Of a DNA stretch of 64,000 bases, positions 1 through 64,000 are shown piece after piece. A program made the position numbers and the translations under genes. The DNA is taken from assembly GCF_003990915.1 (NCBI RefSeq), contig NZ_BHXQ01000001.1:737402-801401 (forward strand). Direction: 5' to 3'. This DNA is from Chryseotalea sanaruensis. Its GTDB lineage: Bacteria > Bacteroidota > Bacteroidia > Cytophagales > Cyclobacteriaceae. Each line of letters opens with the position of its first letter. Within the stretch, counting starts at the first letter, position 1. A model generated the notes under the pieces. The model saw only the letters and a program-made list of their open reading frames with translations, did no database searches and was not told where the DNA came from.

Positions 1-2
1 GT

Positions 3-86
3 GACGCATACCCTCTTGATTGCAATAATTTTGGTTTTAATGATCCGCTTGAAAAATGGTTTAATCTAAATGAGAGGCTACGATAA
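3..86 (+). CDS. 3' end of an unidentified protein (partial)
   Basis: The frame beginning at base 3 is open from the window edge and ends in TAA at 84-86. It encodes 27 residues of ordinary composition ending in NLNERLR, rich in Asn, Leu and aromatic residues. The other two forward frames look less protein-like. No family can be named from so short a tail. It would be read in the same direction as the CBS gene 77 bp downstream. Confidence 0.4.
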   Translation, partial: DAYPLDCNNFGFNDPLEKWFNLNERLR

Positions 87-162
87 GTAACGAGTAAAGT
101 ATATTTGCTTATGCTACATAAACAGACGTAAGGACAGCAGGCATTTTTAAAAATAGACAATT

Positions 163-603
163 ATGAATGTAGGAAAAATTTGTACGAGAAATACAGTTAC
201 CATACGGGAAGATAAGACTGTTAGAGAAGCTGCCAAACTTATGAAGGAGTACAATGTTGGATACCTGATTGCCACATTGGAGCAGAAAAATATACCTATA
301 CCCGCAGGTATTTTAACTGACCGCGATATTGTAGTGAAGTGCCTCTTTAATGGCTATAATATCAATGAAGTAAAAGTCGGGGAAATTATGAGTACACCTG
401 TGTTAACCGTTTCCGAATCTTTTTCTATTCTGGATACACTTATGAAAATGCGTTTGCGTTATAATAGTATCAGACGCATCCCGGTAGTGGATGAAAAAGG
501 ACACCTTACGGGCGTCTTATCCCTGGATGATATACTTGATTATATCTCAAAAGAATTAAATGAGATAACTCAAATATTTCACAGAGAGGAACCCTTGGTC
601 TGA
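163..603 (+). CDS. CBS-domain pair protein
   Basis: This 146-residue soluble protein consists of two CBS domains (about residues 8-65 and 77-135) and nothing else. Each carries the usual end-of-domain signature, GILTDRDIV in the first and GVLSLDDIL in the second. CBS pairs bind adenine nucleotides (AMP, ATP, SAM) and act as energy-status sensors; the partner is not shown by the sequence. Stand-alone CBS proteins often sit with universal stress proteins and Hsp20 in stress islands, which fits this neighbourhood. It starts at ATG 163 and is separated by about 100 bp from the acetyl-CoA synthetase operon. Confidence 0.88.
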   Translation: MNVGKICTRNTVTIREDKTVREAAKLMKEYNVGYLIATLEQKNIPIPAGILTDRDIVVKCLFNGYNINEVKVGEIMSTPVLTVSESFSILDTLMKMRLRYNSIRRIPVVDEKGHLTGVLSLDDILDYISKELNEITQIFHREEPLV

Positions 604-699
604 CAAGCAAGCCCCAAAAATCGATCCGTCAATAGAAGCTTGCTGCTGTTACTGTAACCAAAATCATGTAGATTGGGAAACAACAGTCATTGAGAAGCC

Positions 700-2463
700 T
701 TGTATAGTCAACTACATTTATTTATGCGTGATGTAGCTGCACAACCTGCCATAACACCCAATATTGAAGATTATGATTCAGTATATAACTTTTTTAATTG
801 GGAGATAGCATACAGGGGACTAAATGGATTACCCTCTGGCAACGGTCTAAATATGGCTTATGAAGCCGTTGAACGCCACGCGGAAGTATCAATAAAAAAT
901 CACACTGCTTTGCGCTTTATCAAAAGTGATCGCACAACAATTGATATTTCCTATGCAGAACTTTCCCGCTTATCCAATCAATTCGCCAACCTGTTAAACT
1001 TCTTAGGTGTAGCAAAAGGAGAAACTGTTTTTACGCTTACTGGTCGTATTCCTGAATTATATATCGCAGCATTTGGCACACTAAAAAAGCTTGCTTTGTT
1101 TTGTCCGTTGTTTTCGGTATTCGGTCCTGAACCAATCTATCAGCGATTGTCAAGAGGCAATGCTAAAATTCTGGTTACCACCCTTGACTTATTTACAACA
1201 AAAGTAAAGCCCCTACTCGATCGTTTACCAGCACTTAGCCATGTTCTGATTACAGACATCGAAAAGGATATTGATGATTTAGCCATATCCCTGCCACTAA
1301 GAATGTCGAAGGCTTCATCAGCTTTTACTATTCCCGATACCAAACCAACTGATGATGCGTTGCTCCATTTTACGAGCGGTACCACAGGTATGCCAAAAGG
1401 AGCAGTACATGTTCATGGTGCTGTACTTACTCACTTAGTAACCGGAAAACAAGTATTAGATTTTCATCCGGGTGATATCTATTGGTGTACAGCCGATCCC
1501 GGCTGGGTAACAGGCACTTCTTACGGAATAATTTCACCATTGGTAAATGGTGTGACAAGCATAATCGATGAAGAAGAGTTTGATGCTACCCGCTGGTATT
1601 CAGTGTTGGAGGAACACAAAGTAAGCATATGGTATACGGCCCCTACTGCTATCCGCAGACTTATGCGGATGAATATAGAACCGAAAAAACAATTCAACCT
1701 CGAACACTTGCGCATGATACTAAGTGTTGGCGAACCACTCCATGCTGATGCCGTAAAGTGGTGTCAAAAAACATTTGAGGTTCCGGTACTGGACAACTGG
1801 TGGCAAACTGAAACAGGAGGTATTATGATTTCCAATTTCAGAAGCTTGCCGGTGCGTCCCGGCTCAATGGGCAAACCGCTACCTGGTGTAAAAGCAGCGA
1901 TTGCAGCAGTTACTGAAAGTAGTATTCAGATCATTAAAGAGCCAGACAAAGAAGGACACCTTGTATTGAAACGAGGTTGGCCATCCATGTTTAAAACATA
2001 TTTGCATGAAGATGAACGCTATGCAAAATGTTTCCGTGGCGAATGGTATCTCACTGGTGATTTAGCACGATGCGATGCCGATGGCTATTACTGGTTTGTT
2101 GGTCGGGCTGATGACATCATCAAAACTTCTGGTCACATGGTGGGGCCGTTTGAGGTGGAAAGCTCATTGATGGAACATTGGGCTGTATCCGAAGCCGCAG
2201 TGATCGGAAAACCAGATCCACTCATAGGAGAAATAGTCAAGGCTTTTATTGTGTTAAAATCCGGTACTACAATCAATGAAAATTTAAAACTTGATATCAT
2301 GGCGCATGCGCGTAAAAAACTGGGGGCAGCTGTAGCACCAAAAGAAATTTCGATTGTAGCGTCTATTCCAAAAACACGGAGCGGTAAAATTCTAAGAAGA
2401 TTACTAAAGGCCAGAGAATTAGGGTTACCCGAAGGTGATCTGTCAACACTGGAACCATCATGA
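700..2463 (+). CDS. acsA: AMP-forming acetate-CoA ligase (AcsA-type)
   Basis: The ANL-superfamily enzyme activates acetate or another short acid to acyl-AMP and then acyl-CoA. The P-loop-like A3 motif FTSGTTGMPKG is near residue 224, WWQTETGG (A5) near 367, YLTGDLA (A7) follows, and the C-terminal PKTRSGK that carries the catalytic lysine is near 563. The length and the WCTADPGWVTGTSYG segment fit short AcsA-type enzymes. The frame opens at TTG 700, but ATG 724 (MRDVAAQ) is an equally good start and is preceded by no clear ribosome site either. The stop overlaps the pdhA start (ATGA), so the two are translationally coupled; the operon can both make and salvage acetyl-CoA. Confidence 0.9.
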   Translation: MYSQLHLFMRDVAAQPAITPNIEDYDSVYNFFNWEIAYRGLNGLPSGNGLNMAYEAVERHAEVSIKNHTALRFIKSDRTTIDISYAELSRLSNQFANLLNFLGVAKGETVFTLTGRIPELYIAAFGTLKKLALFCPLFSVFGPEPIYQRLSRGNAKILVTTLDLFTTKVKPLLDRLPALSHVLITDIEKDIDDLAISLPLRMSKASSAFTIPDTKPTDDALLHFTSGTTGMPKGAVHVHGAVLTHLVTGKQVLDFHPGDIYWCTADPGWVTGTSYGIISPLVNGVTSIIDEEEFDATRWYSVLEEHKVSIWYTAPTAIRRLMRMNIEPKKQFNLEHLRMILSVGEPLHADAVKWCQKTFEVPVLDNWWQTETGGIMISNFRSLPVRPGSMGKPLPGVKAAIAAVTESSIQIIKEPDKEGHLVLKRGWPSMFKTYLHEDERYAKCFRGEWYLTGDLARCDADGYYWFVGRADDIIKTSGHMVGPFEVESSLMEHWAVSEAAVIGKPDPLIGEIVKAFIVLKSGTTINENLKLDIMAHARKKLGAAVAPKEISIVASIPKTRSGKILRRLLKARELGLPEGDLSTLEPS

Positions 2464-3464
2464 ACACGAAAATTACTATAGAAAACAAAACATCACCGGT
2501 TGATCAGGAGACGGCCAAAAAACTATTGTATCAAATGATGTTCATCAGGCGTTTTGAAGAAAAGTCAGCCGAGCTATATACAAAAGAAAAGATTCGCGGG
2601 TTTCTACATTTATACGTGGGCGAAGAAGCGGTAGCTGTTGGCATCATGCATGCATTGAATCCGGGAGACAACCTCCTCTGTACCTACCGTGAACATGGTC
2701 AGGCTCTTGTGCGTGGACTAGATCCAGGAGTCATCATGGCCGAGATGTACGGAAAACAGGAAGGTTGCTGTAAAGGAAGAGGTGGTTCCATGCATTTGTT
2801 TGATGTATCCAGAAAATTTTTTGGTGGTAACGCCATAGTAGCTGGTCATTTACCAATGGCTGTTGGCATGGCACTCGCAGATAAGAAAATGAAGAACAAT
2901 CAAATTACTTGTTGTTTTTTTGGTGAAGGTGCTGTTGCAGAAGGCGAATTTCATGAAGCATTTAATCTTGCCTCACTCTGGCAAGTGCCGATATTATTTG
3001 TGTGTGAAAATAATTTGTATGCTATGGGAACCGCTATTCGCTACTCTCATGCCCAGACAAATCTGGAATTAAAAGCAGCAGGCTATAACATTAGCGCTGG
3101 ATCGGTTGATGGAATGGATCTGCTTGCTGTGATACAAGCATCACAACATGCCGTGGAAATCATACAGCAAACTGGTAAGCCCTATTTCTTGGTATGCAAC
3201 ACTTATCGCTTTCGCGCTCACTCCATGTTTGATGCAGAACTCTATCGAGAAAAACAAGAAGTAGAAGTATGGAAAAAACGAGACCCAATCCCCGCCTTTT
3301 CCAAACTACTATTGGAACATCAACTGGTAACAGAACAGGCCATAAAAGAACTAGAGAAAAAGATTGATATGGAAATACAACAGGCAGTAGACTTTGCGGA
3401 AGCAGGAACCTGGGAACCAATTGATCAATTAACAAATTTTGTTTACAGCAATTCCATAATATAA
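2460..3464 (+). CDS. pdhA: Pyruvate dehydrogenase E1 component, alpha subunit
   Basis: This is the thiamine-diphosphate-binding alpha subunit of a 2-oxoacid dehydrogenase E1, 334 residues, the usual length. Visible are RRFEEKSAELY at the N-terminus, GKGRGGSMHLFD-like substrate-loop sequence, and the TPP motif GEGAVAEGEFHEA...NN; the first acidic residue is Glu where many families have GDG. The RFRAHSMFD segment corresponds to the phosphorylation-loop region. It overlaps acsA by 4 bp. The beta subunit and E2 lie downstream, separated by three unrelated small genes; E3 (lipoamide dehydrogenase) is not in the window and must come from elsewhere. Acetoin dehydrogenase is an alternative substrate assignment. 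Confidence 0.9.
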   Translation: MNTKITIENKTSPVDQETAKKLLYQMMFIRRFEEKSAELYTKEKIRGFLHLYVGEEAVAVGIMHALNPGDNLLCTYREHGQALVRGLDPGVIMAEMYGKQEGCCKGRGGSMHLFDVSRKFFGGNAIVAGHLPMAVGMALADKKMKNNQITCCFFGEGAVAEGEFHEAFNLASLWQVPILFVCENNLYAMGTAIRYSHAQTNLELKAAGYNISAGSVDGMDLLAVIQASQHAVEIIQQTGKPYFLVCNTYRFRAHSMFDAELYREKQEVEVWKKRDPIPAFSKLLLEHQLVTEQAIKELEKKIDMEIQQAVDFAEAGTWEPIDQLTNFVYSNSII

Positions 3465-3469
3465 TACTT

Positions 3470-3844
3470 ATGGCAACCATCATCCATTTTCACATGAGTG
3501 CCGATAATCCAGAACGTGCAAAGACTTTTTATAAAAAATTATTCAATTGGAAATTTGATGCGGCCCCTGGTTCCATGAACTATTCTATGATTAAGACAAA
3601 TGATCTAACCGGCCAAAAGGGCCTTGGTGGTGGAATGGCTAAACGTGACAAAACAGAGCGACCTGGAATAATTAATTATGTAGGGGTAGTTTCCGTTGAT
3701 GATACTATTAAAAGAGTAGAGTTGCTTGGCGGAAAAATAATTCAACCTAAACAAGCTGTTCCCGGGTTCGGCTATTTAGCTACTTGCATTGATACTGAAG
3801 ATAATTTATTCGGGTTATTTCAAGAAGAAATACAAACAAGATAA
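3470..3844 (+). CDS. VOC-family (glyoxalase/bleomycin-resistance fold) protein
   Basis: A 124-residue single-module protein with two VOC half-repeats. The opening segment IIHFHMSADNPERAKTFYKKLFNW is characteristic, as is the GFGYLATCIDTEDNLFGLFQ ending. VOC proteins bind a metal and act on small electrophiles or aldehydes, but the exact substrate cannot be read here. It begins 5 bp after pdhA, within the same transcription unit, which suggests a protective role linked to central carbon flux. Confidence 0.8.
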   Translation: MATIIHFHMSADNPERAKTFYKKLFNWKFDAAPGSMNYSMIKTNDLTGQKGLGGGMAKRDKTERPGIINYVGVVSVDDTIKRVELLGGKIIQPKQAVPGFGYLATCIDTEDNLFGLFQEEIQTR

Positions 3845-3949
3845 ATATTTTAGAATTACTTATATGAAATCGCCATGAGCTGGCGCAAACCCAGGAGCAT
3901 GATAATGAGGCGATTCCGTGTGTCCTAAAGCAAAAAAAAATATTAACAC

Positions 3950-4366
3950 ATGAAAAAGATAATTCTCATAGGCTTAGCAGGCGGCATACTTGTGTTGGTT
4001 ATTGGAATGCTCACCGGAAAAATTTATGAGGTGTTGGCTCCTTCTATTAAAACAGAGTTTCAAAACACCAATCTTTTCAGACCCTGGATTGATCCAATCA
4101 TGTCATTATATTTTGTTCACCCATTTTTGTTAGGCATCATATTGGCATGGGTATGGTCAAAAGTTAATCCTGTTATATCTGCTGATACCGATTTAAAAAA
4201 AGGTTTGTGGTTTGGACTTTTTGTGTGGATGGCCGCTACACTCCCCGGTATGTTAATTTCGTATGCTTCCTTTCCTATCTCTCTGCTAATGATTATTGCC
4301 TGGACAATCAGTGCACTTTTAGAACTTCTTTGTCTTGGAATTCTATTTTCAAAAACACTAAAATAA
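3950..4366 (+). CDS. Small integral membrane protein, unknown function
   Basis: The 138-residue product has about four hydrophobic segments (near residues 3-22, 50-70, 85-105 and 110-133) separated by short loops, and no soluble domain. I do not recognise the family. It follows a 105-bp gap after the VOC gene; that gap holds a long-loop inverted repeat (AATCGCC...GGCGATT) of unknown meaning. It lies 7 bp upstream of the nitroreductase and is probably co-transcribed with the pyruvate dehydrogenase genes. Confidence 0.65.
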   Translation: MKKIILIGLAGGILVLVIGMLTGKIYEVLAPSIKTEFQNTNLFRPWIDPIMSLYFVHPFLLGIILAWVWSKVNPVISADTDLKKGLWFGLFVWMAATLPGMLISYASFPISLLMIIAWTISALLELLCLGILFSKTLK

Positions 4367-4373
4367 AAATAGC

Positions 4374-4937
4374 ATGAACGAAGTCATTAAAACAATCTAC
4401 GAACGAAGAGCAGTTCGAAAATATAAAGATCAGCCAGTTGATCAATCCCTTATAGACCAGATTCTTGATGCGGGAAGAATGGCTCCATCAGCCATGAACC
4501 GCCAGGTTTGGAAATTTTATGTACTCACGGATAAAGAGCAAATCCGTTCTTTATCACCGCGCATTGTTAAGGTAGCCAACAAAGTATTAAGTTGGGCACA
4601 TGGTGTTGATCGCTCGAAGACAGAAGATATTATTTTCCACAATGCACCAGTAGTAATTTTCGTTACAGCCCCAATGAAAAATGAGTGGGCTGCACTGGAC
4701 ATTGGCATGTGCTGCCAGAACATGATGTTGGCTGCGAAGTCATTGGGTCTTGATACCTGCCCAATTGGATTTGCTAAATTTTTAGCGAAAACAGATCGGA
4801 TTTCAATACTTGGAATGCCCTCTTCAGAGCAAATTCAGTTAGCAATCATTGTAGGATATGGTAATGAAAATCCACCCGTTCATGAACGGAAGAAAGATAA
4901 TGTAAAGTATGTAACAGCAGAATTGGAAATGATCTAA
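4374..4937 (+). CDS. Nitroreductase-family FMN oxidoreductase
   Basis: This 187-residue protein has the nitroreductase N-terminal FMN-binding signature ERRAVRKYKDQPV and the APSAMNRQVWKFYVL segment that contacts the flavin. The middle contains DIGMCCQNMMLAAKSLGLDTCPIG, typical of the dimer core. Such enzymes use NAD(P)H to reduce quinones, nitro groups or other acceptors; no specific substrate is evident. The stop codon directly abuts the pdhB start (4937/4938), so it is embedded in the pyruvate dehydrogenase operon and may serve as an electron sink for NADH made there. Confidence 0.85.
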   Translation: MNEVIKTIYERRAVRKYKDQPVDQSLIDQILDAGRMAPSAMNRQVWKFYVLTDKEQIRSLSPRIVKVANKVLSWAHGVDRSKTEDIIFHNAPVVIFVTAPMKNEWAALDIGMCCQNMMLAAKSLGLDTCPIGFAKFLAKTDRISILGMPSSEQIQLAIIVGYGNENPPVHERKKDNVKYVTAELEMI

Positions 4938-5942
4938 ATGGAAATGTCTGCACCATCAGTATCTATAAAACTTTCGTATCGCGAAGCACTCAAACAATCT
5001 TTGCGTGACGCACTGAAGAATGACGACCGTGTATTTTTAATGGGCGAAGATGTCGGTCGCTATGGTGGTGCCTTTGCTGTTAGCAAAGGATTGCTGCAGG
5101 AGTTTGGAGCCGATCGCATCATGGATGTGCCACTGTCTGAATCCGGATTTGTGGGTGCAGGTATTGGCGCGGCACTCAATGGCATGCGGCCGATCGTTGA
5201 AATAATGACGGTAAATTTCAGTTTGCTGGCTTTCGATCAGATTGCTAATAATGCTGCTACGCTACTACACATGTCGGGTGGGCAATTGAATGTACCGGTT
5301 GTCATTCGCATGAGTTGTGGTATTGGCCGACAGCTTGCGGCACAACACTCCCACAGTTGGGAACCTTTGTTCGCCCATATACCTGGATTAAAAGTGCTTT
5401 CCATTGGCACGCATGAAGATGCTCGGCTCATGCTCCTCACTGCATTGAAGGAGCCCGACCCCGTAATCATATTTGAATACACGGCCATGCTTAATCTTGA
5501 AGGAGAAGTACCAACAGATACAATTTCGGTCGACAGCATCTATGCTAAAGTTCGCAGAACAGGAAAAGACATTTCTATTATTACATACGGTGCAGGAGTT
5601 TACAAATCATTGGCTGCGGCTGCTGAGTTGGCACAGATTGGTGTGGAGGCCGAAGTAATTGACCTTAGAGTACTGAGACCATTGGATGAAAAAACAATTG
5701 TTGCTTCTGTAACCAAAACACATCGAGCGCTCCTTGTCGAAGACGCCTGCCAGTCAATCAGTGTCTCATCGGAAGTGAGTGCCCGAATAATGGAGAAATG
5801 CTTTTATGAACTGGATGCGCCTGTCTTAAGACTCTGTGGTGTGGAAGTACCTATCCCCTACCCAAAGCACCTTGAAGACGCGTGCATCCCGCAGAAGGAA
5901 CAAATAGTAACCGTTGCAAAAAAAATAGTTTGCCATGATTGA
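4938..5942 (+). CDS. pdhB: Pyruvate dehydrogenase E1 component, beta subunit
   Basis: The 334-residue beta subunit of the 2-oxoacid dehydrogenase E1 matches the usual length. The N-terminal [25 protein letters not shown] contains the glutamate that activates thiamine diphosphate, followed by [23 protein letters not shown]. The C-terminal transketolase domain has [11 protein letters not shown] and the LLVEDACQS strand. The start codon follows the nitroreductase stop without a gap, and the gene overlaps the E2 gene by 8 bp. It forms the active site together with the alpha subunit at 2460. Confidence 0.92.
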
Positions 5943-7065
5943 TTTTCGGATGCCAAGCCTTGGGGCTGATATGGAGAGTGCTTTTCTTAGAGAGTGGAAA
6001 GTAAAACCCGGAGACGTTGTAAAACGTGGGGATATCATTGCAGAAGTAGAAACACAAAAAGGAATTATTGACATTGAAGTGTTCAATGACGGAATAATTG
6101 GTGATCTTCTGGTTAAGATAGACGAAAAAGTTCCAGTAGGAACATTGATGACGCAGATTTTTTCCTTAGAGGAAGTTAAAACAGAAGTTAAAAAATCCGG
6201 TGAAGCAGAAGTACCAAAAGAAAAACCCAACATACACTTGGAAGTACACCGAGCCTCTCCGCTGGCAAAACGGATAGCAGCTGAGAAAGGAATTGATCTA
6301 TCATTAGTAAAAGGTACAGGAACGGATGGTGCTATTACCCGAGAAGATGTGGACAAGGTTGTAGTTGAACAGACTTCGCCCAAAGCTACATCAACAAAAA
6401 CGGCAGGTGAAAATATACGGGCAGCAGTGGCGGCCGCCATGAGTAAATCCAATCGAGAAATTCCGCACTACTACCTCCAAACAAAAGTAGATATGAGTGG
6501 CGTGCTCAACTGGCTTGCACAAGAAAATAAACAGCGCGGAGTAAAAGACCGTTTGCTACCCATCGCACCCCTCATTAAAGCGGTTGCAAAAGCTTTAGTA
6601 GAAATTCCGGATTTGAACGCCTGGTGGGAAAATGGATTGCAACGGAAATCAGGTATTAACATCGGTTTTGTCGTGTCTCTTCGTACCGGTGGCATTATCG
6701 TTCCTGCTATCCATGATGCGGATAAGAAGTCGGTTGGGGAAATTATGCAAACACTGACTGACATTATTTCCAGAGTCCGATCTTTAAAACTTAGAAGTTC
6801 TGATTTATCGGATTCAACTATTACGATCACAAGTCTTGGTGATGGAGCTGTTGAAACAGTTTATGGTGTCATCTATCCTCCCCAGGTTGCGTTAGTGAGC
6901 TTCGGTGGTATTACAGATCAACCCTGGGCAGACAATGGAATGCTTGGCGTAAGACCGGTACTGAACATTGGTCTGGCAGCAGATCATAGGGCAAGTGATG
7001 GGAATACCGGCAATTTGTTTCTTACCTTATTAAAAAACCTGCTAAAAAAACCTGATTTGTTATGA
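5935..7065 (+). CDS. pdhC: Dihydrolipoamide acyltransferase (E2) of pyruvate dehydrogenase
   Basis: Three domains are seen in 376 residues. One lipoyl domain (residues 1-75) carries the lipoylated lysine K42 in ETQKG, a variant of the common ETDKA. A peripheral-subunit-binding domain (about 100-135) reads [16 protein letters not shown] and [12 protein letters not shown]. The catalytic domain ends with [10 protein letters not shown], matching the DHRxxDG active-site motif. It transfers the acyl group to CoA and forms the core of the complex. It overlaps pdhB by 8 bp and the acyl carrier protein gene by 4 bp, so all are tightly coupled. Confidence 0.9.
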
Positions 7066-7322
7066 GTAAGGAAGAAATAAAAAAAAGGGTATTCAAGGCG
7101 CTGAAAAATATTGCTCCGGATACTGAACCCGAAAAACTCAGTGAGAATAGTAATATTCGAAAGAGTCTGATGATTGACTCATTTGACTTCCTGCAATTTA
7201 TTGTGGCACTGGACAATGAATTTGCGATACAAACACCTGAAGAAGATTACGGTAAAATTGGAACGCTGGAAGAACTTACAAGTTACATCCTGGAGCAAAA
7301 AAGCAAGAATGCTATAAGTTAA
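7062..7322 (+). CDS. Acyl carrier protein (stand-alone)
   Basis: An 86-residue acidic helical protein with the phosphopantetheine attachment motif DSFDFLQF; the modified serine would be S40. Length and charge fit the ACP family, but the motif departs from the DSL of fatty-acid-synthesis ACPs. It overlaps the E2 stop codon (ATGA), so it belongs to the pyruvate dehydrogenase operon. A reasonable inference is that it receives or carries acyl groups made by this complex or by the acyl-CoA ligase upstream. Known acpP function in fatty-acid synthesis is unlikely in this setting. Confidence 0.82.
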   Translation: MSKEEIKKRVFKALKNIAPDTEPEKLSENSNIRKSLMIDSFDFLQFIVALDNEFAIQTPEEDYGKIGTLEELTSYILEQKSKNAIS

Positions 7323-7381
7323 TCCTGGCAGCCAGCAGGAATATACATTGCACAGTAAATCACAGTTCATCGCAATTCTCT

Positions 7382-7408
7382 GCTAAGACTAAGAATCAAA
7401 GTCTTAGC
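7382..7408. promoter_or_regulatory. Perfect 9-9-9 inverted repeat (CIRCE-like architecture)
   Basis: Arms GCTAAGACT (7382-7390) and AGTCTTAGC (7400-7408) are perfectly complementary and separated by exactly 9 nt. The 9-N9-9 layout is that of the CIRCE operator bound by HrcA, although the arm sequence differs from TTAGCACTC. It lies between the ACP and Hsp20 genes and has no following T-run, so an intrinsic terminator is less likely. Its role in heat-shock control is inference. Confidence 0.5.
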
Positions 7409-7449
7409 GATCGCTGACTGGCATCATCGACATTCGGCTGTTGATGAAA

Positions 7450-7457
7450 TATTTTTG
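7450..7457 (+). promoter_or_regulatory. Bacteroidota -7 element for hsp20
   Basis: TATTTTTG matches the Bacteroidota -7 consensus TAnnTTTG at every fixed position and lies 40 nt before the Hsp20 ATG. No TTG at the standard -33 spacing is evident, which would be consistent with activator-dependent or alternative-sigma use. Confidence 0.45.
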
Positions 7458-7497
7458 AATCAAAAAAAATATTTCCACATTTAAAACCAAAAAAATT

Positions 7498-7962
7498 ATG
7501 AACACGTTATTAAAACCAGCAACCGGCCTGTCCAGAGTATTTTCTGATTGGCTGAGACCCGATTCATTGTTCGATAGAGAGTTTTTTGATATCGAATCAG
7601 ATTTATTCCCTGCAAAGCCAGGCGTAAATGTTCCATCAGTGAACATAAAAGAAACGCCTAAGGAATTCACCTTTGAACTGGCGGCTCCAGGTATGGAACG
7701 AAAAGATTTCAACATTGAGTTGAAAAATCACTCTTTAACAGTCAGTGCTGAAAAAGAAGAGGAAAATGAAGAAGGAACTGAAAAAAGTGATTATTGGAGA
7801 AAAGAATACTCCTACAATTCTTTCACCAGGTCCTTCATCTTGCCAGAAAATATAAAGGAGGGGAACATCGATGCGAAATACGAAAATGGCATTTTAATGA
7901 TCCATGTGCCCAAAGCAAAAGAAACACCGGTTGAAAGTCCAAAAAAGATTATGGTCAAGTAA
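7498..7962 (+). CDS. Hsp20/alpha-crystallin small heat shock protein
   Basis: A 154-residue small chaperone. The alpha-crystallin domain (about residues 38-140) contains VNIKETPKEFTFELAAPGM and the conserved FTRSFILPENI and YENGILMIHVPK motifs, the latter close to the family's A-x-x-x-n-G-v-L box. Small Hsps hold unfolding proteins in oligomers without ATP. A perfect -7 element and a CIRCE-like inverted repeat lie upstream. The BON protein starts 24 bp downstream, so the two probably form one heat/stress operon. Confidence 0.93.
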   Translation: MNTLLKPATGLSRVFSDWLRPDSLFDREFFDIESDLFPAKPGVNVPSVNIKETPKEFTFELAAPGMERKDFNIELKNHSLTVSAEKEEENEEGTEKSDYWRKEYSYNSFTRSFILPENIKEGNIDAKYENGILMIHVPKAKETPVESPKKIMVK

Positions 7963-7986
7963 AGTGAAAATAATAAAGTTATCTGT

Positions 7987-8661
7987 ATGAAAACAAATGA
8001 TGAACTTCAAAAAGATGTGATGGAGGAACTTAAATGGAGTCCTCAATTACGGAGTGTATATACTCAAATTGGAGTATCTGCTAAAGATGGTGTAATCACG
8101 CTTTCAGGTATTGTTGATAGCTACAGCAAGAAAATTGCAGCTGAAAAAGCTGCTCAGAACGTTCATGGAGTAAAAGTGGTTGCTTCTGATGTGGAAGTTA
8201 AAATTGGAGGACTTGGCGTTAAGACTGATACCGAGATTGCTGAAGCAGTAAAAAATGCCTTACGTTGGAATAGCGCTGTCAATGACGATAAGATTGAGGT
8301 AAAAGTCGATAAGGGTTGGGTGTATCTCAGTGGTGAGGTTGAGTGGGCATATCAAAAAGTTTCTGCACAAGAAAGCGTTGAAGACCTACTTGGAGTTAAA
8401 GGAGTAACTAACACCATTAACCTGAAAAAAACAAATATTGATGCCAAAGAAATTAAAAACAAGATTGCACAAGCTTTCGTGAGGAGTGCATCAGTTGATT
8501 CAGCGTCAATAAAACTTGATATTGCAGGAAGCAGGGTTACATTGCATGGAACTGTCCGTTCATGGGCAGAGAAGAAAGAAGCAGAAAGAGTGGCTTGGTC
8601 ATCTCCTGGTGTGCTTGCCGTTGATAATAAGATTGAAATAGACACGGAAGTATTTGCATGA
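7987..8661 (+). CDS. Triple BON-domain protein
   Basis: The 224-residue protein is built of three BON domains (about residues 4-72, 78-146 and 150-220), each with the G-V-x-L-x-G core ([27 protein letters not shown]). There is no signal peptide or membrane segment, so it is either cytoplasmic or exported by an unseen route. BON domains (OsmY, Kbp) bind phospholipid or K+ and are osmotic-stress related. A close paralogue is encoded at 49959. A strong terminator follows at 8687. Confidence 0.88.
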
Positions 8662-8686
8662 AAGACAAGATTCAATTGGCTAAAAC

Positions 8687-8712
8687 AAAAGGCGGAAATT
8701 TCCGCCTTTTTT
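8687..8712 (+). terminator. Rho-independent terminator after Hsp20-BON
   Basis: A perfect 12-bp palindromic stem with core GGCGGAAATTTCCGCC is flanked by A4 and followed by a T6 run, 26 bp past the BON stop codon. It is the clearest terminator in the window. Confidence 0.9.
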
Positions 8713-8928
8713 ATTGTGCAGGCTGTATGCTTCTCTTTGAAAGAAAGTAGACTTAAGCAAGCATAGAACCCAGACTTAAACTACGCTTAGATTCAATGAA
8801 AATTTTTAATAGTGTGCTCCTGAGTTTGGTATTTTTTTAAAATGACAAAAGTCTTATTCCTCAAAAATCAACGTCATTTCGCATTAATCGTTATCATTCT
8901 ATTTTTAAAAAAATAAAGAAAAAACGAT

Positions 8929-9501
8929 ATGAAATACTTTAATATACTACTGGCAATTATTTTGGTTTCTGCTTGCTCTCCTCAGATACAAGTCTATTCA
9001 GATAGCGATCCTGGATATGCAGTGCAAAATTTAAAATATTTTGATTGGAGTCAAAAGAGTGATATCGAGAAAAGTAAGAACCCACTCTACTATAATGAAT
9101 TAAATGATAAACGTATCAAGAATGCTATCCTAGAACAACTTACAATGCGTGGATACACTTTATCTGAAGTATCCCCAGAAATGCTTATTCATTATCATAT
9201 CGTTGTGGATGATCAATCTACAATTGTGCGTACAGAGCCCTATGGGTATTTTTATGGACCCTATTGGATGAGGACACGAACAGACGTCTATTCTTATCGA
9301 AAAGGTTCTCTAATCATTGACCTAATGGATGCCAAAACAAATAATTTAATTTGGCGAGGATGGGCAACAACAAACTTAACATCAATAACACCAGATGAAG
9401 CAGAGGAAATAATAAATCTTGCCATTTTTAAGATATTCAGGCGATTTCCTCACTCGAATAAAAAGCAACACCAGGAAGTGTCAATAATACGAAATGACTA
9501 G
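8929..9501 (+). CDS. DUF4136 lipoprotein
   Basis: The 190-residue product has a lipoprotein signal peptide ending in LVSAC with the lipidated cysteine at residue 16. The rest resembles DUF4136: VYSDSDPGYAVQNLKYFDW at the start and GSLIIDLMDAKTNNLIWRGWA later, the family's signature. It is expected to be anchored in the outer membrane, facing the periplasm; function is unknown. It overlaps the DUF892 gene by 8 bp. Its upstream region has a near-match (TAAT-CGTT-ATCA, 8885-8896) to the Fnr-like box, but without a correctly spaced -7 element. Confidence 0.82.
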   Translation: MKYFNILLAIILVSACSPQIQVYSDSDPGYAVQNLKYFDWSQKSDIEKSKNPLYYNELNDKRIKNAILEQLTMRGYTLSEVSPEMLIHYHIVVDDQSTIVRTEPYGYFYGPYWMRTRTDVYSYRKGSLIIDLMDAKTNNLIWRGWATTNLTSITPDEAEEIINLAIFKIFRRFPHSNKKQHQEVSIIRND

Positions 9502-10015
9502 GTATATGAAGAATAAAATTAGTACGCTTCAAGATGCACTTGCTTACCAGCTCCAGGGATTATTTTTTGCTGAGGACGAAATCAGGAATGAATTAACTAC
9601 TTGTATCCAACAGATTAGGTCAATTGAGGTTAGGAACGAAATCGATCACTATGTCAAGACCGCTAACGAGAAATTACAAAAGCTGGAAAGAATTTTTACT
9701 TATTTAATGCAGGAGTCTAACCCACGTAAAAACGATGTGGTTTCCAAAATGATTCATGAAACACATCATTTGCTAAAACTGACTTCCTCAGCACATTTAA
9801 AAGATATACTGATGATTTCATGTGTGCAAAATATTAATTCTTACAAAACAGCAAGCTACAAGAGTGCTTACCTGTTTGCCGTGGAATTGGAGCTTGATAC
9901 AGCCATAGATCTTATTCAGCAAATATTAGAATGGGAACTTGCAACAGGTAAACGTTTGGCACTGCTTTCTATTCATGAGTTTAACAAGTTAAATGAATCC
10001 AATAAAATTCAATAG
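9494..10015 (+). CDS. DUF892 ferritin-like protein (YciE/YciF family)
   Basis: This is a 173-residue all-helical protein. The opening STLQDALAYQLQGLFFAEDEI and the four-helix pattern with repeated E/H residues are typical of DUF892 (YciE/YciF), ferritin-like proteins induced by stress. A second ATG (residue 5) is a possible start. It overlaps both neighbours (the DUF4136 lipoprotein by 8 bp and the PPOX protein by 23 bp), so it is in a compact operon. Some expected carboxylate ligands are weak, so di-iron binding is uncertain. Confidence 0.75.
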   Translation: MTRYMKNKISTLQDALAYQLQGLFFAEDEIRNELTTCIQQIRSIEVRNEIDHYVKTANEKLQKLERIFTYLMQESNPRKNDVVSKMIHETHHLLKLTSSAHLKDILMISCVQNINSYKTASYKSAYLFAVELELDTAIDLIQQILEWELATGKRLALLSIHEFNKLNESNKIQ

Positions 10016-10487
10016 TATGCTTGGCACGCTAAGTGGAGAACAAATAGAACATGTATTGCGCAATCAGATAATCGGACGAATTGGTTGCTATGCTGCTGAT
10101 GAGGTTTATGTTGTGCCCGTAACATATGTTTTTCATGAAGGCTATATCTATGCACATTCAAAAGAGGGTCGAAAAATTAAGATGATGCGTAAGAATCCGA
10201 ATGTATGCTTTCAGATTGATACTATGGAGAATATGACTAACTGGCGTAGTGTTATCGTATGGGGTGTGTATGAAGAACTAAAAACTGAAAGTGAGCAGGT
10301 AGCAGGCATGAAAATCATGATGGATAGACTTATGCCCCTGATAACAAGCGAATCTGTCCGTCCCACGCAGGGAAATGCTCATCCTCCTGAAATAATAGAA
10401 AAAGGCTTTAAAGCTGTTGCTTATCGAATTAAAGTGACTAAATCCACAGGCAGATTTGAAAAAACCAGCGCCTACGACCTTGAATAA
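9993..10487 (+). CDS. Pyridoxamine-5'-phosphate-oxidase-like flavin-binding protein
   Basis: A 164-residue split-barrel flavoprotein. GRIGCYAADEVYVVPVTYVFHEGYIYAHSK is split here into the strand pair and the flavin phosphate loop that define the PPOX/NimA-like group. These bind FMN or F420-like cofactors and reduce small molecules; no specific activity can be inferred. A second start at M9 (10017) is possible and would remove the overlap with DUF892. It is followed by DUF2267 after 19 bp. Confidence 0.8.
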   Translation: MNPIKFNSMLGTLSGEQIEHVLRNQIIGRIGCYAADEVYVVPVTYVFHEGYIYAHSKEGRKIKMMRKNPNVCFQIDTMENMTNWRSVIVWGVYEELKTESEQVAGMKIMMDRLMPLITSESVRPTQGNAHPPEIIEKGFKAVAYRIKVTKSTGRFEKTSAYDLE

Positions 10488-10506
10488 TTCATTACCCTAA
10501 ACTGAT

Positions 10507-10947
10507 ATGACACTTGATTTTAACAAATATGCAATGAAGGGAAATGAATTCCTTAATCACCTGGAGAATAATCTTGGTGTCAGTGATCGGGCTCATGCGG
10601 GGAGAATACTACGATCAACCTTGCATGTTCTGCGAAACCACCTGACTTTTGAAGAATCCTTACAGTTGATTTCTCAATTCCCTATGGCCATCAAAGGTGT
10701 TTATGTAGATGGGTGGACAAAAGCGGGCCATAAAAAGATAAAAACAGTAGATGATTTTGTCCAGGAGATACTGATGGAAGATGCTAATATAGCGTGGAAA
10801 GATTTTAGCAGCAAGGATGAGATCATTGATTGTGTAAGGGCAGTAATTGCTACCATAAAATTATATGCCAGCGCTGAAGAGGTTGAACAAGCTTTAGGCA
10901 CTCTACCTAAGAAGCTTCAGGAAATGTTTGAGTCCTCAGAACTTTAA
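10507..10947 (+). CDS. DUF2267 protein
   Basis: The 146-residue helical protein begins TLDFNKYAMKGNEFLNHLENNLG and contains RAHAGRILRSTLHVLRNHLT and LISQFPMAIKGVYVDGW, the defining blocks of DUF2267. The family has no known activity but recurs in stress gene islands with BON, Hsp20 and Usp proteins. A paralogue is encoded at 48670 on the opposite strand. It is the last gene of the 8.9-10.9 kb operon. Confidence 0.85.
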   Translation: MTLDFNKYAMKGNEFLNHLENNLGVSDRAHAGRILRSTLHVLRNHLTFEESLQLISQFPMAIKGVYVDGWTKAGHKKIKTVDDFVQEILMEDANIAWKDFSSKDEIIDCVRAVIATIKLYASAEEVEQALGTLPKKLQEMFESSEL

Positions 10948-11053
10948 CATGGTGCTTAACTAAACAATTTTGTATTAGCAATTATACGTTTACCAACCTG
11001 TCCGGTGATGCTATAGTGCTTAGTTTAGAACTCATATTACACAAAACAATTAT

Positions 11054-11692
11054 CTAGTTGGAAACCCTACTGTCATGCGTTGTTCCATAAATATAATCCC
11101 ACAAAGGTGAAGAAACTCCAAACAAAACTTCTCCATCTTTATAGTGATGAATGGCATGATTTTTCCAAAGTGTCCTTAACCATCCTTTGGGGGGAGGCAC
11201 TGCATGCACCATGTAATGAATTAATAAGTAGGACGCATAACCTACCAAAAATCCAGGCATAAATGCAAATGCATAATCTCCCAAAATATAACGGAAAACA
11301 ATAAAGAAGAATGTTGCAACTGTTATACTTAATAATGGAGGCATGGCCAGTCGTTCTTTATCTTTTGGATATTCATGGTGAACTCCATGTACAATATACT
11401 GAAACCTTTTCTTCCGCTTGGTTGACGTAGCAATGTGAAAAACATACCGATGTACATTGTATTCTACCCAGGTGAATACAGCCAAGCCAAAAAGGCTAAA
11501 TAGCATCGTTAACCCAGGTGATATTTCAATATACCTGATACTCCAGTACATGATTCCTGTGGCATAAAGTAAAAATATTATAACGGGTATGGCCACATGA
11601 GTTCTTGATATGCGCTCTAAGAGTGGCGAAGCAAATATTCTTTTTGATTTACCATCAACGAACTTTATTTCTTTTGTTGTCATGCTGTCCAT
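11054..11692 (-). CDS. Fatty acid hydroxylase/sterol desaturase family membrane protein
   Basis: A 212-residue integral membrane di-iron enzyme. The histidine clusters are clear: HRYVFH, HGVHHEYP, HYMVHAVP and HAIHHYKDG, in the order of the FA_hydroxylase family (PF04116). Four hydrophobic segments surround them. Enzymes of this group hydroxylate fatty acyl chains or carotenoids; in Bacteroidota, 2-hydroxylation of sphingolipid or ornithine-lipid acyl chains is plausible. It is divergent from the LOG gene at 11872, and the shared upstream region contains only a weak Fnr-like box. Confidence 0.88.
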   Translation of the reverse strand: MDSMTTKEIKFVDGKSKRIFASPLLERISRTHVAIPVIIFLLYATGIMYWSIRYIEISPGLTMLFSLFGLAVFTWVEYNVHRYVFHIATSTKRKKRFQYIVHGVHHEYPKDKERLAMPPLLSITVATFFFIVFRYILGDYAFAFMPGFLVGYASYLLIHYMVHAVPPPKGWLRTLWKNHAIHHYKDGEVLFGVSSPLWDYIYGTTHDSRVSN

Positions 11693-11871
11693 AGCTATTA
11701 ATTTTATTACTATTAAACTATATACCTTTTCTCTTTACAATAATTAGTATAAGATAGTCTGCATTAACCGTCTTAATCCCGTGTTTCTAATACGAAAGTA
11801 TTACTATTTCGAATTCTCATATATGATAACAGTTACTGATCTTTGATGACAAATATTCTTTACTTCTATTA

Positions 11872-12666
11872 ATGAGATTAATCTTAAGTGAGGAAGAAAA
11901 TAATCATAGAACCAAGTGTTTAAAAAATATAGGTTGCAGTATGCCGGAGGTAAAATCAGAAATAAAATTTCTTCATGGACCTCAGTCCCGATGGGAGGAG
12001 TTTTTATTTACAATTAAGGTATTATTTGAATTTATTCGTGGGTTTAGAGCACTGCATTTTATTGGACCCTGCGTAACCTTTTTTGGATCTGCCAGGTTCG
12101 ATGGAAATCACGAATACTATCAATTGACAAAGAAAGCTGCTGGTGAGGTGGCCAAGCTTGGTTTTACGATATTAACAGGTGGCGGACCGGGACTCATGGA
12201 AGCCGCCAATCGTGGAGCGAAGGAAGTTGGTGGTAAATCGGTAGGCTGCAATATTATGTTACCAGTGGAGCAAAAACCAAATGCCTATCTGGACAAATGG
12301 GTAATGATTAAGTATTTTTTTGTACGGAAAACCTTATTAGTCAAATATTCATTTGCCTTTATCGTTTTGCCCGGAGGCTTTGGAACACTTGACGAATTCT
12401 TTGAGGCATTGACACTAACCCAAACAAAAAAGATTAAACAATTTCCGATAATCCTTTTGGTAAGATCCTATCACAGCGATCTATTGAACCATATTGAACA
12501 AATGAAAAAAAATCAAACAATTTCAAAGGAAGATCTTGACCTTATTCTGGTTACAGATTCCATTGAGGAGGCGATAACTTTCATTAAAAATCAGAGCATT
12601 TCCAGATATGGGCTAATTCCTAAGCATAAACACCCACCCATTAAATGGCTCTTTGAAAACAACTAA
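11872..12666 (+). CDS. LOG-family protein (TIGR00730-type Rossmann fold)
   Basis: The 264-residue protein has the lysine-decarboxylase-like/LOG motifs GGGPGLMEAANRGA and PGGFGTLDEFFEALT, with FFGSARF beginning the Rossmann fold near residue 68. LOG enzymes release nucleobases from nucleoside 5'-monophosphates (YgdH/PpnN, cytokinin-type); PpnN-type hydrolases adjust purine pools during stress. ATG 11872 gives a roughly 60-residue N-terminal extension; ATG 11941 is an alternative start. A tiny membrane ORF follows at 12679. Confidence 0.85.
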   Translation: MRLILSEEENNHRTKCLKNIGCSMPEVKSEIKFLHGPQSRWEEFLFTIKVLFEFIRGFRALHFIGPCVTFFGSARFDGNHEYYQLTKKAAGEVAKLGFTILTGGGPGLMEAANRGAKEVGGKSVGCNIMLPVEQKPNAYLDKWVMIKYFFVRKTLLVKYSFAFIVLPGGFGTLDEFFEALTLTQTKKIKQFPIILLVRSYHSDLLNHIEQMKKNQTISKEDLDLILVTDSIEEAITFIKNQSISRYGLIPKHKHPPIKWLFENN

Positions 12667-12678
12667 ATCTGATTTTTC

Positions 12679-12765
12679 ATGCAACGAAAGCCTCTTTCTA
12701 TTATAATAGTTTTGATTATCATATTGATTATTTGGTTCGTTATTAATCTGTCTAGAATCTGCTGA
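12679..12765 (+). CDS. Possible 28-residue single-span membrane peptide
   Basis: ATG 12679 starts a frame of MQRKPLS, then an 18-residue run of Ile/Leu/Val with Trp and Phe, then NLSRIC and TGA. The basic N-terminus and one transmembrane span are like small stress-related membrane peptides. It begins 12 bp after the LOG gene. Length alone cannot prove coding. Confidence 0.3.
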   Translation: MQRKPLSIIIVLIIILIIWFVINLSRIC

Positions 12766-12910
12766 ACAAGCGAAATTTAAGAAATCGAATTACAAATTAA
12801 ATTAAACTGTCAGGTGTGCCATAAAGCGATCTAGCATAAGTGATCAATCTTTTGCTTTTCACTTTAAATAGCGATGAGTTTTAGTTTCGATCTAACTTTT
12901 TGGCTAATAT

Positions 12911-13093
12911 TTAGTCTCTTGGAATTAGGTGAAATAATATTTTCAATACAAAAATTATCAGCACTAGAATTGCAAAAATCACCATAATTTTTGCAAATGG
13001 ACCTGATATTATTTTGCTAAAGTATAAGACGAGCACTATAATTGACAATGTTATTTTAGCAATCGTATCTGCAGTTTCAAGATTCTTTGTCAT
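12911..13093 (-). CDS. Small DUF2892-like membrane protein
   Basis: The 60-residue protein has two transmembrane segments (about 13-30 and 34-55) after a short polar N-terminus, KNLETADTIAKI. This matches DUF2892 in size and layout (one helix pair beginning with D-x-I-x-R/K), though the usual terminal CP motif is replaced by HLIPRD. An Fnr-like box (13147-13158) lies 54 bp upstream, with a TA element (TAATTCAT, 13122-13115) 24 nt from it. Confidence 0.6.
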   Translation of the reverse strand: MTKNLETADTIAKITLSIIVLVLYFSKIISGPFAKIMVIFAILVLIIFVLKILFHLIPRD

Positions 13094-13146
13094 CTACCTT
13101 TTTTGATTTGTCTTATGAATTAAATTCTTTTTCTTTTCATTCACAC

Positions 13147-13158
13147 TGATAACAATCA
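13147..13158. promoter_or_regulatory. Fnr-like box, TGAT-AACA-ATCA
   Basis: A perfect TGAT-N4-ATCA palindrome lies between the divergent DUF2892 and methyltransferase genes. A TA-type -7 candidate lies 24 nt away toward DUF2892, and another (TATTCTGT, 13181) 22 nt away toward the methyltransferase. Confidence 0.6.
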
Positions 13159-13191
13159 TGCATTATGAACATATTATTATTATTCTGTAAA

Positions 13192-13203
13192 TGATCAAAA
13201 TCT
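13192..13203. promoter_or_regulatory. Fnr-like box, TGAT-CAAA-ATCT
   Basis: This matches seven of eight fixed bases of TGAT-N4-ATCA. It is centred 71 bp before the methyltransferase ATG and 45 bp from the upstream box. A TA element (TAGATAGA, 13226) lies 22 nt downstream. Confidence 0.45.
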
Positions 13204-13268
13204 TTCATCTGAAAATCATAGCTCATAGATAGAATCTAACATTAAGATGAAATTAGATTTAAAAGTTT

Positions 13269-13904
13269 ATGAAAAGCAAATTACCTTTTGAGTCAACTGT
13301 AGCTGAATATGAGCAGTGGTTCACAGACCATCCATTTCTTTTTAAATCGGAGGTTGAGGCTTTACGAGACATGCTACCAATTGGTGAAAGCCTTTATGGA
13401 ATTGAACTGGGGCTTGGTACAGGTAAAATATCTGTAGCCTTGGGTATTAAAGAAGGTGTAGAGTCTTCTCCAGCCATGCGTGCCATGGCAGTAAAGCGAG
13501 GAATTGAAGTAATCGATGGATCTTCAGAACAGTTGCCCTATAAGGACATGCGCTTTGATTTCGTGCTCACAACCTTGTGTACGAGCTACTTTAACGACTT
13601 ACATGTAGCATTTAAAGAAGCTTATCGTGTGCTTAAAAATAAGGGTGTATTTATAATGGGGTTTATAGATAGAAATAGTATAATCGGCCGTGAGTACACA
13701 AAACGTAATGATGATATTAGCTTTTATAGGTTTGCAATGGTTTACTCGGTGGATAAAGTAATTTTTGAATTAAACTGCGCTGGCTTTAAACATTTTAAAT
13801 TCTGCCAAACACTATTTCATCCAATAGAAGAGATCACTCAGTTAGAGCCTGCTAAACCAGGATATGGTGAGGGTTCTTTTGTGGTTATTCAGGCGAGAAA
13901 ATGA
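13269..13904 (+). CDS. Class I SAM-dependent methyltransferase
   Basis: The 211-residue protein has a Rossmann-type SAM fold. Motif I is IELGLGTGKIS (near residue 45), with SEQLPYKDMRFDFVLTTLC as motifs II-III and EAYRVLKNKGVFIMGFID after it, placing it in the Methyltransf_11 group. The substrate cannot be deduced. Two Fnr-like boxes lie 60-125 bp upstream, so it is a candidate member of the stress regulon. It is convergent with the broken dodecin gene. Confidence 0.82.
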   Translation: MKSKLPFESTVAEYEQWFTDHPFLFKSEVEALRDMLPIGESLYGIELGLGTGKISVALGIKEGVESSPAMRAMAVKRGIEVIDGSSEQLPYKDMRFDFVLTTLCTSYFNDLHVAFKEAYRVLKNKGVFIMGFIDRNSIIGREYTKRNDDISFYRFAMVYSVDKVIFELNCAGFKHFKFCQTLFHPIEEITQLEPAKPGYGEGSFVVIQARK

Positions 13905-14012
13905 TAATTACACCCATTAATAAAACTAAAAGTACATTTACAAGTACTGACTGAAAGCAAAAAGTTTAATACTATATGATAGTAATGTACAATTCCACAA
14001 AAGGATTAATTT

Positions 14013-14213
14013 TTAGTCAAGTACGAAACTGACTTTAGCGGTTATGCGATAGCCGATAATTTTACCGTTTTCGACTGAGGCACTATGATCTTTAATATAG
14101 ATTTATTTAACATTGTGAATGGTTTTTGAAGCCTTGGCAACTGCTTGTTGCGCAGCACCTTCCCAACTTATTTTTGAGTCAGCCTGGATTTCAATTACTT
14201 TAATAACAGACAT
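14013..14213 (-). pseudogene. Dodecin, interrupted by one in-frame stop
   Basis: Read from ATG 14213, the frame encodes 36 residues of a dodecin (SVIKVIEIQADSKISWEGAA then AVAKASKTIHNVK). A TAA at 14105-14103 interrupts it, and the same frame then continues without further stops as IYIKDHSASVENGKI ... RITAKVSFVLD to TAA at 14015-14013. The total of 66 codons is exactly a dodecin's size, so a single base change (TCA, GAA or similar to TAA) explains the break. Dodecins are dodecameric flavin-storage proteins. It is either a recent pseudogene or a sequencing error. Confidence 0.85.
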
Positions 14214-14301
14214 ACTATTTTTGTTTATAAGTACACTAATTTATTATAATCAATTCTATGTACTGATAAGCAATATCATCACCGCTCAAGATTATTTACA
14301 G

Positions 14302-15360
14302 TCAATGCAGTAATTTCTCCAACTTGGCTCTGTTTACTATTCTAATACCATCATCAGATATCTGAATGAGTCCGTCATCTCTAAATTCTGCAAGCATTCT
14401 GTTCAAAGACTCAGTAGCTGTTCCGACAATATTGGATAAATCTCTTCTCGCTATAGTGATCCTATTATCTTTATCAGTGTTATCCAGCTTTGTTTCCATT
14501 TTAATCAAAACATTTGCAACACGCTGCCGAACAGATTGATAAGCAATGTCTAATAACCTGCTCTCCATTTCTTCCAGGTTATTGGATAGCATTTTAATAA
14601 ACTTATGAGCCACTTCTTTACTTGTATATATCAAGGTAATAAAATCACTTTTGGGAATGATGGTAATGCGAGCATCTTCCATCACTTCAGCATTTTCATA
14701 ATAAGCTTTTTCTTCTAATAGCGGTACGAATCCCAAAAAATCACCAGCTTTATAAAAACCTGTTATCAGTTCTTTACCATCATAATTCACCCTATACGTC
14801 TTGACTTGCCCTGATTCAATATAGTATAAATCGTTAGGGGTCTGCCCTTCCATGAAAATAATGTCTTTTCTTTTAAACGAGCGAGTTGGTCTATTTTCTG
14901 AAAGCTTCTGAAAATCTTTCAGCTCTCTGGTTTTACTAAAAAAGGCACTAACATCTGAAGAGCTGTTACCCAGCGCAATTTTCATAAGCTCATTTTTTTT
15001 AAGCCTAGTTTCTACAACTCTTAGCAAATCCACACCTTCAAATGGTTTTACGATGTAGTCATCTGCCCCCAGATTCATCCCAACGCGAAAATCACTCATG
15101 TCAGCTTTTGCTGTTAAAAAGATAAATGGAATACTGGCCGTCTCTGGATCTTTATTCAAAATATGCAACACACCATAACCATCCAGCTCTGGCATCATTA
15201 TATCACACAGTATCAAATCAGGGCGGTGTTGTTGAATGAGTTCAACTCCAATTTTTCCATTTGGAGCTTGCATCACTTTATATTTTGCCAGTAGCAAAAT
15301 CCCTGTAATGTTTTCAACTACTTCTTCATTATCTTCGATTATAAGAATTGTGTAACTCAT
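14302..15360 (-). CDS. Response regulator with REC, cNMP-binding and Crp/Fnr HTH domains
   Basis: In 352 residues there is a receiver domain (1-125; phospho-acceptor D53 in LILCDIMMP, with T and K at FLTAKA and VKPF), a cyclic-nucleotide-type sensor barrel (about 150-270, with FLGFVPLLEEKAYYENAEV) and a Crp-type winged helix (about 285-345). The recognition helix reads TESLNRML; E317 and R321 correspond to Fnr E209 and R213, while Asn stands for Fnr S212. Only one cysteine (C52) is present, so it is not an Fe-S oxygen sensor like Fnr. It lies 10 bp downstream of the kinase gene, and is the best candidate to bind the TGAT-N4-ATCA boxes. Confidence 0.92.
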   Translation of the reverse strand: MSYTILIIEDNEEVVENITGILLLAKYKVMQAPNGKIGVELIQQHRPDLILCDIMMPELDGYGVLHILNKDPETASIPFIFLTAKADMSDFRVGMNLGADDYIVKPFEGVDLLRVVETRLKKNELMKIALGNSSSDVSAFFSKTRELKDFQKLSENRPTRSFKRKDIIFMEGQTPNDLYYIESGQVKTYRVNYDGKELITGFYKAGDFLGFVPLLEEKAYYENAEVMEDARITIIPKSDFITLIYTSKEVAHKFIKMLSNNLEEMESRLLDIAYQSVRQRVANVLIKMETKLDNTDKDNRITIARRDLSNIVGTATESLNRMLAEFRDDGLIQISDDGIRIVNRAKLEKLLH

Positions 15361-15370
15361 AACTTTGTTG

Positions 15371-17266
15371 TTAAGTTTTTTGATTCAATTCAGTGGTCCT
15401 TTTCAGGGGTAGTATAACGGTGAATATTGTCCCCTTGTCAAGCCTACTTTCGAAAAATATTTTACCCGTTAATAATTTGACGTATCGCCTTACAATATTG
15501 AGACCTAGTCCGGTTCCTTGTATTTGAATTGTATTTTTTGCTCTAAAAAAGCGCTTGAAAATAAGCTTTTGCTCATCAGGCGGTATTCCTATTCCTTGGT
15601 CTGATACTTTGAGGGTGATATTTTTTGATGCTACACTTATGGTTAGACCTATGTTACTGGATATAGGAGAATATTTAATTGCGTTTGAAAGCAGATTCAG
15701 GAGTATGTTTCTTAATAAGTGTTTATCCATAGCTATTTCTGTATCCTCTCCTTCAAACTCAAATACAATTTTTTGACCTTCCTTTTTGGTCAGCGATACT
15801 TCCTGAATTAAATCCTCACAGAAGACTTTTAAGTTCATTGATTTTAACATAAGATGAACCTTACCTTCCTCTAGCTGACCAAGAGAGAGGAAATCATTTA
15901 ATAACTCGGTAAGGCCATTGACGGCCCGCTTAATTCGTTCAAGATGTTTTTTCCTTTCATTCTCCACCTGTTGGCCAGTGTAATTTTCTACTAAAAAGGC
16001 AGATGAAAGAATTGTGGTAAGTGGAGTTCTGAATTCATGAGACGCCATTGTTACAAACCTGGATTTTAAAGTATTTAACTCTTTCTCCTTTTCCAGCGTC
16101 TTCATTAATTCGTACTCAAGATTTTTATGAACGGATATATTTTTTACCACGACTAAAATTTCCTGGATCGGATGTCCCGGGCTTTCAATTGGCACTGCGG
16201 TTACATTATAAAAGTCACCTTTCAGCTCAATATCAAATGAAACCTTTTTCCCATCGAATACTTTTACGAGGGCTTTTTCTGCATAAACAGACATTGATTG
16301 GTAAATATTATCAAAAATGATATCGTTAATTATAGACTTTGAGTCTAATCCCAATGCGGACAGGCCTTTTCCACCTACTAAAACATACTTTAGACTTCTA
16401 TCCATTACTCCTATAAAGCCATCGGGATAATTATCTGCAATTGAATGGTAAATAGCTTGGTTGCTAATTAATTTTTGGTTACTACGCGCAAGCTCCTCAG
16501 TTCGTTGTTTTACTTCCGATTCAAGCTTTTGATTATATTCATGCATCATTTTTAAGTTGGCCTTTGCGAGCTCATCATTTTTAACTCGATCAGTCACATC
16601 AAGAATAAATACAATCCAAACTATAGCTCCATTCTCATGGAAATAGCTAAGATTTATGTCAATATAAAATTCGCTCTCGTCCTTTCGTTTACATTTCAAA
16701 CTTTCACCTACTCTGGGCGATAACGGATTACTGATATTTTTAAAATATTCTTTTAGTATTATGGCGAAATTCGGAATTAATTCATCGATGACTTTAGTTA
16801 ATATATCAATGGATTTATAACCAAATATCTTTTCTACAGCTGGATTTGAACTGTAAATTTTTCCATCTTGACGTATCATCAGAATACCTTCATTGGCATA
16901 TTCCACTATTGATTTAAGTTGTTCCTTTTCTTTTTGCTCGATGTGATAAAGATTTCTAAGGTGGATAGTGAAGAAAACAGCTAGCCATATGATAAGTATT
17001 GACATTAATCGGTTTCCTAGTATGGTAATATCATTAATTGAATGAATAACAGGCAAGAAGAAAATACTTAGTAGAAAAAATGACGACACTACCCCAGTCA
17101 TTACAATGAATTTAGATAGACGAACAAACCAAAGTATATATGGGGTGATCAGTAGGTAAACAACTGTTCCTATAAAAATTTCGGATTTTATTTCAAAAAG
17201 TAAGGTCAGCAGCATTAACATAATGCCGAAAAAGAAATGTAGCAAGGGAATAACATTGACTTTCAT
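15371..17266 (-). CDS. Membrane PAS histidine kinase
   Basis: The 631-residue kinase starts with four or five transmembrane helices (to about residue 105), followed by a PAS domain (112-230), a short coiled coil, a second PAS (270-380), HisKA with H410 in ASHEFRTPL and a HATPase domain with N, G1 and G2 boxes (GIGIPPDEQ, GTGLGLNIV). The membrane part has almost no periplasmic loops, so it may sense within the membrane (redox or quinone state), by inference. It precedes the REC-Crp regulator by 10 bp and almost certainly phosphorylates it. A perfect Fnr-like box lies 74 bp upstream. Confidence 0.92.
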   Translation of the reverse strand: MKVNVIPLLHFFFGIMLMLLTLLFEIKSEIFIGTVVYLLITPYILWFVRLSKFIVMTGVVSSFFLLSIFFLPVIHSINDITILGNRLMSILIIWLAVFFTIHLRNLYHIEQKEKEQLKSIVEYANEGILMIRQDGKIYSSNPAVEKIFGYKSIDILTKVIDELIPNFAIILKEYFKNISNPLSPRVGESLKCKRKDESEFYIDINLSYFHENGAIVWIVFILDVTDRVKNDELAKANLKMMHEYNQKLESEVKQRTEELARSNQKLISNQAIYHSIADNYPDGFIGVMDRSLKYVLVGGKGLSALGLDSKSIINDIIFDNIYQSMSVYAEKALVKVFDGKKVSFDIELKGDFYNVTAVPIESPGHPIQEILVVVKNISVHKNLEYELMKTLEKEKELNTLKSRFVTMASHEFRTPLTTILSSAFLVENYTGQQVENERKKHLERIKRAVNGLTELLNDFLSLGQLEEGKVHLMLKSMNLKVFCEDLIQEVSLTKKEGQKIVFEFEGEDTEIAMDKHLLRNILLNLLSNAIKYSPISSNIGLTISVASKNITLKVSDQGIGIPPDEQKLIFKRFFRAKNTIQIQGTGLGLNIVRRYVKLLTGKIFFESRLDKGTIFTVILPLKRTTELNQKT

Positions 17267-17308
17267 AATTACCCATAGTAAAAATGCAGTTAGCCATCCT
17301 AGACAATA

Positions 17309-17351
17309 CGAAAATAGAATACTCCATATTATAATAAATTGATTACCATCA
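17309..17351 (-). promoter_or_regulatory. Kinase promoter: Fnr-like box plus -7 element
   Basis: The box TGAT-TACC-ATCA (17340-17351) is a full match. On the minus strand TATTTTCG (17316-17309) lies exactly 23 nt from it and matches TAnnTTTG except at one position. The box is centred 79 bp before the kinase start, suggesting that the two-component pair activates its own transcription. Confidence 0.65.
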
Positions 17352-17584
17352 TATTAGGCTATGATTAACTTCATGCTGATTATACATGATAAGAACTGTA
17401 TAATCCGTAATTATTCTGAGGCCAGTTCATAGAGCATTCTTTATTTACCTATAGCCTACATTAATGCTTCTGGCTACTTTTCTCACGATTAAGGGCTTCA
17501 TAACTACTGGATCCATTTACCTGAACGGCAATAGACAATTTAATTTACAAGCCCTAATGTTGCTTTTGTGTTCTCCTGGTCACA

Positions 17585-17619
17585 TGATTATTATCAGGTA
17601 TTACACATGATTTTTATCT
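17585..17619. promoter_or_regulatory. Pair of Fnr-like boxes upstream of Usp
   Basis: TGAT-TATT-ATCA (17585-17596, full match) and TGAT-TTTT-ATCT (17608-17619, seven of eight) have centres 23 bp apart, about two helical turns. The second is part of the 15-mer ATGATTTTTATCTGA, whose exact complement recurs at 27287-27301. The nearest good -7 (TAATTTTT, 17691) is too far for the 23-nt rule, so the promoter layout here may differ. Confidence 0.55.
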
Positions 17620-17712
17620 GATCTAAAGGCTGCCGATAGTTATCATGATAAATAGCAACAGTCATCATTTTGAATAAGAATAAGAGTATTTAATTTTTGG
17701 AAAAACAACGAT

Positions 17713-18555
17713 ATGCAACGAATACTCGTCCCTACCGATTTTTCCAAAGAATCAAAAGAAGCATTTAAGGTTGCCATACAACTGGCGTCTAAAACAAAAG
17801 GTGAGATAGTTCTTTTAAACATTCTTACTATACCTAATTTATCTTCTACAGGCTTTGCAGGTGAAACACTTCCCTTCGATCCAGCTTATTTTACAGAAGT
17901 AATTGATGATATAAAGAAAGAACTATTAAAAATAAAGGAGATGAATAAGGAAAAATCGATAAAAGTTAACATAGAGGCTGTTTACGGAGACTTTGTGATA
18001 ACCATAAAAAATATGATTGAAAAGCATAAGATAGATTTGGTTGTCATGGGTACTTCTGGGGCTTCTGGTATTGCTGAGATTTTTATTGGGTCCAACACAG
18101 AAAAAGTAGTCCGATTTTCACCTGTTCCAGTGCTGGCTGTACGAGAAGCTATTGACATAAAATCTATTAGAAATATTCTGTTACCGTCTACACTACTTTT
18201 TAATCAAATACATTTTATTAGAAAATTGAAAGAATTGCAGCTATTCTTCAATGCAACATTACATATACTTTTAATTAATACACCGCTTCATTTTATGCGT
18301 GATGCTGACGCACACGAATCGTTAGAAGAATTTGCGATACATTACAAACTAACGAATTACAAACTGCACTTTAGAAACTATTTGCATGAAGAAGATGGGA
18401 TATTATCATTTGCTAATACAGAGGGAATGGATTTGGTTGCCATGGGAACGCATGCCAGGAAAGGTCTAGCACATTTTTTTAATATCAGTATAACAGAAAA
18501 TGTAGTAAATCATATTAAGATTCCTATCTGGACTTACAGCTTAAAAGAATCCTGA
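17713..18555 (+). CDS. Tandem universal stress protein
   Basis: Two UspA domains span residues 1-143 and 150-280. The first has the complete ATP-binding signature G-x2-G-x9-G-S (GTSGASGIAEIFIGSN); in the second the motif is degraded (GTHARKG, then NIS in place of GS). UspA proteins bind ATP or AMP and are induced by starvation, hypoxia or redox stress. Two Fnr-like boxes lie upstream, and a clean terminator follows at 18592. Confidence 0.93.
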   Translation: MQRILVPTDFSKESKEAFKVAIQLASKTKGEIVLLNILTIPNLSSTGFAGETLPFDPAYFTEVIDDIKKELLKIKEMNKEKSIKVNIEAVYGDFVITIKNMIEKHKIDLVVMGTSGASGIAEIFIGSNTEKVVRFSPVPVLAVREAIDIKSIRNILLPSTLLFNQIHFIRKLKELQLFFNATLHILLINTPLHFMRDADAHESLEEFAIHYKLTNYKLHFRNYLHEEDGILSFANTEGMDLVAMGTHARKGLAHFFNISITENVVNHIKIPIWTYSLKES

Positions 18556-18591
18556 CTTACTAAATTTAAAGCTTATTCGACAAATTGACTT

Positions 18592-18627
18592 TAAGCATCC
18601 AGTTTAGATAAGGATGCTTATTTTTTA
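18592..18627 (+). terminator. Rho-independent terminator after Usp
   Basis: The 9-bp stem TAAGCATCC/GGATGCTTA has an 11-nt loop and is followed by a T-rich run (ATTTTTTATT). It starts 37 bp after the Usp stop codon and separates it from the convergent bactofilin-like gene. Confidence 0.85.
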
Positions 18628-18655
18628 TTATTACCTATGTATTTGGATTGATTAT

Positions 18656-19843
18656 TCAAGTCACGGCCAGTGCTTTATTTGACTTCCATTTTATATTCAA
18701 AAGCAAACCTCCGAAACCCATACAAGCAAGCAGTAGCATAATCAAAGGACCGATAAATGGTGTGAAAGAAGCTAGCTTCAGAAAGATGAAAATTGCAAAT
18801 GCTGCACCCACAATTTTGATGTTCTGCCATGATGATTTATAGTAGGTATTATTAATCCAGTTTGCAATAAGTAATGCAGTAATGACAGTAGCATGAAGTA
18901 GTATGGTCAGGTAAATAAAAAAGGTAAGCAGGCCTAGCGGAATACCAATCAAAGTGAGGAAACCGATTACAATAGCCACAGGAACACCAAACAAAAATAG
19001 AAATCCGGCACCCAATGACTTAATTGAATTATTTTTAATCGTATTAACCGCATTCATAAAAGTAAGCCTGAATAGATATTGAATTATTATCAGCATAATC
19101 AACGCGGCACCTAAATACCACAAGACCATTACAAGAGAAGCAAAACCAAGGTAATACCAATCAGTGCCTTCAATTTCAAGACTGGGATCGTAGGAGGCTG
19201 TGCTCGCATTCAGTGAATTTCCGAAATCAAGAGAACCCGCCTGATTCCAATACCTTACAGTGTCTTTAAATTTTGCAGAAGCGCCAATTTCAATAGTTTC
19301 GGCTGCCATTACTGTTGTACCACCAATAATACCATTTATTTTTATTTTGCCACCTTTTGAATCCAAGCCCTGCGCTACTGTTCCATTCAGGTCGAAGGCA
19401 CCCGAGGCATTTTTCACACTTCCTTTTACTGCACCATCCAATATTACTTTACCCCCAATGCTAAACATATTGCCAGCTATAATGCCACCGCTTAGTATGT
19501 TTATTTCACCACCGCTCACAACATAATCACCAGACACCACGCCTGAAAGCTGAACGGTTCCTCCGGCACACCGTACATCATCGGCCACATAGCCATTTAA
19601 GGTAATATTTCCACCACCGATTAGAATGTCTTGCGTGACGGTATCATTGACTATAACTGTACCCCCGGCTATGATTAAATCACCTCGGATCGGAGCATTG
19701 ATTGTAACTGTTCCTCCTGCAACATAGAGATCGTGCGCTACCTCTTTATTAATCAAAACATTTTCACCTGAGCGTATTTGTGCTGTCAGCTTTTGATTTA
19801 TTAAGATGAATGCAGACAATAAAATTAATCCTATAAATTTCAT
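18656..19843 (-). CDS. Bactofilin-like repeat protein with membrane C-terminus
   Basis: The 395-residue protein starts with a signal peptide ending near LTAQIRSG. Residues 30-195 are a right-handed beta-solenoid of short repeats of the type x-V-x-G-G-x-V-x-I-N (bactofilin/polymer-forming pattern). A linker follows, then four or five transmembrane helices (about 235-385). The solenoid should lie in the periplasm, unlike cytoplasmic bactofilins. Function is probably scaffolding of envelope structure; this is inference. Confidence 0.8.
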   Translation of the reverse strand: MKFIGLILLSAFILINQKLTAQIRSGENVLINKEVAHDLYVAGGTVTINAPIRGDLIIAGGTVIVNDTVTQDILIGGGNITLNGYVADDVRCAGGTVQLSGVVSGDYVVSGGEINILSGGIIAGNMFSIGGKVILDGAVKGSVKNASGAFDLNGTVAQGLDSKGGKIKINGIIGGTTVMAAETIEIGASAKFKDTVRYWNQAGSLDFGNSLNASTASYDPSLEIEGTDWYYLGFASLVMVLWYLGAALIMLIIIQYLFRLTFMNAVNTIKNNSIKSLGAGFLFLFGVPVAIVIGFLTLIGIPLGLLTFFIYLTILLHATVITALLIANWINNTYYKSSWQNIKIVGAAFAIFIFLKLASFTPFIGPLIMLLLACMGFGGLLLNIKWKSNKALAVT

Positions 19844-20154
19844 AATTGATATCTTTAATGATCACTATTTTTAAACTAAGGCCACTATACACATTCCCTA
19901 GTGCTGGATAATAAGAGTTAAGGATCGGCCACTGAGCACGTGAAGAAACACCATGGTGTTTTCGCTAAGTAGCTTAACAGTACCATTGGTTTCTTTTTTA
20001 TTCTAAACTAAGAGTTGGTTTGAATACTGAGAATGAGCAGCGTCAGTATTGTTAGAGACTTTTAAAGCCGGTGCGAAGTAGAATGCTATATTTTGAAGCT
20101 ACTTTTCCCTAAATAAAATTAGCGTGTTGTATATTTTTTGATTTGAGAAAATAA
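19844..20154. other. 311-bp gap with a perfect palindrome
   Basis: No gene is seen. The stretch holds AAACACCATGGTGTTT (19946-19961), a perfect 16-bp palindrome of unknown role, and partial TGAT half-sites near 19847 and 19859 that do not form a full Fnr-like box. Confidence 0.4.
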
Positions 20155-20517
20155 TTAGGCAAAACATTCATTGATCTTCTCTATTAATTCATTTACGTCA
20201 AAAGGTTTTCTTACGTAGGCGTTCGCGCCCATATTCATTGCTAATTTGACTTCACTTTTTTCACCGCTGGCTGTAACATAGATAAATGGAATTTTGGCTG
20301 TAATGGGGTGGGCTTTCAACTCTTTAATCACGCGATAGCCATCAATATCCGGCATGATAATGTCACATAAGATAATATCAGGCTTTTCAATTTCAGCCTT
20401 TGCAATTCCTTCTTTTCCGTTTTCTGCACTAATAACACTAAATCCCTTTAGCTCAAGAATCTCCACGGTGTTCTCCCGTACCTCAAGATTGTCTTCGATA
20501 ATCAGAACTTTTCTCAT
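20155..20517 (-). CDS. Stand-alone response regulator receiver
   Basis: A 120-residue single REC domain with no output domain. D9/E8 are in VLIIEDN, the phospho-acceptor is D52 in IILCDIIMPDIDGY, the switch threonine is in FIYVTASG and the conserved lysine in VRKPF. It is strikingly similar to the receiver of the REC-Crp protein at 14302 (shared CDI-MP and GANAYVRKPF-like blocks), so it could compete for phosphate from the same kinase. No partner kinase is adjacent. Confidence 0.9.
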   Translation of the reverse strand: MRKVLIIEDNLEVRENTVEILELKGFSVISAENGKEGIAKAEIEKPDIILCDIIMPDIDGYRVIKELKAHPITAKIPFIYVTASGEKSEVKLAMNMGANAYVRKPFDVNELIEKINECFA

Positions 20518-21047
20518 AAGGAAACATTTTGTTCAGGATAAAACTCAATGTTGTTCCCTTACCGGGATACGTTTCGTCTGAGATTTTCTTATATGACTAG
20601 TCCTATGCATAAGTTGCCTTGTTTACTTAATCCTGATTCTAATTGTGCTGAAGGACGGCAGCCACATCTATGCTTTCCAATTAAAGTAAGTTCATGTTAA
20701 AACAGGATACAAACCAAGTGCGCGCACATAGAAGAGAGCTACTGCTCTTCGCAACATGGAATTTTGTTTAAACAATTTAGATAAAATGTTCAAAAATGCA
20801 AGTCGAAATTCCACAATTTACGTCCAAATACCTGATTTTTAAGGTATATAAACCTTGTAGCCCGCTTATTTCAGTGGACAACAACGTCCTTTTTTATAAA
20901 AAGACATTGCAAAAAATAGTCTCTTTTGCAATTGTGATGAAGCTGATTAACAAAAAAGCATTTAAAAAGAGAGAATGAGAAAGCGTTTAAGATTTATGTA
21001 AAGTATTCCAAGGTTTATATTGGAAGTTAAATTCCGCTAACCTTAAC
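20518..21047. other. 530-bp stretch with no supported gene
   Basis: AT-rich sequence between the orphan receiver and an L,D-transpeptidase. A 60-codon frame at 20796-20978 has no family resemblance and biased composition. No complete Fnr-like box or convincing terminator is present. Confidence 0.4.
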
Positions 21048-21797
21048 TTATAAATCGTTCAACACATTGGTTTGTTGTTCACTAAAGAAAGCAGCATTTT
21101 GCTTATTACTTAAAATGGATGATTCCTTGAAGTATTCTTTATCAGGGTAATAGACAAACAAGCAGGTGTTATTTTTAATCATATTAATAAGTTGAGTATG
21201 AACCCCTGTGGCCACTGCAGGGCAACCATGACTTCTCCCCAATCTTCCGTTGCGTGCTATGTAGTTTTCGCTTACGTAGTCAGCACCATGAATAACTATC
21301 GCCCTGGCTTCTGCCAAGTCATTAATACCTGGCTCAAAGCCATTCAGCTTTAGTGATAAACCATGCTTGCCTGTGTAGGTTGCCCCCGTTTTATAAAAAC
21401 CCAAACTACTCTGAAGAGAATTTATTTTATTGGAAAAAAGATGAGGTTTTATTTCCCCGCTATTCCTCCCGTGAGCCACGAGCGTGTGTAGCATTAATTC
21501 TTTCGTTTCCATGTTCACAACCCATAGACGTTTCAAATTTGAGGGTCTGGAAAAATCTATAATGGTTAAAAATGGTCTATTAAATCGACCAAGGGAATCC
21601 TCCAAGAAATTATATCCCTGAATAGCAGAGTTAAATATACCAGAGTCCAGCGGCTCTCCTAGCCAATCTATCTCCTTATAAAAGGAGGCAGTAATTTCTG
21701 TGTCAGCTAATTTTGTAACCGGAACGGGAGCATGATCAGGAATGCTTTGCAGCCATCCAGAAATGCTGAACAGGAGGTTATAGAGGACGTATATCAG
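21048..21797 (-). CDS. L,D-transpeptidase catalytic-domain protein (YkuD_2 type), start unclear
   Basis: The catalytic signature is present: IVIHGADYVSENYI, then GRLGRSHGCPAV with the active-site Cys. The block DFSRPSNLKRLWVV and the SLGFYKTG...YTGKHGLSLKLNG segment are typical of the murein L,D-transpeptidase catalytic family. The first standard start downstream is TTG 21605, but the same frame runs on upstream to a TAA at 21815-21813 and includes a hydrophobic leader (IILIYVLYNLLFSISGW) and the conserved GYNFLEDS region. No ATG or GTG exists there; CTG 21797 is chosen here as a possible start. The start may instead be mutated. Confidence 0.7.
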   Translation of the reverse strand: MIYVLYNLLFSISGWLQSIPDHAPVPVTKLADTEITASFYKEIDWLGEPLDSGIFNSAIQGYNFLEDSLGRFNRPFLTIIDFSRPSNLKRLWVVNMETKELMLHTLVAHGRNSGEIKPHLFSNKINSLQSSLGFYKTGATYTGKHGLSLKLNGFEPGINDLAEARAIVIHGADYVSENYIARNGRLGRSHGCPAVATGVHTQLINMIKNNTCLFVYYPDKEYFKESSILSNKQNAAFFSEQQTNVLNDL

Positions 21798-21889
21798 AAT
21801 AATGGCTTTGCCTTACTACATAGATTACATTGTAAAAAGTTCCCAAAACCAATATTTCTTTCTAATACCGTTATTTTGCCAGTCCTAAT

Positions 21890-22978
21890 CTACCTGCCCA
21901 ATTCCTTTAATCTCCTTAAGTGAGAAAACAGAGCATCCTTAAAAGTCGGTTTCAGATTATAAACTAATCCAAATTCCTTCGCTGTATTCTCCACGATGGG
22001 TGCAATATTTCGATAATGAACGTGACAAATGGAAGGAAATAAGTGATGCTCTATTTGAAAATTTAACCCTCCTGCATACCAATTAAGAAAAACATTATTC
22101 CTGGCAAAATCAGAAGTTGTTTTTAATTCGTGGACAGCCCATTCATTCTCAATAATACCTTCGCTATCAGGTAATGGCTGGATGGCTCCTTCTACTACAT
22201 GTGCCATCTGAAAAATAGTGCTCATAATACAAGCCCCTACCCAATGAATAACAAAGAAACCAATCAATACCTGCCACCAACTAAATTCAGTAAACAATAT
22301 TGGCAATCCGATAAACACAAATAAATAGATCAATTTTATGCTTATCATTTTAAAGTATTCAAATTTAGTATTAACGTGTTGTTGTTTTGTTAACCCCTCC
22401 CTATTATACCTTGCTAATTGTGAAAAGTCCTTAGTCAATTTTGAAATGGTCATTAAACCATAAAATAAAAACGCATAAATATATTGAAATCGATGAAATC
22501 GATTACGTGGAGCATGCTCTGATAACCGTAAAGGGCCCCGTACACCAATATCTTCATCATTTCCCTCAATATTTGTATACGTATGATGCAAAACATTGTG
22601 CTGTATTTTCCAATTAGTGACGGTGCTGCCTAAAAGATACATTGTGCTACCCGCTAAGTTATTAACCCATTCTTTTTTCGAATATGCTCCATGAACACCA
22701 TCATGCATAATGCACATACCAACACCTGCCATTCCAATGCCTATTAAAACCGTCATGAGCAACGCTAGCCATACACTGATTGGTATAGTCAGTATGATGA
22801 CAAACGGTAAAATATATATAGCTAATAAAACTATAGACTGAACTACAAGAAAAGTATTTCCTTTTTTGGAGAGGGCGTTCTCAGTAAAATAATCATTAAC
22901 ATTTCTTCTTACAGCAGATGCAAATTTTCGTTCCTGTTCATTGGTAGTAATAAACTTTACTGTTTTCATACTTTTCAA
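21890..22978 (-). CDS. Front-end fatty acid desaturase (acyl-CoA/acyl-lipid type)
   Basis: The 362-residue membrane desaturase has all three histidine boxes: HDGVHGAY, HNVLHHTY and QIEHHLFP. Glutamine in the third box (QxxHH) marks front-end desaturases of the linoleoyl/delta-5/6 type. There are four main hydrophobic segments. It would adjust membrane fluidity, and together with the cyclopropane synthase and hydroxylase it suggests membrane remodelling. A full Fnr-like box lies 62 bp upstream. Confidence 0.92.
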   Translation of the reverse strand: MKSMKTVKFITTNEQERKFASAVRRNVNDYFTENALSKKGNTFLVVQSIVLLAIYILPFVIILTIPISVWLALLMTVLIGIGMAGVGMCIMHDGVHGAYSKKEWVNNLAGSTMYLLGSTVTNWKIQHNVLHHTYTNIEGNDEDIGVRGPLRLSEHAPRNRFHRFQYIYAFLFYGLMTISKLTKDFSQLARYNREGLTKQQHVNTKFEYFKMISIKLIYLFVFIGLPILFTEFSWWQVLIGFFVIHWVGACIMSTIFQMAHVVEGAIQPLPDSEGIIENEWAVHELKTTSDFARNNVFLNWYAGGLNFQIEHHLFPSICHVHYRNIAPIVENTAKEFGLVYNLKPTFKDALFSHLRRLKELGR

Positions 22979-23007
22979 TTTTGAAATAATTTAATTGAAT
23001 TTGAAGC

Positions 23008-23051
23008 GAGAGCTAAATGACAGGGATCAAGAAATGAAATGATTCTTATCA
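23008..23051 (-). promoter_or_regulatory. Desaturase promoter: Fnr-like box and weak -7
   Basis: TGAT-TCTT-ATCA (23040-23051) is a full match, centred 67 bp before the desaturase ATG. On the minus strand TAGCTCTC (23015-23008) lies 24 nt from it and matches the TA and central T of TAnnTTTG. Confidence 0.55.
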
Positions 23052-23132
23052 AATATGAGCCTAAATTCTATCGTGCCGATAGTTTGAAGTAGTATGAAGA
23101 AAAGTAAAGTGTTGAGGTGTTTACAATAATTA

Positions 23133-24572
23133 CTATAAATCAATATCGTTTACCCCAGCAAACAGCAGATCAAAAAGAACCTCATCTCTTGAATAAATAT
23201 CCGGATATGAAAAAAAAGTATTGTTTTTAAACTCACAGGTGAAATACCTGATATGAATGGGGATAGGATATTTCAACCGTACCCATTTCTGCTGCTTATC
23301 TTTCAATATATTATCTACATACTTAGATTTCTTATCTGGCTTTCCGGTCATAAGGAAATGTGCTAGCTCTGTTGCCTTTTCCATGCGTATGCATCCATGA
23401 CTTAAGGCTCTTGTCTTACTGTTAAACAATTTTTTGGCATTTGTGTCATGAAGAAAGACTGCGTAGGGGTTTTCAAAAATAAATTTAATAATGCCAAGCG
23501 CATTATCAGGTCCCTCCTTTTGCCGGAAAGTCACTGGAAAATAATTTTCATGAAAATTAGCCCATGGCACACTATCTATATTCAAAATTCTTCCTCGGTG
23601 ATCAAGGATATCAAAATTATTGTTGGTTATAAAGTCCTTGTTATTTTTTACCAAGGGGAGGAATTCTTCAATGGCTATCTTTTTGGGAACATTCCAGTAA
23701 GGGTAAACACTAAAGTATTCGACTGTACTGCTTAATTCAGGTGTTTGATTTTCAACAGTGCCTACAATAACTTTTGATGTAAATAAAGCTGAGTCATTTT
23801 CAAGCACATAGAGGTAGTAAGATGGGATATTGATGAAAATAGAACGTTTCTTCATGTCTTGTTTTTCAGTGCGCCACCGCTCTAGATTTATGGCTATAAG
23901 CCTAAAGTTTCTTTGTAATGAAATTGAATCAGTAAACTGATAGCTTGTGGAATCTAACATGAGTTGCAAAGCTTTTTTCAGACCAACATATCCCCCATGC
24001 TCTGGCTCTTGCCCTTCTAAAGTCTTTTTTAAACCACTTCCTGATAAAACAGTATTGAGTAATTCTAAACTGGTTGAGTCTTCTTTCCATCCTTGTGAAC
24101 CATTAACACCATACTTCAGATTTTGTGCCAGATCAATGAAAGCATCGGTTAACAATATATCTTTCCTTATCAAATCGGGCTTATGGTTAATTGAATTACT
24201 GTCTGCCAGTTCATGTAAATGATAACAACCTTGCGGGAATCCATAGTATTGAACCCTATGAATAAGCTGGATTAAGGAATCTGCTAAAAACGTTAATTTA
24301 CCACCTTGTATCCATATCAGATTTCCGCCCTGACTTTGATAGTACTTAACAACTAATTTTTTTCTTTTTAATCCCTCAAATACGGCATTTGTTGTGTCCT
24401 GGCTGATCAACAAATCTTCTTTACCATCAATTTTAGGTAAATGCTTTTGAACACTGATTACCTGGTGATGCACGGTGTTTAAAGACTTTTCGCTCTTGCA
24501 ACTGCACAAGCATATAGCCACAATAAAAATATTGATGTAAATAAATGAGGTCATTATAGAATGAATGCTCAT
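23133..24572 (-). CDS. L,D-transpeptidase with scaffold domain (YcbB/LdtD type)
   Basis: The 479-residue protein has a lipoprotein-like signal (IVAICLCSC, Cys near 24), a scaffold domain containing LIQLIHRVQYYGFPQGCYHL, and a YkuD domain (about 265-440) with IVGTVENQTPELSS and the catalytic ALSHGCIRME. Such enzymes make 3-3 crosslinks in peptidoglycan under stress. ATG 24572 is the first start and ATG 24554 (MTSFIY) an alternative. A full Fnr-like box lies just 31 bp before the first ATG, which favours the downstream one. Confidence 0.87.
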   Translation of the reverse strand: MSIHSIMTSFIYINIFIVAICLCSCKSEKSLNTVHHQVISVQKHLPKIDGKEDLLISQDTTNAVFEGLKRKKLVVKYYQSQGGNLIWIQGGKLTFLADSLIQLIHRVQYYGFPQGCYHLHELADSNSINHKPDLIRKDILLTDAFIDLAQNLKYGVNGSQGWKEDSTSLELLNTVLSGSGLKKTLEGQEPEHGGYVGLKKALQLMLDSTSYQFTDSISLQRNFRLIAINLERWRTEKQDMKKRSIFINIPSYYLYVLENDSALFTSKVIVGTVENQTPELSSTVEYFSVYPYWNVPKKIAIEEFLPLVKNNKDFITNNNFDILDHRGRILNIDSVPWANFHENYFPVTFRQKEGPDNALGIIKFIFENPYAVFLHDTNAKKLFNSKTRALSHGCIRMEKATELAHFLMTGKPDKKSKYVDNILKDKQQKWVRLKYPIPIHIRYFTCEFKNNTFFSYPDIYSRDEVLFDLLFAGVNDIDL

Positions 24573-24602
24573 AAAAAGAATAGAATTATTTTTAATTCAC
24601 TA

Positions 24603-24614
24603 TGATGTCTATCA
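24603..24614. promoter_or_regulatory. Fnr-like box, TGAT-GTCT-ATCA
   Basis: A full match in the 61-bp gap between the PEP synthase end and the L,D-transpeptidase start. No TA element lies 23 nt from it, so either the promoter layout differs or the true start is further in. Confidence 0.45.
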
Positions 24615-24633
24615 GTATCGCAAATGACACGAA

Positions 24634-27027
24634 TTACACTGTTTCCAGTTTTTCTTTAGCACTATGCTCAGCTGTGTAAATATTTTGTATGCCTGTAATT
24701 AGTGCATCAGGATTAAAGGAAATGGAGTCTATTCCACAGGAAACTAAAAAGCTGGCAAACTCAGGATAATCACTGGGCGCCTGGCCACATAAGCCAACAC
24801 TGGTACCGTGCTGGTGTGCCACTTCAATAAGGGTTCTGATAAGCATTTTAACAGATTCGTCATTCTCATTAAACAAGTGGCTTACTATCGCAGAATCTCT
24901 GTCAAGTCCAAGGGTTAGCTGTGTAAGGTCGTTGGAACCAATAGAAAAACCATCAAACAATTGGGCAAATTTATTGGCCAGCAGAACGTTACTTGGTATC
25001 TCTGCCATTACATAAATTTGCAAGCCGTTTTCCTTACGCTTCAATTGGTTAGCGGCCATTACCGCCAGCACTTTATTTGCTTCTTCAATCGTTCGACAAA
25101 AAGGAATCATTATCTTGACATTTGTCAGCAGCATATCATCCCTGACTTTTTTAATAGCAGCGCATTCCAATCCAAATCCCGCTGCATAATTTTCGTGGTA
25201 ATAACGGCTGGCGCCACGGAAGCCGAGCATGGGATTTTCTTCTTCGGGTTCGAAGAGCTTTCCTCCTAAAAGTTTTGCATATTCGTTTGTTTTAAAATCA
25301 CTCATACGAACAATTACTTCTCGCGGGTAGAAAGCAGCAGCCACCAGTCCTATAGATTCCGCGAGTTTATCGATAAAAAATTGCTGCTTATCTATATAAT
25401 GTCTCGTCAGTGCTTCGATTTGTTTTTTCTCTACATTATCCGGTAGTGTGTTATACTTAACAAGTGCCATTGGATGAATTTGGAGTGTGTTAGAGATAAT
25501 AAACTCCATACGCAAAAGCCCTACACCCTGATTTGGATACGTGGCATATAACAAAGCTTTCTCAGGATCTGCCAGGATAAGCATCGCTTTTGTTTTTGTA
25601 ACAAGCAGTTTGTCCAACGGTGTTTCTTTCTCTTGCCATTGAAGCTTGCCATTATACACTGCACCAACATCGCCAGTCGCACAAGAAACAGTTACTTCCT
25701 GCCCATCAGTAAGAATTTCAGTTGCTGACATTGTACCAACAACTGCAGGGATACCAAGCTCACGGGCAATGATCGATGCATGGCTGGTTCTTCCGCCTTT
25801 ATTTGTCACAATGCAAACTGCTTTCTTCAAGAGTGCATTCCAGTCAGGGTTTGTAATATCGGCTACTATAATGTCTCCGTGATTTACTTTTCCACCATCG
25901 GCAAGTGATTTAATAATGCGCACCTTTCCGCTGACAATAGCGCGTCCAACGGCTTTGCCAGTCAGCAAAGGTTGCTCTTTGCTCATTAGTGAAAATTCTT
26001 TCAGAGTTATAGCCTTATGCTGCGAGTGTACAGTTTCTGGCCGGGCTTGTACAATAAACAGTTTATCAGAAGCACCATCTTTCGCCCATTCAATATCCAT
26101 GGGCATTTTATAATGTCTTTCAATAGCCAGACACCATTTTCCTAATTTTTGAACTTCATCATCAGTTAAGATAAACTGATCACGCTCCAAGGGAGTCGTT
26201 TGAACCCATTTGGTATTTTTTGTCGCTGGTTCAGCATATATAAGCTTCTGCTCTTTACTTCCTAATTTTCGATAAACAATGGCTTGCTTATTATTTTCAA
26301 GGGCAGGCTTAAAAAGATAAAATTCATCAGTATTCACTGCTCCTTGCACCACACTTTCACCTAAGCCCCATGCACCTGTCAGGTAAATGAGATTTTCATT
26401 TCCATTTTCAGGTTCAATGGTAAAGATGACACCCGCACTGGCTTTGTCGGATCTTACCATTAATTGAACGCCTACTGAAAGCGCTACTTGCATATCTTTA
26501 AATCCATTATCTTGACGATATTTAATTGCGCGATCATTAAATAAGGAAGCATAACATTTTTGTACGGCTTCAATTACTTTTTCTGCACCGCTTACATTCA
26601 AGTAAGACTCATGCTGCCCTGCAAAGCTTGCCGTTGGCGAGTCTTCTGCAGTAGCGCTACTTCTAACCGCAACAGCATGAATAGGACCAGGCAGGGTCAG
26701 GCTTTCGTAGGCTTTAATAATAGCCTCGCGGATGTCTTCAGGAAATTTAGCATTCAGAACTAAACTCCGACACCTCTCTCCTATTAACGCTAAATTTTTT
26801 AAGGATTCACGCTCTAGTTTGTCAAGCTCATTTTGCAATAGATTTGTTAACAAATTCTCTTCCAAAAATTTTTTATAAGCATCCGTGGTAATTGCAAAAC
26901 CATTTGGAACATGAACTCCAAAAGAGCTCAAATTGTTAATCATAACTCCTAAAGAAGCATTCTTACCTCCAACTTTTGAAACATCATCGGCTGATATGCT
27001 TTTGAAATTTTTTATGTATTGATTCAT
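24634..27027 (-). CDS. ppsA: Phosphoenolpyruvate synthase
   Basis: The 797-residue enzyme converts pyruvate, ATP and water to PEP, AMP and phosphate. An N-terminal PPDK ATP-binding domain begins KVGGKNASLGVMI and has RSSATAEDSPTASFAGQHES. The swivelling phosphohistidine domain reads GGRTSHASI with H416. The C-terminal TIM barrel contains MIPFCRT, SIGSNDLTQ and GLCGQAPSDYP. With pyruvate dehydrogenase upstream it sets the fate of pyruvate. It has its own promoter with an Fnr-like box 64 bp upstream and is not obviously in an operon. Confidence 0.95.
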   Translation of the reverse strand: MNQYIKNFKSISADDVSKVGGKNASLGVMINNLSSFGVHVPNGFAITTDAYKKFLEENLLTNLLQNELDKLERESLKNLALIGERCRSLVLNAKFPEDIREAIIKAYESLTLPGPIHAVAVRSSATAEDSPTASFAGQHESYLNVSGAEKVIEAVQKCYASLFNDRAIKYRQDNGFKDMQVALSVGVQLMVRSDKASAGVIFTIEPENGNENLIYLTGAWGLGESVVQGAVNTDEFYLFKPALENNKQAIVYRKLGSKEQKLIYAEPATKNTKWVQTTPLERDQFILTDDEVQKLGKWCLAIERHYKMPMDIEWAKDGASDKLFIVQARPETVHSQHKAITLKEFSLMSKEQPLLTGKAVGRAIVSGKVRIIKSLADGGKVNHGDIIVADITNPDWNALLKKAVCIVTNKGGRTSHASIIARELGIPAVVGTMSATEILTDGQEVTVSCATGDVGAVYNGKLQWQEKETPLDKLLVTKTKAMLILADPEKALLYATYPNQGVGLLRMEFIISNTLQIHPMALVKYNTLPDNVEKKQIEALTRHYIDKQQFFIDKLAESIGLVAAAFYPREVIVRMSDFKTNEYAKLLGGKLFEPEEENPMLGFRGASRYYHENYAAGFGLECAAIKKVRDDMLLTNVKIMIPFCRTIEEANKVLAVMAANQLKRKENGLQIYVMAEIPSNVLLANKFAQLFDGFSIGSNDLTQLTLGLDRDSAIVSHLFNENDESVKMLIRTLIEVAHQHGTSVGLCGQAPSDYPEFASFLVSCGIDSISFNPDALITGIQNIYTAEHSAKEKLETV

Positions 27028-27059
27028 ATTGCTCAGCAGTTACTTTAAATAGCGATAAA

Positions 27060-27102
27060 TAAATCTATATAGAAAGTATGCATATTTGAATGACTGATAT
27101 CA
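27060..27102 (-). promoter_or_regulatory. ppsA promoter: Fnr-like box plus -7 element
   Basis: The box TGAC-TGAT-ATCA (27091-27102, seven of eight) is followed on the minus strand by TAGATTTA (27067-27060), exactly 23 nt away. That -7 matches TAnnTTT. The box is centred 69 bp before the ppsA ATG. Confidence 0.6.
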
Positions 27103-27288
27103 TCAGCGATGCTGACTATTATCTTAAAAAATTAAAGTTTGATTACATAATTAGTAATTAAACTAGATCGGCTGATCTAAAGGCTTGGCAATAGCTATTC
27201 ACGTAGAGAAATAGTATGCTATGATAATCCATAGCTCGCTTTTAAGAAACTAATCATCTGGGTGGATAATAAGCAAGAAGCTACCTTC

Positions 27289-27331
27289 AGATAAAAATCA
27301 TTTACAGTAAAGAACAACCGTCATACTTGAA
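27289..27331 (+). promoter_or_regulatory. GH130 promoter: Fnr-like box and TA element
   Basis: AGAT-AAAA-ATCA (27289-27300) matches seven of eight positions. TACTTGAA begins at 27324, exactly 23 nt further on. The leader to the GH130 ATG would then be about 120 nt, longer than for other promoters of the set. Confidence 0.45.
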
Positions 27332-27458
27332 AGTAGCTCGTGTACTTAGTTTTGATAAAAGTTATTCAGGTCTTATTTATTTAGAATACTTTTTGATTAT
27401 CAACTAAGACCACCACTTGTATTCTATTACATTTTTTACTTTAAGTATGTGAAAGAGG

Positions 27459-28832
27459 ATGTTATTAGCTAAAAGAAAAGGTGCAATTCTAAGAAAAAGA
27501 AAAACGCGAAATGGCGACTTGATCGTAAATTATGATATACATCCATCGCACCCATCGGCTAAGCTACCTTCACTAAATTTTATTAAAGAAAAATCCATAT
27601 CCAGATTTATAAGCAGAAAAATCTTCCAAGTAAGGACAATAAAAAATATTCGCTTAGGGAATAGTCTTGCCCATATTAAAATTGGTATTGAAAAATACCT
27701 TCATTCACCGTTCAATGATTTAGTTAGAAAACTGACAAAATGGAAATTAGCTGAAAGTCCTTCAGCAAATTCAGAAATAGTTTTTAGAAGAGCCATTGAA
27801 AATCCTATTCTTAGACCTAAGGTTAATAACCGCTGGGAATCTAATGCTGTTTTCAATGCAGCAACGGTCTATCTTGGTAATAAGGTGCATTTTATATACC
27901 GCGCCATAGGAGAATCAGGTCTTTCAGTCTTTGGATATGCATCTAGTAAAGACGGTCTCAGAATAGATAAGAGATCAGATGTGCCAGCCTTTATCTGTGA
28001 AAAATTATATCAACGTGGGATTAAAGATTATACGAGTACTAAGCCTAAAACCTATCCTTACGCGTCTGGAGGTAGCTGGTGGGGCAGTGAAGATCCACGC
28101 CTGACTGTAATTGACGATACAGTATATATGACTTACACCGCTTTTGATGGTTCTAATCCGCCTTGTGTTGCGCTCTCTAAAATTAGTGTAAGCAATTTTA
28201 TCAAAAATAATTGGAACTGGACAAAGCCTATACTAATTTCTGAACCAGGTAAAATAAATAAGAATTGGGTAATCTTTCCCGAAAAAATTAAAGGCAAATT
28301 TGCTTTACTCCATAGCATCACGCCCAATGTTAGTATTGCTTATCGAAATAGTCTGGAGTTTGAACATGGTGATTATGTATCCAGCTATTACCAATCTAAA
28401 GGAAGAGAAGTTCACTGGGACAATTGGGTGAGAGGTGCAGGTCCACCCCCGATAAAAGTTGGAGAAAACTGGCTTCTACTTTACCACGCTATGGACAAGC
28501 ATGATCCTGATCGGTATAAAATCGGTGGTATGATCCTGGATGGCAAAAACCCTGAGAAGATTTTATATCGATCCAATAAACCACTCCTTGAACCTGACAT
28601 GTGGTATGAAAATAACGGTTATAAACGAGGTGTCGTTTATACATGTGGCACTGTGGTGATTAAGCATAAGCTATTTCTCTATTACGGTGCCTCTGACAGT
28701 TGCGTCTGTATGGCACGTGCAGATATTAATCACTTGATAAAAGGAATAATGAAAGGAAAATCTGTGCTGCTTCAAACGCCACGACAAAAATCATTAACAA
28801 AAACCTATCATGGTACAATTCCATCGCATTAA
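27459..28832 (+). CDS. GH130 family glycoside phosphorylase-like protein
   Basis: The 457-residue protein has a basic N-terminal extension of about 110 residues, then a five-bladed beta-propeller GH130 domain. Family blocks visible are ENPILRPKVNNRWESNAVFNAA, VHFIYRAIGESGLSVFGYASSKDG (split here), GSEDPRLTVIDDTVYMTYTAFD and GAGPPPIKVGENWLLLYHAMD. GH130 enzymes are mostly beta-mannoside phosphorylases or hydrolases and act in the cytoplasm or periplasm. No signal peptide is evident, which favours a cytoplasmic phosphorylase. It overlaps the next gene by 23 bp. Confidence 0.85.
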   Translation: MLLAKRKGAILRKRKTRNGDLIVNYDIHPSHPSAKLPSLNFIKEKSISRFISRKIFQVRTIKNIRLGNSLAHIKIGIEKYLHSPFNDLVRKLTKWKLAESPSANSEIVFRRAIENPILRPKVNNRWESNAVFNAATVYLGNKVHFIYRAIGESGLSVFGYASSKDGLRIDKRSDVPAFICEKLYQRGIKDYTSTKPKTYPYASGGSWWGSEDPRLTVIDDTVYMTYTAFDGSNPPCVALSKISVSNFIKNNWNWTKPILISEPGKINKNWVIFPEKIKGKFALLHSITPNVSIAYRNSLEFEHGDYVSSYYQSKGREVHWDNWVRGAGPPPIKVGENWLLLYHAMDKHDPDRYKIGGMILDGKNPEKILYRSNKPLLEPDMWYENNGYKRGVVYTCGTVVIKHKLFLYYGASDSCVCMARADINHLIKGIMKGKSVLLQTPRQKSLTKTYHGTIPSH

Positions 28833-30747
28833 TGAAAATCCAATAATTGCTCCAGACAAAAGCGTAGCTTGGGAGGCATCGGCTACTTTTAATCCCTCTG
28901 TGGTTAAAGTTGATAATTGCTTTCACCTACTATACCGTGCACAATCTTTACCGATGGAGCTTGAAGGTATAAATATGCCTATTTCGAGTATTGGATATGC
29001 CACCAGTGTAAATGGCATTGCTTTTAGTGATAGAAGACAAATCATTAAACCTGAATTTGATTGGGAGCGATATGGTTGTGAAGATCCCAGAATAACTTTT
29101 TGTAATGGAAAATATTACATTTTCTACACTGCGCTTTCTACTTATCCCTTTTCAGCTAATGGAATTCGTATCGGATTGGCCATAACAAAGGATTTTAAAA
29201 CATTCGAAAAACATCCGGTTACTGGATTTAACTCCAAAGCCATGGCAATGTTCCCTGAAAAAATTAATAATAAATATGCTGCCATACTTACAGTGCATAC
29301 TGATCTCCCTCCTGCTAAAATAGCCCTTGCGCTATTCGACCGAGAGGAAGACTTATGGAATGAGGCCTTTTGGATAAATTGGTATTCCAATCTTAACCAG
29401 CATATAATTTCGCTTCTCCGCGATTCTAATGACCATCTTGAAGTAGGTGCACAACCCATAAAGACAGATAAAGGTTGGTTGATGATCTTCTCGTATATAG
29501 AAAACTATTTTACTGATACAAAACATTTCAAAATTGAAGCAGCGTTGCTGGATATGGAAAATCCACTAAAGATTATAGGGAGAACTGAGGAACCGCTTCT
29601 GTTTCCTGAAAAAGAGTATGAGTTGCATGGTGAAGTGTCCAACATTACTTTTCCATCAGGCGCAGTGCTTGACAATAAAAATATATACCTCTACTACGGT
29701 GCAGCTGATACTTTTAGCTGTCTTGCTATTGGAGATGCCCAGACACTTATTGAAAAACTAAGCTTGAATGAACCCATTCAATTCAATGAAAGCAAATGGA
29801 TCAGGCAGGGCTTTCACCGCTATCATCGCAATCCTATTATAAGTCCACGACCGGAATTTGAGTGGGAAGCCATGGCCACCTTTAATCCAGCAGTCATTTA
29901 TGAAGATAATAAATTTCATATTGTTTATAGGGCCATGTCATTTGAGATGACTTCAGTTTTTGGCTACGCATCATCCAGCGATGGTGTTCATATTGATGAA
30001 CGATTACCCAATCCAATCTATGAACCCACTGCCAATTTTGAGCGAAAACTAAGACCAGGGAATTCAGGCTGTGAAGATCCCCGTCTCACACTTATTGACA
30101 ATGAATTATACATGTTTTACACGGCATTTGATGGGTACACACCGCGTGTAGCATTTACTTCTATAAGCATTGCCGATTTTATAAACAGACACTGGAACTG
30201 GAAAAGCCCAAAAGTTATTACTCCACCCAATATACCAGACAAAGATGCTTGCGTATTGAGTAAGAAAATAAAAGGTAAGTTCATGTTGTTTCATAGGATG
30301 AACGATTTTATCTGTTTAAACGCAGCGGATGATCTTAACTTTGAAGGCGATCGGTGGCTCAATGACAGTACCGCTATAATTAAGCCACGTAAATCTTATT
30401 GGGATAATTCTAAGTTTGGCATTGCAGGACCTCCCATTGAGATCAAACAAGGTTGGCTAATGTTGTATCACCGCGCGACCCTGCCGTCACCCAGTGTGTA
30501 TAAAGTCGAAGCCGCTCTTTTAGATCTGCAAGATCCTTCTATCGTTCTGGCACAAACTGACGCCACATTACTTGAACCCGAAACTTGCTATGAAGAAAAA
30601 GGTATAGTGCCCAATGTAGTATTTCCTTGCGGAGCTGTCTTGCTAAATGGCATGATTCATTTGTATTACGGAGGCGGTGACAGAGTTGTCGCGGTTGCTC
30701 GAATGGAATTGAAAAATATCTTGAAAAGATTCGGGATTTGTGAATAA
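28810..30747 (+). CDS. Double GH130-domain protein
   Basis: Two complete GH130 propellers are fused in 645 residues: about 1-325 and 335-645. Each repeats the family pattern, INENPIIAPDKSVAWEASATFNP and YHRNPIISPRPEFEWEAMATFNP at the start, and CEDPRITFCNGKYYIFYTA or CEDPRLTLIDNELYMFYTA later. Double-domain GH130 proteins are unusual. The 23-bp overlap with the preceding GH130 gene means the two are cotranscribed, so three related domains are made together. The likely substrate is a mannoside or mannan-like storage sugar, by family inference. Confidence 0.85.
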   Translation: MVQFHRINENPIIAPDKSVAWEASATFNPSVVKVDNCFHLLYRAQSLPMELEGINMPISSIGYATSVNGIAFSDRRQIIKPEFDWERYGCEDPRITFCNGKYYIFYTALSTYPFSANGIRIGLAITKDFKTFEKHPVTGFNSKAMAMFPEKINNKYAAILTVHTDLPPAKIALALFDREEDLWNEAFWINWYSNLNQHIISLLRDSNDHLEVGAQPIKTDKGWLMIFSYIENYFTDTKHFKIEAALLDMENPLKIIGRTEEPLLFPEKEYELHGEVSNITFPSGAVLDNKNIYLYYGAADTFSCLAIGDAQTLIEKLSLNEPIQFNESKWIRQGFHRYHRNPIISPRPEFEWEAMATFNPAVIYEDNKFHIVYRAMSFEMTSVFGYASSSDGVHIDERLPNPIYEPTANFERKLRPGNSGCEDPRLTLIDNELYMFYTAFDGYTPRVAFTSISIADFINRHWNWKSPKVITPPNIPDKDACVLSKKIKGKFMLFHRMNDFICLNAADDLNFEGDRWLNDSTAIIKPRKSYWDNSKFGIAGPPIEIKQGWLMLYHRATLPSPSVYKVEAALLDLQDPSIVLAQTDATLLEPETCYEEKGIVPNVVFPCGAVLLNGMIHLYYGGGDRVVAVARMELKNILKRFGICE

Positions 30748-30851
30748 AATAAATTTACCTAATTAAATATTATCAATAATCGGGCATTATAAATTTTGCA
30801 CTCAAGTTACTAACCATAATTTACCATATCAGGCTTCCCTGTTTACAGCCA

Positions 30852-31451
30852 CTAATTCTTTGTTTGTGATGTTAACTTACTTAGATTCAATTCCCAATAA
30901 ATACCCCTTACATTCGCTTTCCACTCCGGCAGCATAATGACCAAAATAATTTCTTCAATTAATTGAATAGCGGTCACTGTCACAGCCATCATAAATAGTA
31001 GATATGAGGGACCAAGACCAAAGAAAAATGAAATAAAAAACAAGCCCTGTGACACTGCGGCTACTTTTGCCATGTAGGTATGAAAACTAGTTACTTTCTT
31101 ATAGGCTATCAGAGCTGCAACGGTCTGTATGCCAAAAAGAAAAAAGAGCCCAACAAAAAGCAACCACTCGCTATGAACAAATTCTGGACTTATGATCCAT
31201 AATCCTAGAGTGGAAACCAAAATAGTTGCATCGTCCGCTACTGAGTCAAGCCTTGATCCGAATACACTGATCACATTAAATCTTCTCGCTAAGGGACCGT
31301 CAACTGCATCTGTAAAAAAACTAAGCGCTACTAACCATTTAAATGCCAACACCTCACCTGTATAAACCAGTAATAGTAAAAAGGGTGCAGAAACCAGACG
31401 ATACATGGTAATACTATTAATAAGATAGTACGGGATATTACTATTTGTCAT
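30852..31451 (-). CDS. CDP-alcohol phosphatidyltransferase family protein
   Basis: The 199-residue membrane enzyme has the family signature D-x2-D-G-x2-A-R-x8-G-x3-D-x3-D, seen as DAVDGPLARRF then GSRLDSVADD. About five transmembrane helices surround it. Such enzymes transfer a phosphatidyl group from CDP-diacylglycerol to an alcohol (glycerol phosphate, inositol, serine or another); the acceptor is not clear. It shares a divergent promoter region with the P-type ATPase, with two full Fnr-like boxes and a correctly placed -7 element. Confidence 0.88.
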   Translation of the reverse strand: MTNSNIPYYLINSITMYRLVSAPFLLLLVYTGEVLAFKWLVALSFFTDAVDGPLARRFNVISVFGSRLDSVADDATILVSTLGLWIISPEFVHSEWLLFVGLFFLFGIQTVAALIAYKKVTSFHTYMAKVAAVSQGLFFISFFFGLGPSYLLFMMAVTVTAIQLIEEIILVIMLPEWKANVRGIYWELNLSKLTSQTKN

Positions 31452-31521
31452 ATGTCTAACAAAAATTTGAGTAGGAATACATTACTAAAATTATGAGCAC
31501 ATGAATCTGAAAGAATATTAA

Positions 31522-31617
31522 TGAAATTAACTTTTACCATAATAATCGCGCATGATAATGATCACTTATCAAAATGATACATATCACCCATTAAAAAACT
31601 GACTCACCTTATTTTCA
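31522..31617. promoter_or_regulatory. Divergent promoter with two full Fnr-like boxes, each with its own -7
   Basis: TGAT-AATG-ATCA (31553-31564) serves the minus-strand gene, with TAATTTCA (31529-31522) exactly 23 nt away. TGAT-ACAT-ATCA (31575-31586) serves the plus-strand gene, with TATTTTCA (31610-31617) also exactly 23 nt away. The box centres are 22 bp apart. This is the clearest instance of the regulatory architecture. Confidence 0.7.
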
Positions 31618-31638
31618 ATCACTTAATTACTTGAAAAT

Positions 31639-34341
31639 GTGGAAGATTTCTCTGTATTGCATATTGAAGAAGTGTTTCAAAAAGTGGCAGCTAAGGCATC
31701 AGGTCTCACCAGTGAAGAAGCTCGAGAAAGACTTATTGCCTTTGGCCCAAATGAATTGCCAAAAACAGAACAACATTCAATTTTCTATTATTTCTTCAAG
31801 CAATTTAAAAGTGTCCTGGTCATTGTTTTAGTGCTCGCTTCTATCTTGTCCTGGATTACAAATCACAAGACCGATGCCTACATTATTCTACTTGTCATTT
31901 TTGTTGATGCATTGATTGGTTTTATACAAGAATGGAAAGCTGAGCAGGCAGTCTCTGTTTTGCAAAAAATGCTTTTACCTCAGGCAAAAGTGATAAGAGA
32001 TAATCAACAGCTTTTGGTTAAAGCATCTGAACTTGTCCCTGGTGACGTTATTATTCTTGAGGAAGGCGACCATGTTTCTGCTGATGCACGACTTATTGAA
32101 TTAAAACACCTACGGGCTGTTGAATCTTCACTCACTGGTGAATCATTGCCAATCCTAAAAACAGTGGAAGCATTAAAGCCGGCTTCCTCAATTGGCGATC
32201 GAAAAAATATGGTGTGGAGAGGTACCTTTATTTCCGGTGGTTATGGTAAAGCGGTGGTCATTGGAACTGGGCTCAAAACAGCTATTGGCAGCATTGCCTC
32301 TTCTTTATCAGCCATTAAAGCTGAACCCTCACATTTTCAAAAAAAAATTAACAAACTGGCAACACAAATGGGACTTGCCTCAGTTGTGGCAGCAACCATT
32401 CTTTTTATCGTGGGTTATTTCACACTCGACATGCCTATAAACGATTTGTTCTTGCTTGCAGTGGCCGTAATGGTATCAATCATCCCGGAAGGTCTTCCCA
32501 GTATTATTGCCATAGTGCTTGCCATTGGTTCACGAAGAATGACCAAAAGAAATGCCATAGTAAGAGAATTTACTGCCACAGAAACCTTAGGTGCTGTAAC
32601 AACCATTATTACTGATAAAACAGGTACGCTTACAGAAAATGCTTTGACAGTCAGAAGAATATTTTTGTATGGTCAGCCTGAAGTTGAAGTGTCAGGTGAA
32701 GGCTGGATACCTATTGGCTCGTTTCAACAAAGTGAAGCTATTATAGAGGCCTCAAACAATTCGGTCTTAAAAAAATTGTTACTCATTGCTGCCCTTTGCA
32801 ATAACTCTTCAGTAAGGCACAAGCCTGCTGAAAATACTTATGAATTGGTTGGTGATCCCACCGAAGGCGCCTTGCATGTACTTTCCAAGAAAAGCGGAAT
32901 TGATATAAATGTCATCACCATAAAAAAAATTGATGACTTACCCTTTGATTCAATTTTAAAGTTGAGGGCATCTGTTGTTAAAATTGGATCATCCAGAGAA
33001 CTATTTGCCATTGGTGCACCTGAAAGAATATTGTCTAGATGCAAAAACGTACTGACGGAAAGTCGTATTGAACTGATAGACGATGTTATGCAAAATAAAA
33101 TAAAACAAAAAATTAATTCATGGTCGCTGGACGCCATGAGGGTGCTTGGGCTTGCCTACAAAGAAACTTCCACATCAGAAATTCAGGAAGATGAACTAAA
33201 GCAATTCACCTTTGTAGGAATAGTTGGTATGATTGACCCTCCAAGAGAAGAGGTAAAAGAAGCAGTAAAACGATGCAAAGAAGCCGGCATACGCGTAATC
33301 ATGGCTACTGGCGATCATATCAGCACAGCGGTTGCCATTGCCAGTGCTGTTGGTATCATCAATCATAAAGAAAAAGATGTCATGGCGCTGTCCGAAGAAC
33401 AGTTAATGGTATTAGATGAAAAAGAGTTTGAGGAAGCCATCAAAAGCGTAAATGTATTTGCGAGACTTAACCCGGAAACAAAGCTTCATATTGCGAGTCG
33501 CCTGCAGAAAATGGGGGAATTGATCGCCATGACCGGAGATGGTGTTAACGATGCGCTAGCATTAAAGAAGGCCGATGTTGGAATAGCCATGGGTATAATG
33601 GGTACAGATGTTGCCAGGGCTTCTGCTAAAGTAGTATTGGCAGACGACAACTTTGCCAGTATTGTATCTGCCATTGAAGAAGGGCGAATAGTTTTTATGA
33701 ACGCCAGGCAGGCTAGCTTTTACCTCATAACAACCAACTTTGCAGAGATTAGTACACTGATTGTTACCATCGCATTTGGATTGCCTATGCCACTCACCGC
33801 TATTCAAATTTTATGGCTTAATCTCGTTACCGATGGTATTGGTGACATGGCCTTGGCCGCGGAGCGGGGGCATGGGGAAGTGCTACAAGTAAAGCCATTA
33901 AAGAAAGATGAAAAAATAATTAACAGAAGCATATTACCTTTTTTGGGAATCAATGTGGGCATTATGACAGCTCTGGCAATTGCTGCTTATGTGTACTTTT
34001 TACCTTTTGGTGTTGAGCATGCGCGAAGTTCAGTATTCGTGGTCATGGCTTTCACGCAGCTATTTAACATGTATAACATGAGATCACTAAATAAGTCAAT
34101 TTTAGAAATTGGAATTTTCTCAAACATTTATGTTACCATTACTATGGTCTCATCTGCAATTATGACTATATCAATTATAAACATTCCGTTTTTTCAAGAA
34201 ATTTTTGGTTTTAAAACGATAAGCTACATTCACTTAATGATTCTTATACTGATGTCTTCTCTTGTATTATTTGGTGGTGAGGTGTATAAATATTTCAAAT
34301 CCCATGTCTTATATAGTCATCAGTTAACACGCCTACCGTAG
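31639..34341 (+). CDS. P-type cation-transporting ATPase (type II, Ca2+-ATPase-like)
   Basis: The 900-residue pump has the phosphorylated D326 in DKTGTLTENAL, the TGES-type actuator motif LTGESLP, the MIDPPR and TGDGVNDALALKKADVGIAMG hinge motifs and ten predicted transmembrane helices. PEGLP in helix 4 supports a type IIA/B (Ca2+ or Na+/K+-like) class rather than heavy metal. The start is GTG 31639; no ATG is in frame nearby. It would export Ca2+ or another cation under stress. It has a well-formed Fnr-like promoter 58 bp upstream. Confidence 0.93.
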   Translation: MEDFSVLHIEEVFQKVAAKASGLTSEEARERLIAFGPNELPKTEQHSIFYYFFKQFKSVLVIVLVLASILSWITNHKTDAYIILLVIFVDALIGFIQEWKAEQAVSVLQKMLLPQAKVIRDNQQLLVKASELVPGDVIILEEGDHVSADARLIELKHLRAVESSLTGESLPILKTVEALKPASSIGDRKNMVWRGTFISGGYGKAVVIGTGLKTAIGSIASSLSAIKAEPSHFQKKINKLATQMGLASVVAATILFIVGYFTLDMPINDLFLLAVAVMVSIIPEGLPSIIAIVLAIGSRRMTKRNAIVREFTATETLGAVTTIITDKTGTLTENALTVRRIFLYGQPEVEVSGEGWIPIGSFQQSEAIIEASNNSVLKKLLLIAALCNNSSVRHKPAENTYELVGDPTEGALHVLSKKSGIDINVITIKKIDDLPFDSILKLRASVVKIGSSRELFAIGAPERILSRCKNVLTESRIELIDDVMQNKIKQKINSWSLDAMRVLGLAYKETSTSEIQEDELKQFTFVGIVGMIDPPREEVKEAVKRCKEAGIRVIMATGDHISTAVAIASAVGIINHKEKDVMALSEEQLMVLDEKEFEEAIKSVNVFARLNPETKLHIASRLQKMGELIAMTGDGVNDALALKKADVGIAMGIMGTDVARASAKVVLADDNFASIVSAIEEGRIVFMNARQASFYLITTNFAEISTLIVTIAFGLPMPLTAIQILWLNLVTDGIGDMALAAERGHGEVLQVKPLKKDEKIINRSILPFLGINVGIMTALAIAAYVYFLPFGVEHARSSVFVVMAFTQLFNMYNMRSLNKSILEIGIFSNIYVTITMVSSAIMTISIINIPFFQEIFGFKTISYIHLMILILMSSLVLFGGEVYKYFKSHVLYSHQLTRLP

Positions 34342-34518
34342 ACTGAATTGTAAAACTCCAGCTGAAATTAGTAGGTAAATAAGGCTAAATAAAAGCATTA
34401 CTGTAACTGAAAAATCCTTTTAGGAAGCCATAAGTTATAAAAGAGCATTGTCATATCATATTAAGACAACGATCATTACAGGTACTTTTATAATGAATTA
34501 TTTTGCATAAAAAAGGAA

Positions 34519-35343
34519 ATGAAAAATATTCTTGTGCCAAGCGATTTTTCAAAACCTGCTGAAGAAGCATACAAATTTGCCATCAGTATTGCAGGCCAAA
34601 GTAAGGGCTGCGTTCATGTATTGCATGTGATTGAGACTACATTTCTAAGAGGCACACCAACCTTAGCAAACTCGTATACCTTCAGTCTAAATTTTATTGA
34701 AGAGTTTGAAAAAGAAATAGATAAAAAATTTCAGTTTATGTTGGATCGGCTGACACCTTTTACAATTAATGTTAGATTTAAACATGTTATTAGCTCACTA
34801 TCATATGAAATTGAAAACTATATAGCAGCCAACAAAATAGATTTAGTCATTATGGGCACACATAGTGCACAGAATATTACGGCCGGATCAAAAACAGAGA
34901 AAATTGTAAGGAGTTCTCCTGTGCCAGTGATAACATTACTGAAGGCTCCTGAGCGTATAACGAATATTGTCTTTCCAAGAGTGCCTGGCCAAGCAGATGA
35001 TCATTTTGTTGCCAGTATTAAAAGAATGCAGCTTTTTTTTGATGCCAAAATTCATCTCCTTCATGTCAACACGCCCACTGACTTTAAAAATGACCCGGAC
35101 GCTGAAAGCGAGCTGAATAAATTTGCCATCGCTAAGCAATTCCATAATTATACAATCAATCTTCGGTCTGACTTCAGTATTGAAAGCGGAATAAGCCAAT
35201 TTGCAAAAGATATAAAGGCAGACATGATTGTTATGGGTACACATGGACGAACTGGGATTTCTCACTTTTTCATTGGTAGCACAACGGAAGAAATCGTTAA
35301 TCATGAAGAAATACCGATCTGGACACAAGCCTTGAAAACATGA
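34519..35343 (+). CDS. Tandem universal stress protein
   Basis: Two UspA domains in 274 residues. Here the second domain keeps the full ATP motif (GTHGRTGISHFFIGST), whereas the first is degraded (GTHSAQNITAGSK). This is the reverse of the Usp at 17713. The stop overlaps the start of the ATP-cone/Mrr gene (ATGA), so the two are translationally coupled. A weak Fnr-like sequence (AGAC-AACG-ATCA, 34464-34475) lies 43 bp upstream. Confidence 0.92.
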   Translation: MKNILVPSDFSKPAEEAYKFAISIAGQSKGCVHVLHVIETTFLRGTPTLANSYTFSLNFIEEFEKEIDKKFQFMLDRLTPFTINVRFKHVISSLSYEIENYIAANKIDLVIMGTHSAQNITAGSKTEKIVRSSPVPVITLLKAPERITNIVFPRVPGQADDHFVASIKRMQLFFDAKIHLLHVNTPTDFKNDPDAESELNKFAIAKQFHNYTINLRSDFSIESGISQFAKDIKADMIVMGTHGRTGISHFFIGSTTEEIVNHEEIPIWTQALKT

Positions 35344-36215
35344 GTATGTACCCGAAGCCCTTGGATGTTGCTTCACTGGAAATAACTAAAGCCAACGGAG
35401 AAAAATCACTCTTTGATCCCTCGAAGCTTTTGAATTCAATGACCCGATCCGGGATTCAGCCCGATGAAGCTCAAAAGATCGTTGATACCATCAGTAAAGA
35501 TCTATACCCTGGCATTTCAACCAAGCAGATATACAAAAGTGCTTACCAATTATTAAAAAATAAATCGAGGCATTTTGCAGCAAGATACAACCTGAAAAAT
35601 TCAATAATGCAACTTGGGCCTTCAGGCTATCCCTTTGAAAAATTTATTGGAGCGCTCATGACTTATCAAGGTTATATTGTTCAGGTTGGCCAGATTATGA
35701 CAGGTAAATGTGTGCCGCATGAGATTGATGTGATCGCCTCTAAAGGAAAGCAGCAAATTCTGATGGAGTGCAAATATCATAATCGTCCCGGTAGTATTTG
35801 TGACGTAAAAATTCCGCTTTATATTAATTCACGATTTCTTGATGTTCAAGATCAGCTACAGGTTAATCCTGGATATACTAAAATAAAGCATGAGGGCTGG
35901 GTTGTAACCAACACACGTTTCACAAACGATGCCATAAAGTATGGCAATTGCGCAGGGCTACAGTTACTGGGATGGAATTATCCTGTAAAGAAAGGTCTTA
36001 AGGACTTGATTGACAATTTTGGCTTATATCCGATCACAACATTAACCTCCCTTAGTTTACACGAGAAAAAATATTTACTTGATAAGGGTATTGTTTTATG
36101 TGTTGGATTACCAAATGCCAGGCATATACTAAAGGAATTACATATTAGCTCTCAACGATTAAAAGTCATTCTTGATGAATGTGATAAACTGTGTCAGCGC
36201 TTAGGTGGCTCTTAA
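35340..36215 (+). CDS. ATP-cone domain fused to a Mrr-like nuclease fold
   Basis: In 291 residues, an N-terminal ATP-cone (about 10-95; ITKANGEKSLFDPSKLLNSM) is joined to a restriction-endonuclease-like Mrr domain (about 100-215). The PD-(D/E)xK core is visible as HEIDVIASKG followed by ILMECKYHNRPG. ATP-cones are nucleotide-sensing modules best known from ribonucleotide reductase and NrdR. A nucleotide-gated nuclease is a plausible inference. It overlaps the Usp gene by 4 bp and is convergent with the SDR gene. Confidence 0.82.
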   Translation: MSMYPKPLDVASLEITKANGEKSLFDPSKLLNSMTRSGIQPDEAQKIVDTISKDLYPGISTKQIYKSAYQLLKNKSRHFAARYNLKNSIMQLGPSGYPFEKFIGALMTYQGYIVQVGQIMTGKCVPHEIDVIASKGKQQILMECKYHNRPGSICDVKIPLYINSRFLDVQDQLQVNPGYTKIKHEGWVVTNTRFTNDAIKYGNCAGLQLLGWNYPVKKGLKDLIDNFGLYPITTLTSLSLHEKKYLLDKGIVLCVGLPNARHILKELHISSQRLKVILDECDKLCQRLGGS

Positions 36216-36230
36216 TCGTTTAATCATGAA

Positions 36231-37004
36231 TTAATAGCCTGTCCAACCACCATCTGCAACAACTACTGAAGCGTTTAAAAAGCTCGCATCATCAGATGCC
36301 AAAAAAACAGCAAGGTTAGCTACCTCCCGGGGTTGACTGGTTCTTGGGTTTAAAGCCATTCCAGGTGAAATTCTATCGTTAAATATTTCAACGGCTGGCA
36401 GTTTAGAAAAATCCATACCTTTCACTATGTCAGTGTCCATGGCACCGGGTGCAATTGCATTACAGCGGATCCCAGATTTACTATACAGGTATCCTGTATT
36501 TTTGCTAAGCCCTATAAGGGCGTGTTTGCTTGTTGTATAAGCAGCACCTGCACGTCCTCCTTGAAGGCCACCTATAGAAGCAATGTTTAAAATTACACCA
36601 GCACCTTTTGCCAACATAATTTTTAGTACACCTCTCATTGCCCTCATGGGGCCATCCACATTGATCTTCATGACTCGCTCCCATTTTGCATCCGTAACAT
36701 AACCTACAGGGCTGAAGTCATCCATAACCCCCGCATTGTTTACCAGAATATCAACCGTGCCATATTGATCCACGGCAGCTTTGATCATAGCATCAACATC
36801 ACTTTCAAGGCTAATGTCACCTTTAAACACTGCAATGGGTAAACTTTTAGAAGATATTTCTTTTTTAAATTCCTTTAGTGTCTCTTCATTGTAATCGGTA
36901 GCCAGCACTTTAGCGCCATGCAGAGCAAATTGAATGGCTATTGCTTTACCCAAACCAGCTGCAGCACCCGTTACTATGGCCACTTTATTATCCAGTTGTT
37001 TCAT
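36231..37004 (-). CDS. Short-chain dehydrogenase/reductase
   Basis: The 257-residue classical SDR has the nucleotide-binding VTGAAAGLGKAIA, the NNAG motif, catalytic Ser in NIASIGG, YTTSK catalytic pair and the APGAMDTD segment. It acts on an alcohol or ketone with NAD(P); the substrate is not visible. An Fnr-like box with a -7 element at the standard distance lies upstream. Confidence 0.92.
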   Translation of the reverse strand: MKQLDNKVAIVTGAAAGLGKAIAIQFALHGAKVLATDYNEETLKEFKKEISSKSLPIAVFKGDISLESDVDAMIKAAVDQYGTVDILVNNAGVMDDFSPVGYVTDAKWERVMKINVDGPMRAMRGVLKIMLAKGAGVILNIASIGGLQGGRAGAAYTTSKHALIGLSKNTGYLYSKSGIRCNAIAPGAMDTDIVKGMDFSKLPAVEIFNDRISPGMALNPRTSQPREVANLAVFLASDDASFLNASVVVADGGWTGY

Positions 37005-37078
37005 TGAATTATTCTTTATTACCTACTACTTTTTTAGCATAAGAATTGACCTTTGCCAGTCAATGGTTCAATCATAAT

Positions 37079-37121
37079 TCAACATAGGAATAATCAACTT
37101 ATATCAGTATGATAATGGTCA
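37079..37121 (-). promoter_or_regulatory. SDR promoter: Fnr-like box plus -7 element
   Basis: TGAT-AATG-GTCA (37110-37121) matches seven of eight positions. On the minus strand TATGTTGA (37086-37079) begins exactly 23 nt away. The box lies between the divergent SDR and cyclopropane synthase genes; no TA element is at the same distance on the plus-strand side. Confidence 0.5.
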
Positions 37122-37357
37122 TCTGGAGCAAGTGGTATTTATCATCTTAAAAAACAGCTTATCCCTTTATGTTTTTTTAAGTACTCAAACTAGTCAGGCT
37201 TGTCCGATTAAACCTTAAAACCATGTGTTAGTCAATATAGACATGCATGATAATAATTGAATCTTCTTGTGATTATTCTCACTGGTCAAAAACTTTGGAT
37301 AAATTATTTTTAGCCAGGTTAAAGTATTTCACACACTGGTCAATAAATCTCATTTTT

Positions 37358-38542
37358 ATGAAAAAGGATATTGGATTTCAGGATGAAGTATTGGATAAAA
37401 TTGATGTCGATTCAGGTCAACAACAGTCCGCTTCATCGTATAAGCGAAGAGTGATTGAGTTATTTGAACACGCAGGTATTACCGTAAATGGTAAACAGGA
37501 TTATGACATTCAAGTAAAAGATGAGCGGTTTTATCAACGTGTACTTGCGCAGGGATCCTTAGGCTTGGGAGAGTCATTTGTTGATGAGTGGTGGGATTGT
37601 AACAAGCTTGATGTACTTTTTGCAAAAATTAGTCAGGCTAAACTTAATCATTACGCCCCACACAATGTAAAGCTGTGGTTGGCTTCACTTGAAGCTAAAC
37701 TATTTAACTTTCAATTACCCGAAACAGCTTTAGATAATGCATCATTCCATTATAATATTGGCAACGATCTCTTCATGGCTATGCTTGACAAGCGGCTTAC
37801 CTATACTTGTGGCTATTGGAAAAATGCTTTAACATTAGATGAAGCACAGGAAGCGAAACTAGAACTTACCTGTCAAAAACTTCATCTAGAAAAAGGTATG
37901 CGGGTGCTTGACATTGGTTGTGGTTGGGGAAGCTTTGCCCGTTATGCAGCAGAAAAATATGCTGTTAATGTTACAGGAATAACCTTATCCAGTGAGCAGG
38001 TAAAACTTGGTCAACAATTATGCTCAGATTTACCTATCACCCTGGAGTTAAAAGATTACCGCGACATTCGTGATAAATATGACCGGATTGTTTCGCTCGG
38101 TATGTTAGAGCATGTTGGTTCTAAAAATTACAATACGTACTTTCAGGTGGTAGCGGATTGTCTGGAGAAAGATGGTCTTTTCTTATTACATACGATTGGT
38201 AATAATATTTCCTCCCCTGGCACTGACCCTTGGCTGGATAAGTATATTTTCCCAAACTCACACATCCCTGCTCTGACGGAAATCCTGCCAGCCTTTGAAA
38301 ATTATTTTGTGCTCGAGGACTTGCACAATTTTGGTGGCGATTATGATACCACACTCCTAGCCTGGCATAAAAACGTTAGTAAACATTATGATGGATTACG
38401 GAAGAACTATACCAAGCGTTTTTTCAGAATTTGGAAATACTACTTACTAAGTTGCGCGGGCCTTTTCAGGGCTCGCCAACTTCAATTATGGCAAATGGTC
38501 TTCACGAAGGGAAGACCAGGGGTATACTTGTCAGTAAGATAG
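37358..38542 (+). CDS. cfa: Cyclopropane-fatty-acyl-phospholipid synthase
   Basis: The enzyme adds a methylene from SAM across the double bond of membrane phospholipid acyl chains. From ATG 37358 it is 394 residues (MKKDIGFQDEV), matching Cfa; a longer frame begins at 37247 but its first 37 residues look unrelated. Motif I VLDIGCGWGSFARYAA and the VTGITLSSEQ segment are typical, as is GMLEHVG. It works on unsaturated chains such as those made by the desaturase at 21890. Cyclopropanation is a classic stationary-phase and acid-stress response. Confidence 0.94.
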   Translation: MKKDIGFQDEVLDKIDVDSGQQQSASSYKRRVIELFEHAGITVNGKQDYDIQVKDERFYQRVLAQGSLGLGESFVDEWWDCNKLDVLFAKISQAKLNHYAPHNVKLWLASLEAKLFNFQLPETALDNASFHYNIGNDLFMAMLDKRLTYTCGYWKNALTLDEAQEAKLELTCQKLHLEKGMRVLDIGCGWGSFARYAAEKYAVNVTGITLSSEQVKLGQQLCSDLPITLELKDYRDIRDKYDRIVSLGMLEHVGSKNYNTYFQVVADCLEKDGLFLLHTIGNNISSPGTDPWLDKYIFPNSHIPALTEILPAFENYFVLEDLHNFGGDYDTTLLAWHKNVSKHYDGLRKNYTKRFFRIWKYYLLSCAGLFRARQLQLWQMVFTKGRPGVYLSVR

Positions 38543-38578
38543 AAAATCTATAATGAATAAATACTGCGCAGGAGAATC

Positions 38579-38616
38579 ACGATGGCTGATTTCAAACCAT
38601 CGTTACGAGATTTTTA
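38579..38616 (+). terminator. Possible terminator after cfa
   Basis: ACGATGG (38579-38585) and CCATCGT (38597-38603) form a 7-bp stem with an 11-nt loop, followed by TACGAGATTTTTATT. It lies 37 bp after the cfa stop and faces the convergent outer-membrane gene. Confidence 0.4.
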
Positions 38617-38621
38617 TTAGC

Positions 38622-39794
38622 CTAAAAGTTCCACTTTAAACGAAGATAAACACGATGCATAATGCTATTAAAACCATTTGTCTGACCAATAAAAAAAGAT
38701 TGCCAAACAAGATCGAAATCAATGTTTGCAGCCAGATTGTATTTAATAGCAGGCAAAGCAAACACCAGATCAGTGCCCGGTGCATAGATGAGTGAAAAAT
38801 TACCTGATAATAATGGCGTAATTTCTTTTGAAATGATGGCAGCAACATTCCATTTTGTAGGCATTAGGTTTTGCGGTGAACTTTGGAAATTTATAAGATT
38901 CCAATTAACCAAAGATTTATCAGTTCCAGTACTATTTATCAGTATGCCTATATTGGTGTACCACCCTCTTTCGAAAACGTAGTCCGCTTCCAGCACAGCA
39001 TTCAACTGTTCTTTATTACTTTTATTCCTTGCAAAATACTGGAGTTCTCCTTTAAAGCCTGCTTCATTTACACTTCCGGACCACCCCATACCGATGGTAG
39101 CCATTTCCTGATAAATACCTGCTGAGAATTGAAAATCATAATTTGATACATTGGTAAAATACTTGATGGCAGCCACTGAATTGCCAATCCGTTCACTCGC
39201 TGCTATAGCCATTTCAAAGTTCGACATTCCAGATACATGATAGCGAAATTTCATAGCATCTCGTCCTGGTCTTTCTTCATAATCAAAATCAAGAAAATTA
39301 TAGGTATTGAAAATATCATTCGGGTTCCAAAGTGTACCAATGCCCCAATTAATTCGCTGACGGCCGAAACGCACTTCCCATTTTTCAGCCGTATACTCCA
39401 ACCAAAGTCGATCAATATTTGTTTGCAGTACCATACTCTCTTCCTCTATCCAGAAAATGGACATATTTACAGCCTCGTGGTTGTTACGGATGAGTGTAGA
39501 AAAATTAGGTATTAAACGAATCTCTTCACCCCAGAATAAGCGTGTTCGAAATTCTGCGGCAGCCCTTATTTCTTTGGTAGCTTGCCACTTAATATTAAGA
39601 CGATTATGAATCAGGTTACCAGTAGTCAGACTATCATAATTTCTATCAAAGGTAAGGGATTGGATATCCTTGAGATAACCTCTCACTTGCCACTTCCTTT
39701 CAATGGTAATACTGTCGTTGTTTTGAGCAAGAATAATGTTGATATAGCTTAAGGATAATAAGCTTACGCATACCAACATTAATGTAGCTTTCAT
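38622..39794 (-). CDS. Outer-membrane beta-barrel protein (DUF1302-like/porin-like)
   Basis: The 390-residue product has a signal peptide (cleavage near AQNND) and alternating amphipathic strands through to a C-terminal aromatic residue (RLKWNF), typical of an outer-membrane barrel. Blocks such as EKWEVRFGRQRINWGIGTLWNPND resemble DUF1302/phosphate-porin-like proteins. It is the last gene of the five-gene operon 43748-38622 with LolA-like, FtsX-like and ABC components, so it is probably the outer-membrane end of that export route. Confidence 0.75.
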   Translation of the reverse strand: MKATLMLVCVSLLSLSYINIILAQNNDSITIERKWQVRGYLKDIQSLTFDRNYDSLTTGNLIHNRLNIKWQATKEIRAAAEFRTRLFWGEEIRLIPNFSTLIRNNHEAVNMSIFWIEEESMVLQTNIDRLWLEYTAEKWEVRFGRQRINWGIGTLWNPNDIFNTYNFLDFDYEERPGRDAMKFRYHVSGMSNFEMAIAASERIGNSVAAIKYFTNVSNYDFQFSAGIYQEMATIGMGWSGSVNEAGFKGELQYFARNKSNKEQLNAVLEADYVFERGWYTNIGILINSTGTDKSLVNWNLINFQSSPQNLMPTKWNVAAIISKEITPLLSGNFSLIYAPGTDLVFALPAIKYNLAANIDFDLVWQSFFIGQTNGFNSIMHRVYLRLKWNF

Positions 39795-39797
39795 GTA

Positions 39798-40538
39798 CTA
39801 CAATTTTAATTTATCTACCTCATGCGGAACATTAGTTTCAACACGCGCTGTATCGGAATGGATTTGTCCATCTACTAGCGTAATCACTCTTCTGGCCCTT
39901 TCAATAACGCGTGCATCATGTGTAGAGAATATGAAAGTTATTTTTTCCTCTACATTTAATTTAGCCATCACATCTAAAAGGTTGGCAGCTGATTTAGAAT
40001 CGAGATTGGCTGTTGGCTCATCAGCGAGCACAAACTGAGGCTTAGACGCCAGAGCCCTTGCTACGGCAACTCGCTGTTGCTGCCCCCCTGAAAGCTGCGC
40101 TGGCCGCGTATTAACTTTATCTTCAAGTCCTATTTGATGAAACAGAATTTTTACGCGCTCAGCAATCTCTGTTTTTTTTCGGTGCTGTAACTGCATGATT
40201 AGCTCAACATTTTCTTTGGCGGTAAGAACAGGTATGAGGTTGAAAGACTGAAACACAAAGCCTATGTTGTGCAATCTAAAATCAATCAGCTTGTTAGCTG
40301 GTAATTTTGTTATGTCTACACCATTGATATGAATAATGCCCTTATCTGGCTTATCCAAACCACCAAGCAAGTTCAGAAGCGTAGTTTTCCCTGAGCCTGA
40401 GGGCCCAACTAAAGCAGTAAACTCACCTCTCTCTAAGTGCAGGTGTACATCATCCACCGCTAGTACCGGAATGGTTTCAGGGTTAAATGTCCTACTGACT
40501 TTGTGCGCGTCAATAACTGTGCTCGTGCTCGTATTCAT
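39798..40538 (-). CDS. ABC transporter ATP-binding protein (LolD/MacB type)
   Basis: The 246-residue ATPase has Walker A GPSGSGKTTL, the Q-loop, the signature LSGGQQQRVAVARAL, and Walker B FVLADEPTANLD. The lack of membrane spans and the VGFVFQSFNLIPVLTA segment are typical of the LolD/MacB subfamily, which drives FtsX-like permeases. It lies 9 bp after the permease at 40548 in the same operon. Confidence 0.93.
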   Translation of the reverse strand: MNTSTSTVIDAHKVSRTFNPETIPVLAVDDVHLHLERGEFTALVGPSGSGKTTLLNLLGGLDKPDKGIIHINGVDITKLPANKLIDFRLHNIGFVFQSFNLIPVLTAKENVELIMQLQHRKKTEIAERVKILFHQIGLEDKVNTRPAQLSGGQQQRVAVARALASKPQFVLADEPTANLDSKSAANLLDVMAKLNVEEKITFIFSTHDARVIERARRVITLVDGQIHSDTARVETNVPHEVDKLKL

Positions 40539-40547
40539 ATTATTATT

Positions 40548-41759
40548 TTATTGTCTTAATGCATCAGCAGGTTGAAGTTTAATAGCCTTTAAAGAAGGGA
40601 AGATCGCGGCAAGTAATGCCGTGCTGATTACAATCATCATTACCATTAACAGGCTGGATGATGGAAATTCAGGAAATATCATGCTACTAAAACCAAATCC
40701 TGACATTGCTGCCCCTGAAAATGACGATATATCAATACCCACTTCTTGAAAATAAGCTAATGTTATCCAGGAAAGGAATAAACCAAGGGGTACACCCACC
40801 AGGGTGAGCATTACTGTTTCTAAAAGTATGAGCAGAAATACCCTTGGCCGGTTCATACCCAGCGCTGTCAGCATCCCAATTTCCCTTGTCCGTTCCAGCA
40901 CAGACATTAGCATAGTGTTGATAATTCCAAAAGCCAGCGCTATCATAATGATAACTATGATGATTGCTGAATATTGATCAAGTGTACTTACCATTAAGTC
41001 CGTTTCTGGTGAGCATTCTCTCCAGCTTTCAACGACATATTGTGGAAACTGAGATTGAAGCGTAAGCTTAACCTGTTCGACATCTTCATCACGATGCAGG
41101 CGTATGGCCACTTCATGGCAGGTTTGCTTTAAACCCAAGTATGTGTTAAGTGTTTGTTGGTTTACAAATATGTTTAATTCATCTATAGCAGCATTAATCG
41201 TTTGGTAAATGCCAACGATGCGGAAAGCACCTGCTACCATGTTACTTTCTTGATCTGTAAAAGTGAGCACTACTTTAGAACCAAGTTTTACTTTAAGTTT
41301 ATCCGCTAACTTTTTTCCAATTAGCAGGTGACTTTTTGTTTCCTCATTTAAAATTTGCCCCTCAATAATCTTAGTATTTAGGCTAGACACTAACACCTCG
41401 TCTGCAGGCTTTATACCATTAATTTGTACACCAGCGCTTCCTGTAGCAGTTGATAACATACCCTGTGTTACCGCTCGGTAAGCGATAGACTGAATACCTT
41501 GAACACTACGTAAAGAATCTTTAAGGAGGTTTTCATCCATAACCAAGGCAGGATCAAAGTCATCCTTAAAATTTTTATGATGAATTTGAATGTGTGATAC
41601 TTCGCTATCAATAACGGTACGTACCCTGGAGCGCATCATACCTGCGTAAAGCCCTAGAACAAACAGGCCTGCAAATAATCCAATGGCTACAGATGTCAGG
41701 ATTATAAAACTCCTTGACCTATTACGCCAAATATTACGCCATGCCAATGACAAATTCAT
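40548..41759 (-). CDS. FtsX/MacB-type ABC permease (LolC/E-like)
   Basis: The 403-residue permease has one N-terminal transmembrane helix, a large periplasmic (MacB-PCD) domain (about 45-250), and three C-terminal helices with the MLMSVLERTREIGMLTALGM motif of FtsX-like permeases. This type moves substrates within the periplasm rather than through the inner membrane. It follows the related permease at 41764 by 4 bp; the two would form a heterodimer like LolC/LolE. Confidence 0.9.
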   Translation of the reverse strand: MNLSLAWRNIWRNRSRSFIILTSVAIGLFAGLFVLGLYAGMMRSRVRTVIDSEVSHIQIHHKNFKDDFDPALVMDENLLKDSLRSVQGIQSIAYRAVTQGMLSTATGSAGVQINGIKPADEVLVSSLNTKIIEGQILNEETKSHLLIGKKLADKLKVKLGSKVVLTFTDQESNMVAGAFRIVGIYQTINAAIDELNIFVNQQTLNTYLGLKQTCHEVAIRLHRDEDVEQVKLTLQSQFPQYVVESWRECSPETDLMVSTLDQYSAIIIVIIMIALAFGIINTMLMSVLERTREIGMLTALGMNRPRVFLLILLETVMLTLVGVPLGLFLSWITLAYFQEVGIDISSFSGAAMSGFGFSSMIFPEFPSSSLLMVMMIVISTALLAAIFPSLKAIKLQPADALRQ

Positions 41760-41763
41760 AGTA

Positions 41764-42981
41764 TTATTTTTTCATTGCTTTTACAGGATTAAGCCTTGCT
41801 ACTTTGACTATTGGATATAAGGCCAGTAATAAACTTAGTACTAGTATTATCAGTCCTTGTTTGATGAAGATACTTGCCTCTATTGAAGTTGGAAAGATGG
41901 GCTCAAAACCGAAGTCAGCGTAAGCTTTGGCAAACTCCCCTGTAAATTGTATTGGATACACATACAAATAGTAAACAATAGGAATACTAAAGATAATTCC
42001 TAAAATACACCCGCTGAATACTGTCATTATTGATTCAAACATTAAAAGTTGCATTAAGGTCTTTTTTTTCATTCCGATTGCCACCATCATACCCATTTCA
42101 TACTTCCTCTCTACCATCATCATCAGCAATGTGCCTAAAATACCAAAGCAGATAAGTAAGTATAATATGCCTTGTATAATAAGCATGCTTCCTTTATCAG
42201 TATTGATATGCTGGATCACTTCCGGCATCATTTCCTCCCATGTCATTGCTTCATAATTACTACCAATGGTTGCTTGTATATGTTGGGCTGTTTCACGAAG
42301 TAAGGATGGATTTTCCAGGGATAGCACATAACTGGTCAGCATGCCCTCAGCACTATATAATGTTTGTGCAGTAGGGAGTGCAAGAAACAATACCTGATTA
42401 TTCAGATCTGGTGAACCAAATTTGAGAATGCCCGCAACCATATACTTACCTGCCGCCATGGCACCATGAAAGCCTTGCCCTATTAATACAATCGTATCTT
42501 GAATATTTATTCTTAATCGCTTGGCAAGCCCCTGTCCTACTAATACCCCCAAATCATTATCGTTTAGGTAATTGCCAGCAACAAGTTTGCTGCTCAAATT
42601 CGTAATACTATTTTCGCTTTCTGGTGAGATGCCAACAACCATGCAACCTTTCGTAAATTCATTCGAAGATGCTAAAGCAAACGATTCGACACGAGGTGCT
42701 ACCGCTTTGACGTTTGCTTGCTGCAGTATTTTATTTTCCAGTAAGGTAGTGCTTTCAAAAGTATTATCCAGAATTCGTTCATTCCAGTAGCCTTGTTTGT
42801 GCACTTGAATATATCCACTGTAAAAACTGACAACGTTCTTGACAAGGTTATCGAATACGCCCTCTTGCAAACTACTGGTAAGTACAGCCAGTATCACAGC
42901 AAAGAAAATAGCAGCCATGGATATGGCAGTTCGATTTCTGTTTCGCCACATATTTTTCCAGGAAAATTTCAGTAGCCACAT
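41764..42981 (-). CDS. FtsX/MacB-type ABC permease (LolC/E-like)
   Basis: The 405-residue partner permease has the same layout (one N-terminal helix, periplasmic domain, three C-terminal helices) and the MMMVERKYEMGMMVAIGM motif. Paired permeases and one ATPase resemble a LolCDE complex. The gene is 11 bp after the LolA-like gene. Confidence 0.9.
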   Translation of the reverse strand: MWLLKFSWKNMWRNRNRTAISMAAIFFAVILAVLTSSLQEGVFDNLVKNVVSFYSGYIQVHKQGYWNERILDNTFESTTLLENKILQQANVKAVAPRVESFALASSNEFTKGCMVVGISPESENSITNLSSKLVAGNYLNDNDLGVLVGQGLAKRLRINIQDTIVLIGQGFHGAMAAGKYMVAGILKFGSPDLNNQVLFLALPTAQTLYSAEGMLTSYVLSLENPSLLRETAQHIQATIGSNYEAMTWEEMMPEVIQHINTDKGSMLIIQGILYLLICFGILGTLLMMMVERKYEMGMMVAIGMKKKTLMQLLMFESIMTVFSGCILGIIFSIPIVYYLYVYPIQFTGEFAKAYADFGFEPIFPTSIEASIFIKQGLIILVLSLLLALYPIVKVARLNPVKAMKK

Positions 42982-42992
42982 ATAAGTAACGA

Positions 42993-43748
42993 TCAGTTTA
43001 ACGATCGCATTTTATCAAGCGTGAAAAACGAATCGTCTATTGGACGATTAAATAATACCTTTTTATATATAATTTCTGTTTTTTGATTATTCTTTCCTGA
43101 TGGAATCATCTCTATTCTGGTCGGAATTAAACGCCCATCCATTTCTGTGATATCATAGGCGTTCATGGTGTTAATCAACTCACCTTCTTCATCATAAAAG
43201 CGGCAATGAAGTTCTAATAGATCTTTTTTATCAATGAATACGATCAATTTGCCCCAAACAACTGCCGCATCCTGTTTCGGAATCATTTGAATGATATAAC
43301 AACTTCTCTTTTGAAAAAGGGTATCTCCTATCAATGTGTGCTCATAATCTTCAACAACCGATGATTCCTTTACCAAATCATCATTTGTAAAATCTGTACC
43401 CATCCAGGATTGACTCATCATAGATGGCGGTAGTTTAATTGAACGTTCTAGCGTAGGCAACCAGTTCCACACCTCTTTCTTACGCTTTAGAAACACAATC
43501 CCTTTATCCTTAACAGGTGATAGAATCAAAATAATAGCAAAATCATTTCCTTTCATCCAGGCTTTGAGGCTCATTTCCCGAGTCCAGGTAGCGCGCATGG
43601 TCTTAATAATCATTTCTGATTGTGAAGTATTTCCTCGCATTCTATTATCTGCTTGCTTTACAATATCTTTAGCGTCCTGTGCTGAAACATACTGGCTTAT
43701 ACATGAAATCATTACAGCTGCTATGCAAAATATTTTGGGATAAGTCAT
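42993..43748 (-). CDS. LolA-like outer membrane lipoprotein-sorting protein (PF17131 type)
   Basis: The preferred start is ATG 43748 (MTYPKIF), giving 251 residues with a signal peptide ending at VSAQDAK; a longer frame from 43817 adds 23 residues that overlap the regulatory box. The mature part has the LolA-like half-barrel with ILSPVKDKGIVFLKRK, LPPSMMSQSWMGTDFTNDDLV and MNAYDITEMDGRLIPTRIEM. These proteins carry lipids or lipoproteins across the periplasm. It is the first gene of the export operon and has an Fnr-like promoter. Confidence 0.82.
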   Translation of the reverse strand: MTYPKIFCIAAVMISCISQYVSAQDAKDIVKQADNRMRGNTSQSEMIIKTMRATWTREMSLKAWMKGNDFAIILILSPVKDKGIVFLKRKKEVWNWLPTLERSIKLPPSMMSQSWMGTDFTNDDLVKESSVVEDYEHTLIGDTLFQKRSCYIIQMIPKQDAAVVWGKLIVFIDKKDLLELHCRFYDEEGELINTMNAYDITEMDGRLIPTRIEMIPSGKNNQKTEIIYKKVLFNRPIDDSFFTLDKMRSLN

Positions 43749-43780
43749 ATAAGAAATAATGTTCGGTTTGTAAACCCGAT

Positions 43781-43823
43781 TAAATATATTCTTAAATGCT
43801 GTTCGAAGAACTGACAATAATCA
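43781..43823 (-). promoter_or_regulatory. Export-operon promoter: Fnr-like box plus -7 element
   Basis: TGAC-AATA-ATCA (43812-43823) matches seven of eight positions and is part of a larger dyad ACTGA-N6-TCAGT. On the minus strand TATATTTA (43788-43781) lies exactly 23 nt away. The box is centred 69 bp before ATG 43748, which supports that start. Confidence 0.6.
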
Positions 43824-44017
43824 GTTAGCCACGATGAGAGATATCACTCAATGAAATACTAAGTTCCCGTTATTAGATCAGATAAAATATCATAAAAAAA
43901 AGATTCATTTATTACATTCTTTTTTGAATATCATTGAATGAGTGCTGATCATATTATGAAAATCTTAAGCGCTATTCAGTATGAAGAATGGTATAATCGA
44001 AGTAGTAATACTAACTT

Positions 44018-44950
44018 TCAATAATCGATTCCAAAATGTTTCATTACTCTCAAAGCCCTGAGTGTATTCCATCTGCTTGGTTTGCCAGCTTTTTCCATCT
44101 TGAAGTGCACCTGTCCGGCATGAGCCGTGGCCATATTCCAAGTTCCCTCCTTATTTCTTTTTGATTTAAGAATACCTAATGCGGCTTCCATTCTGTTATC
44201 CCATTTAATTCCAGCATATTGAAAAAAATCCATTGCTCGAAGAATATCATACCTCCATCTGCACGGGAAAGTTAGTTTCAAAAAATCCTTATTAATAATT
44301 TGACCGCTTCTGTCAGACAGAAATAACTGATGTAACAATATAAACGCTAATGCGCTTTCATTTGCGCGTAGGATTTCATCTTTTCTATAAGTGTAGCCTG
44401 CTTTTTGAAATTCCGTCAAACCTTCCAGCACTGATAGTGAAGTATGTAAAGAACTATGTTTAGCTCCACTTCTTGTTGTTCTACAGTTAAATCCTCCATC
44501 TGGCATAATTTGATCTAAAATACTGTCAATAATGGAATGCAACTTCTTTTCAGGTGTACTGAAATAGGAAGCATAATTTAAAAACATACCGTTTGCACAA
44601 ACATCAATATACCGGGTTGTGGATGGTCCCAATGGAATTCCCCCATCATCGGCTTTACCATTTTGCAAAACAAGTTCAATTGCTTCTTTGGCAATTTTGT
44701 TGTTTGATGGGCAATTTAAATTGCGAAGATCAAGTAATGTGTAAAAAGTAGAGGTCCATTTCGGCTGATAGAATGCAGCGCCCCAATGACCATCTGAATT
44801 ACGTTTCGACAGGAATTTCAGACCCCATCCTTCATTCGCTATCCTGTTCTGTAGTTTCTTTTTGTTTACTCCCAACAAATCACGCCAGACTTGATATTGT
44901 ATAGAAACATCTCCTTCCAATAACCAGTCTAGTATTTGTTGTTTGTCCAT
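44018..44950 (-). CDS. Alpha/alpha-toroid (squalene-cyclase-like) protein, unknown function
   Basis: The 310-residue protein looks like a prenyltransferase/squalene-oxidase repeat fold: repeats with D-G-H/W-G patterns (NSDGHWGAAFYQ, ADDGGIPLG, MPDGGFNCRTTRSG, NKEGTWNMA). It lacks the DxDD motif of true class II cyclases. There is no signal peptide. I do not know its substrate. The zinc-ribbon gene lies 32 bp upstream, suggesting an operon. Confidence 0.65.
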   Translation of the reverse strand: MDKQQILDWLLEGDVSIQYQVWRDLLGVNKKKLQNRIANEGWGLKFLSKRNSDGHWGAAFYQPKWTSTFYTLLDLRNLNCPSNNKIAKEAIELVLQNGKADDGGIPLGPSTTRYIDVCANGMFLNYASYFSTPEKKLHSIIDSILDQIMPDGGFNCRTTRSGAKHSSLHTSLSVLEGLTEFQKAGYTYRKDEILRANESALAFILLHQLFLSDRSGQIINKDFLKLTFPCRWRYDILRAMDFFQYAGIKWDNRMEAALGILKSKRNKEGTWNMATAHAGQVHFKMEKAGKPSRWNTLRALRVMKHFGIDY

Positions 44951-44982
44951 TTACTTTTTTTATAAAAGATGTATTGGCGTAA

Positions 44983-45246
44983 TCATTTCCATCGCTCAAG
45001 TTTTGGAATTGATCGGGTAGCCAACCAGGCATAGAAACCGTAGATTCCGTCTTTTTTCATTTCCTGTATGCAAAACTTCTGCATCTTTTCTGCACTATCA
45101 ATTTCAGATGGCGTTAGAAATTCACCATTCTTATAGCACATTGAGCAAAACTTTTTGCTTCTCGTTCCGTCTTTTTCGGACCCCCCGCCCTTTTTATCTT
45201 TCTTTAATGGAAATCCGCAGCTCTGGCAAAATTTATATTCTTTCAT
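44983..45246 (-). CDS. Small zinc-ribbon protein
   Basis: The 87-residue protein opens with CQSCGFPL and, after a Lys/Gly-rich linker, has FCSMCY; the two CxxC pairs would bind one Zn2+. It resembles the small putative zinc-ribbon family (PF12674). The C-terminal half is helical. It is cotranscribed with the toroid protein. Confidence 0.8.
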   Translation of the reverse strand: MKEYKFCQSCGFPLKKDKKGGGSEKDGTRSKKFCSMCYKNGEFLTPSEIDSAEKMQKFCIQEMKKDGIYGFYAWLATRSIPKLERWK

Positions 45247-45359
45247 TGTTATAAATGTTATTAATGGTATTTATAATCAGAGCTAACAACAGGTATCAAT
45301 AGCATGCATTGTTTCAAGCTATGAATATGCTAGAGATTAAGGATTTAATAATCCCGGAA

Positions 45360-46187
45360 TCAGCTAAGTACAAGTACCGGAGTATCAAAATGTTTAATCA
45401 AATCTTCTGCCACACAATGTGAAAATATGTATCCTACACGGTCGTGACGTGTAATCGCAATAAGATCAGCTTGAATTTTATCAGCAAATTGGTTAATAGC
45501 CCACTCTTCATCTGTGTTTTCTACTAGATTAATTGTAAAGGGTTTGTCAGGATACTTGGCTTTAAGTTTATTTAGTAATGTATAAGCTTGCTCTGTGGTG
45601 ACTGACTGACTCTCGAGATTTACAAAAAGTATATGCACTTTTGCAGACCACGATTTGCTTAGCTTCAGCAAAATTCCTAATGCCGTAGATGGATCCTCTA
45701 CAAAAGTAGAGGCAAAAACAATATTCTGAAATTTGAATTTACCTACTGGTTTTTTTAGCACTAAAACTGGAACTGTAGTGTGCTTTATGATACTTTGCGT
45801 ATTAGACCCGATAACGAGCTCACGAATTCCAGTTTTGCCATGCGAACCCATGACGATAAATTGAATCTTGTAAGGTTTAATGTAATCTTCAATTTGATCA
45901 TTGCCCTTATCAAAGACCAATACTTGCTTCCCCTCAACACCTTGGCGTTCTGCTTGTATAACCAACTCATTAAGCTTGGTGCGAGCTTCAGCAACTTCTT
46001 TATTTACTTTATTTTTGGTGAGCACATTTCCCGGAACATGCAACTCATCATCCGGTTCAGCAAGCAAGTGTAAAAAGTGGATTGTAGCATCCATTTTTGC
46101 AGCCAATTCTATAGCTACTGTTGCTGCTTGTTGCGCACATACAGAAAAATCTGTAGGCACTAGTATATTTTTTATTTCACTATTCAT
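45360..46187 (-). CDS. Tandem universal stress protein
   Basis: Two UspA domains in 275 residues. The first has an intact ATP motif (GSHGKTGIRELVIGSN); the second is degraded (ITRHDRVGYIFSH). It follows another Usp gene (46237) by 49 bp on the same strand. A seven-of-eight Fnr-like sequence (46201-46212) is too close to the start codon to be convincing. Confidence 0.92.
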   Translation of the reverse strand: MNSEIKNILVPTDFSVCAQQAATVAIELAAKMDATIHFLHLLAEPDDELHVPGNVLTKNKVNKEVAEARTKLNELVIQAERQGVEGKQVLVFDKGNDQIEDYIKPYKIQFIVMGSHGKTGIRELVIGSNTQSIIKHTTVPVLVLKKPVGKFKFQNIVFASTFVEDPSTALGILLKLSKSWSAKVHILFVNLESQSVTTEQAYTLLNKLKAKYPDKPFTINLVENTDEEWAINQFADKIQADLIAITRHDRVGYIFSHCVAEDLIKHFDTPVLVLS

Positions 46188-46236
46188 AGCTCAATTATTA
46201 TGATTATTATTAAATCTGTTTAACATTCTTTGCATG

Positions 46237-47079
46237 CTATCTTTCACGCAAGGAGCAGGTCCAGACAGGAGCTGTGCCATGATTCACTACATCTTCTGCA
46301 ATACTCCCTGTTAGTAAATGGAAAAGTCCTCTTCTACCATGCGTAGCCATGGCGATTAAGTCTGCCTTAACCTCTTTGGCAAAACTTAATATACCCTCCA
46401 TTTCATTGATATCAGTACGTTTGTTTAATGTATAATGTTCTAAATGATAGTGTTGAACATAATTCTCCAGGGCTTCCTGCAAGTCCTTATCACGTTTGAA
46501 ATCTTCAGGTGTATTGATCACAATTACATGTAACATGGCACTGAAAAAGCTTTGTAATTCTTTTACCTTTTTTATTAATGCCGTCTGATTTAGATCAAGT
46601 GTAGTGGCAAATACGATATTCTTAATTTTTTCAATTGGTATACAAGTACGGACAGCGACTACTGGAACATGAGCATGCCTGACAATTTTTTCCGTATTTG
46701 ACCCTACCAGATATTCTTTAAGGCCACTAACCCCGTGTGTGCCCATCACCACAATGTCCGGTTTCTGTAAATCTATTTCTTGCTGTAACATAGGTGTAAC
46801 AGCTCCAAAAGGGTTAACAAAGAGCAAGTCTCGATGCCCTTCGCCATACGTTGATTTAAGCGATTCAAATTTTTCTTTGGCATACTTCTCCAATTCCTTA
46901 ATGAAAGATGGATCAAAAGTATAAGGTTGCATACCAAATGTACTCTCATAAAAAATTGGCAGATCGATAACGTGTACAACAATCACTTTCCCTTCACTTT
47001 TTTTTGCCAGTTTTACAGCAAACTTAAAAGCTTCAATAGAAGGATCAGAAAAATCGCAAGGCACTACTATCTTTTTCAT
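46237..47079 (-). CDS. Tandem universal stress protein
   Basis: The 280-residue protein has an intact first ATP motif (GTHGVSGLKEYLVGSN) and a nearly intact second (ATHGRRGLFHLLTGS). It closely resembles the Usp at 17713 in length and C-terminus (HGTAPVWTCSL). It lies between the coiled-coil gene at 47135 and the Usp at 45360, all on the minus strand, and probably belongs to a multi-Usp operon starting near 48608. Confidence 0.92.
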   Translation of the reverse strand: MKKIVVPCDFSDPSIEAFKFAVKLAKKSEGKVIVVHVIDLPIFYESTFGMQPYTFDPSFIKELEKYAKEKFESLKSTYGEGHRDLLFVNPFGAVTPMLQQEIDLQKPDIVVMGTHGVSGLKEYLVGSNTEKIVRHAHVPVVAVRTCIPIEKIKNIVFATTLDLNQTALIKKVKELQSFFSAMLHVIVINTPEDFKRDKDLQEALENYVQHYHLEHYTLNKRTDINEMEGILSFAKEVKADLIAMATHGRRGLFHLLTGSIAEDVVNHGTAPVWTCSLRER

Positions 47080-47134
47080 CTGTTGAATTGTTTATAGTTT
47101 AAAATTTATGGATATGACCCAAGATCTGGTCACA

Positions 47135-47761
47135 TTAAATCTTTCGGATTATCCTGAGCGTGTGTCTATACACTTCTTTTATCTTGTCTTTAACCTGCCC
47201 CATTTTTTCGCTTTCTTCACCAATTTGCTCTCTTATGTTTGCTGCTATGCCTTCAACTTTCTTACGAGCCTGTAAAAGACCTTCTTTCACTTCATCCTTT
47301 AGCTCAAAATTTTTTAATCCAAACTTGAGCCACAGTATTTCCATTTTAAGCTTATACTTTTCTATCTCGTGCGAGAGATAATTAACAGAAGCACTCCTTT
47401 CTAACCAATCTTTAAGTTCATGCTCAACCTCTTCAAGAGCTTGCGCTATTTTTTTTTGCTGATTTGTAAATATGATTTTGTTATTAACTTTACCATCGTT
47501 CAATGAACTTATCAAGTCATCTAGTTTTTTCCTGGCTGGTATTGGTAATGCATCCTTAACTTCATCTCTTATCAACTTCTTAAACTCTTGTATCGCATGC
47601 CTTAAATCCTGCTTGATCTCTTCAAACTTATCTTTTGCTTCAGCTTTTCCCAACGATAGTTGGAGCAATAATTCATCAATCTCCTGCTGTGCTGTTAGTA
47701 GGCTATCAGCAATCCTCTTTAATAATTTCGTATTATTGGAATTTCTTACCTTGGTTTCCAT
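47135..47761 (-). CDS. Coiled-coil protein of unknown function
   Basis: The 208-residue protein is almost wholly helical and highly charged, with heptad-like patterns throughout (for example LLTAQQEIDELLLQLSLGKA). No signal peptide, membrane span or cysteine is seen. It lies between two Usp genes on the same strand, 16 bp after the Usp at 47778, so it is likely part of their operon. I do not recognise a family. Confidence 0.7.
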   Translation of the reverse strand: METKVRNSNNTKLLKRIADSLLTAQQEIDELLLQLSLGKAEAKDKFEEIKQDLRHAIQEFKKLIRDEVKDALPIPARKKLDDLISSLNDGKVNNKIIFTNQQKKIAQALEEVEHELKDWLERSASVNYLSHEIEKYKLKMEILWLKFGLKNFELKDEVKEGLLQARKKVEGIAANIREQIGEESEKMGQVKDKIKEVYRHTLRIIRKI

Positions 47762-47777
47762 AGGCTTGTAACTATTG

Positions 47778-48608
47778 TCATTTTTTTAATAAAAAACTCA
47801 TTATTGGTATATCTGATTTTAAAAGAAGAGTTTCCGCTATGCCCAACGCATAGGTCTTTTTGGAACGATGCCAATGTGTAGTCAGAGCAATTACATCCGC
47901 CTGTATTGATTTAGCTACCCTCATAATTCCGGCTTCCTTACTTTCAGCATTTGTAATATGCAATTTGAAAGGTATTTCACCTTCTACCTGCAAACACTGT
48001 TGAATCAATTTCAAAATCACTTCATCGACTTTAAAATCCTGTTTTGTATTTACATATATTAAATGAACGGTGCCTTTAAAATAATTCGAAAACTCCACTA
48101 ATGTGTTTATAATAGGCCTTACAGCTTCATCAAATGAAGAAGCAAAAACTATCGTCTTTAAGGGGACTGGAATATATTTCTTTTTAACAAAAAGTACAGG
48201 ACAGGGCGCGAAGCGAAGAACTCGCTGTGCAGTCGATCCGATAGCTGGTTTTTTTGTTTCACCAAGTCCATAAGCACCCATTACAATGAGATCCGATTGG
48301 TGGGCCTCAGGAAACTGGACTATCTGTTCAAACGGAACATCACCTTCTAAATAGGTTCTTACTTTAATGCCTTTGAAAAGTGGCATCTGTGCAAAGTTTA
48401 ATAATTTTGCCTCTCCTGTCATAAGCATTTTTCTCTGCTTAGGGTCACTCATTTTTATTTCTGTAGGTAATTGATTCCAACCTGGTGTCAAATCAGTTAT
48501 GTGTAGCAGTTGAATTGATGCCTTTAACTTTTTAGCAATTATGACTGCTGTTTCTGCAGCTTTCATGGAAATGTCTGAAAAGTCCGTTGGCACTAAAATG
48601 TTTTTCAT
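47778..48608 (-). CDS. Tandem universal stress protein
   Basis: The 276-residue protein has two UspA domains; the first carries GAYG...GST (mostly intact), while the second (THWHRSKKTYALGI) has lost the glycine motif. It is probably the first Usp in the minus-strand operon 48608-45360. No Fnr-like box is present in the 61-bp gap to the DUF2267 gene upstream. Confidence 0.9.
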   Translation of the reverse strand: MKNILVPTDFSDISMKAAETAVIIAKKLKASIQLLHITDLTPGWNQLPTEIKMSDPKQRKMLMTGEAKLLNFAQMPLFKGIKVRTYLEGDVPFEQIVQFPEAHQSDLIVMGAYGLGETKKPAIGSTAQRVLRFAPCPVLFVKKKYIPVPLKTIVFASSFDEAVRPIINTLVEFSNYFKGTVHLIYVNTKQDFKVDEVILKLIQQCLQVEGEIPFKLHITNAESKEAGIMRVAKSIQADVIALTTHWHRSKKTYALGIAETLLLKSDIPIMSFLLKK

Positions 48609-48669
48609 GATCTTATGTATTTTAATACCTTGTTAATTCTTACTAATGTTTTTTTTAATCACCATTACA

Positions 48670-49134
48670 TTAGTTTTGAGTCTGGAATCTTGGCTTGATC
48701 AATTCCATCATCTCCTCTTTTACTGGTGAAGGAAAAATGGCAATAACATGCCGCATTTCTCCAAAAGAAACGTAGTTGCTTAAAGTTTTCATTACAGCTT
48801 TTAAGGCAACAATAGCTTCATCCCTACCAGAGAAATCTCGCCATGCAGCCAAACCGTCCTGCCTGATTATCTCATCCGAGAGATCATAAATACTAAAGAC
48901 GGGCTGAGTATCTTTAACAGGCTTCCATCCATCTACGTAAACTGCCTTTAAAGCCATAGGTAGCTGTGATATCAAATCTATTGATTCACTAACACTTAGC
49001 TTTGATCGAATAGCTCGAAATACACTTCTTAAAATTCGGCTAGCGTATTCTCTTCCCTTATTCCCTAATTCATGATCTAGAGAATTGATAAACTCATTAC
49101 CCTTGGCAACAAATTTTTCAAAATCGAGTGGCAT
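48670..49134 (-). CDS. DUF2267 protein
   Basis: Paralogue of the protein at 10507. The homologous start is ATG 49134 (MPLDFEKFVAKGNEFINSLDHELG split with the rest), giving 154 residues; a longer frame begins at 49176. It carries GREYASRILRSVFRAIRSKL and LISQLPMALKAVYVDGWKP, as in its paralogue. It may be the first gene of the Usp operon. A box-like sequence, TGAT-ATCA-GTCA (49241-49252), lies upstream. Confidence 0.83.
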   Translation of the reverse strand: MPLDFEKFVAKGNEFINSLDHELGNKGREYASRILRSVFRAIRSKLSVSESIDLISQLPMALKAVYVDGWKPVKDTQPVFSIYDLSDEIIRQDGLAAWRDFSGRDEAIVALKAVMKTLSNYVSFGEMRHVIAIFPSPVKEEMMELIKPRFQTQN

Positions 49135-49240
49135 ATAATATTTTTTTAAAAGTTTTATCTCTGAGGATAAATGCATGAGACTTTACTTAAATATGAACTA
49201 TTAAAAATAAATATGCGATGAGGAATGTCGATAAGTCTGA

Positions 49241-49252
49241 TGATATCAGTCA
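49241..49252. promoter_or_regulatory. Possible Fnr-like box upstream of DUF2267
   Basis: TGAT-ATCA-GTCA matches seven of eight fixed positions within a run of overlapping TGAT/ATCA half-sites. No good -7 element lies 23 nt away, so the call is weak. Confidence 0.35.
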
Positions 49253-49435
49253 AGGTTCTTAGATAGATATTAGAAAATCCTTTTTTAACTAGCAATCTCT
49301 TTCCATTAAAGTATTGGATTGATAATAAAAATCAGCAACCTATTAGATACTTGTCATGTTCAAAAAAGAAGTAAAGCTTTAGATTGGATGCTACAACATC
49401 AAAACAAATCAGCAATTAATTGAACAAGCTCACTT

Positions 49436-49972
49436 ATGAAATTTATATTTAAAATATTCATCGTGCTGCTCATTCTTGGCGCAGTCAGCGTATTGTTTTA
49501 TTCCTGGTATTTGTCTAAATATTCTATGGATGAAGTAAAAGAATTTGATGTAAATACCCGTGAACAAAGTAATCACATTCTTATTGCCTCTCAGGGAAGC
49601 AAGTTTAAGGATGAGGTAGTAGCACAAGTAATCCAACAGTTACCTGCAGGTTATGCTTATATAAAAGTAATTGATGTTAAATCTTTAACAGATATTAAGG
49701 AAGAAAATTGGGATGTAATTGTAATTCTGCATACATGGGAATATGCTAAGCCTCCTGACGCTGTAAAGTCCTTTGTTGACAACATCGATGATAAGAATAA
49801 GTTGGTTATGATTAGCACGTCTGGAAGAGGTACATACCTTATCAAAGATGTAGACGGGATCAGTTCAGCCTCCCAATTGGATGAAATCACTAACATCTCA
49901 AATGAAATAGTTCAACGAATTCAGAATATACTTAAAAAAAAACCTGAAAATATAAATAATGAAAACAAATGA
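49436..49972 (+). CDS. Membrane-anchored flavodoxin-like protein, unknown
   Basis: The 178-residue product has one N-terminal transmembrane helix (about residues 4-24), then a soluble alpha/beta domain. The pattern HILIASQGSKFKDEVVAQVI, then WDVIVILHTWEYAKPP and KLVMISTSGRGTY, resembles a flavodoxin-like fold with one strand-loop motif each. The family cannot be named with confidence. Its end overlaps the BON gene by 14 bp, so the two are coupled. A near-box (TAAT-AAAA-ATCA, 49323-49334) lies 102 bp upstream. Confidence 0.7.
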   Translation: MKFIFKIFIVLLILGAVSVLFYSWYLSKYSMDEVKEFDVNTREQSNHILIASQGSKFKDEVVAQVIQQLPAGYAYIKVIDVKSLTDIKEENWDVIVILHTWEYAKPPDAVKSFVDNIDDKNKLVMISTSGRGTYLIKDVDGISSASQLDEITNISNEIVQRIQNILKKKPENINNENK

Positions 49973-50627
49973 AGAACTACGTCAGGACGTACTAGCTGAA
50001 ATACAAATGGAGCCACTTACAAGCCCCATAGCTACGCAAATTGGCGTAGCTACTAAAGAAGGTGTGGTTACCTTATCTGGTTTAGTTGATACTTATGGGC
50101 AGAAACTCGCTGCCGAGCAGGCCGCGCAGCGCGTTGCTGGAGTAGCGGTTGTGGCTGTCGATCTGGAGGTAAAATTACTGCATGAACATCAGCGTAACGA
50201 CACTGAAATTGCTGAGGCTGCTATGAATGCGCTTAAATGGCATAGTGCTGTAAATGAAGATGCCATTGAGATTAAGGTAGACAATGGATGGGTCTACTTG
50301 GATGGAGTTGTAGAATTTGATTATTTAAAAAAGGCCGCTGAAATTGGCTTACGAAATCTAACTGGCATACGTGGTATCAGCAATAGAATCGTTGTGAAAC
50401 CGGATGTGGTAGCATCAAAAGATATAAAAATTTCAATTACCAAAGCCTTACACCGCAGTGCCGCGGTAGATGCTGCCAACATTCACGTTGACGTAGTTGG
50501 TAGTAAAGTAAAACTTACTGGAAAAGTAAGGTCTTTGGCTGAAAAAACTGATGCTGAAAATGCATCCTGGTCCATGCCAGGTGTACAAGAAGTTGAAAAC
50601 AAAGTACAAGTTGACACAGAGTTATAA
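49959..50627 (+). CDS. Triple BON-domain protein
   Basis: The 222-residue paralogue of the protein at 7987, with the same three-domain layout and matching blocks (MKTNEELRQDVLAEI, GVVTLSGLVDTYG, GWVYLDGVV, SKVKLTGKVRSLAEK). It overlaps the preceding gene. There is no signal peptide. After it the island ends and the accessory region begins. Confidence 0.88.
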   Translation: MKTNEELRQDVLAEIQMEPLTSPIATQIGVATKEGVVTLSGLVDTYGQKLAAEQAAQRVAGVAVVAVDLEVKLLHEHQRNDTEIAEAAMNALKWHSAVNEDAIEIKVDNGWVYLDGVVEFDYLKKAAEIGLRNLTGIRGISNRIVVKPDVVASKDIKISITKALHRSAAVDAANIHVDVVGSKVKLTGKVRSLAEKTDAENASWSMPGVQEVENKVQVDTEL

Positions 50628-50958
50628 TTCCCCAGTGGGAAAGTGGCTATAATGGTTAACTGTTCCTCGACCAAGAAGAAGAAACGATTCTGAAAATAGT
50701 AATCGGCACTGTTCCGGCAAACTTGCTTAAGTCAGTAAAGAGTGACAAGGGTCAATCAATCCGCTGTTATTTAAATTTTACCCTGAAAATGATCATTTTT
50801 AAGCTATTTCAAGGTATCTGATAGATTCCACTCCCGATGCAAAAAAACGTCAAATTGCAAAAATCCTTTGCTTTATCCCGATTTTTTCCCGTTCGGTTTG
50901 AAAGCCTTAAAATTCGATTTTTTAAAAGAATATTAGCAATCTGGAAGCTGCCCTCTAC
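50628..50958. other. 331-bp noncoding stretch, probably decayed sequence
   Basis: A perfect 14-bp palindrome AAAATGATCATTTT lies near 50786. A 71-codon forward frame (50837-51052) has biased composition and overlaps the Vsr-like remnant in the opposite direction. No other gene or repeat is supported. Confidence 0.4.
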
Positions 50959-51081
50959 TCACGCTAGTCCTAAAATTCGTTCGACCGGAACATATATCAG
51001 GTCTCCCTGGAAGATATTTGCTTTGAAGCCATATCTAAAACCATGGTTATGAAGAAATTTTCTAACCATCATCTCCGGCAT
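50959..51081 (-). pseudogene. Vsr-like endonuclease remnant
   Basis: A 40-codon minus-strand frame encodes MPEMMVRKFLHNHGFRYGFK and ends IYVPVERILGLA. The first part matches the start of very-short-patch repair endonucleases and related DUF559-type proteins (KPEMxVRKFLHxxGFRYRLH); the later residues have drifted and the catalytic FxxGCFWH region is missing. It starts 10 bp after the MazF-like gene. It is most likely a decayed gene fragment. Confidence 0.45.
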
Positions 51082-51091
51082 AGTTTTTTTA

Positions 51092-51427
51092 TTAAAGCAA
51101 ATCCAGTACTTTAATCAGTCCTAGTTTGACCTCCTCCATTTCCTTTGTTGACAGAGACCCCAGGTACTTAACAAATCTTTCTTTAGAAATTGATTTAACT
51201 TGAAAGCAATCAGCGACACTTTCTTTTAAAATACCATTGACCTTTGACGGATTTAGGGGTACATGCCAATCTCGAATTGACCGGACTGCATCTGTAATAG
51301 GAACTACAACTTTTAATTGAAGAGCTCCCATGCTATCATGATTTACAATTACTGCAGGTCTTACTTTATCGATTTCTTGTCCAACTTTTGGAGCAAAATC
51401 AACTAACCATACTTCGCCATGCTTCAT
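51092..51427 (-). CDS. MazF/PemK-family toxin
   Basis: The 111-residue protein has the MazF core: MKHGEVWLVDFAPKVGQEIDKVRPAVIVNHD split over the first strands, then VVVPIT and the conserved SVADCFQVKSISKERF. MazF toxins are mRNA-cleaving ribonucleases. The start overlaps the antitoxin stop by 4 bp, the usual antitoxin-first order. Confidence 0.88.
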   Translation of the reverse strand: MKHGEVWLVDFAPKVGQEIDKVRPAVIVNHDSMGALQLKVVVPITDAVRSIRDWHVPLNPSKVNGILKESVADCFQVKSISKERFVKYLGSLSTKEMEEVKLGLIKVLDLL

Positions 51428-51723
51428 TCTTCAAGGATGTCAAGATCAACATCTGAAAAATTGTTAGAACTCTTAGCATAGTAGTTTATAGTTTCAGGAT
51501 CATTAGCCTGGGATTCTATTCTCTTGTAGAGAGCAGCTTTGTTCTTCCTCAATTTTTCGATGGCTTTTTGAAAATTCGTATTCTGGACTGCTGAGCGTAT
51601 CAATATCCCATCGTCTGTTTCTTCAATTATAACCTTTTCGAGTTTGTATTTTTTAACCATTTCCGAAGGTAAAATAACGGCCTTGCTATTTCCTACCGAT
51701 GTTAATGTTTTAATCATATTCAA
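51424..51723 (-). CDS. MazE/AbrB-type antitoxin
   Basis: The 99-residue protein begins with an AbrB swapped-hairpin DNA-binding domain (TLTSVGNSKAVILPSEMVKKYKL) followed by an acidic C-terminal tail that would wrap the toxin. It precedes mazF with a 4-bp overlap. Tandem palindromes at 51737-51758 lie 14 bp before its start. Confidence 0.85.
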   Translation of the reverse strand: MNMIKTLTSVGNSKAVILPSEMVKKYKLEKVIIEETDDGILIRSAVQNTNFQKAIEKLRKNKAALYKRIESQANDPETINYYAKSSNNFSDVDLDILEE

Positions 51724-51736
51724 ATATACGAATAAA

Positions 51737-51758
51737 GTTATAACATTGTTATAACAAT
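51737..51758. promoter_or_regulatory. Palindromic operator of the MazEF-type module
   Basis: GTTATAAC occurs at 51737-51744 and 51748-51755, and the second copy is the centre of a perfect 14-bp palindrome ATTGTTATAACAAT (51745-51758). The location just upstream of the antitoxin start suggests autoregulation by MazE. Confidence 0.55.
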
Positions 51759-51819
51759 CTAATGCTTTTTGTAAGTCATTGATTTATAGCTGAATGAGCC
51801 AAATTTGGCCTTATCCCAT

Positions 51820-52009
51820 CGCAGCAACACCCATTGTGCAGGCCGCGCTTCCCTCCCACTTCCAAAGCCTACCCAAAGAGTGTCACTGCCCCGTGCCTTC
51901 GCTGAAGCTACGGCAGACAGGCCAGCCCGGTGGGGTGATTGATGAAGATGGGTTACTAATCCAGCGCGCTAAAAAACTTTTTATGAAGATTTCGGTAGAG
52001 CCCGGAGCC
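51820..52009. repeat. Degenerate dispersed repeat, left part, copy A
   Basis: This aligns with 55609-55758. In the best block, from CACCCATTGTGCAGGCC to AAAGAGTGT and CTGCCC, about 55 of 64 bases agree by eye. Copy A contains a further 40-odd bp around 51893-51935 with REP-like hairpin character (GCCTTCGCTGAAGCTACGGC) that copy B lacks. No coding function is supported. Confidence 0.65.
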
Positions 52010-52421
52010 AAAGCTACATAACATAACGCAAGTACATTATATAACTCCCGCCTTGCTAAGTTCCTGACGCACAGTTCTATAATTATATTATGTTAACCAT
52101 CCCAGTGTTCCGGTCATATTATTTTTAGGATACAGGTTATTCAATTTTTAGGACAAATGAGAACAGTAAAGATTATGGCATGAAAAGTACAAAGGAGGTT
52201 TATTAATTAGTCTCTTGACTTTGAGACTGGACTTGATTCTGAGCTCTCTCGGTTTAAGGATCTTAGATTTTAATACGGCTATACTATTAAGGCTTGCGAT
52301 AAATCTCTACCTACAACAATGCTGGTCATCATACAAAAACTGTAAGGCGCATAACTTTCGTTTCAGCTTTTGGAAGCAAGAAAAGAATAGCTAAGGTTTT
52401 TCAACATTAGATTTTCGGGAT

Positions 52422-53000
52422 ATGATCTATCCAATTAAAAATAATGATCCAGCGCTTTCTGAGAATGCCATGCGACTTCTGCAAAGCCGCTATTTACGTA
52501 AAGGTGTGGATGGCCTTAGCCTCGAAACACCTGACGACATGTTTCGCAGGGTAGCCAAAGCAGTGGCACAGGCTGAATTAAGCTGGGGTGGTTTACAAGA
52601 GGTTAAACAATGGGAGGATGCATTTTATACAACCATGCGTCACTTATTTTTTTTACCCAACTCCCCTACACTCATGAATGCAGGCACTACCGCAAATCAA
52701 TTGAGTGCTTGTTTTGTACTGCCAATACAAGATAGTCTCGAAAATATTTTTGACATGCTTAAATGGACTACACTGATACAACAAAGCGGTGGTGGCACCG
52801 GCTTCAATTTTTCGAATCTCAGGCCTAAAGACACATACCTTAATAAAACAAGTGGTACCGCTTCAGGGCCGCTTTCTTTTATAAAAATTTTTGATGCTGC
52901 CACTGAGTATATCAAACAAGGGGGCAAACGAAGAGGCGCCAATATGGGCATACTGTCTATTACACATCCGGATATCGAAGCGTTTATCACCAGTAAACTC
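52422..53000 (+). pseudogene. nrdJ: Truncated adenosylcobalamin-dependent ribonucleotide reductase
   Basis: The first about 192 residues are a clear N-terminal part of a class II ribonucleotide reductase: LLQSRYLRKGVDG, ETPDDMFRRVAKAVAQAE, FLPNSPTLMNAGT, LSACFVLPIQDSLENIF, QQSGGGTGFNFSNLRPK and GGKRRGANMGILSITHPDIEAFI. Full-length proteins exceed 700 residues; here the homology stops near 52996 and the frame runs into repeat sequence to TGA... at 53078 (TAA). Catalytic residues of the barrel beyond the first cysteine are missing, so the gene is a remnant. Confidence 0.85.
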
Positions 53001-53012
53001 ACCCCTGTTTTC

Positions 53013-53178
53013 TGTCCTCACGAACCAACACTTATCTTACCCAAAACTACATCTCCACTTAATCAAAAATCCGGCTAACTAAGGTCACGATACACACGCT
53101 CGCAAGTATTTAACATACGCGACTACTGGGTAGTAACTGTTTATACAATTGGTTCGTAGAGACACGAGTCAAGGTGTG
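53013..53178. repeat. Degenerate dispersed repeat, right part, copy A
   Basis: This aligns with 55902-56066 in direct orientation, starting at TGTCCTCA in both. Shared blocks include CATCTCCACT, ATTCAAAAAT/AATCAAAAAT, CGGCTAACT, TCACG and ACAATTGG. It begins directly at the point where nrdJ homology ends and stops next to the histidine kinase gene. Confidence 0.65.
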
Positions 53179-53188
53179 GGGGTCGTTA

Positions 53189-55225
53189 TTAAATAGATGA
53201 CGTAATCGTTGGTAACTCAATTGCAAAGGTTGTTCCTTTACCTGGAGTACTTTCAACTGAAATATCACCCTTATTTAACTTTACAAAGTCGTAAACCAGA
53301 TTCAGACCTAAGCCTGTCCCCTTTTCGCCCTCTGTTCCTCGTGTTGTCTTATTTTCGTTTACTTCAAATATTTCTGTCAATTTATTTTCGGGAATACCCA
53401 CACCACTATCCTGAATTTTAATGGCAACCAAATCACTAATTTTTTCAGCCGAAAGTATAATGGTTCCACCGGATGGCGTAAATTTTAGAGCATTGCTGGT
53501 TAAATTCCGAAGTATGGTCATGAAACTATTTCGATCAGCCCACGCTGTAATATTTACATCTGCCTTAAGTTCTACCTGAATATGTTTTGATAGGGCTTGA
53601 AGCTCAATAAAAGTCAGATTCTCCTTTAAACATTCATGAATATTCAAGACCTGCGGATTATAAGGCATCATCCCCTCTTCTTTTAATGCCCATGTTATTA
53701 AGTTGTTGAGTAACGTTGTAAGTTGATTCCCTGCTTTTTTTAGAAGACCTATCATATCATTGAGTTCGCGATCATCATGAGCTTGATATTTTTGATGGAG
53801 ATGCAAACTGATTAATTCAAACATTCCAAAAAAAGTATTAACCGGACTTCTGAGGTCGTGTGATATTATGGAAAAAAATCTTGTCTTAGCGTTATTCAAT
53901 TTAACCAACTCATCTCTGTGTGATTTTATTTCCTCGTTTTTTGCAATCAGTGCCAGATTGGATTTTTTCTTTACTTTATAGAATTGGTATAGGATAACTA
54001 ACAGGGTTAATAATATTGCAACCCCACCAAAAGATGTATACTGGACAATCCGCTCTCGCTTTAGTTCATCCAGTATAGCCACTTTCTCCATTTCAATCGA
54101 GTCTCTTTCAATTTGAAATTTAAATTCAGCTTCTTTTAGATCCAGTTCCCTTGTCTGTTCTTCATTAATCAAACGGTCTGACAATTCTTTGTACCGTACA
54201 TGAGCTAGATATGCCGCTTTATAATTACCCGCCTTTTCCTCAATTAAAGCAAGGCCTTTTAAACCTTCATTTAAGTTTGATAATAATTTTGCTTCTTCTG
54301 AAAGCTTTATTCCTTCTAAAATATACTTCCTTGCATTTATTAAGTCATCGGTCATAATATAAGCGAGGCCAATACCGATAAGAGGATAAGTCATAGACCC
54401 TTTATCTCCAAGTTCTTGGTAAACTGAAAGTGCTTTAAAATAATATTCCTGGCCTAGATTGTAGTCTTTAATGTGGTCGACATAAACAACACCAATGTTA
54501 TGATAGTTTCTGGCAACATCTGCTTTATTTCCAATAGCTAGATTTATTTCCAGACATTTTTTGTAGTAGTCTAACGCTTTTTGAAAATCCTGTTGAGCCA
54601 CATAAACTATTCCTATGTTATTATAGCTTACTGCAATTTGACGTTGATCGCCTGATTCAATTCGTAATTCAAGACCTTTGGTATAATATTCAAGTGCTTT
54701 AGAATATTCCTTTTGTGCATAATAGATAATGCCAATATTGTTTAAGCTTGACGCGACTCGATTCTTGTCTCCAAAGCTCTCTCGCAATTTTAATGCCTGT
54801 AAATGATGATCAAGAGATTCTGTGTAGTTACCCATATTTCTATTGGCATCTCCAAGTCCATTGTGTGCATTGGCCTGTCCTTTCAAATATGTTGACGCAA
54901 CTGAAATGTTAAGAACCTTACTGAAAATGTCAAGTGCTTCAGTATTATGCCCGAACACCATTGTTACCCAACCGATGGCGTAATAGGCATCCGCAACTCC
55001 TTCTGTATATTTTATTTTTTCAGCAAGTGAAATTGCCTGGTTGGCATATTTGGCTGTATTGATCGAATCATAGCTTAAGTATTGGAATGCAGTCTGATTC
55101 AACGCATCGACTTTCTCTTTTTCAGGAATGTTGGCTCTAAGTAATGAGTCAATTTCAAGATTTTGAGCAAATAAGTTAAAGCTAGTAATAACTAAGAGTA
55201 TTAATACTGGTAAAAACTTGTGCAT
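53189..55225 (-). CDS. TPR-containing sensor histidine kinase
   Basis: The 678-residue kinase starts with a signal peptide (cleaved near LFAQN), then about seven TPR repeats in the periplasm (residues 30-345), one transmembrane helix (about 400-420), a coiled coil, HisKA with H456 in ISHDLRSPVN, and a HATPase (N box RNLTSNALKFT, GVGIPENK, GTGLGLNLV). This is a common Bacteroidota design without a linked regulator. It lies between two copies of the two-part repeat, and no response regulator is adjacent. Confidence 0.92.
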   Translation of the reverse strand: MHKFLPVLILLVITSFNLFAQNLEIDSLLRANIPEKEKVDALNQTAFQYLSYDSINTAKYANQAISLAEKIKYTEGVADAYYAIGWVTMVFGHNTEALDIFSKVLNISVASTYLKGQANAHNGLGDANRNMGNYTESLDHHLQALKLRESFGDKNRVASSLNNIGIIYYAQKEYSKALEYYTKGLELRIESGDQRQIAVSYNNIGIVYVAQQDFQKALDYYKKCLEINLAIGNKADVARNYHNIGVVYVDHIKDYNLGQEYYFKALSVYQELGDKGSMTYPLIGIGLAYIMTDDLINARKYILEGIKLSEEAKLLSNLNEGLKGLALIEEKAGNYKAAYLAHVRYKELSDRLINEEQTRELDLKEAEFKFQIERDSIEMEKVAILDELKRERIVQYTSFGGVAILLTLLVILYQFYKVKKKSNLALIAKNEEIKSHRDELVKLNNAKTRFFSIISHDLRSPVNTFFGMFELISLHLHQKYQAHDDRELNDMIGLLKKAGNQLTTLLNNLITWALKEEGMMPYNPQVLNIHECLKENLTFIELQALSKHIQVELKADVNITAWADRNSFMTILRNLTSNALKFTPSGGTIILSAEKISDLVAIKIQDSGVGIPENKLTEIFEVNENKTTRGTEGEKGTGLGLNLVYDFVKLNKGDISVESTPGKGTTFAIELPTITSSI

Positions 55226-55608
55226 TGCAATGATTTAAGTTCAAGTGAATTGCAATTAAGGATTATCAAGTAAAGAAGTAAAGAATTAAAGAAATATCAA
55301 TAGTATTTCAAATATAAATAAATTAACCACTGCTTGGTTCATTGCTTTACTAAAGTATAAGTGAAATTAGATTTGAATACTAATAACAGAGTCAATTAGT
55401 TAAGACAGTATCTCAAATTAAGATTAACATCTCTACCATCATTATGTGCCTAACATTTAACATGCAGTACCCTGATCTCACAAAAAGAACTTTTACAGTT
55501 TTTTGAGGGATGGAAGGGCGCAGCTTTCATGATATCTTTTACTGATTTTTCTTTCAATTTAGTGGATTTGTCAAATTAACTTTTTTTGTCATGAAGGTCT
55601 TTGCGCAA

Positions 55609-55758
55609 CGCAACACTCATTGTGCAGGCCCCACTTTCCTCCCCCTTCCTAAACCTACCCAAAGAGTGTGGCTGCCCAGCCGTTGTAACTGATGGAGATT
55701 GGATTCTGAAATACCCGCGTTAAAAAAAATCTTTGAAGATTGAGTAAGGCCCTCAGCC
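55609..55758. repeat. Degenerate dispersed repeat, left part, copy B
   Basis: Direct-orientation counterpart of 51820-52009, with the same CATTGTGCAGGCC and CTACCCAAAGAGTGT blocks. It lacks the internal REP-like hairpin of copy A. Confidence 0.65.
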
Positions 55759-55901
55759 CAGGTACGTGTCCTCAGGAACCAGCGCTTGCTTAATTCAAAA
55801 GCCTCTTTCCTATCACTCAAATAAATCTCAATACTTAACTGGACACTACCATATGCCCCATCCTAAACAATGAAGTTTTAACTGCTCCTCCAAGTAGTTA
55901 G

Positions 55902-56066
55902 TGTCCTCATGCAACAGATTTTATCTTATTCAATACTGCATCTCCACTCATTCAAAAATACGGCTAACTCAAGTCACGGGTACACAAACTTCCCAGCATT
56001 CAAAATCCACGACTATAGTGTATACTGTTTTTACAATTGGTCATGGAGACAAGAACCAAGTCTTGG
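55902..56066. repeat. Degenerate dispersed repeat, right part, copy B
   Basis: Direct-orientation counterpart of 53013-53178. Here left and right parts are only about 143 bp apart, versus about 1 kb in copy A, where the nrdJ fragment lies between them. Confidence 0.65.
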
Positions 56067-56137
56067 AGATTTAATAAAAAACTCCAATAAATTTTATCCC
56101 CCTGTTTGGAAATTTCAAATCTATTTAACACTATTGC

Positions 56138-56161
56138 ACTGTATTAGTTAAGTAATACAGT
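56138..56161. promoter_or_regulatory. Dyad operator upstream of the YtrA-type ABC operon
   Basis: ACTGTATTA (56138-56146) and TAATACAGT (56153-56161) are perfectly complementary 9-bp arms with a 6-bp spacer, ending 12 bp before the ABC gene ATG. GntR/YtrA regulators bind dyads of this type at their own operon promoters, and such a regulator is the third gene here. Confidence 0.65.
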
Positions 56162-56173
56162 AAATCACGTGTA

Positions 56174-57004
56174 ATGGTATCTATCAAAGACTTAAAATTT
56201 AGGTATTCTAAAAGGCAAAGCCCTCTTTTTGAGGAACTTAGCTTTGAGCTACCCTCAGGCAGCATAGTTGGGCTACTGGGTAAAAATGGAGCTGGTAAGA
56301 CAAGTTTATTAAAGCTGATGGTGGGTTTGCTCAAACCAACGGAAGGGTCGGTGCGCATACTCGACCAGCAACCTTCAGCCCGCCAGGCCTCGCTCCTTCA
56401 GGAAATCTACTTTCTACCGGAAGAATTCCATCAGCCTTCCATCTCCATCAGAAAGTTTGTGAAGGCAAACGCAGGTTTCTATCCAAGATTTGATAAAGAA
56501 CTGTTGAAGCGCTTACTCGCTGACTTCGAACTACCCGATAATAAACAACTGAATCAGTTTTCTTACGGTCAGAAAAAGAAATTCCTGATTGCCTTCGCCC
56601 TATCAACCAAATGCAGGCTATTGGTTTTTGATGAACCAACCAATGGTCTCGATATACCCTCAAAGGCAATTTTCAGAAGGGTAATGGCAGGCTCGCTGGA
56701 TGAAGATCAGCTTGTGATCATTTCTACGCACCAGGTAAGGGATGTAGAAAATCTGATTGACAGGGTGCTGATGCTGGAGCAAGGAAAGTTTATCATGCAA
56801 AAGGATCTTCATGACATTGCTTCAAAACTTCAATTTGCCACCACGTCCACACCACACGGTGAAAATGTTTTGTACCATGAAATGGTACCGGGTGGTTATA
56901 AAGTGATCACACCTCAGACAGATGGAAGTTCCTCTGTCGACATTGAATTACTATTCAATGCGATTTCTAATGGAAGCGAAAAACTTAAAGAATATGTCAA
57001 ATAA
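56174..57004 (+). CDS. ABC transporter ATP-binding protein
   Basis: The 276-residue ATPase has Walker A LGKNGAGKTSLLK, the ABC signature FSYGQKKKF (a YtrB-like variant), Walker B LLVFDEPTNGLD and the switch histidine in ISTHQ. The C-terminal 70 residues are a variable regulatory tail. It overlaps the membrane partner gene by 11 bp. The operon order (ATPase, membrane protein, GntR) is typical of Bacteroidota YtrA-regulated ABC systems. Confidence 0.92.
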   Translation: MVSIKDLKFRYSKRQSPLFEELSFELPSGSIVGLLGKNGAGKTSLLKLMVGLLKPTEGSVRILDQQPSARQASLLQEIYFLPEEFHQPSISIRKFVKANAGFYPRFDKELLKRLLADFELPDNKQLNQFSYGQKKKFLIAFALSTKCRLLVFDEPTNGLDIPSKAIFRRVMAGSLDEDQLVIISTHQVRDVENLIDRVLMLEQGKFIMQKDLHDIASKLQFATTSTPHGENVLYHEMVPGGYKVITPQTDGSSSVDIELLFNAISNGSEKLKEYVK

Positions 57005-57779
57005 TATATTCAGTGGAAAGCGATTTCAATTGTTATTGAAGCAACACCTTATTCATAACGCGCAGTTTCTGTTGCTGGCCGCTGGCGCTTATGTCGGGGT
57101 TATCTTCATTATATTGTCTATTGCTCAGGTCGGTAATAATTTTATGCCTCACGGTGTCGACCACTTTCAGGAGCTAATGGTTGTGTTCGTGACGATATTT
57201 AGTGTTCTCTATGTTGGCCATTCATTTCCTGCGTTTCGATCGAAAGAAAGTACGATCACTTACCTGATGATGCCTGCATCGATATTGGAGAAATTTGTTT
57301 TTGAGTTTGTAAGCCGCATTGGGTTTATCCTGTTAATACTACCCTTATTGTTTTGGATGAGCTTCAACCTACAGGGGTATTTTTTTTCCATATTCACTGA
57401 ACATTTTTTTGAACCGATTGGCTTAAAGCATACGGTAAAAATTGATGCACCTGAAGACTACGTATACCTAATTTATTCATTGTTAATTGGAGGTGGATTA
57501 CTTGCGCTTTCCCTCGCTTTCGTGGGATCAGCCATGTTTACTAAACAACCTTTGGTTAAATCACTTTTCGCGGTAGCCTTGGTGGTTATGTTATTTGGTG
57601 GATATAGCTACATTATTATCGAGCATGTTGGCGTAGGAAGGTATAATCCGCCTGACACGATGCTGTTAATTCCTATGGAAGAAAAATTGTTGCTGAGATT
57701 TTTTGCCCTTGCGCTATTTCCAGCATCAGCAGTCATGCTTTTTGTGGCCTATCTTAAGTTAAAAGAGCGGGAGGTGTAG
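56994..57779 (+). CDS. ABC transporter membrane subunit
   Basis: From ATG 56994 (MSNNIFSGKRF) the product has 261 residues and about six transmembrane helices; a longer frame from 56922 lies wholly inside the upstream gene. It is the partner of the ATPase at 56174, with which it overlaps by 11 bp. No substrate can be inferred. The next gene follows after 1 bp. Confidence 0.8.
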   Translation: MSNNIFSGKRFQLLLKQHLIHNAQFLLLAAGAYVGVIFIILSIAQVGNNFMPHGVDHFQELMVVFVTIFSVLYVGHSFPAFRSKESTITYLMMPASILEKFVFEFVSRIGFILLILPLLFWMSFNLQGYFFSIFTEHFFEPIGLKHTVKIDAPEDYVYLIYSLLIGGGLLALSLAFVGSAMFTKQPLVKSLFAVALVVMLFGGYSYIIIEHVGVGRYNPPDTMLLIPMEEKLLLRFFALALFPASAVMLFVAYLKLKEREV

Positions 57780-57780
57780 T

Positions 57781-58146
57781 ATGCAATTTCAGGATGGTAA
57801 AAGCATTTTTCTGCAAATCGCAGATTCGATCACCGAGAAGGTAGTGAGTGGGGAATTTCCCGCTGGCGAAAAAATTCCTTCAGTACGGGAACTTGCAGCA
57901 GCAATGGGGGTAAATCCCAACACCGTTATGCGTACATACAGTGAACTTCAGGCAATGAATATTATAGAAAACCAAAGAGGCATAGGATACTTTGTGAATC
58001 CGGAAGCGAAAAAAATTATACTGAAAGAAAAGCGGCAGGAATTTTTTAATAAAGTATTACCTGAATTTTTAAAGCAGGCTGCATTGCTCGGCATAGAGGC
58101 CGATGAATTAAAAAAAGAATTGGAAACTTTGAATGGAACAATATGA
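57781..58146 (+). CDS. GntR-family regulator, YtrA subfamily
   Basis: The 121-residue protein has a GntR winged helix (residues 8-75; IADSITEKVVSGEFPAGEKI split, then VRELAAAMGVNPNTVMRTYSEL) and only a short C-terminal helix pair, the mark of the YtrA subfamily. It is preceded by GGGAGGTG, an unusually good ribosome site for this phylum. It probably represses its own operon through the dyad at 56138-56161 and responds to envelope stress. It overlaps the next gene by 4 bp. Confidence 0.93.
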   Translation: MQFQDGKSIFLQIADSITEKVVSGEFPAGEKIPSVRELAAAMGVNPNTVMRTYSELQAMNIIENQRGIGYFVNPEAKKIILKEKRQEFFNKVLPEFLKQAALLGIEADELKKELETLNGTI

Positions 58147-58823
58147 AGTTAAGCAATAAAATACTCTTGGGATTTTTTGGATTGATCTTCCTCTACCTTA
58201 ACGCAGCATTCATAGAAATAAGACTGACAGGTTCTCCAAATATTATTAACGATAAGAATAGCATTACAGAAAAAGTAGACTTTAATGATATAACACATCT
58301 GGCTTTAAACGGACTGGAGAAAACGGTACGCGTTATCGGATCAGATCGACCAATGTTAGAAGTGCGTAGTATCAAGGGAGACCTATTGAAAAAACTTAAG
58401 TATGTGGTGTCCGGTGATACACTTACATTAACTGGAATAGATGCAGATGACAATAGGAATTTCATAGTCACTGTGTTTGTACCTATAGCAAGTTTTAAAT
58501 CCATTCATGTAAATAATTCCGTGGTTAATTTTAAGGACTTACAAATACCACATTTAAGCATTTATCAAAGTAAAGGAAGAATTGCCATGAATGACTGCCG
58601 CATTGGTACGTTAGCACTCGATGTGAATACTGCTTTTCTGAATATTACGGATACAAGCGCGGATACAGTGTCTGTTAATATTGAGACATCAACTGTAAAT
58701 ATTTATTCTTCTCTGATACGCTTGCAAGGCTCAATCAAAAACCAAACATTTTTACACATTAGAGATGCTCAGGAAATTCAGTTGAGAAAAGATGAAAGCA
58801 GTAACCTGGTCATGTATAAATGA
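58143..58823 (+). CDS. Putative periplasmic DUF2807-like protein
   Basis: The 226-residue product begins with a hydrophobic signal/anchor (ILLGFFGLIFLYLNAAFI). The rest is beta-rich, with strands such as LEVRSIKGDLLKKLKYVVSGDTL split, and SIHVNNSVVNFKDLQI, resembling the putative auto-transporter adhesin head (DUF2807). It is coupled to the GntR gene by a 4-bp overlap. Function is unknown. Confidence 0.65.
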   Translation: MKLSNKILLGFFGLIFLYLNAAFIEIRLTGSPNIINDKNSITEKVDFNDITHLALNGLEKTVRVIGSDRPMLEVRSIKGDLLKKLKYVVSGDTLTLTGIDADDNRNFIVTVFVPIASFKSIHVNNSVVNFKDLQIPHLSIYQSKGRIAMNDCRIGTLALDVNTAFLNITDTSADTVSVNIETSTVNIYSSLIRLQGSIKNQTFLHIRDAQEIQLRKDESSNLVMYK

Positions 58824-58898
58824 ATATCAGCAGGTATTGTAACAAATCATTAATACAATCTTCTTTTCAAAGAATGCCCACTACCACCCTATCTGAAT

Positions 58899-59789
58899 AT
58901 GAACATTAAGATAAAAGGACTTTCTAAAATTTATCCCAACGGCCATGCAGCCATTAAAAACATTAACCTGCAAATAGGCAGTGGTATGTTTGGACTGCTT
59001 GGGCCCAACGGAGCCGGCAAGTCCAGCTTTATGCGCATACTGGTTACGGTGCAAAAAGCAACTTCCGGAACAATTCTCATGGATGGAATGGACATTAATG
59101 AACACCGTCATGAGATTAGAAAACTCGTAGGATACCTTCCTCAGGACTTCACTTTTTTTTCTAAGCTAAAGACTTGGGAGTTTTTAGATTATGCTGCTCA
59201 ACTTTCAACTTCACTGAAAAGAAAAGAACGGCTGGCCAAAGTTGACAAGCTACTAGATCAAGTGGGCTTGCTTGATGTGCGTGAACGCATGGCCAACAAA
59301 CTTTCGGGTGGTATGAAACGAAGACTTGGTATAGCGCAGGCTCTCATTGGTGAACCCAGGTTGTTAGTCATTGATGAACCCACCACTGGTTTGGATCCTG
59401 AAGAGCGTATTCGCTTCAGAAATATTCTTTCCGATTTGAGTCAACGAGATGTTACTATCATCCTATCAACACATATTGTTGGCGACATCAGCAGTACTTG
59501 TCATAATATGGCTATGCTTAATAAAGGCGAAGTGGCTTTCAAGGGTTCTCCGGAAGGCATGATTGATCAGGTGCGGGGGCATGTGTGGCAGATTATACTA
59601 GACGACTCAGCATTCGACAGTTTAAAAGCAAAGTATCCTGTAGTTTCTACCATTCCTGTGGATGGAAAATGGGAAGTGCAACTTATTTCGAATGATCAAC
59701 CGCACCCTGATGCTAAAGTGGCCAATCCAAACCTGGAGCACGCATATGTATATTTTATGGAGAATGAATTTGGTGTATCACTGGTATGA
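58899..59789 (+). CDS. ABC transporter ATP-binding protein
   Basis: The 296-residue ATPase has Walker A LGPNGAGKSSFMR, signature LSGGMKRRLGIAQ, Walker B LLVIDEPTTGLDP and switch ILSTH. The C-terminus is about 70 residues of variable sequence. It overlaps the large permease gene by 4 bp, so the two act together. ABC ATPases of this class pair with ABC-2 permeases fused to M1-like domains in Bacteroidota. Confidence 0.93.
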   Translation: MNIKIKGLSKIYPNGHAAIKNINLQIGSGMFGLLGPNGAGKSSFMRILVTVQKATSGTILMDGMDINEHRHEIRKLVGYLPQDFTFFSKLKTWEFLDYAAQLSTSLKRKERLAKVDKLLDQVGLLDVRERMANKLSGGMKRRLGIAQALIGEPRLLVIDEPTTGLDPEERIRFRNILSDLSQRDVTIILSTHIVGDISSTCHNMAMLNKGEVAFKGSPEGMIDQVRGHVWQIILDDSAFDSLKAKYPVVSTIPVDGKWEVQLISNDQPHPDAKVANPNLEHAYVYFMENEFGVSLV

Positions 59790-62700
59790 TATCAATTAAA
59801 AATATATTAACGATCTCAACCTACGAATCAAAAGTTCTTTGGCGAAATTGGTTTTTCCGTATAGTTGGCCTTGCCGGAATTTTTTTTATCAGCATTTTTA
59901 ATCTGGTTGAAATGTCTTCACTGGATAACCCATCGTGGTGGGCCATGCTCAACGGTTATGTTCTCCCCTATGCCAGCCTAATATTCATAAGCATTCCGCA
60001 AGCAGCAGCCGTTATTTTTTTGGCAACCGGGCTTATCAAGAAAGATAAAAAACTGGATACGAATGAAGTCTTTTTTGTGAGGGCCATCAGTAACCTGGAC
60101 TACGTCTTAGGGAAAGCACTGGCCATGTTTAAGCTTTTCTTTCTGTTAAATTTTGTCATACTGGCTATTCCCTTTATTGTAGGTTTAACCAACCCACTGG
60201 CTACTGTCAATCCGATGGCCTTTATTGTCTATCCACTGATCGTCAGTATTCCGAATATTGTTTTTACAATGGGGATTTCATTTCTGCTGGTTACTGTTAT
60301 CCGCAATCAACCCATTTCGATCGTATTGCTCGTTGGCATAACGGGGGTACAATTGATTTATTATTTCGACAAGTTCTCTAATATCCTCGATTTCACTGGC
60401 TTCAGAATCTCAATGTTGGCATCAGAGATGTCCGGCTTTGTTGATATTGAATTTGCACTGTGGCAACGTGCGTTTTACTTTCTCACAGGCATTGCTTTTT
60501 TGTTTCTCACTGCTTTTCTACTCGAGCGCTTGTCGGGACATAAAGCTACGCATCGTGCTACAGCTTTGGTCGGTATGGTGCTACTGCTTATTTCATCTTT
60601 TATTATGGTCAACATTTGGACAATACGCCAAAGCCCAATTGACTTACGACAAGAAATGATTACAGTTAATGGTAGGTGGGCGAATGAACCTAACCTTTCC
60701 ATCACCTCACACGCCATCGCACTGGAGTGGGCAGGCAACGAGATCATCAGTACATCAGACTTAACGTTAAAAAACAATACTCCTGAGCTGCTCGATACGA
60801 TCTACTTTTCTCTGAATCCGGGCTTAATCGTGGATACTGTTATCGTCAACGAAGCACCTGCGCCATTCAACCGAGACCTGCAAATCATTCACATCAACAA
60901 TGGTATCAGCATTGGCCCTGGTCAGGAGGTAAACGTCCGCATTAAATATCACGGAGCGATCATGCAGGCCGCTGCTCACCTGGAGGTAGATCAGAAAAGG
61001 TATGAGACGTCAAATGATTTCATCATGTTCTCATTAACAAAAAAGTACGCCTTTCTCGAAGATGATTATGTGTTACTGACGAATGATGTGCTCTGGTATC
61101 CCGACACTGAGGTTGGCTATAACCGAAAGGCAGCTACAAAGGAAAGACAATCATTTATCGATTTTGAATTAAAGGTAAAAGTACCAGAAGGCAAAACAGC
61201 GATTTCACAGGGAGCAGTAACCGTAAGTGGTGATGTTCAACAATTTAAACCAGAGTACCCGCTACCCTACATCTCACTCGTGATTGGTGATTATCTTAAA
61301 AAGGAAATCATTGTTGACAGTGTAACCTATTCCGTATTTCATTATCCAAAGAACGATTATTTTCTTAAGCAACTCGGTCTGATTGCAGATACACTCAGCT
61401 ACCTGATTACAGATGTGGTGAACGAATATGAAGATGCTCAAAAGCTCTCCTACCCTTTCAAAAGAATGCAGTTTGTTGAAGTTCCCCTTCATTTCACTGC
61501 ATACAATAAGATATACGAAAGCCATCAGGCATTTCTACAACCCGAAACAGTTTTTTGGCCTGAAGAAGGTGCCGAAATCAGACAGTTTGATTTCAGCCGA
61601 CAACTCAGAGACATGAACACTCAGGCTAAAAAAACTAATCAGGTTTTAACTGATAAACAAAAGCAAGCGAATGTTTTTAATGACCTGATTAGAAAAGTAT
61701 TTACAAAACAGATTGGCTCCAGGTGGGTGTACGATGGTAAGGATATCGATAATCCAGACTATTCACTATTTCCAAATTATTATGATTTTAATTCAGGAAT
61801 CGTAAGCAGAGACTTGGCCATACTCAATCGTTGCATTGCCACTTACCTCAGAAATGACAAGCAAGTGCAAAATGATTACTCCAGAGAAATAAATGGAATC
61901 TCTTTTACAGAGGAGTGCAATAATCTAATGCGAACTACTCCCCTTTCAAAAATTCTGACAGCATCAGATTTCAGTAAAATCAGTAAATCAGTTGCGCTGA
62001 AAAGTCAGTACCTCTTCTCTTACCTTGGCCAAACGCTGGGCGAAAGCAATTTTAAATCCTTTTTGTATGAATGGGTAAACAAACATCAGCACCAGCTAAA
62101 CAGCTACGAAGAATTCAGGAAAGCCATGCTTTCGCGTTTTCATGTGGACATTGATCCGATTATACGCACTGTGTATTCCGAAACTTCTCAACCTGCTTTT
62201 GAAATTTTGGATGTGCAGAAATATGAAGTAACGGACGGTGACCGTAAACGTTACCAGGTAATGGTAAAAGTAAAAAATTCAGGCGATAGTGACGGTGTGC
62301 TCGAAGTAAAGTTCAACCACAAAGAAAATAATGATGATGAAGACACCTATTATGCAAAGGTTAATGAAGAAGTAGCTGTGGAAGCTCCTGGCCGGCTGTC
62401 TGTAATCAAACAAGGGGAAACCAAACTCTTTGGGTATGTGCTGGACGAAAAACCAAATGCGATCACAATCAATACCATCATTTCCAGAAATATTCCTTCG
62501 GTGATTAACATGTCATTGGGAACTTTGTCAAACCGTGAAGGAGGAATGCTCTTCGATGGTGAGCAAGTAGTTGACAACGAAAAGAATTCCGCACAATATG
62601 AAGTGATTGTGGATAATGAAGATAAACAATTCACTCACTTCAGCCCGATTGAGCCTACGTTGTTGAAGGCATACTTAGACAATCGTGACACGGTCGTTAA

Positions 62701-63121
62701 AAAATATTATGGCGAATGGAACACTTCCTATTCCAGCTGGCTGGCGACAACAGGTTCCGATTTTTATGGAAGCGTTATTCGTTCAGCTCACTTTACAAGA
62801 TCAGGAGGCGGTGAAAAGCTTGCGACCTGGACACCCGAGTTCAAAGAAGAAGGCTTCTATGACATTTATGTTTACATGAGGGGCAAAAATCAAAACGAAT
62901 TCGTAGGACGTGAGAGTGCAAGCAAACAGTTCGATTATAATTATATTATTCGCAACGGTGATGGAACAGATAACATCAAGTACAACATCACCAACGCTGA
63001 GCCAGGCTGGAATTACCTTGGATCTTATTATTTCAATAAAACCGGAGGAAGTATTTCGTTAACGGATAAATGTGAACTCTGGAGGGTATATGCAGATGCA
63101 GTAAAGTGGGTGAAGCAGTGA
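59786..63121 (+). CDS. ABC-2 permease fused to an M1-like domain and golvesin-type C-terminus
   Basis: In 1111 residues there are about six transmembrane helices in two groups (20-250 and 260-285, ABC-2 permease), a beta-rich M1-aminopeptidase-like region (about 300-830), and a C-terminal golvesin/xanthan-lyase-like module (about 970-1111, ending WRVYADAVKWVK). The M1 HExxH zinc motif is not present, so peptidase activity is unlikely. The periplasmic part may sense or bind peptide or glycan. It is coupled to the ATPase upstream and followed by a TolC-like gene. Confidence 0.87.
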   Translation: MISIKNILTISTYESKVLWRNWFFRIVGLAGIFFISIFNLVEMSSLDNPSWWAMLNGYVLPYASLIFISIPQAAAVIFLATGLIKKDKKLDTNEVFFVRAISNLDYVLGKALAMFKLFFLLNFVILAIPFIVGLTNPLATVNPMAFIVYPLIVSIPNIVFTMGISFLLVTVIRNQPISIVLLVGITGVQLIYYFDKFSNILDFTGFRISMLASEMSGFVDIEFALWQRAFYFLTGIAFLFLTAFLLERLSGHKATHRATALVGMVLLLISSFIMVNIWTIRQSPIDLRQEMITVNGRWANEPNLSITSHAIALEWAGNEIISTSDLTLKNNTPELLDTIYFSLNPGLIVDTVIVNEAPAPFNRDLQIIHINNGISIGPGQEVNVRIKYHGAIMQAAAHLEVDQKRYETSNDFIMFSLTKKYAFLEDDYVLLTNDVLWYPDTEVGYNRKAATKERQSFIDFELKVKVPEGKTAISQGAVTVSGDVQQFKPEYPLPYISLVIGDYLKKEIIVDSVTYSVFHYPKNDYFLKQLGLIADTLSYLITDVVNEYEDAQKLSYPFKRMQFVEVPLHFTAYNKIYESHQAFLQPETVFWPEEGAEIRQFDFSRQLRDMNTQAKKTNQVLTDKQKQANVFNDLIRKVFTKQIGSRWVYDGKDIDNPDYSLFPNYYDFNSGIVSRDLAILNRCIATYLRNDKQVQNDYSREINGISFTEECNNLMRTTPLSKILTASDFSKISKSVALKSQYLFSYLGQTLGESNFKSFLYEWVNKHQHQLNSYEEFRKAMLSRFHVDIDPIIRTVYSETSQPAFEILDVQKYEVTDGDRKRYQVMVKVKNSGDSDGVLEVKFNHKENNDDEDTYYAKVNEEVAVEAPGRLSVIKQGETKLFGYVLDEKPNAITINTIISRNIPSVINMSLGTLSNREGGMLFDGEQVVDNEKNSAQYEVIVDNEDKQFTHFSPIEPTLLKAYLDNRDTVVKKYYGEWNTSYSSWLATTGSDFYGSVIRSAHFTRSGGGEKLATWTPEFKEEGFYDIYVYMRGKNQNEFVGRESASKQFDYNYIIRNGDGTDNIKYNITNAEPGWNYLGSYYFNKTGGSISLTDKCELWRVYADAVKWVKQ

Positions 63122-63123
63122 GA

Positions 63124-63172
63124 AAAGTAGTAAGACGTAAGACATAAGTAGTAAGTAGTAAGAATAGAAGGA
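63124..63172. repeat. Short tandem-like GTAAGACGTAAG/GTAGTAAG repeats
   Basis: AAGTAGTAAG, GTAAGAC and related units recur several times right after the permease stop. Such short simple repeats are common between Bacteroidota genes and carry no known function. Confidence 0.5.
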
Positions 63173-63241
63173 GCAATCAGAAATAGACAATAATTGTTAA
63201 GGATAATCTTTAAACTTAATTCCATGAGTTTTATAAAAACA

Positions 63242-64000
63242 ATGAAAGTGAAGTATGTGAGTATGAAATTGTTTAAGCGCATTGGCTTCAAGCACCAAGC
63301 TTCAGGCTTCAGGCCTTTAAGAATAACATTCATACTTGCAGCTTGTAGCTTGAAGCCTGCAGCCCAAACTGTAAGATCATTGGTGCTGCTTCTGCTGATC
63401 ACACTCGGTGTTGCTACTTCAGAAGAAGCCATCGCCCAGGAAAAACTTACGCTCGGTGATGCTATCAAAATTGCGCAGCAAAGTAGTCGTAACATAAGGA
63501 AGTCTCAGTTAAATCTTTATGGAAGCCAACGCAGTCTGGATGCGCAGCGTTTGTCATTGAAATCAAAATTCGCCTTAGACGTAACCCCCTTCGATTACAA
63601 CCGGAATCGAAACTTCAACGATTTGTTCTCTACCTGGAACACCAATGAAGACTACAATTCATTCGCTAACTTATCCGTTAGCCAACCTATTTTCGCAACT
63701 GACGGACGGATTTCTTTAATCAATCGTCTTGGCTACCGGGATAACTATTCGGAATTTCAGGATATCCGAACCAAGACCTTTAGCAATAACCTATACTTAC
63801 AATTAGATCAGCCAATCTTTACCTATAACCGAACTAAGATACAGTTAAAGGAGTTGGAGCTGAATCTTGAAAATGCCACCATCAGCAACGCACTGGAATT
63901 ATTAACGCTCGAGCAAAATGTAACAAGGTTATTCTATACATTTTATCAGCGACAAAACAGTCTGCAGATTTCAAAAGATGAATATGAAAATCAAAAGATC
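63242..64000 (+). CDS. TolC-family outer membrane efflux protein (5' part, runs off the window)
   Basis: The frame from ATG 63242 (or the in-frame ATG 63263, MKLFKRI) encodes at least 253 residues and continues past the window end. After a signal peptide (LVLLLLITLGVATSEEAIAQ) the mature part EKLTLGDAIKIAQQSSRNIRKSQ is a standard TolC/OEP repeat start, and SVSQPIF and QLDQPIF are the two barrel-strand motifs. It is the outer-membrane partner for an export complex. Codons 63281-63380 hold an inserted REP-like sequence; TTG 63380 would be a start that excludes it. Confidence 0.85.
   Translation, partial: MKVKYVSMKLFKRIGFKHQASGFRPLRITFILAACSLKPAAQTVRSLVLLLLITLGVATSEEAIAQEKLTLGDAIKIAQQSSRNIRKSQLNLYGSQRSLDAQRLSLKSKFALDVTPFDYNRNRNFNDLFSTWNTNEDYNSFANLSVSQPIFATDGRISLINRLGYRDNYSEFQDIRTKTFSNNLYLQLDQPIFTYNRTKIQLKELELNLENATISNALELLTLEQNVTRLFYTFYQRQNSLQISKDEYENQKI
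63281..63385. repeat. REP-like hairpin element inside the tolC leader
   Basis: CAAGCTTCAGGCTTCAGGC (from 63295) and GCTTGTAGCTTGAAGCCTGC (63341-63360) form an imperfect inverted repeat, about 13 of 16 bases in the core. Such GCTTCAGGC/GCTTGAAGC units are dispersed in many Bacteroidota genomes. The element keeps the tolC frame open. Confidence 0.6.

Follow-up and report, generated by a model that had tools for sequence, protein, structure and literature searches.

A sensor histidine kinase and a regulator encoded side by side in the window, the 64,000-nt stretch of DNA analysed here (G000:C1:737402-801401 of a 4.71 Mb genome, contig NZ_BHXQ01000001.1), probably constitute a two-component system in which phosphorylation gates the response regulator, an activator of the Fnr type; judging from sequence, we put the probability of this reading at about 0.72. 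The regulator joins a receiver (REC) to a Crp/Fnr protein, and its nearest named counterparts, with ~73-77% identity, occur in Parachryseolinea, Chryseolinea and Fulvivirga (Bacteroidota). Both genes lie on the same strand, with a gap of 10 bp between the end of the kinase gene and the regulator gene:

Positions 14302-15360, minus strand: REC-Crp regulator, 352 aa, identified by domain search, alignment and model.
Positions 15371-17266, minus strand: sensor histidine kinase, 631 aa, identified by domain search and model.

According to the proposed mechanism, the kinase, with four membrane helices and two PAS domains, would respond to low oxygen or a membrane redox signal and phosphorylate D53 of the receiver. 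Phosphorylation, instead of Fe-S cluster assembly, would favour the dimer, the recognition helices of which (E317, N320, R321) would bind ATGAY-N4-RTCAT. From position -41.5, and often also from -63.5 (22 bp further), the regulator would recruit RNA polymerase to TAnnTTTG promoters and switch on an island comprising genes for universal stress protein (Usp), Hsp20, ppsA, cation ATPase, desaturase and cfa, together with its own operon. The window regulator would represent a derived branch (the Asn320 clade) of a REC-Crp family of Bacteroidota, which in its usual form would be partnered by a FixL-like haem-PAS kinase, often beside a cbb3 oxidase, and would tend to replace Fe-S Fnr.

Pfam divides the regulator into REC (residues 5-116), cNMP_binding (160-244) and HTH_Crp_2 (279-350) domains; the matches to PF00027 and PF13545, both above the cut-off, assign it to the Crp/Fnr superfamily. 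Its AlphaFold model (mean pLDDT 77.5) consists of the receiver, a flexible linker (129-153), a beta-roll, a long dimerisation helix (263-292) and a recognition helix beginning at residue 316, and a Foldseek search with this model returned structures of Thermus CAP and A. fischeri FNR as best matches. The acidic pair, phospho-acceptor Asp, Thr/Ser and Lys of response regulators are all present: among 93 relatives, D10 is found in 91, D53 in 92 (the remainder being gapped) and K105 in 93, and position 83, T83 in the window regulator, is T or S in 93/93. FixJ is a REC protein with a LuxR-type HTH output, whereas the output of the window regulator is built of cNMP and HTH_Crp_2 domains. Control by cAMP was considered for the regulator and rejected, as the Arg-Ser pair of the CRP pocket in Thermus CAP faces Tyr-Tyr in the alignment.

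The recognition helix of Fnr reads TTGAT through the motif E-x2-S-R. A phmmer alignment with A. fischeri FNR places VGTATESLNRML of the regulator helix over LGLTVETISRLL, with E317, N320 and R321 opposite E, S and R of FNR; E317 and R321 are invariant across the 93 relatives, whereas Ser is replaced by Asn in the window regulator, for which the predicted half-site is ATGAY. An earlier, sequence-only reading of this DNA, which had noticed the retained Glu317 and Arg321 and the Asn in place of Ser, is borne out by this alignment, and its claim of a single cysteine and no Fnr cluster holds as well: C52, adjoining the phospho-acceptor D53, is the sole cysteine, and the [4Fe-4S] cysteine ligands of Fe-S Fnr are absent. 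The cysteine beside D53 is also the only one conserved in the family (92/93 relatives) and therefore leaves no Fnr cluster; a putatively phosphorylatable receiver stands in its place in the whole REC-Crp family, not in the window protein alone.

Pfam recognised PAS_9 (126-226), HisKA (with H410) and HATPase_c in the kinase, and no named membrane sensor domain. The AlphaFold model of this protein, which is weak (mean pLDDT 67.5), has four N-terminal helices (7-27, 32-46, 52-70 and 80 onward) connected by loops of 4-9 residues, in agreement with the membrane part almost free of periplasmic loops that had been suggested. As to the two PAS domains suggested likewise, the first (about 115-226) is covered by PAS_9; the second (about 270-376) has no Pfam match in the window kinase itself, and is indicated by PAS-like order in the model and by a related kinase in which the aligned region is PAS_4 (E 4.8e-5). 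We infer the link between kinase and regulator, including phosphotransfer, from gene adjacency. In 7/19 cases of Asn-type regulators, the closest relatives, a related kinase is the direct neighbour; more than half of these regulators have no adjacent kinase, and the kinases around them are varied, some having another type of N terminus.

The genome encodes a second REC-Crp-kinase pair on contig C8 (regulator at 49030-50094), between two Usp genes and ccoNO, ccoP, ccoG and ccoH-like genes, all named by sequence resemblance. The PAS domain of the C8 kinase matches the haem domains of FixL and DosP (E ~1e-13 to 1e-14), with haem His and distal Arg aligned. Among 41 kinases adjoining regulators with Ile or Ser at residue 320, 36 have the haem His and 21 have both residues. 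The window kinase carries neither the haem proximal His nor the distal Arg of FixL at the aligned columns, and the haem His occurs in 0/5 Asn-type kinases. Because most relatives' kinases keep the FixL-like haem histidine and the window kinase lacks it, oxygen can only be presumed as the signal for its branch; the kinase sequence itself carries no indication of oxygen sensing. The missing histidine, the varied kinases near Asn-type regulators, the many such regulators without an adjacent kinase and the abundance of general stress genes in the island would also suit a system that works as proposed and reports nutrient, envelope or membrane stress, via the membrane helices, PAS domains or several kinases. 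We regard such a signal as possible, if somewhat doubtful, since the DNA box and some targets are common to Fnr-type oxygen regulators and the island has a gene content like that of the lxa locus and DosR regulon, which are induced under hypoxia (PMC6127331). We presume low oxygen or a membrane redox signal as the stimulus.

The DNA site was approached by scanning intergenic DNA for every 4- and 5-base palindrome with gaps of 0-10. TGAT-N4-ATCA ranked first in the regulator's own island at 717-772 kb of C1 (11 versus 0.25 expected, p 5e-15), in the loci of cbb3-type relatives (p 5e-22) and in other relatives' loci (9e-65), these p values being uncorrected for the thousands of patterns tried or for related promoters; in island-type loci of relatives, ATGA-N6-TCAT came first and TGAT-N4-ATCA second. 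Intergenic DNA of the window contains 7 copies of TGATN4ATCA versus 0.44 expected, and almost all intergenic copies on C1:640-900 kb fall within 720-770 kb. The density of TGAY-N4-RTCA per kb of intergenic DNA was 1.5-2.6 near regulators versus 0-0.26 in control stretches of the same four genomes. Whole-genome counts of ATGAYNNNNRTCAT did not separate genomes with from those without the regulator and are uninformative because coding matches dominate, and matches to TTGATNNNNATCAA at two mismatches were in slight excess only (112 versus 82 by chance). The core that proved informative, TGAY-N4-RTCA between genes, is in keeping with TGA-N6-TCA, the core read by Fnr, and the predicted site is ATGAY-N4-RTCAT with A favoured before TGA. 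In this respect the earlier reading needs correction: the half-site is ATGAY, not TTGAT.

Activators of class II classically sit at -41.5. When 345 boxes were each oriented toward the next gene and TAnnTTTG was scored at 5/6 or better, this element started 29 bp from the box centre in 96/345 cases, with a second peak at 51 bp (55 cases) and a mean per offset of 4.7. Pairs of boxes 22 bp apart occurred 23 times and any other spacing at most three times, which explains the second -7 peak. The Flavobacterium sigma-A -7 box TAnnTTTG spans -12 to -5 (PMC9723704), so that a -7 element at +29 puts the box centre at -41.5. The computed spacing, with start sites as predicted, is thus that of a class II activator, and the regulator would activate rather than repress. 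This geometry is found upstream of the kinase gene:

Positions 17340-17351: Fnr-type box TGATTACCATCA ahead of the kinase-regulator operon, 9/10 to TTGATNNNNATCAA, 79 bp from the kinase ATG; predicted autoregulation.
Positions 17309-17316, minus strand: -7 element TATTTTCG, 5/6 to TAnnTTTG, its start at 17316 is exactly 29 bp away from the centre of the box and so places the box at -41.5.

A full box with a proper -7 at this place had been claimed before, and the exact 29-bp register confirms it. The positive feedback postulated with it is partly supported: a box precedes the regulator's operon in 41/84 relatives, which is consistent with feedback and makes predicted self-control common in the REC-Crp family, while its positive sign would follow from the activating (class II) position. 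HisKA kinases are often bifunctional, and the direction of the response is not readable from sequence; receiver phosphorylation could inhibit, either with the unphosphorylated regulator binding DNA or with the kinase acting mainly as a phosphatase. We consider this improbable, although the class II position, which fits an activator, is silent on phospho-state. Activation by the phosphorylated regulator is our preferred reading.

The predicted targets in the island are genes for Usp, Hsp20, ppsA, cation ATPases, desaturase, cfa, L,D-transpeptidase, DUF2267 and a release-factor-like protein. A good -7 at +29 accompanies only some island boxes; besides the kinase promoter, the exact register is present at Hsp20 (6/6), ppsA (5/6) and a DUF2911 gene (5/6). 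The boxes below are given without strand:

Positions 7415-7426: box TGACTGGCATCA with a perfect -7 TATTTTTG at +29, ahead of the Hsp20/alpha-crystallin gene 7498-7962.
Positions 13147-13158: box TGATAACAATCA, ahead of the SAM methyltransferase gene 13269-13904.
Positions 17585-17596: box TGATTATTATCA, lying 122 bp before the Usp gene 17713-18555 and followed at 17608 by a degenerate box TGATTTTTATCT.
Positions 17713-18555, plus strand: tandem universal stress protein, predicted target, identified by domain search.
Positions 23018-23051: two boxes (23018, 23040), exactly 22 bp apart, ahead of the fatty acid desaturase gene 21890-22978.
Positions 24603-24614: box ahead of the L,D-transpeptidase gene 23133-24572.
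Positions 27091-27102: box TGATATCAGTCA with -7 TAGATTTA (5/6) at +29, ahead of ppsA 24634-27027.
Positions 31553-31586: two boxes (31553, 31575), exactly 22 bp apart, between the CDP-alcohol phosphotransferase gene 30852-31451 (minus strand) and the cation ATPase gene 31639-34341 (plus strand).
Positions 37110-37121: box ATGATAATGGTCAT, between the SDR gene 36231-37004 (minus strand) and the cfa-like gene 37247-38542 (plus strand).
Positions 49241-49252: box TGATATCAGTCA, between the DUF2267 gene 48670-49176 (minus strand) and 49436-49972 (plus strand).

The genes for Usp, Hsp20, ppsA, cation ATPases, desaturase and cfa suggest a dormancy-like block of survival genes. The box-rich region and the regulator share this one island, a linkage that alone is no proof of binding. 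The C8 cbb3-linked REC-Crp and a 243-aa Crp/Fnr protein encoded on C7 both keep the recognition-helix Glu and Arg (TESVIR, VETVIR). The C7 gene lies beside a cytochrome-c-like gene and has a perfect ATGATTGCAATCAT box (~299172-299222) 39 bp ahead of its start, which may reflect autoregulation or a relay under one REC-Crp protein; furthermore, 13/19 Fe-S Fnr genes elsewhere carry such a box themselves. The island boxes might be bound mainly by the C8 or C7 protein, the window regulator being redundant or acting elsewhere. This is unlikely in view of the clustering of boxes around the window regulator and their rarity at 640-717 and 805-900 kb of the same contig, of their clustering with the Asn-type regulator in relatives sharing it, and of a difference between Asn-type and Ile-type loci in the base before TGA, seen within the same genomes too. 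We assign the island boxes to the window regulator, although both other proteins could share them.

Residue 320 is Asn in the clade of the window protein (support 100/99) and Ile or Ser elsewhere. The base before TGA is A in 0.63 of half-sites at Asn-type loci versus 0.47 at Ile-type loci (12/5000 in a locus-label permutation), and C in 19% versus 32% (23/5000). In genomes with both paralogues, C precedes TGA in 11/22 at cbb3 loci versus 20/108 at islands (p 0.004), and the corresponding test on A gave p 0.058. These values provide modest evidence that Asn- and Ile-type paralogues read different outer bases, and the pair offers a test case for how Crp/Fnr proteins split DNA specificity.

The pair is no isolated case but part of a single branch of a widespread family, which numbers 567 loci or more. 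A literature search covering few subscription journals found no earlier study of a Bacteroidota REC-Crp regulator, and this large family is apparently undescribed. No Fe-S Fnr was found in the source genome: none of the 20 cNMP-domain proteins found, read individually, has the Fnr cysteine pattern. Across 118 genomes of the family, 43 have REC-Crp alone, 45 Fe-S Fnr alone, 14 both and 16 neither, Fe-S Fnr being called by similarity to cysteine-bearing relatives, 19 of which were read. The two regulators tend to exclude each other (Fisher p 1.4e-7; 8e-6 with one genome per genus), a statistic that shared ancestry can inflate. A box lies within ~130 bp of ppsA in 3/4 Asn-type and 1/2 Ile-type genomes, and within 100 bp in 4/6 Fe-S genomes; together with the boxes at Fe-S Fnr genes, this indicates that genomes with different sensors retain the same class of box and one or more common targets. 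At ccoN, a box is located at -92 to -104 in 12/13 REC-Crp genomes; among Fe-S-Fnr-only genomes it has this position in 2/15 and lies within 500 bp in 7. The lack of Fe-S Fnr here, the exclusion tendency, the common box and target and the class II spacing lend comparative support to the earlier view of a two-component substitute for Fnr governing a dormancy-like island. In three genomes (G026 C35, G077 C132, G013 C2), an Fe-S Fnr gene was observed ~6-11 kb from ccoN, a neighbourhood held by REC-Crp elsewhere.

To our knowledge, little is known about low-oxygen gene regulation in most Bacteroidota. If right, our reading gives hundreds of genomes a concrete regulator with its DNA code, promoter geometry and targets, and provides a natural example of a single regulon under two unrelated sensors. 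With Fnr, including the Fe-S Fnr of Bacteroidota, the window regulator has in common the recognition-helix E and R, the TGA-N6-TCA core, the class II position and the target ppsA; it differs in having a receiver instead of the N-terminal cysteine cluster and Asn320 instead of Ser. In rhizobia, FixL-FixJ/FxkR-FixK places a Crp/Fnr protein without cysteine cluster under phosphorylation control, with an anaerobox and cbb3 oxidase downstream (PMC7888657). Most REC-Crp relatives resemble it in the order of haem-PAS kinase, cluster-free Crp/Fnr, anaerobox and cbb3 oxidase. In contrast, receiver and Crp/Fnr are one polypeptide in REC-Crp, so that no separate transcription step is needed, and the half-site is ATGAY rather than TTGAT; the window kinase, unlike FixL, is membrane-bound without haem ligand. 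The lxa locus of Burkholderia cenocepacia and the DosR regulon each group tens of genes, linked or under common control, among which those for Usp and alpha-crystallin are frequent and which are induced at low oxygen (PMC6127331). The window island, known here from sequence alone, is similarly rich in both; the phyla differ, however, and DosR is also another type of regulator. NmpRSTU of Myxococcus xanthus exerts two-component control over an oxygen-use regulon with Usp and cbb3 oxidase (PMC11841059), but through an NtrC-like regulator and a multi-component relay, not a Crp/Fnr protein. There is an even chance, in our estimation, that one Fnr-type regulon was passed between two sensor designs across Bacteroidota (Fe-S Fnr, and REC-Crp with haem-PAS kinase), and that a duplication then gave rise to the Asn320 branch, which acquired a different outer box base, exchanged its haem kinase for one embedded in the membrane and came to control a separate island for long-term survival.

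The island is flanked by an 893-bp direct repeat of 98% identity, the copies being 72 kb apart (C1:717244-718136 and window 52106-52996, C1:789507-790397), which suggests an origin by insertion or duplication. The start of a ribonucleotide reductase gene lies inside the repeat; the left copy is long (588 aa) and the right one truncated (218 aa, 52422-53078). A gene for a phage-integrase-family recombinase (G000:C1:711349-712545) is situated just left of the bracketed island. The Asn-type regulator and the island's ppsA are absent from both same-genus genomes sampled (G033, G104), and no known RNA family was detected in the 64,000-nt window. The right end of the island carries two neighbouring genes, one MazF/PemK-like and one AbrB-like (51090-51730, minus strand), which by eye from sequence look like a toxin-antitoxin pair. 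Directly behind a Usp gene, the product of 35340-36215 contains an ATP-cone and weakly matches restriction-endonuclease-like Mrr. In at least two other genomes (L070, L086), the Asn-type regulator again has a SAM methyltransferase gene, in the window 13269-13904, as its neighbour, and relatives of the regulator adjoin a GroEL-like gene at L063 and L066/L067 (G093, G015).
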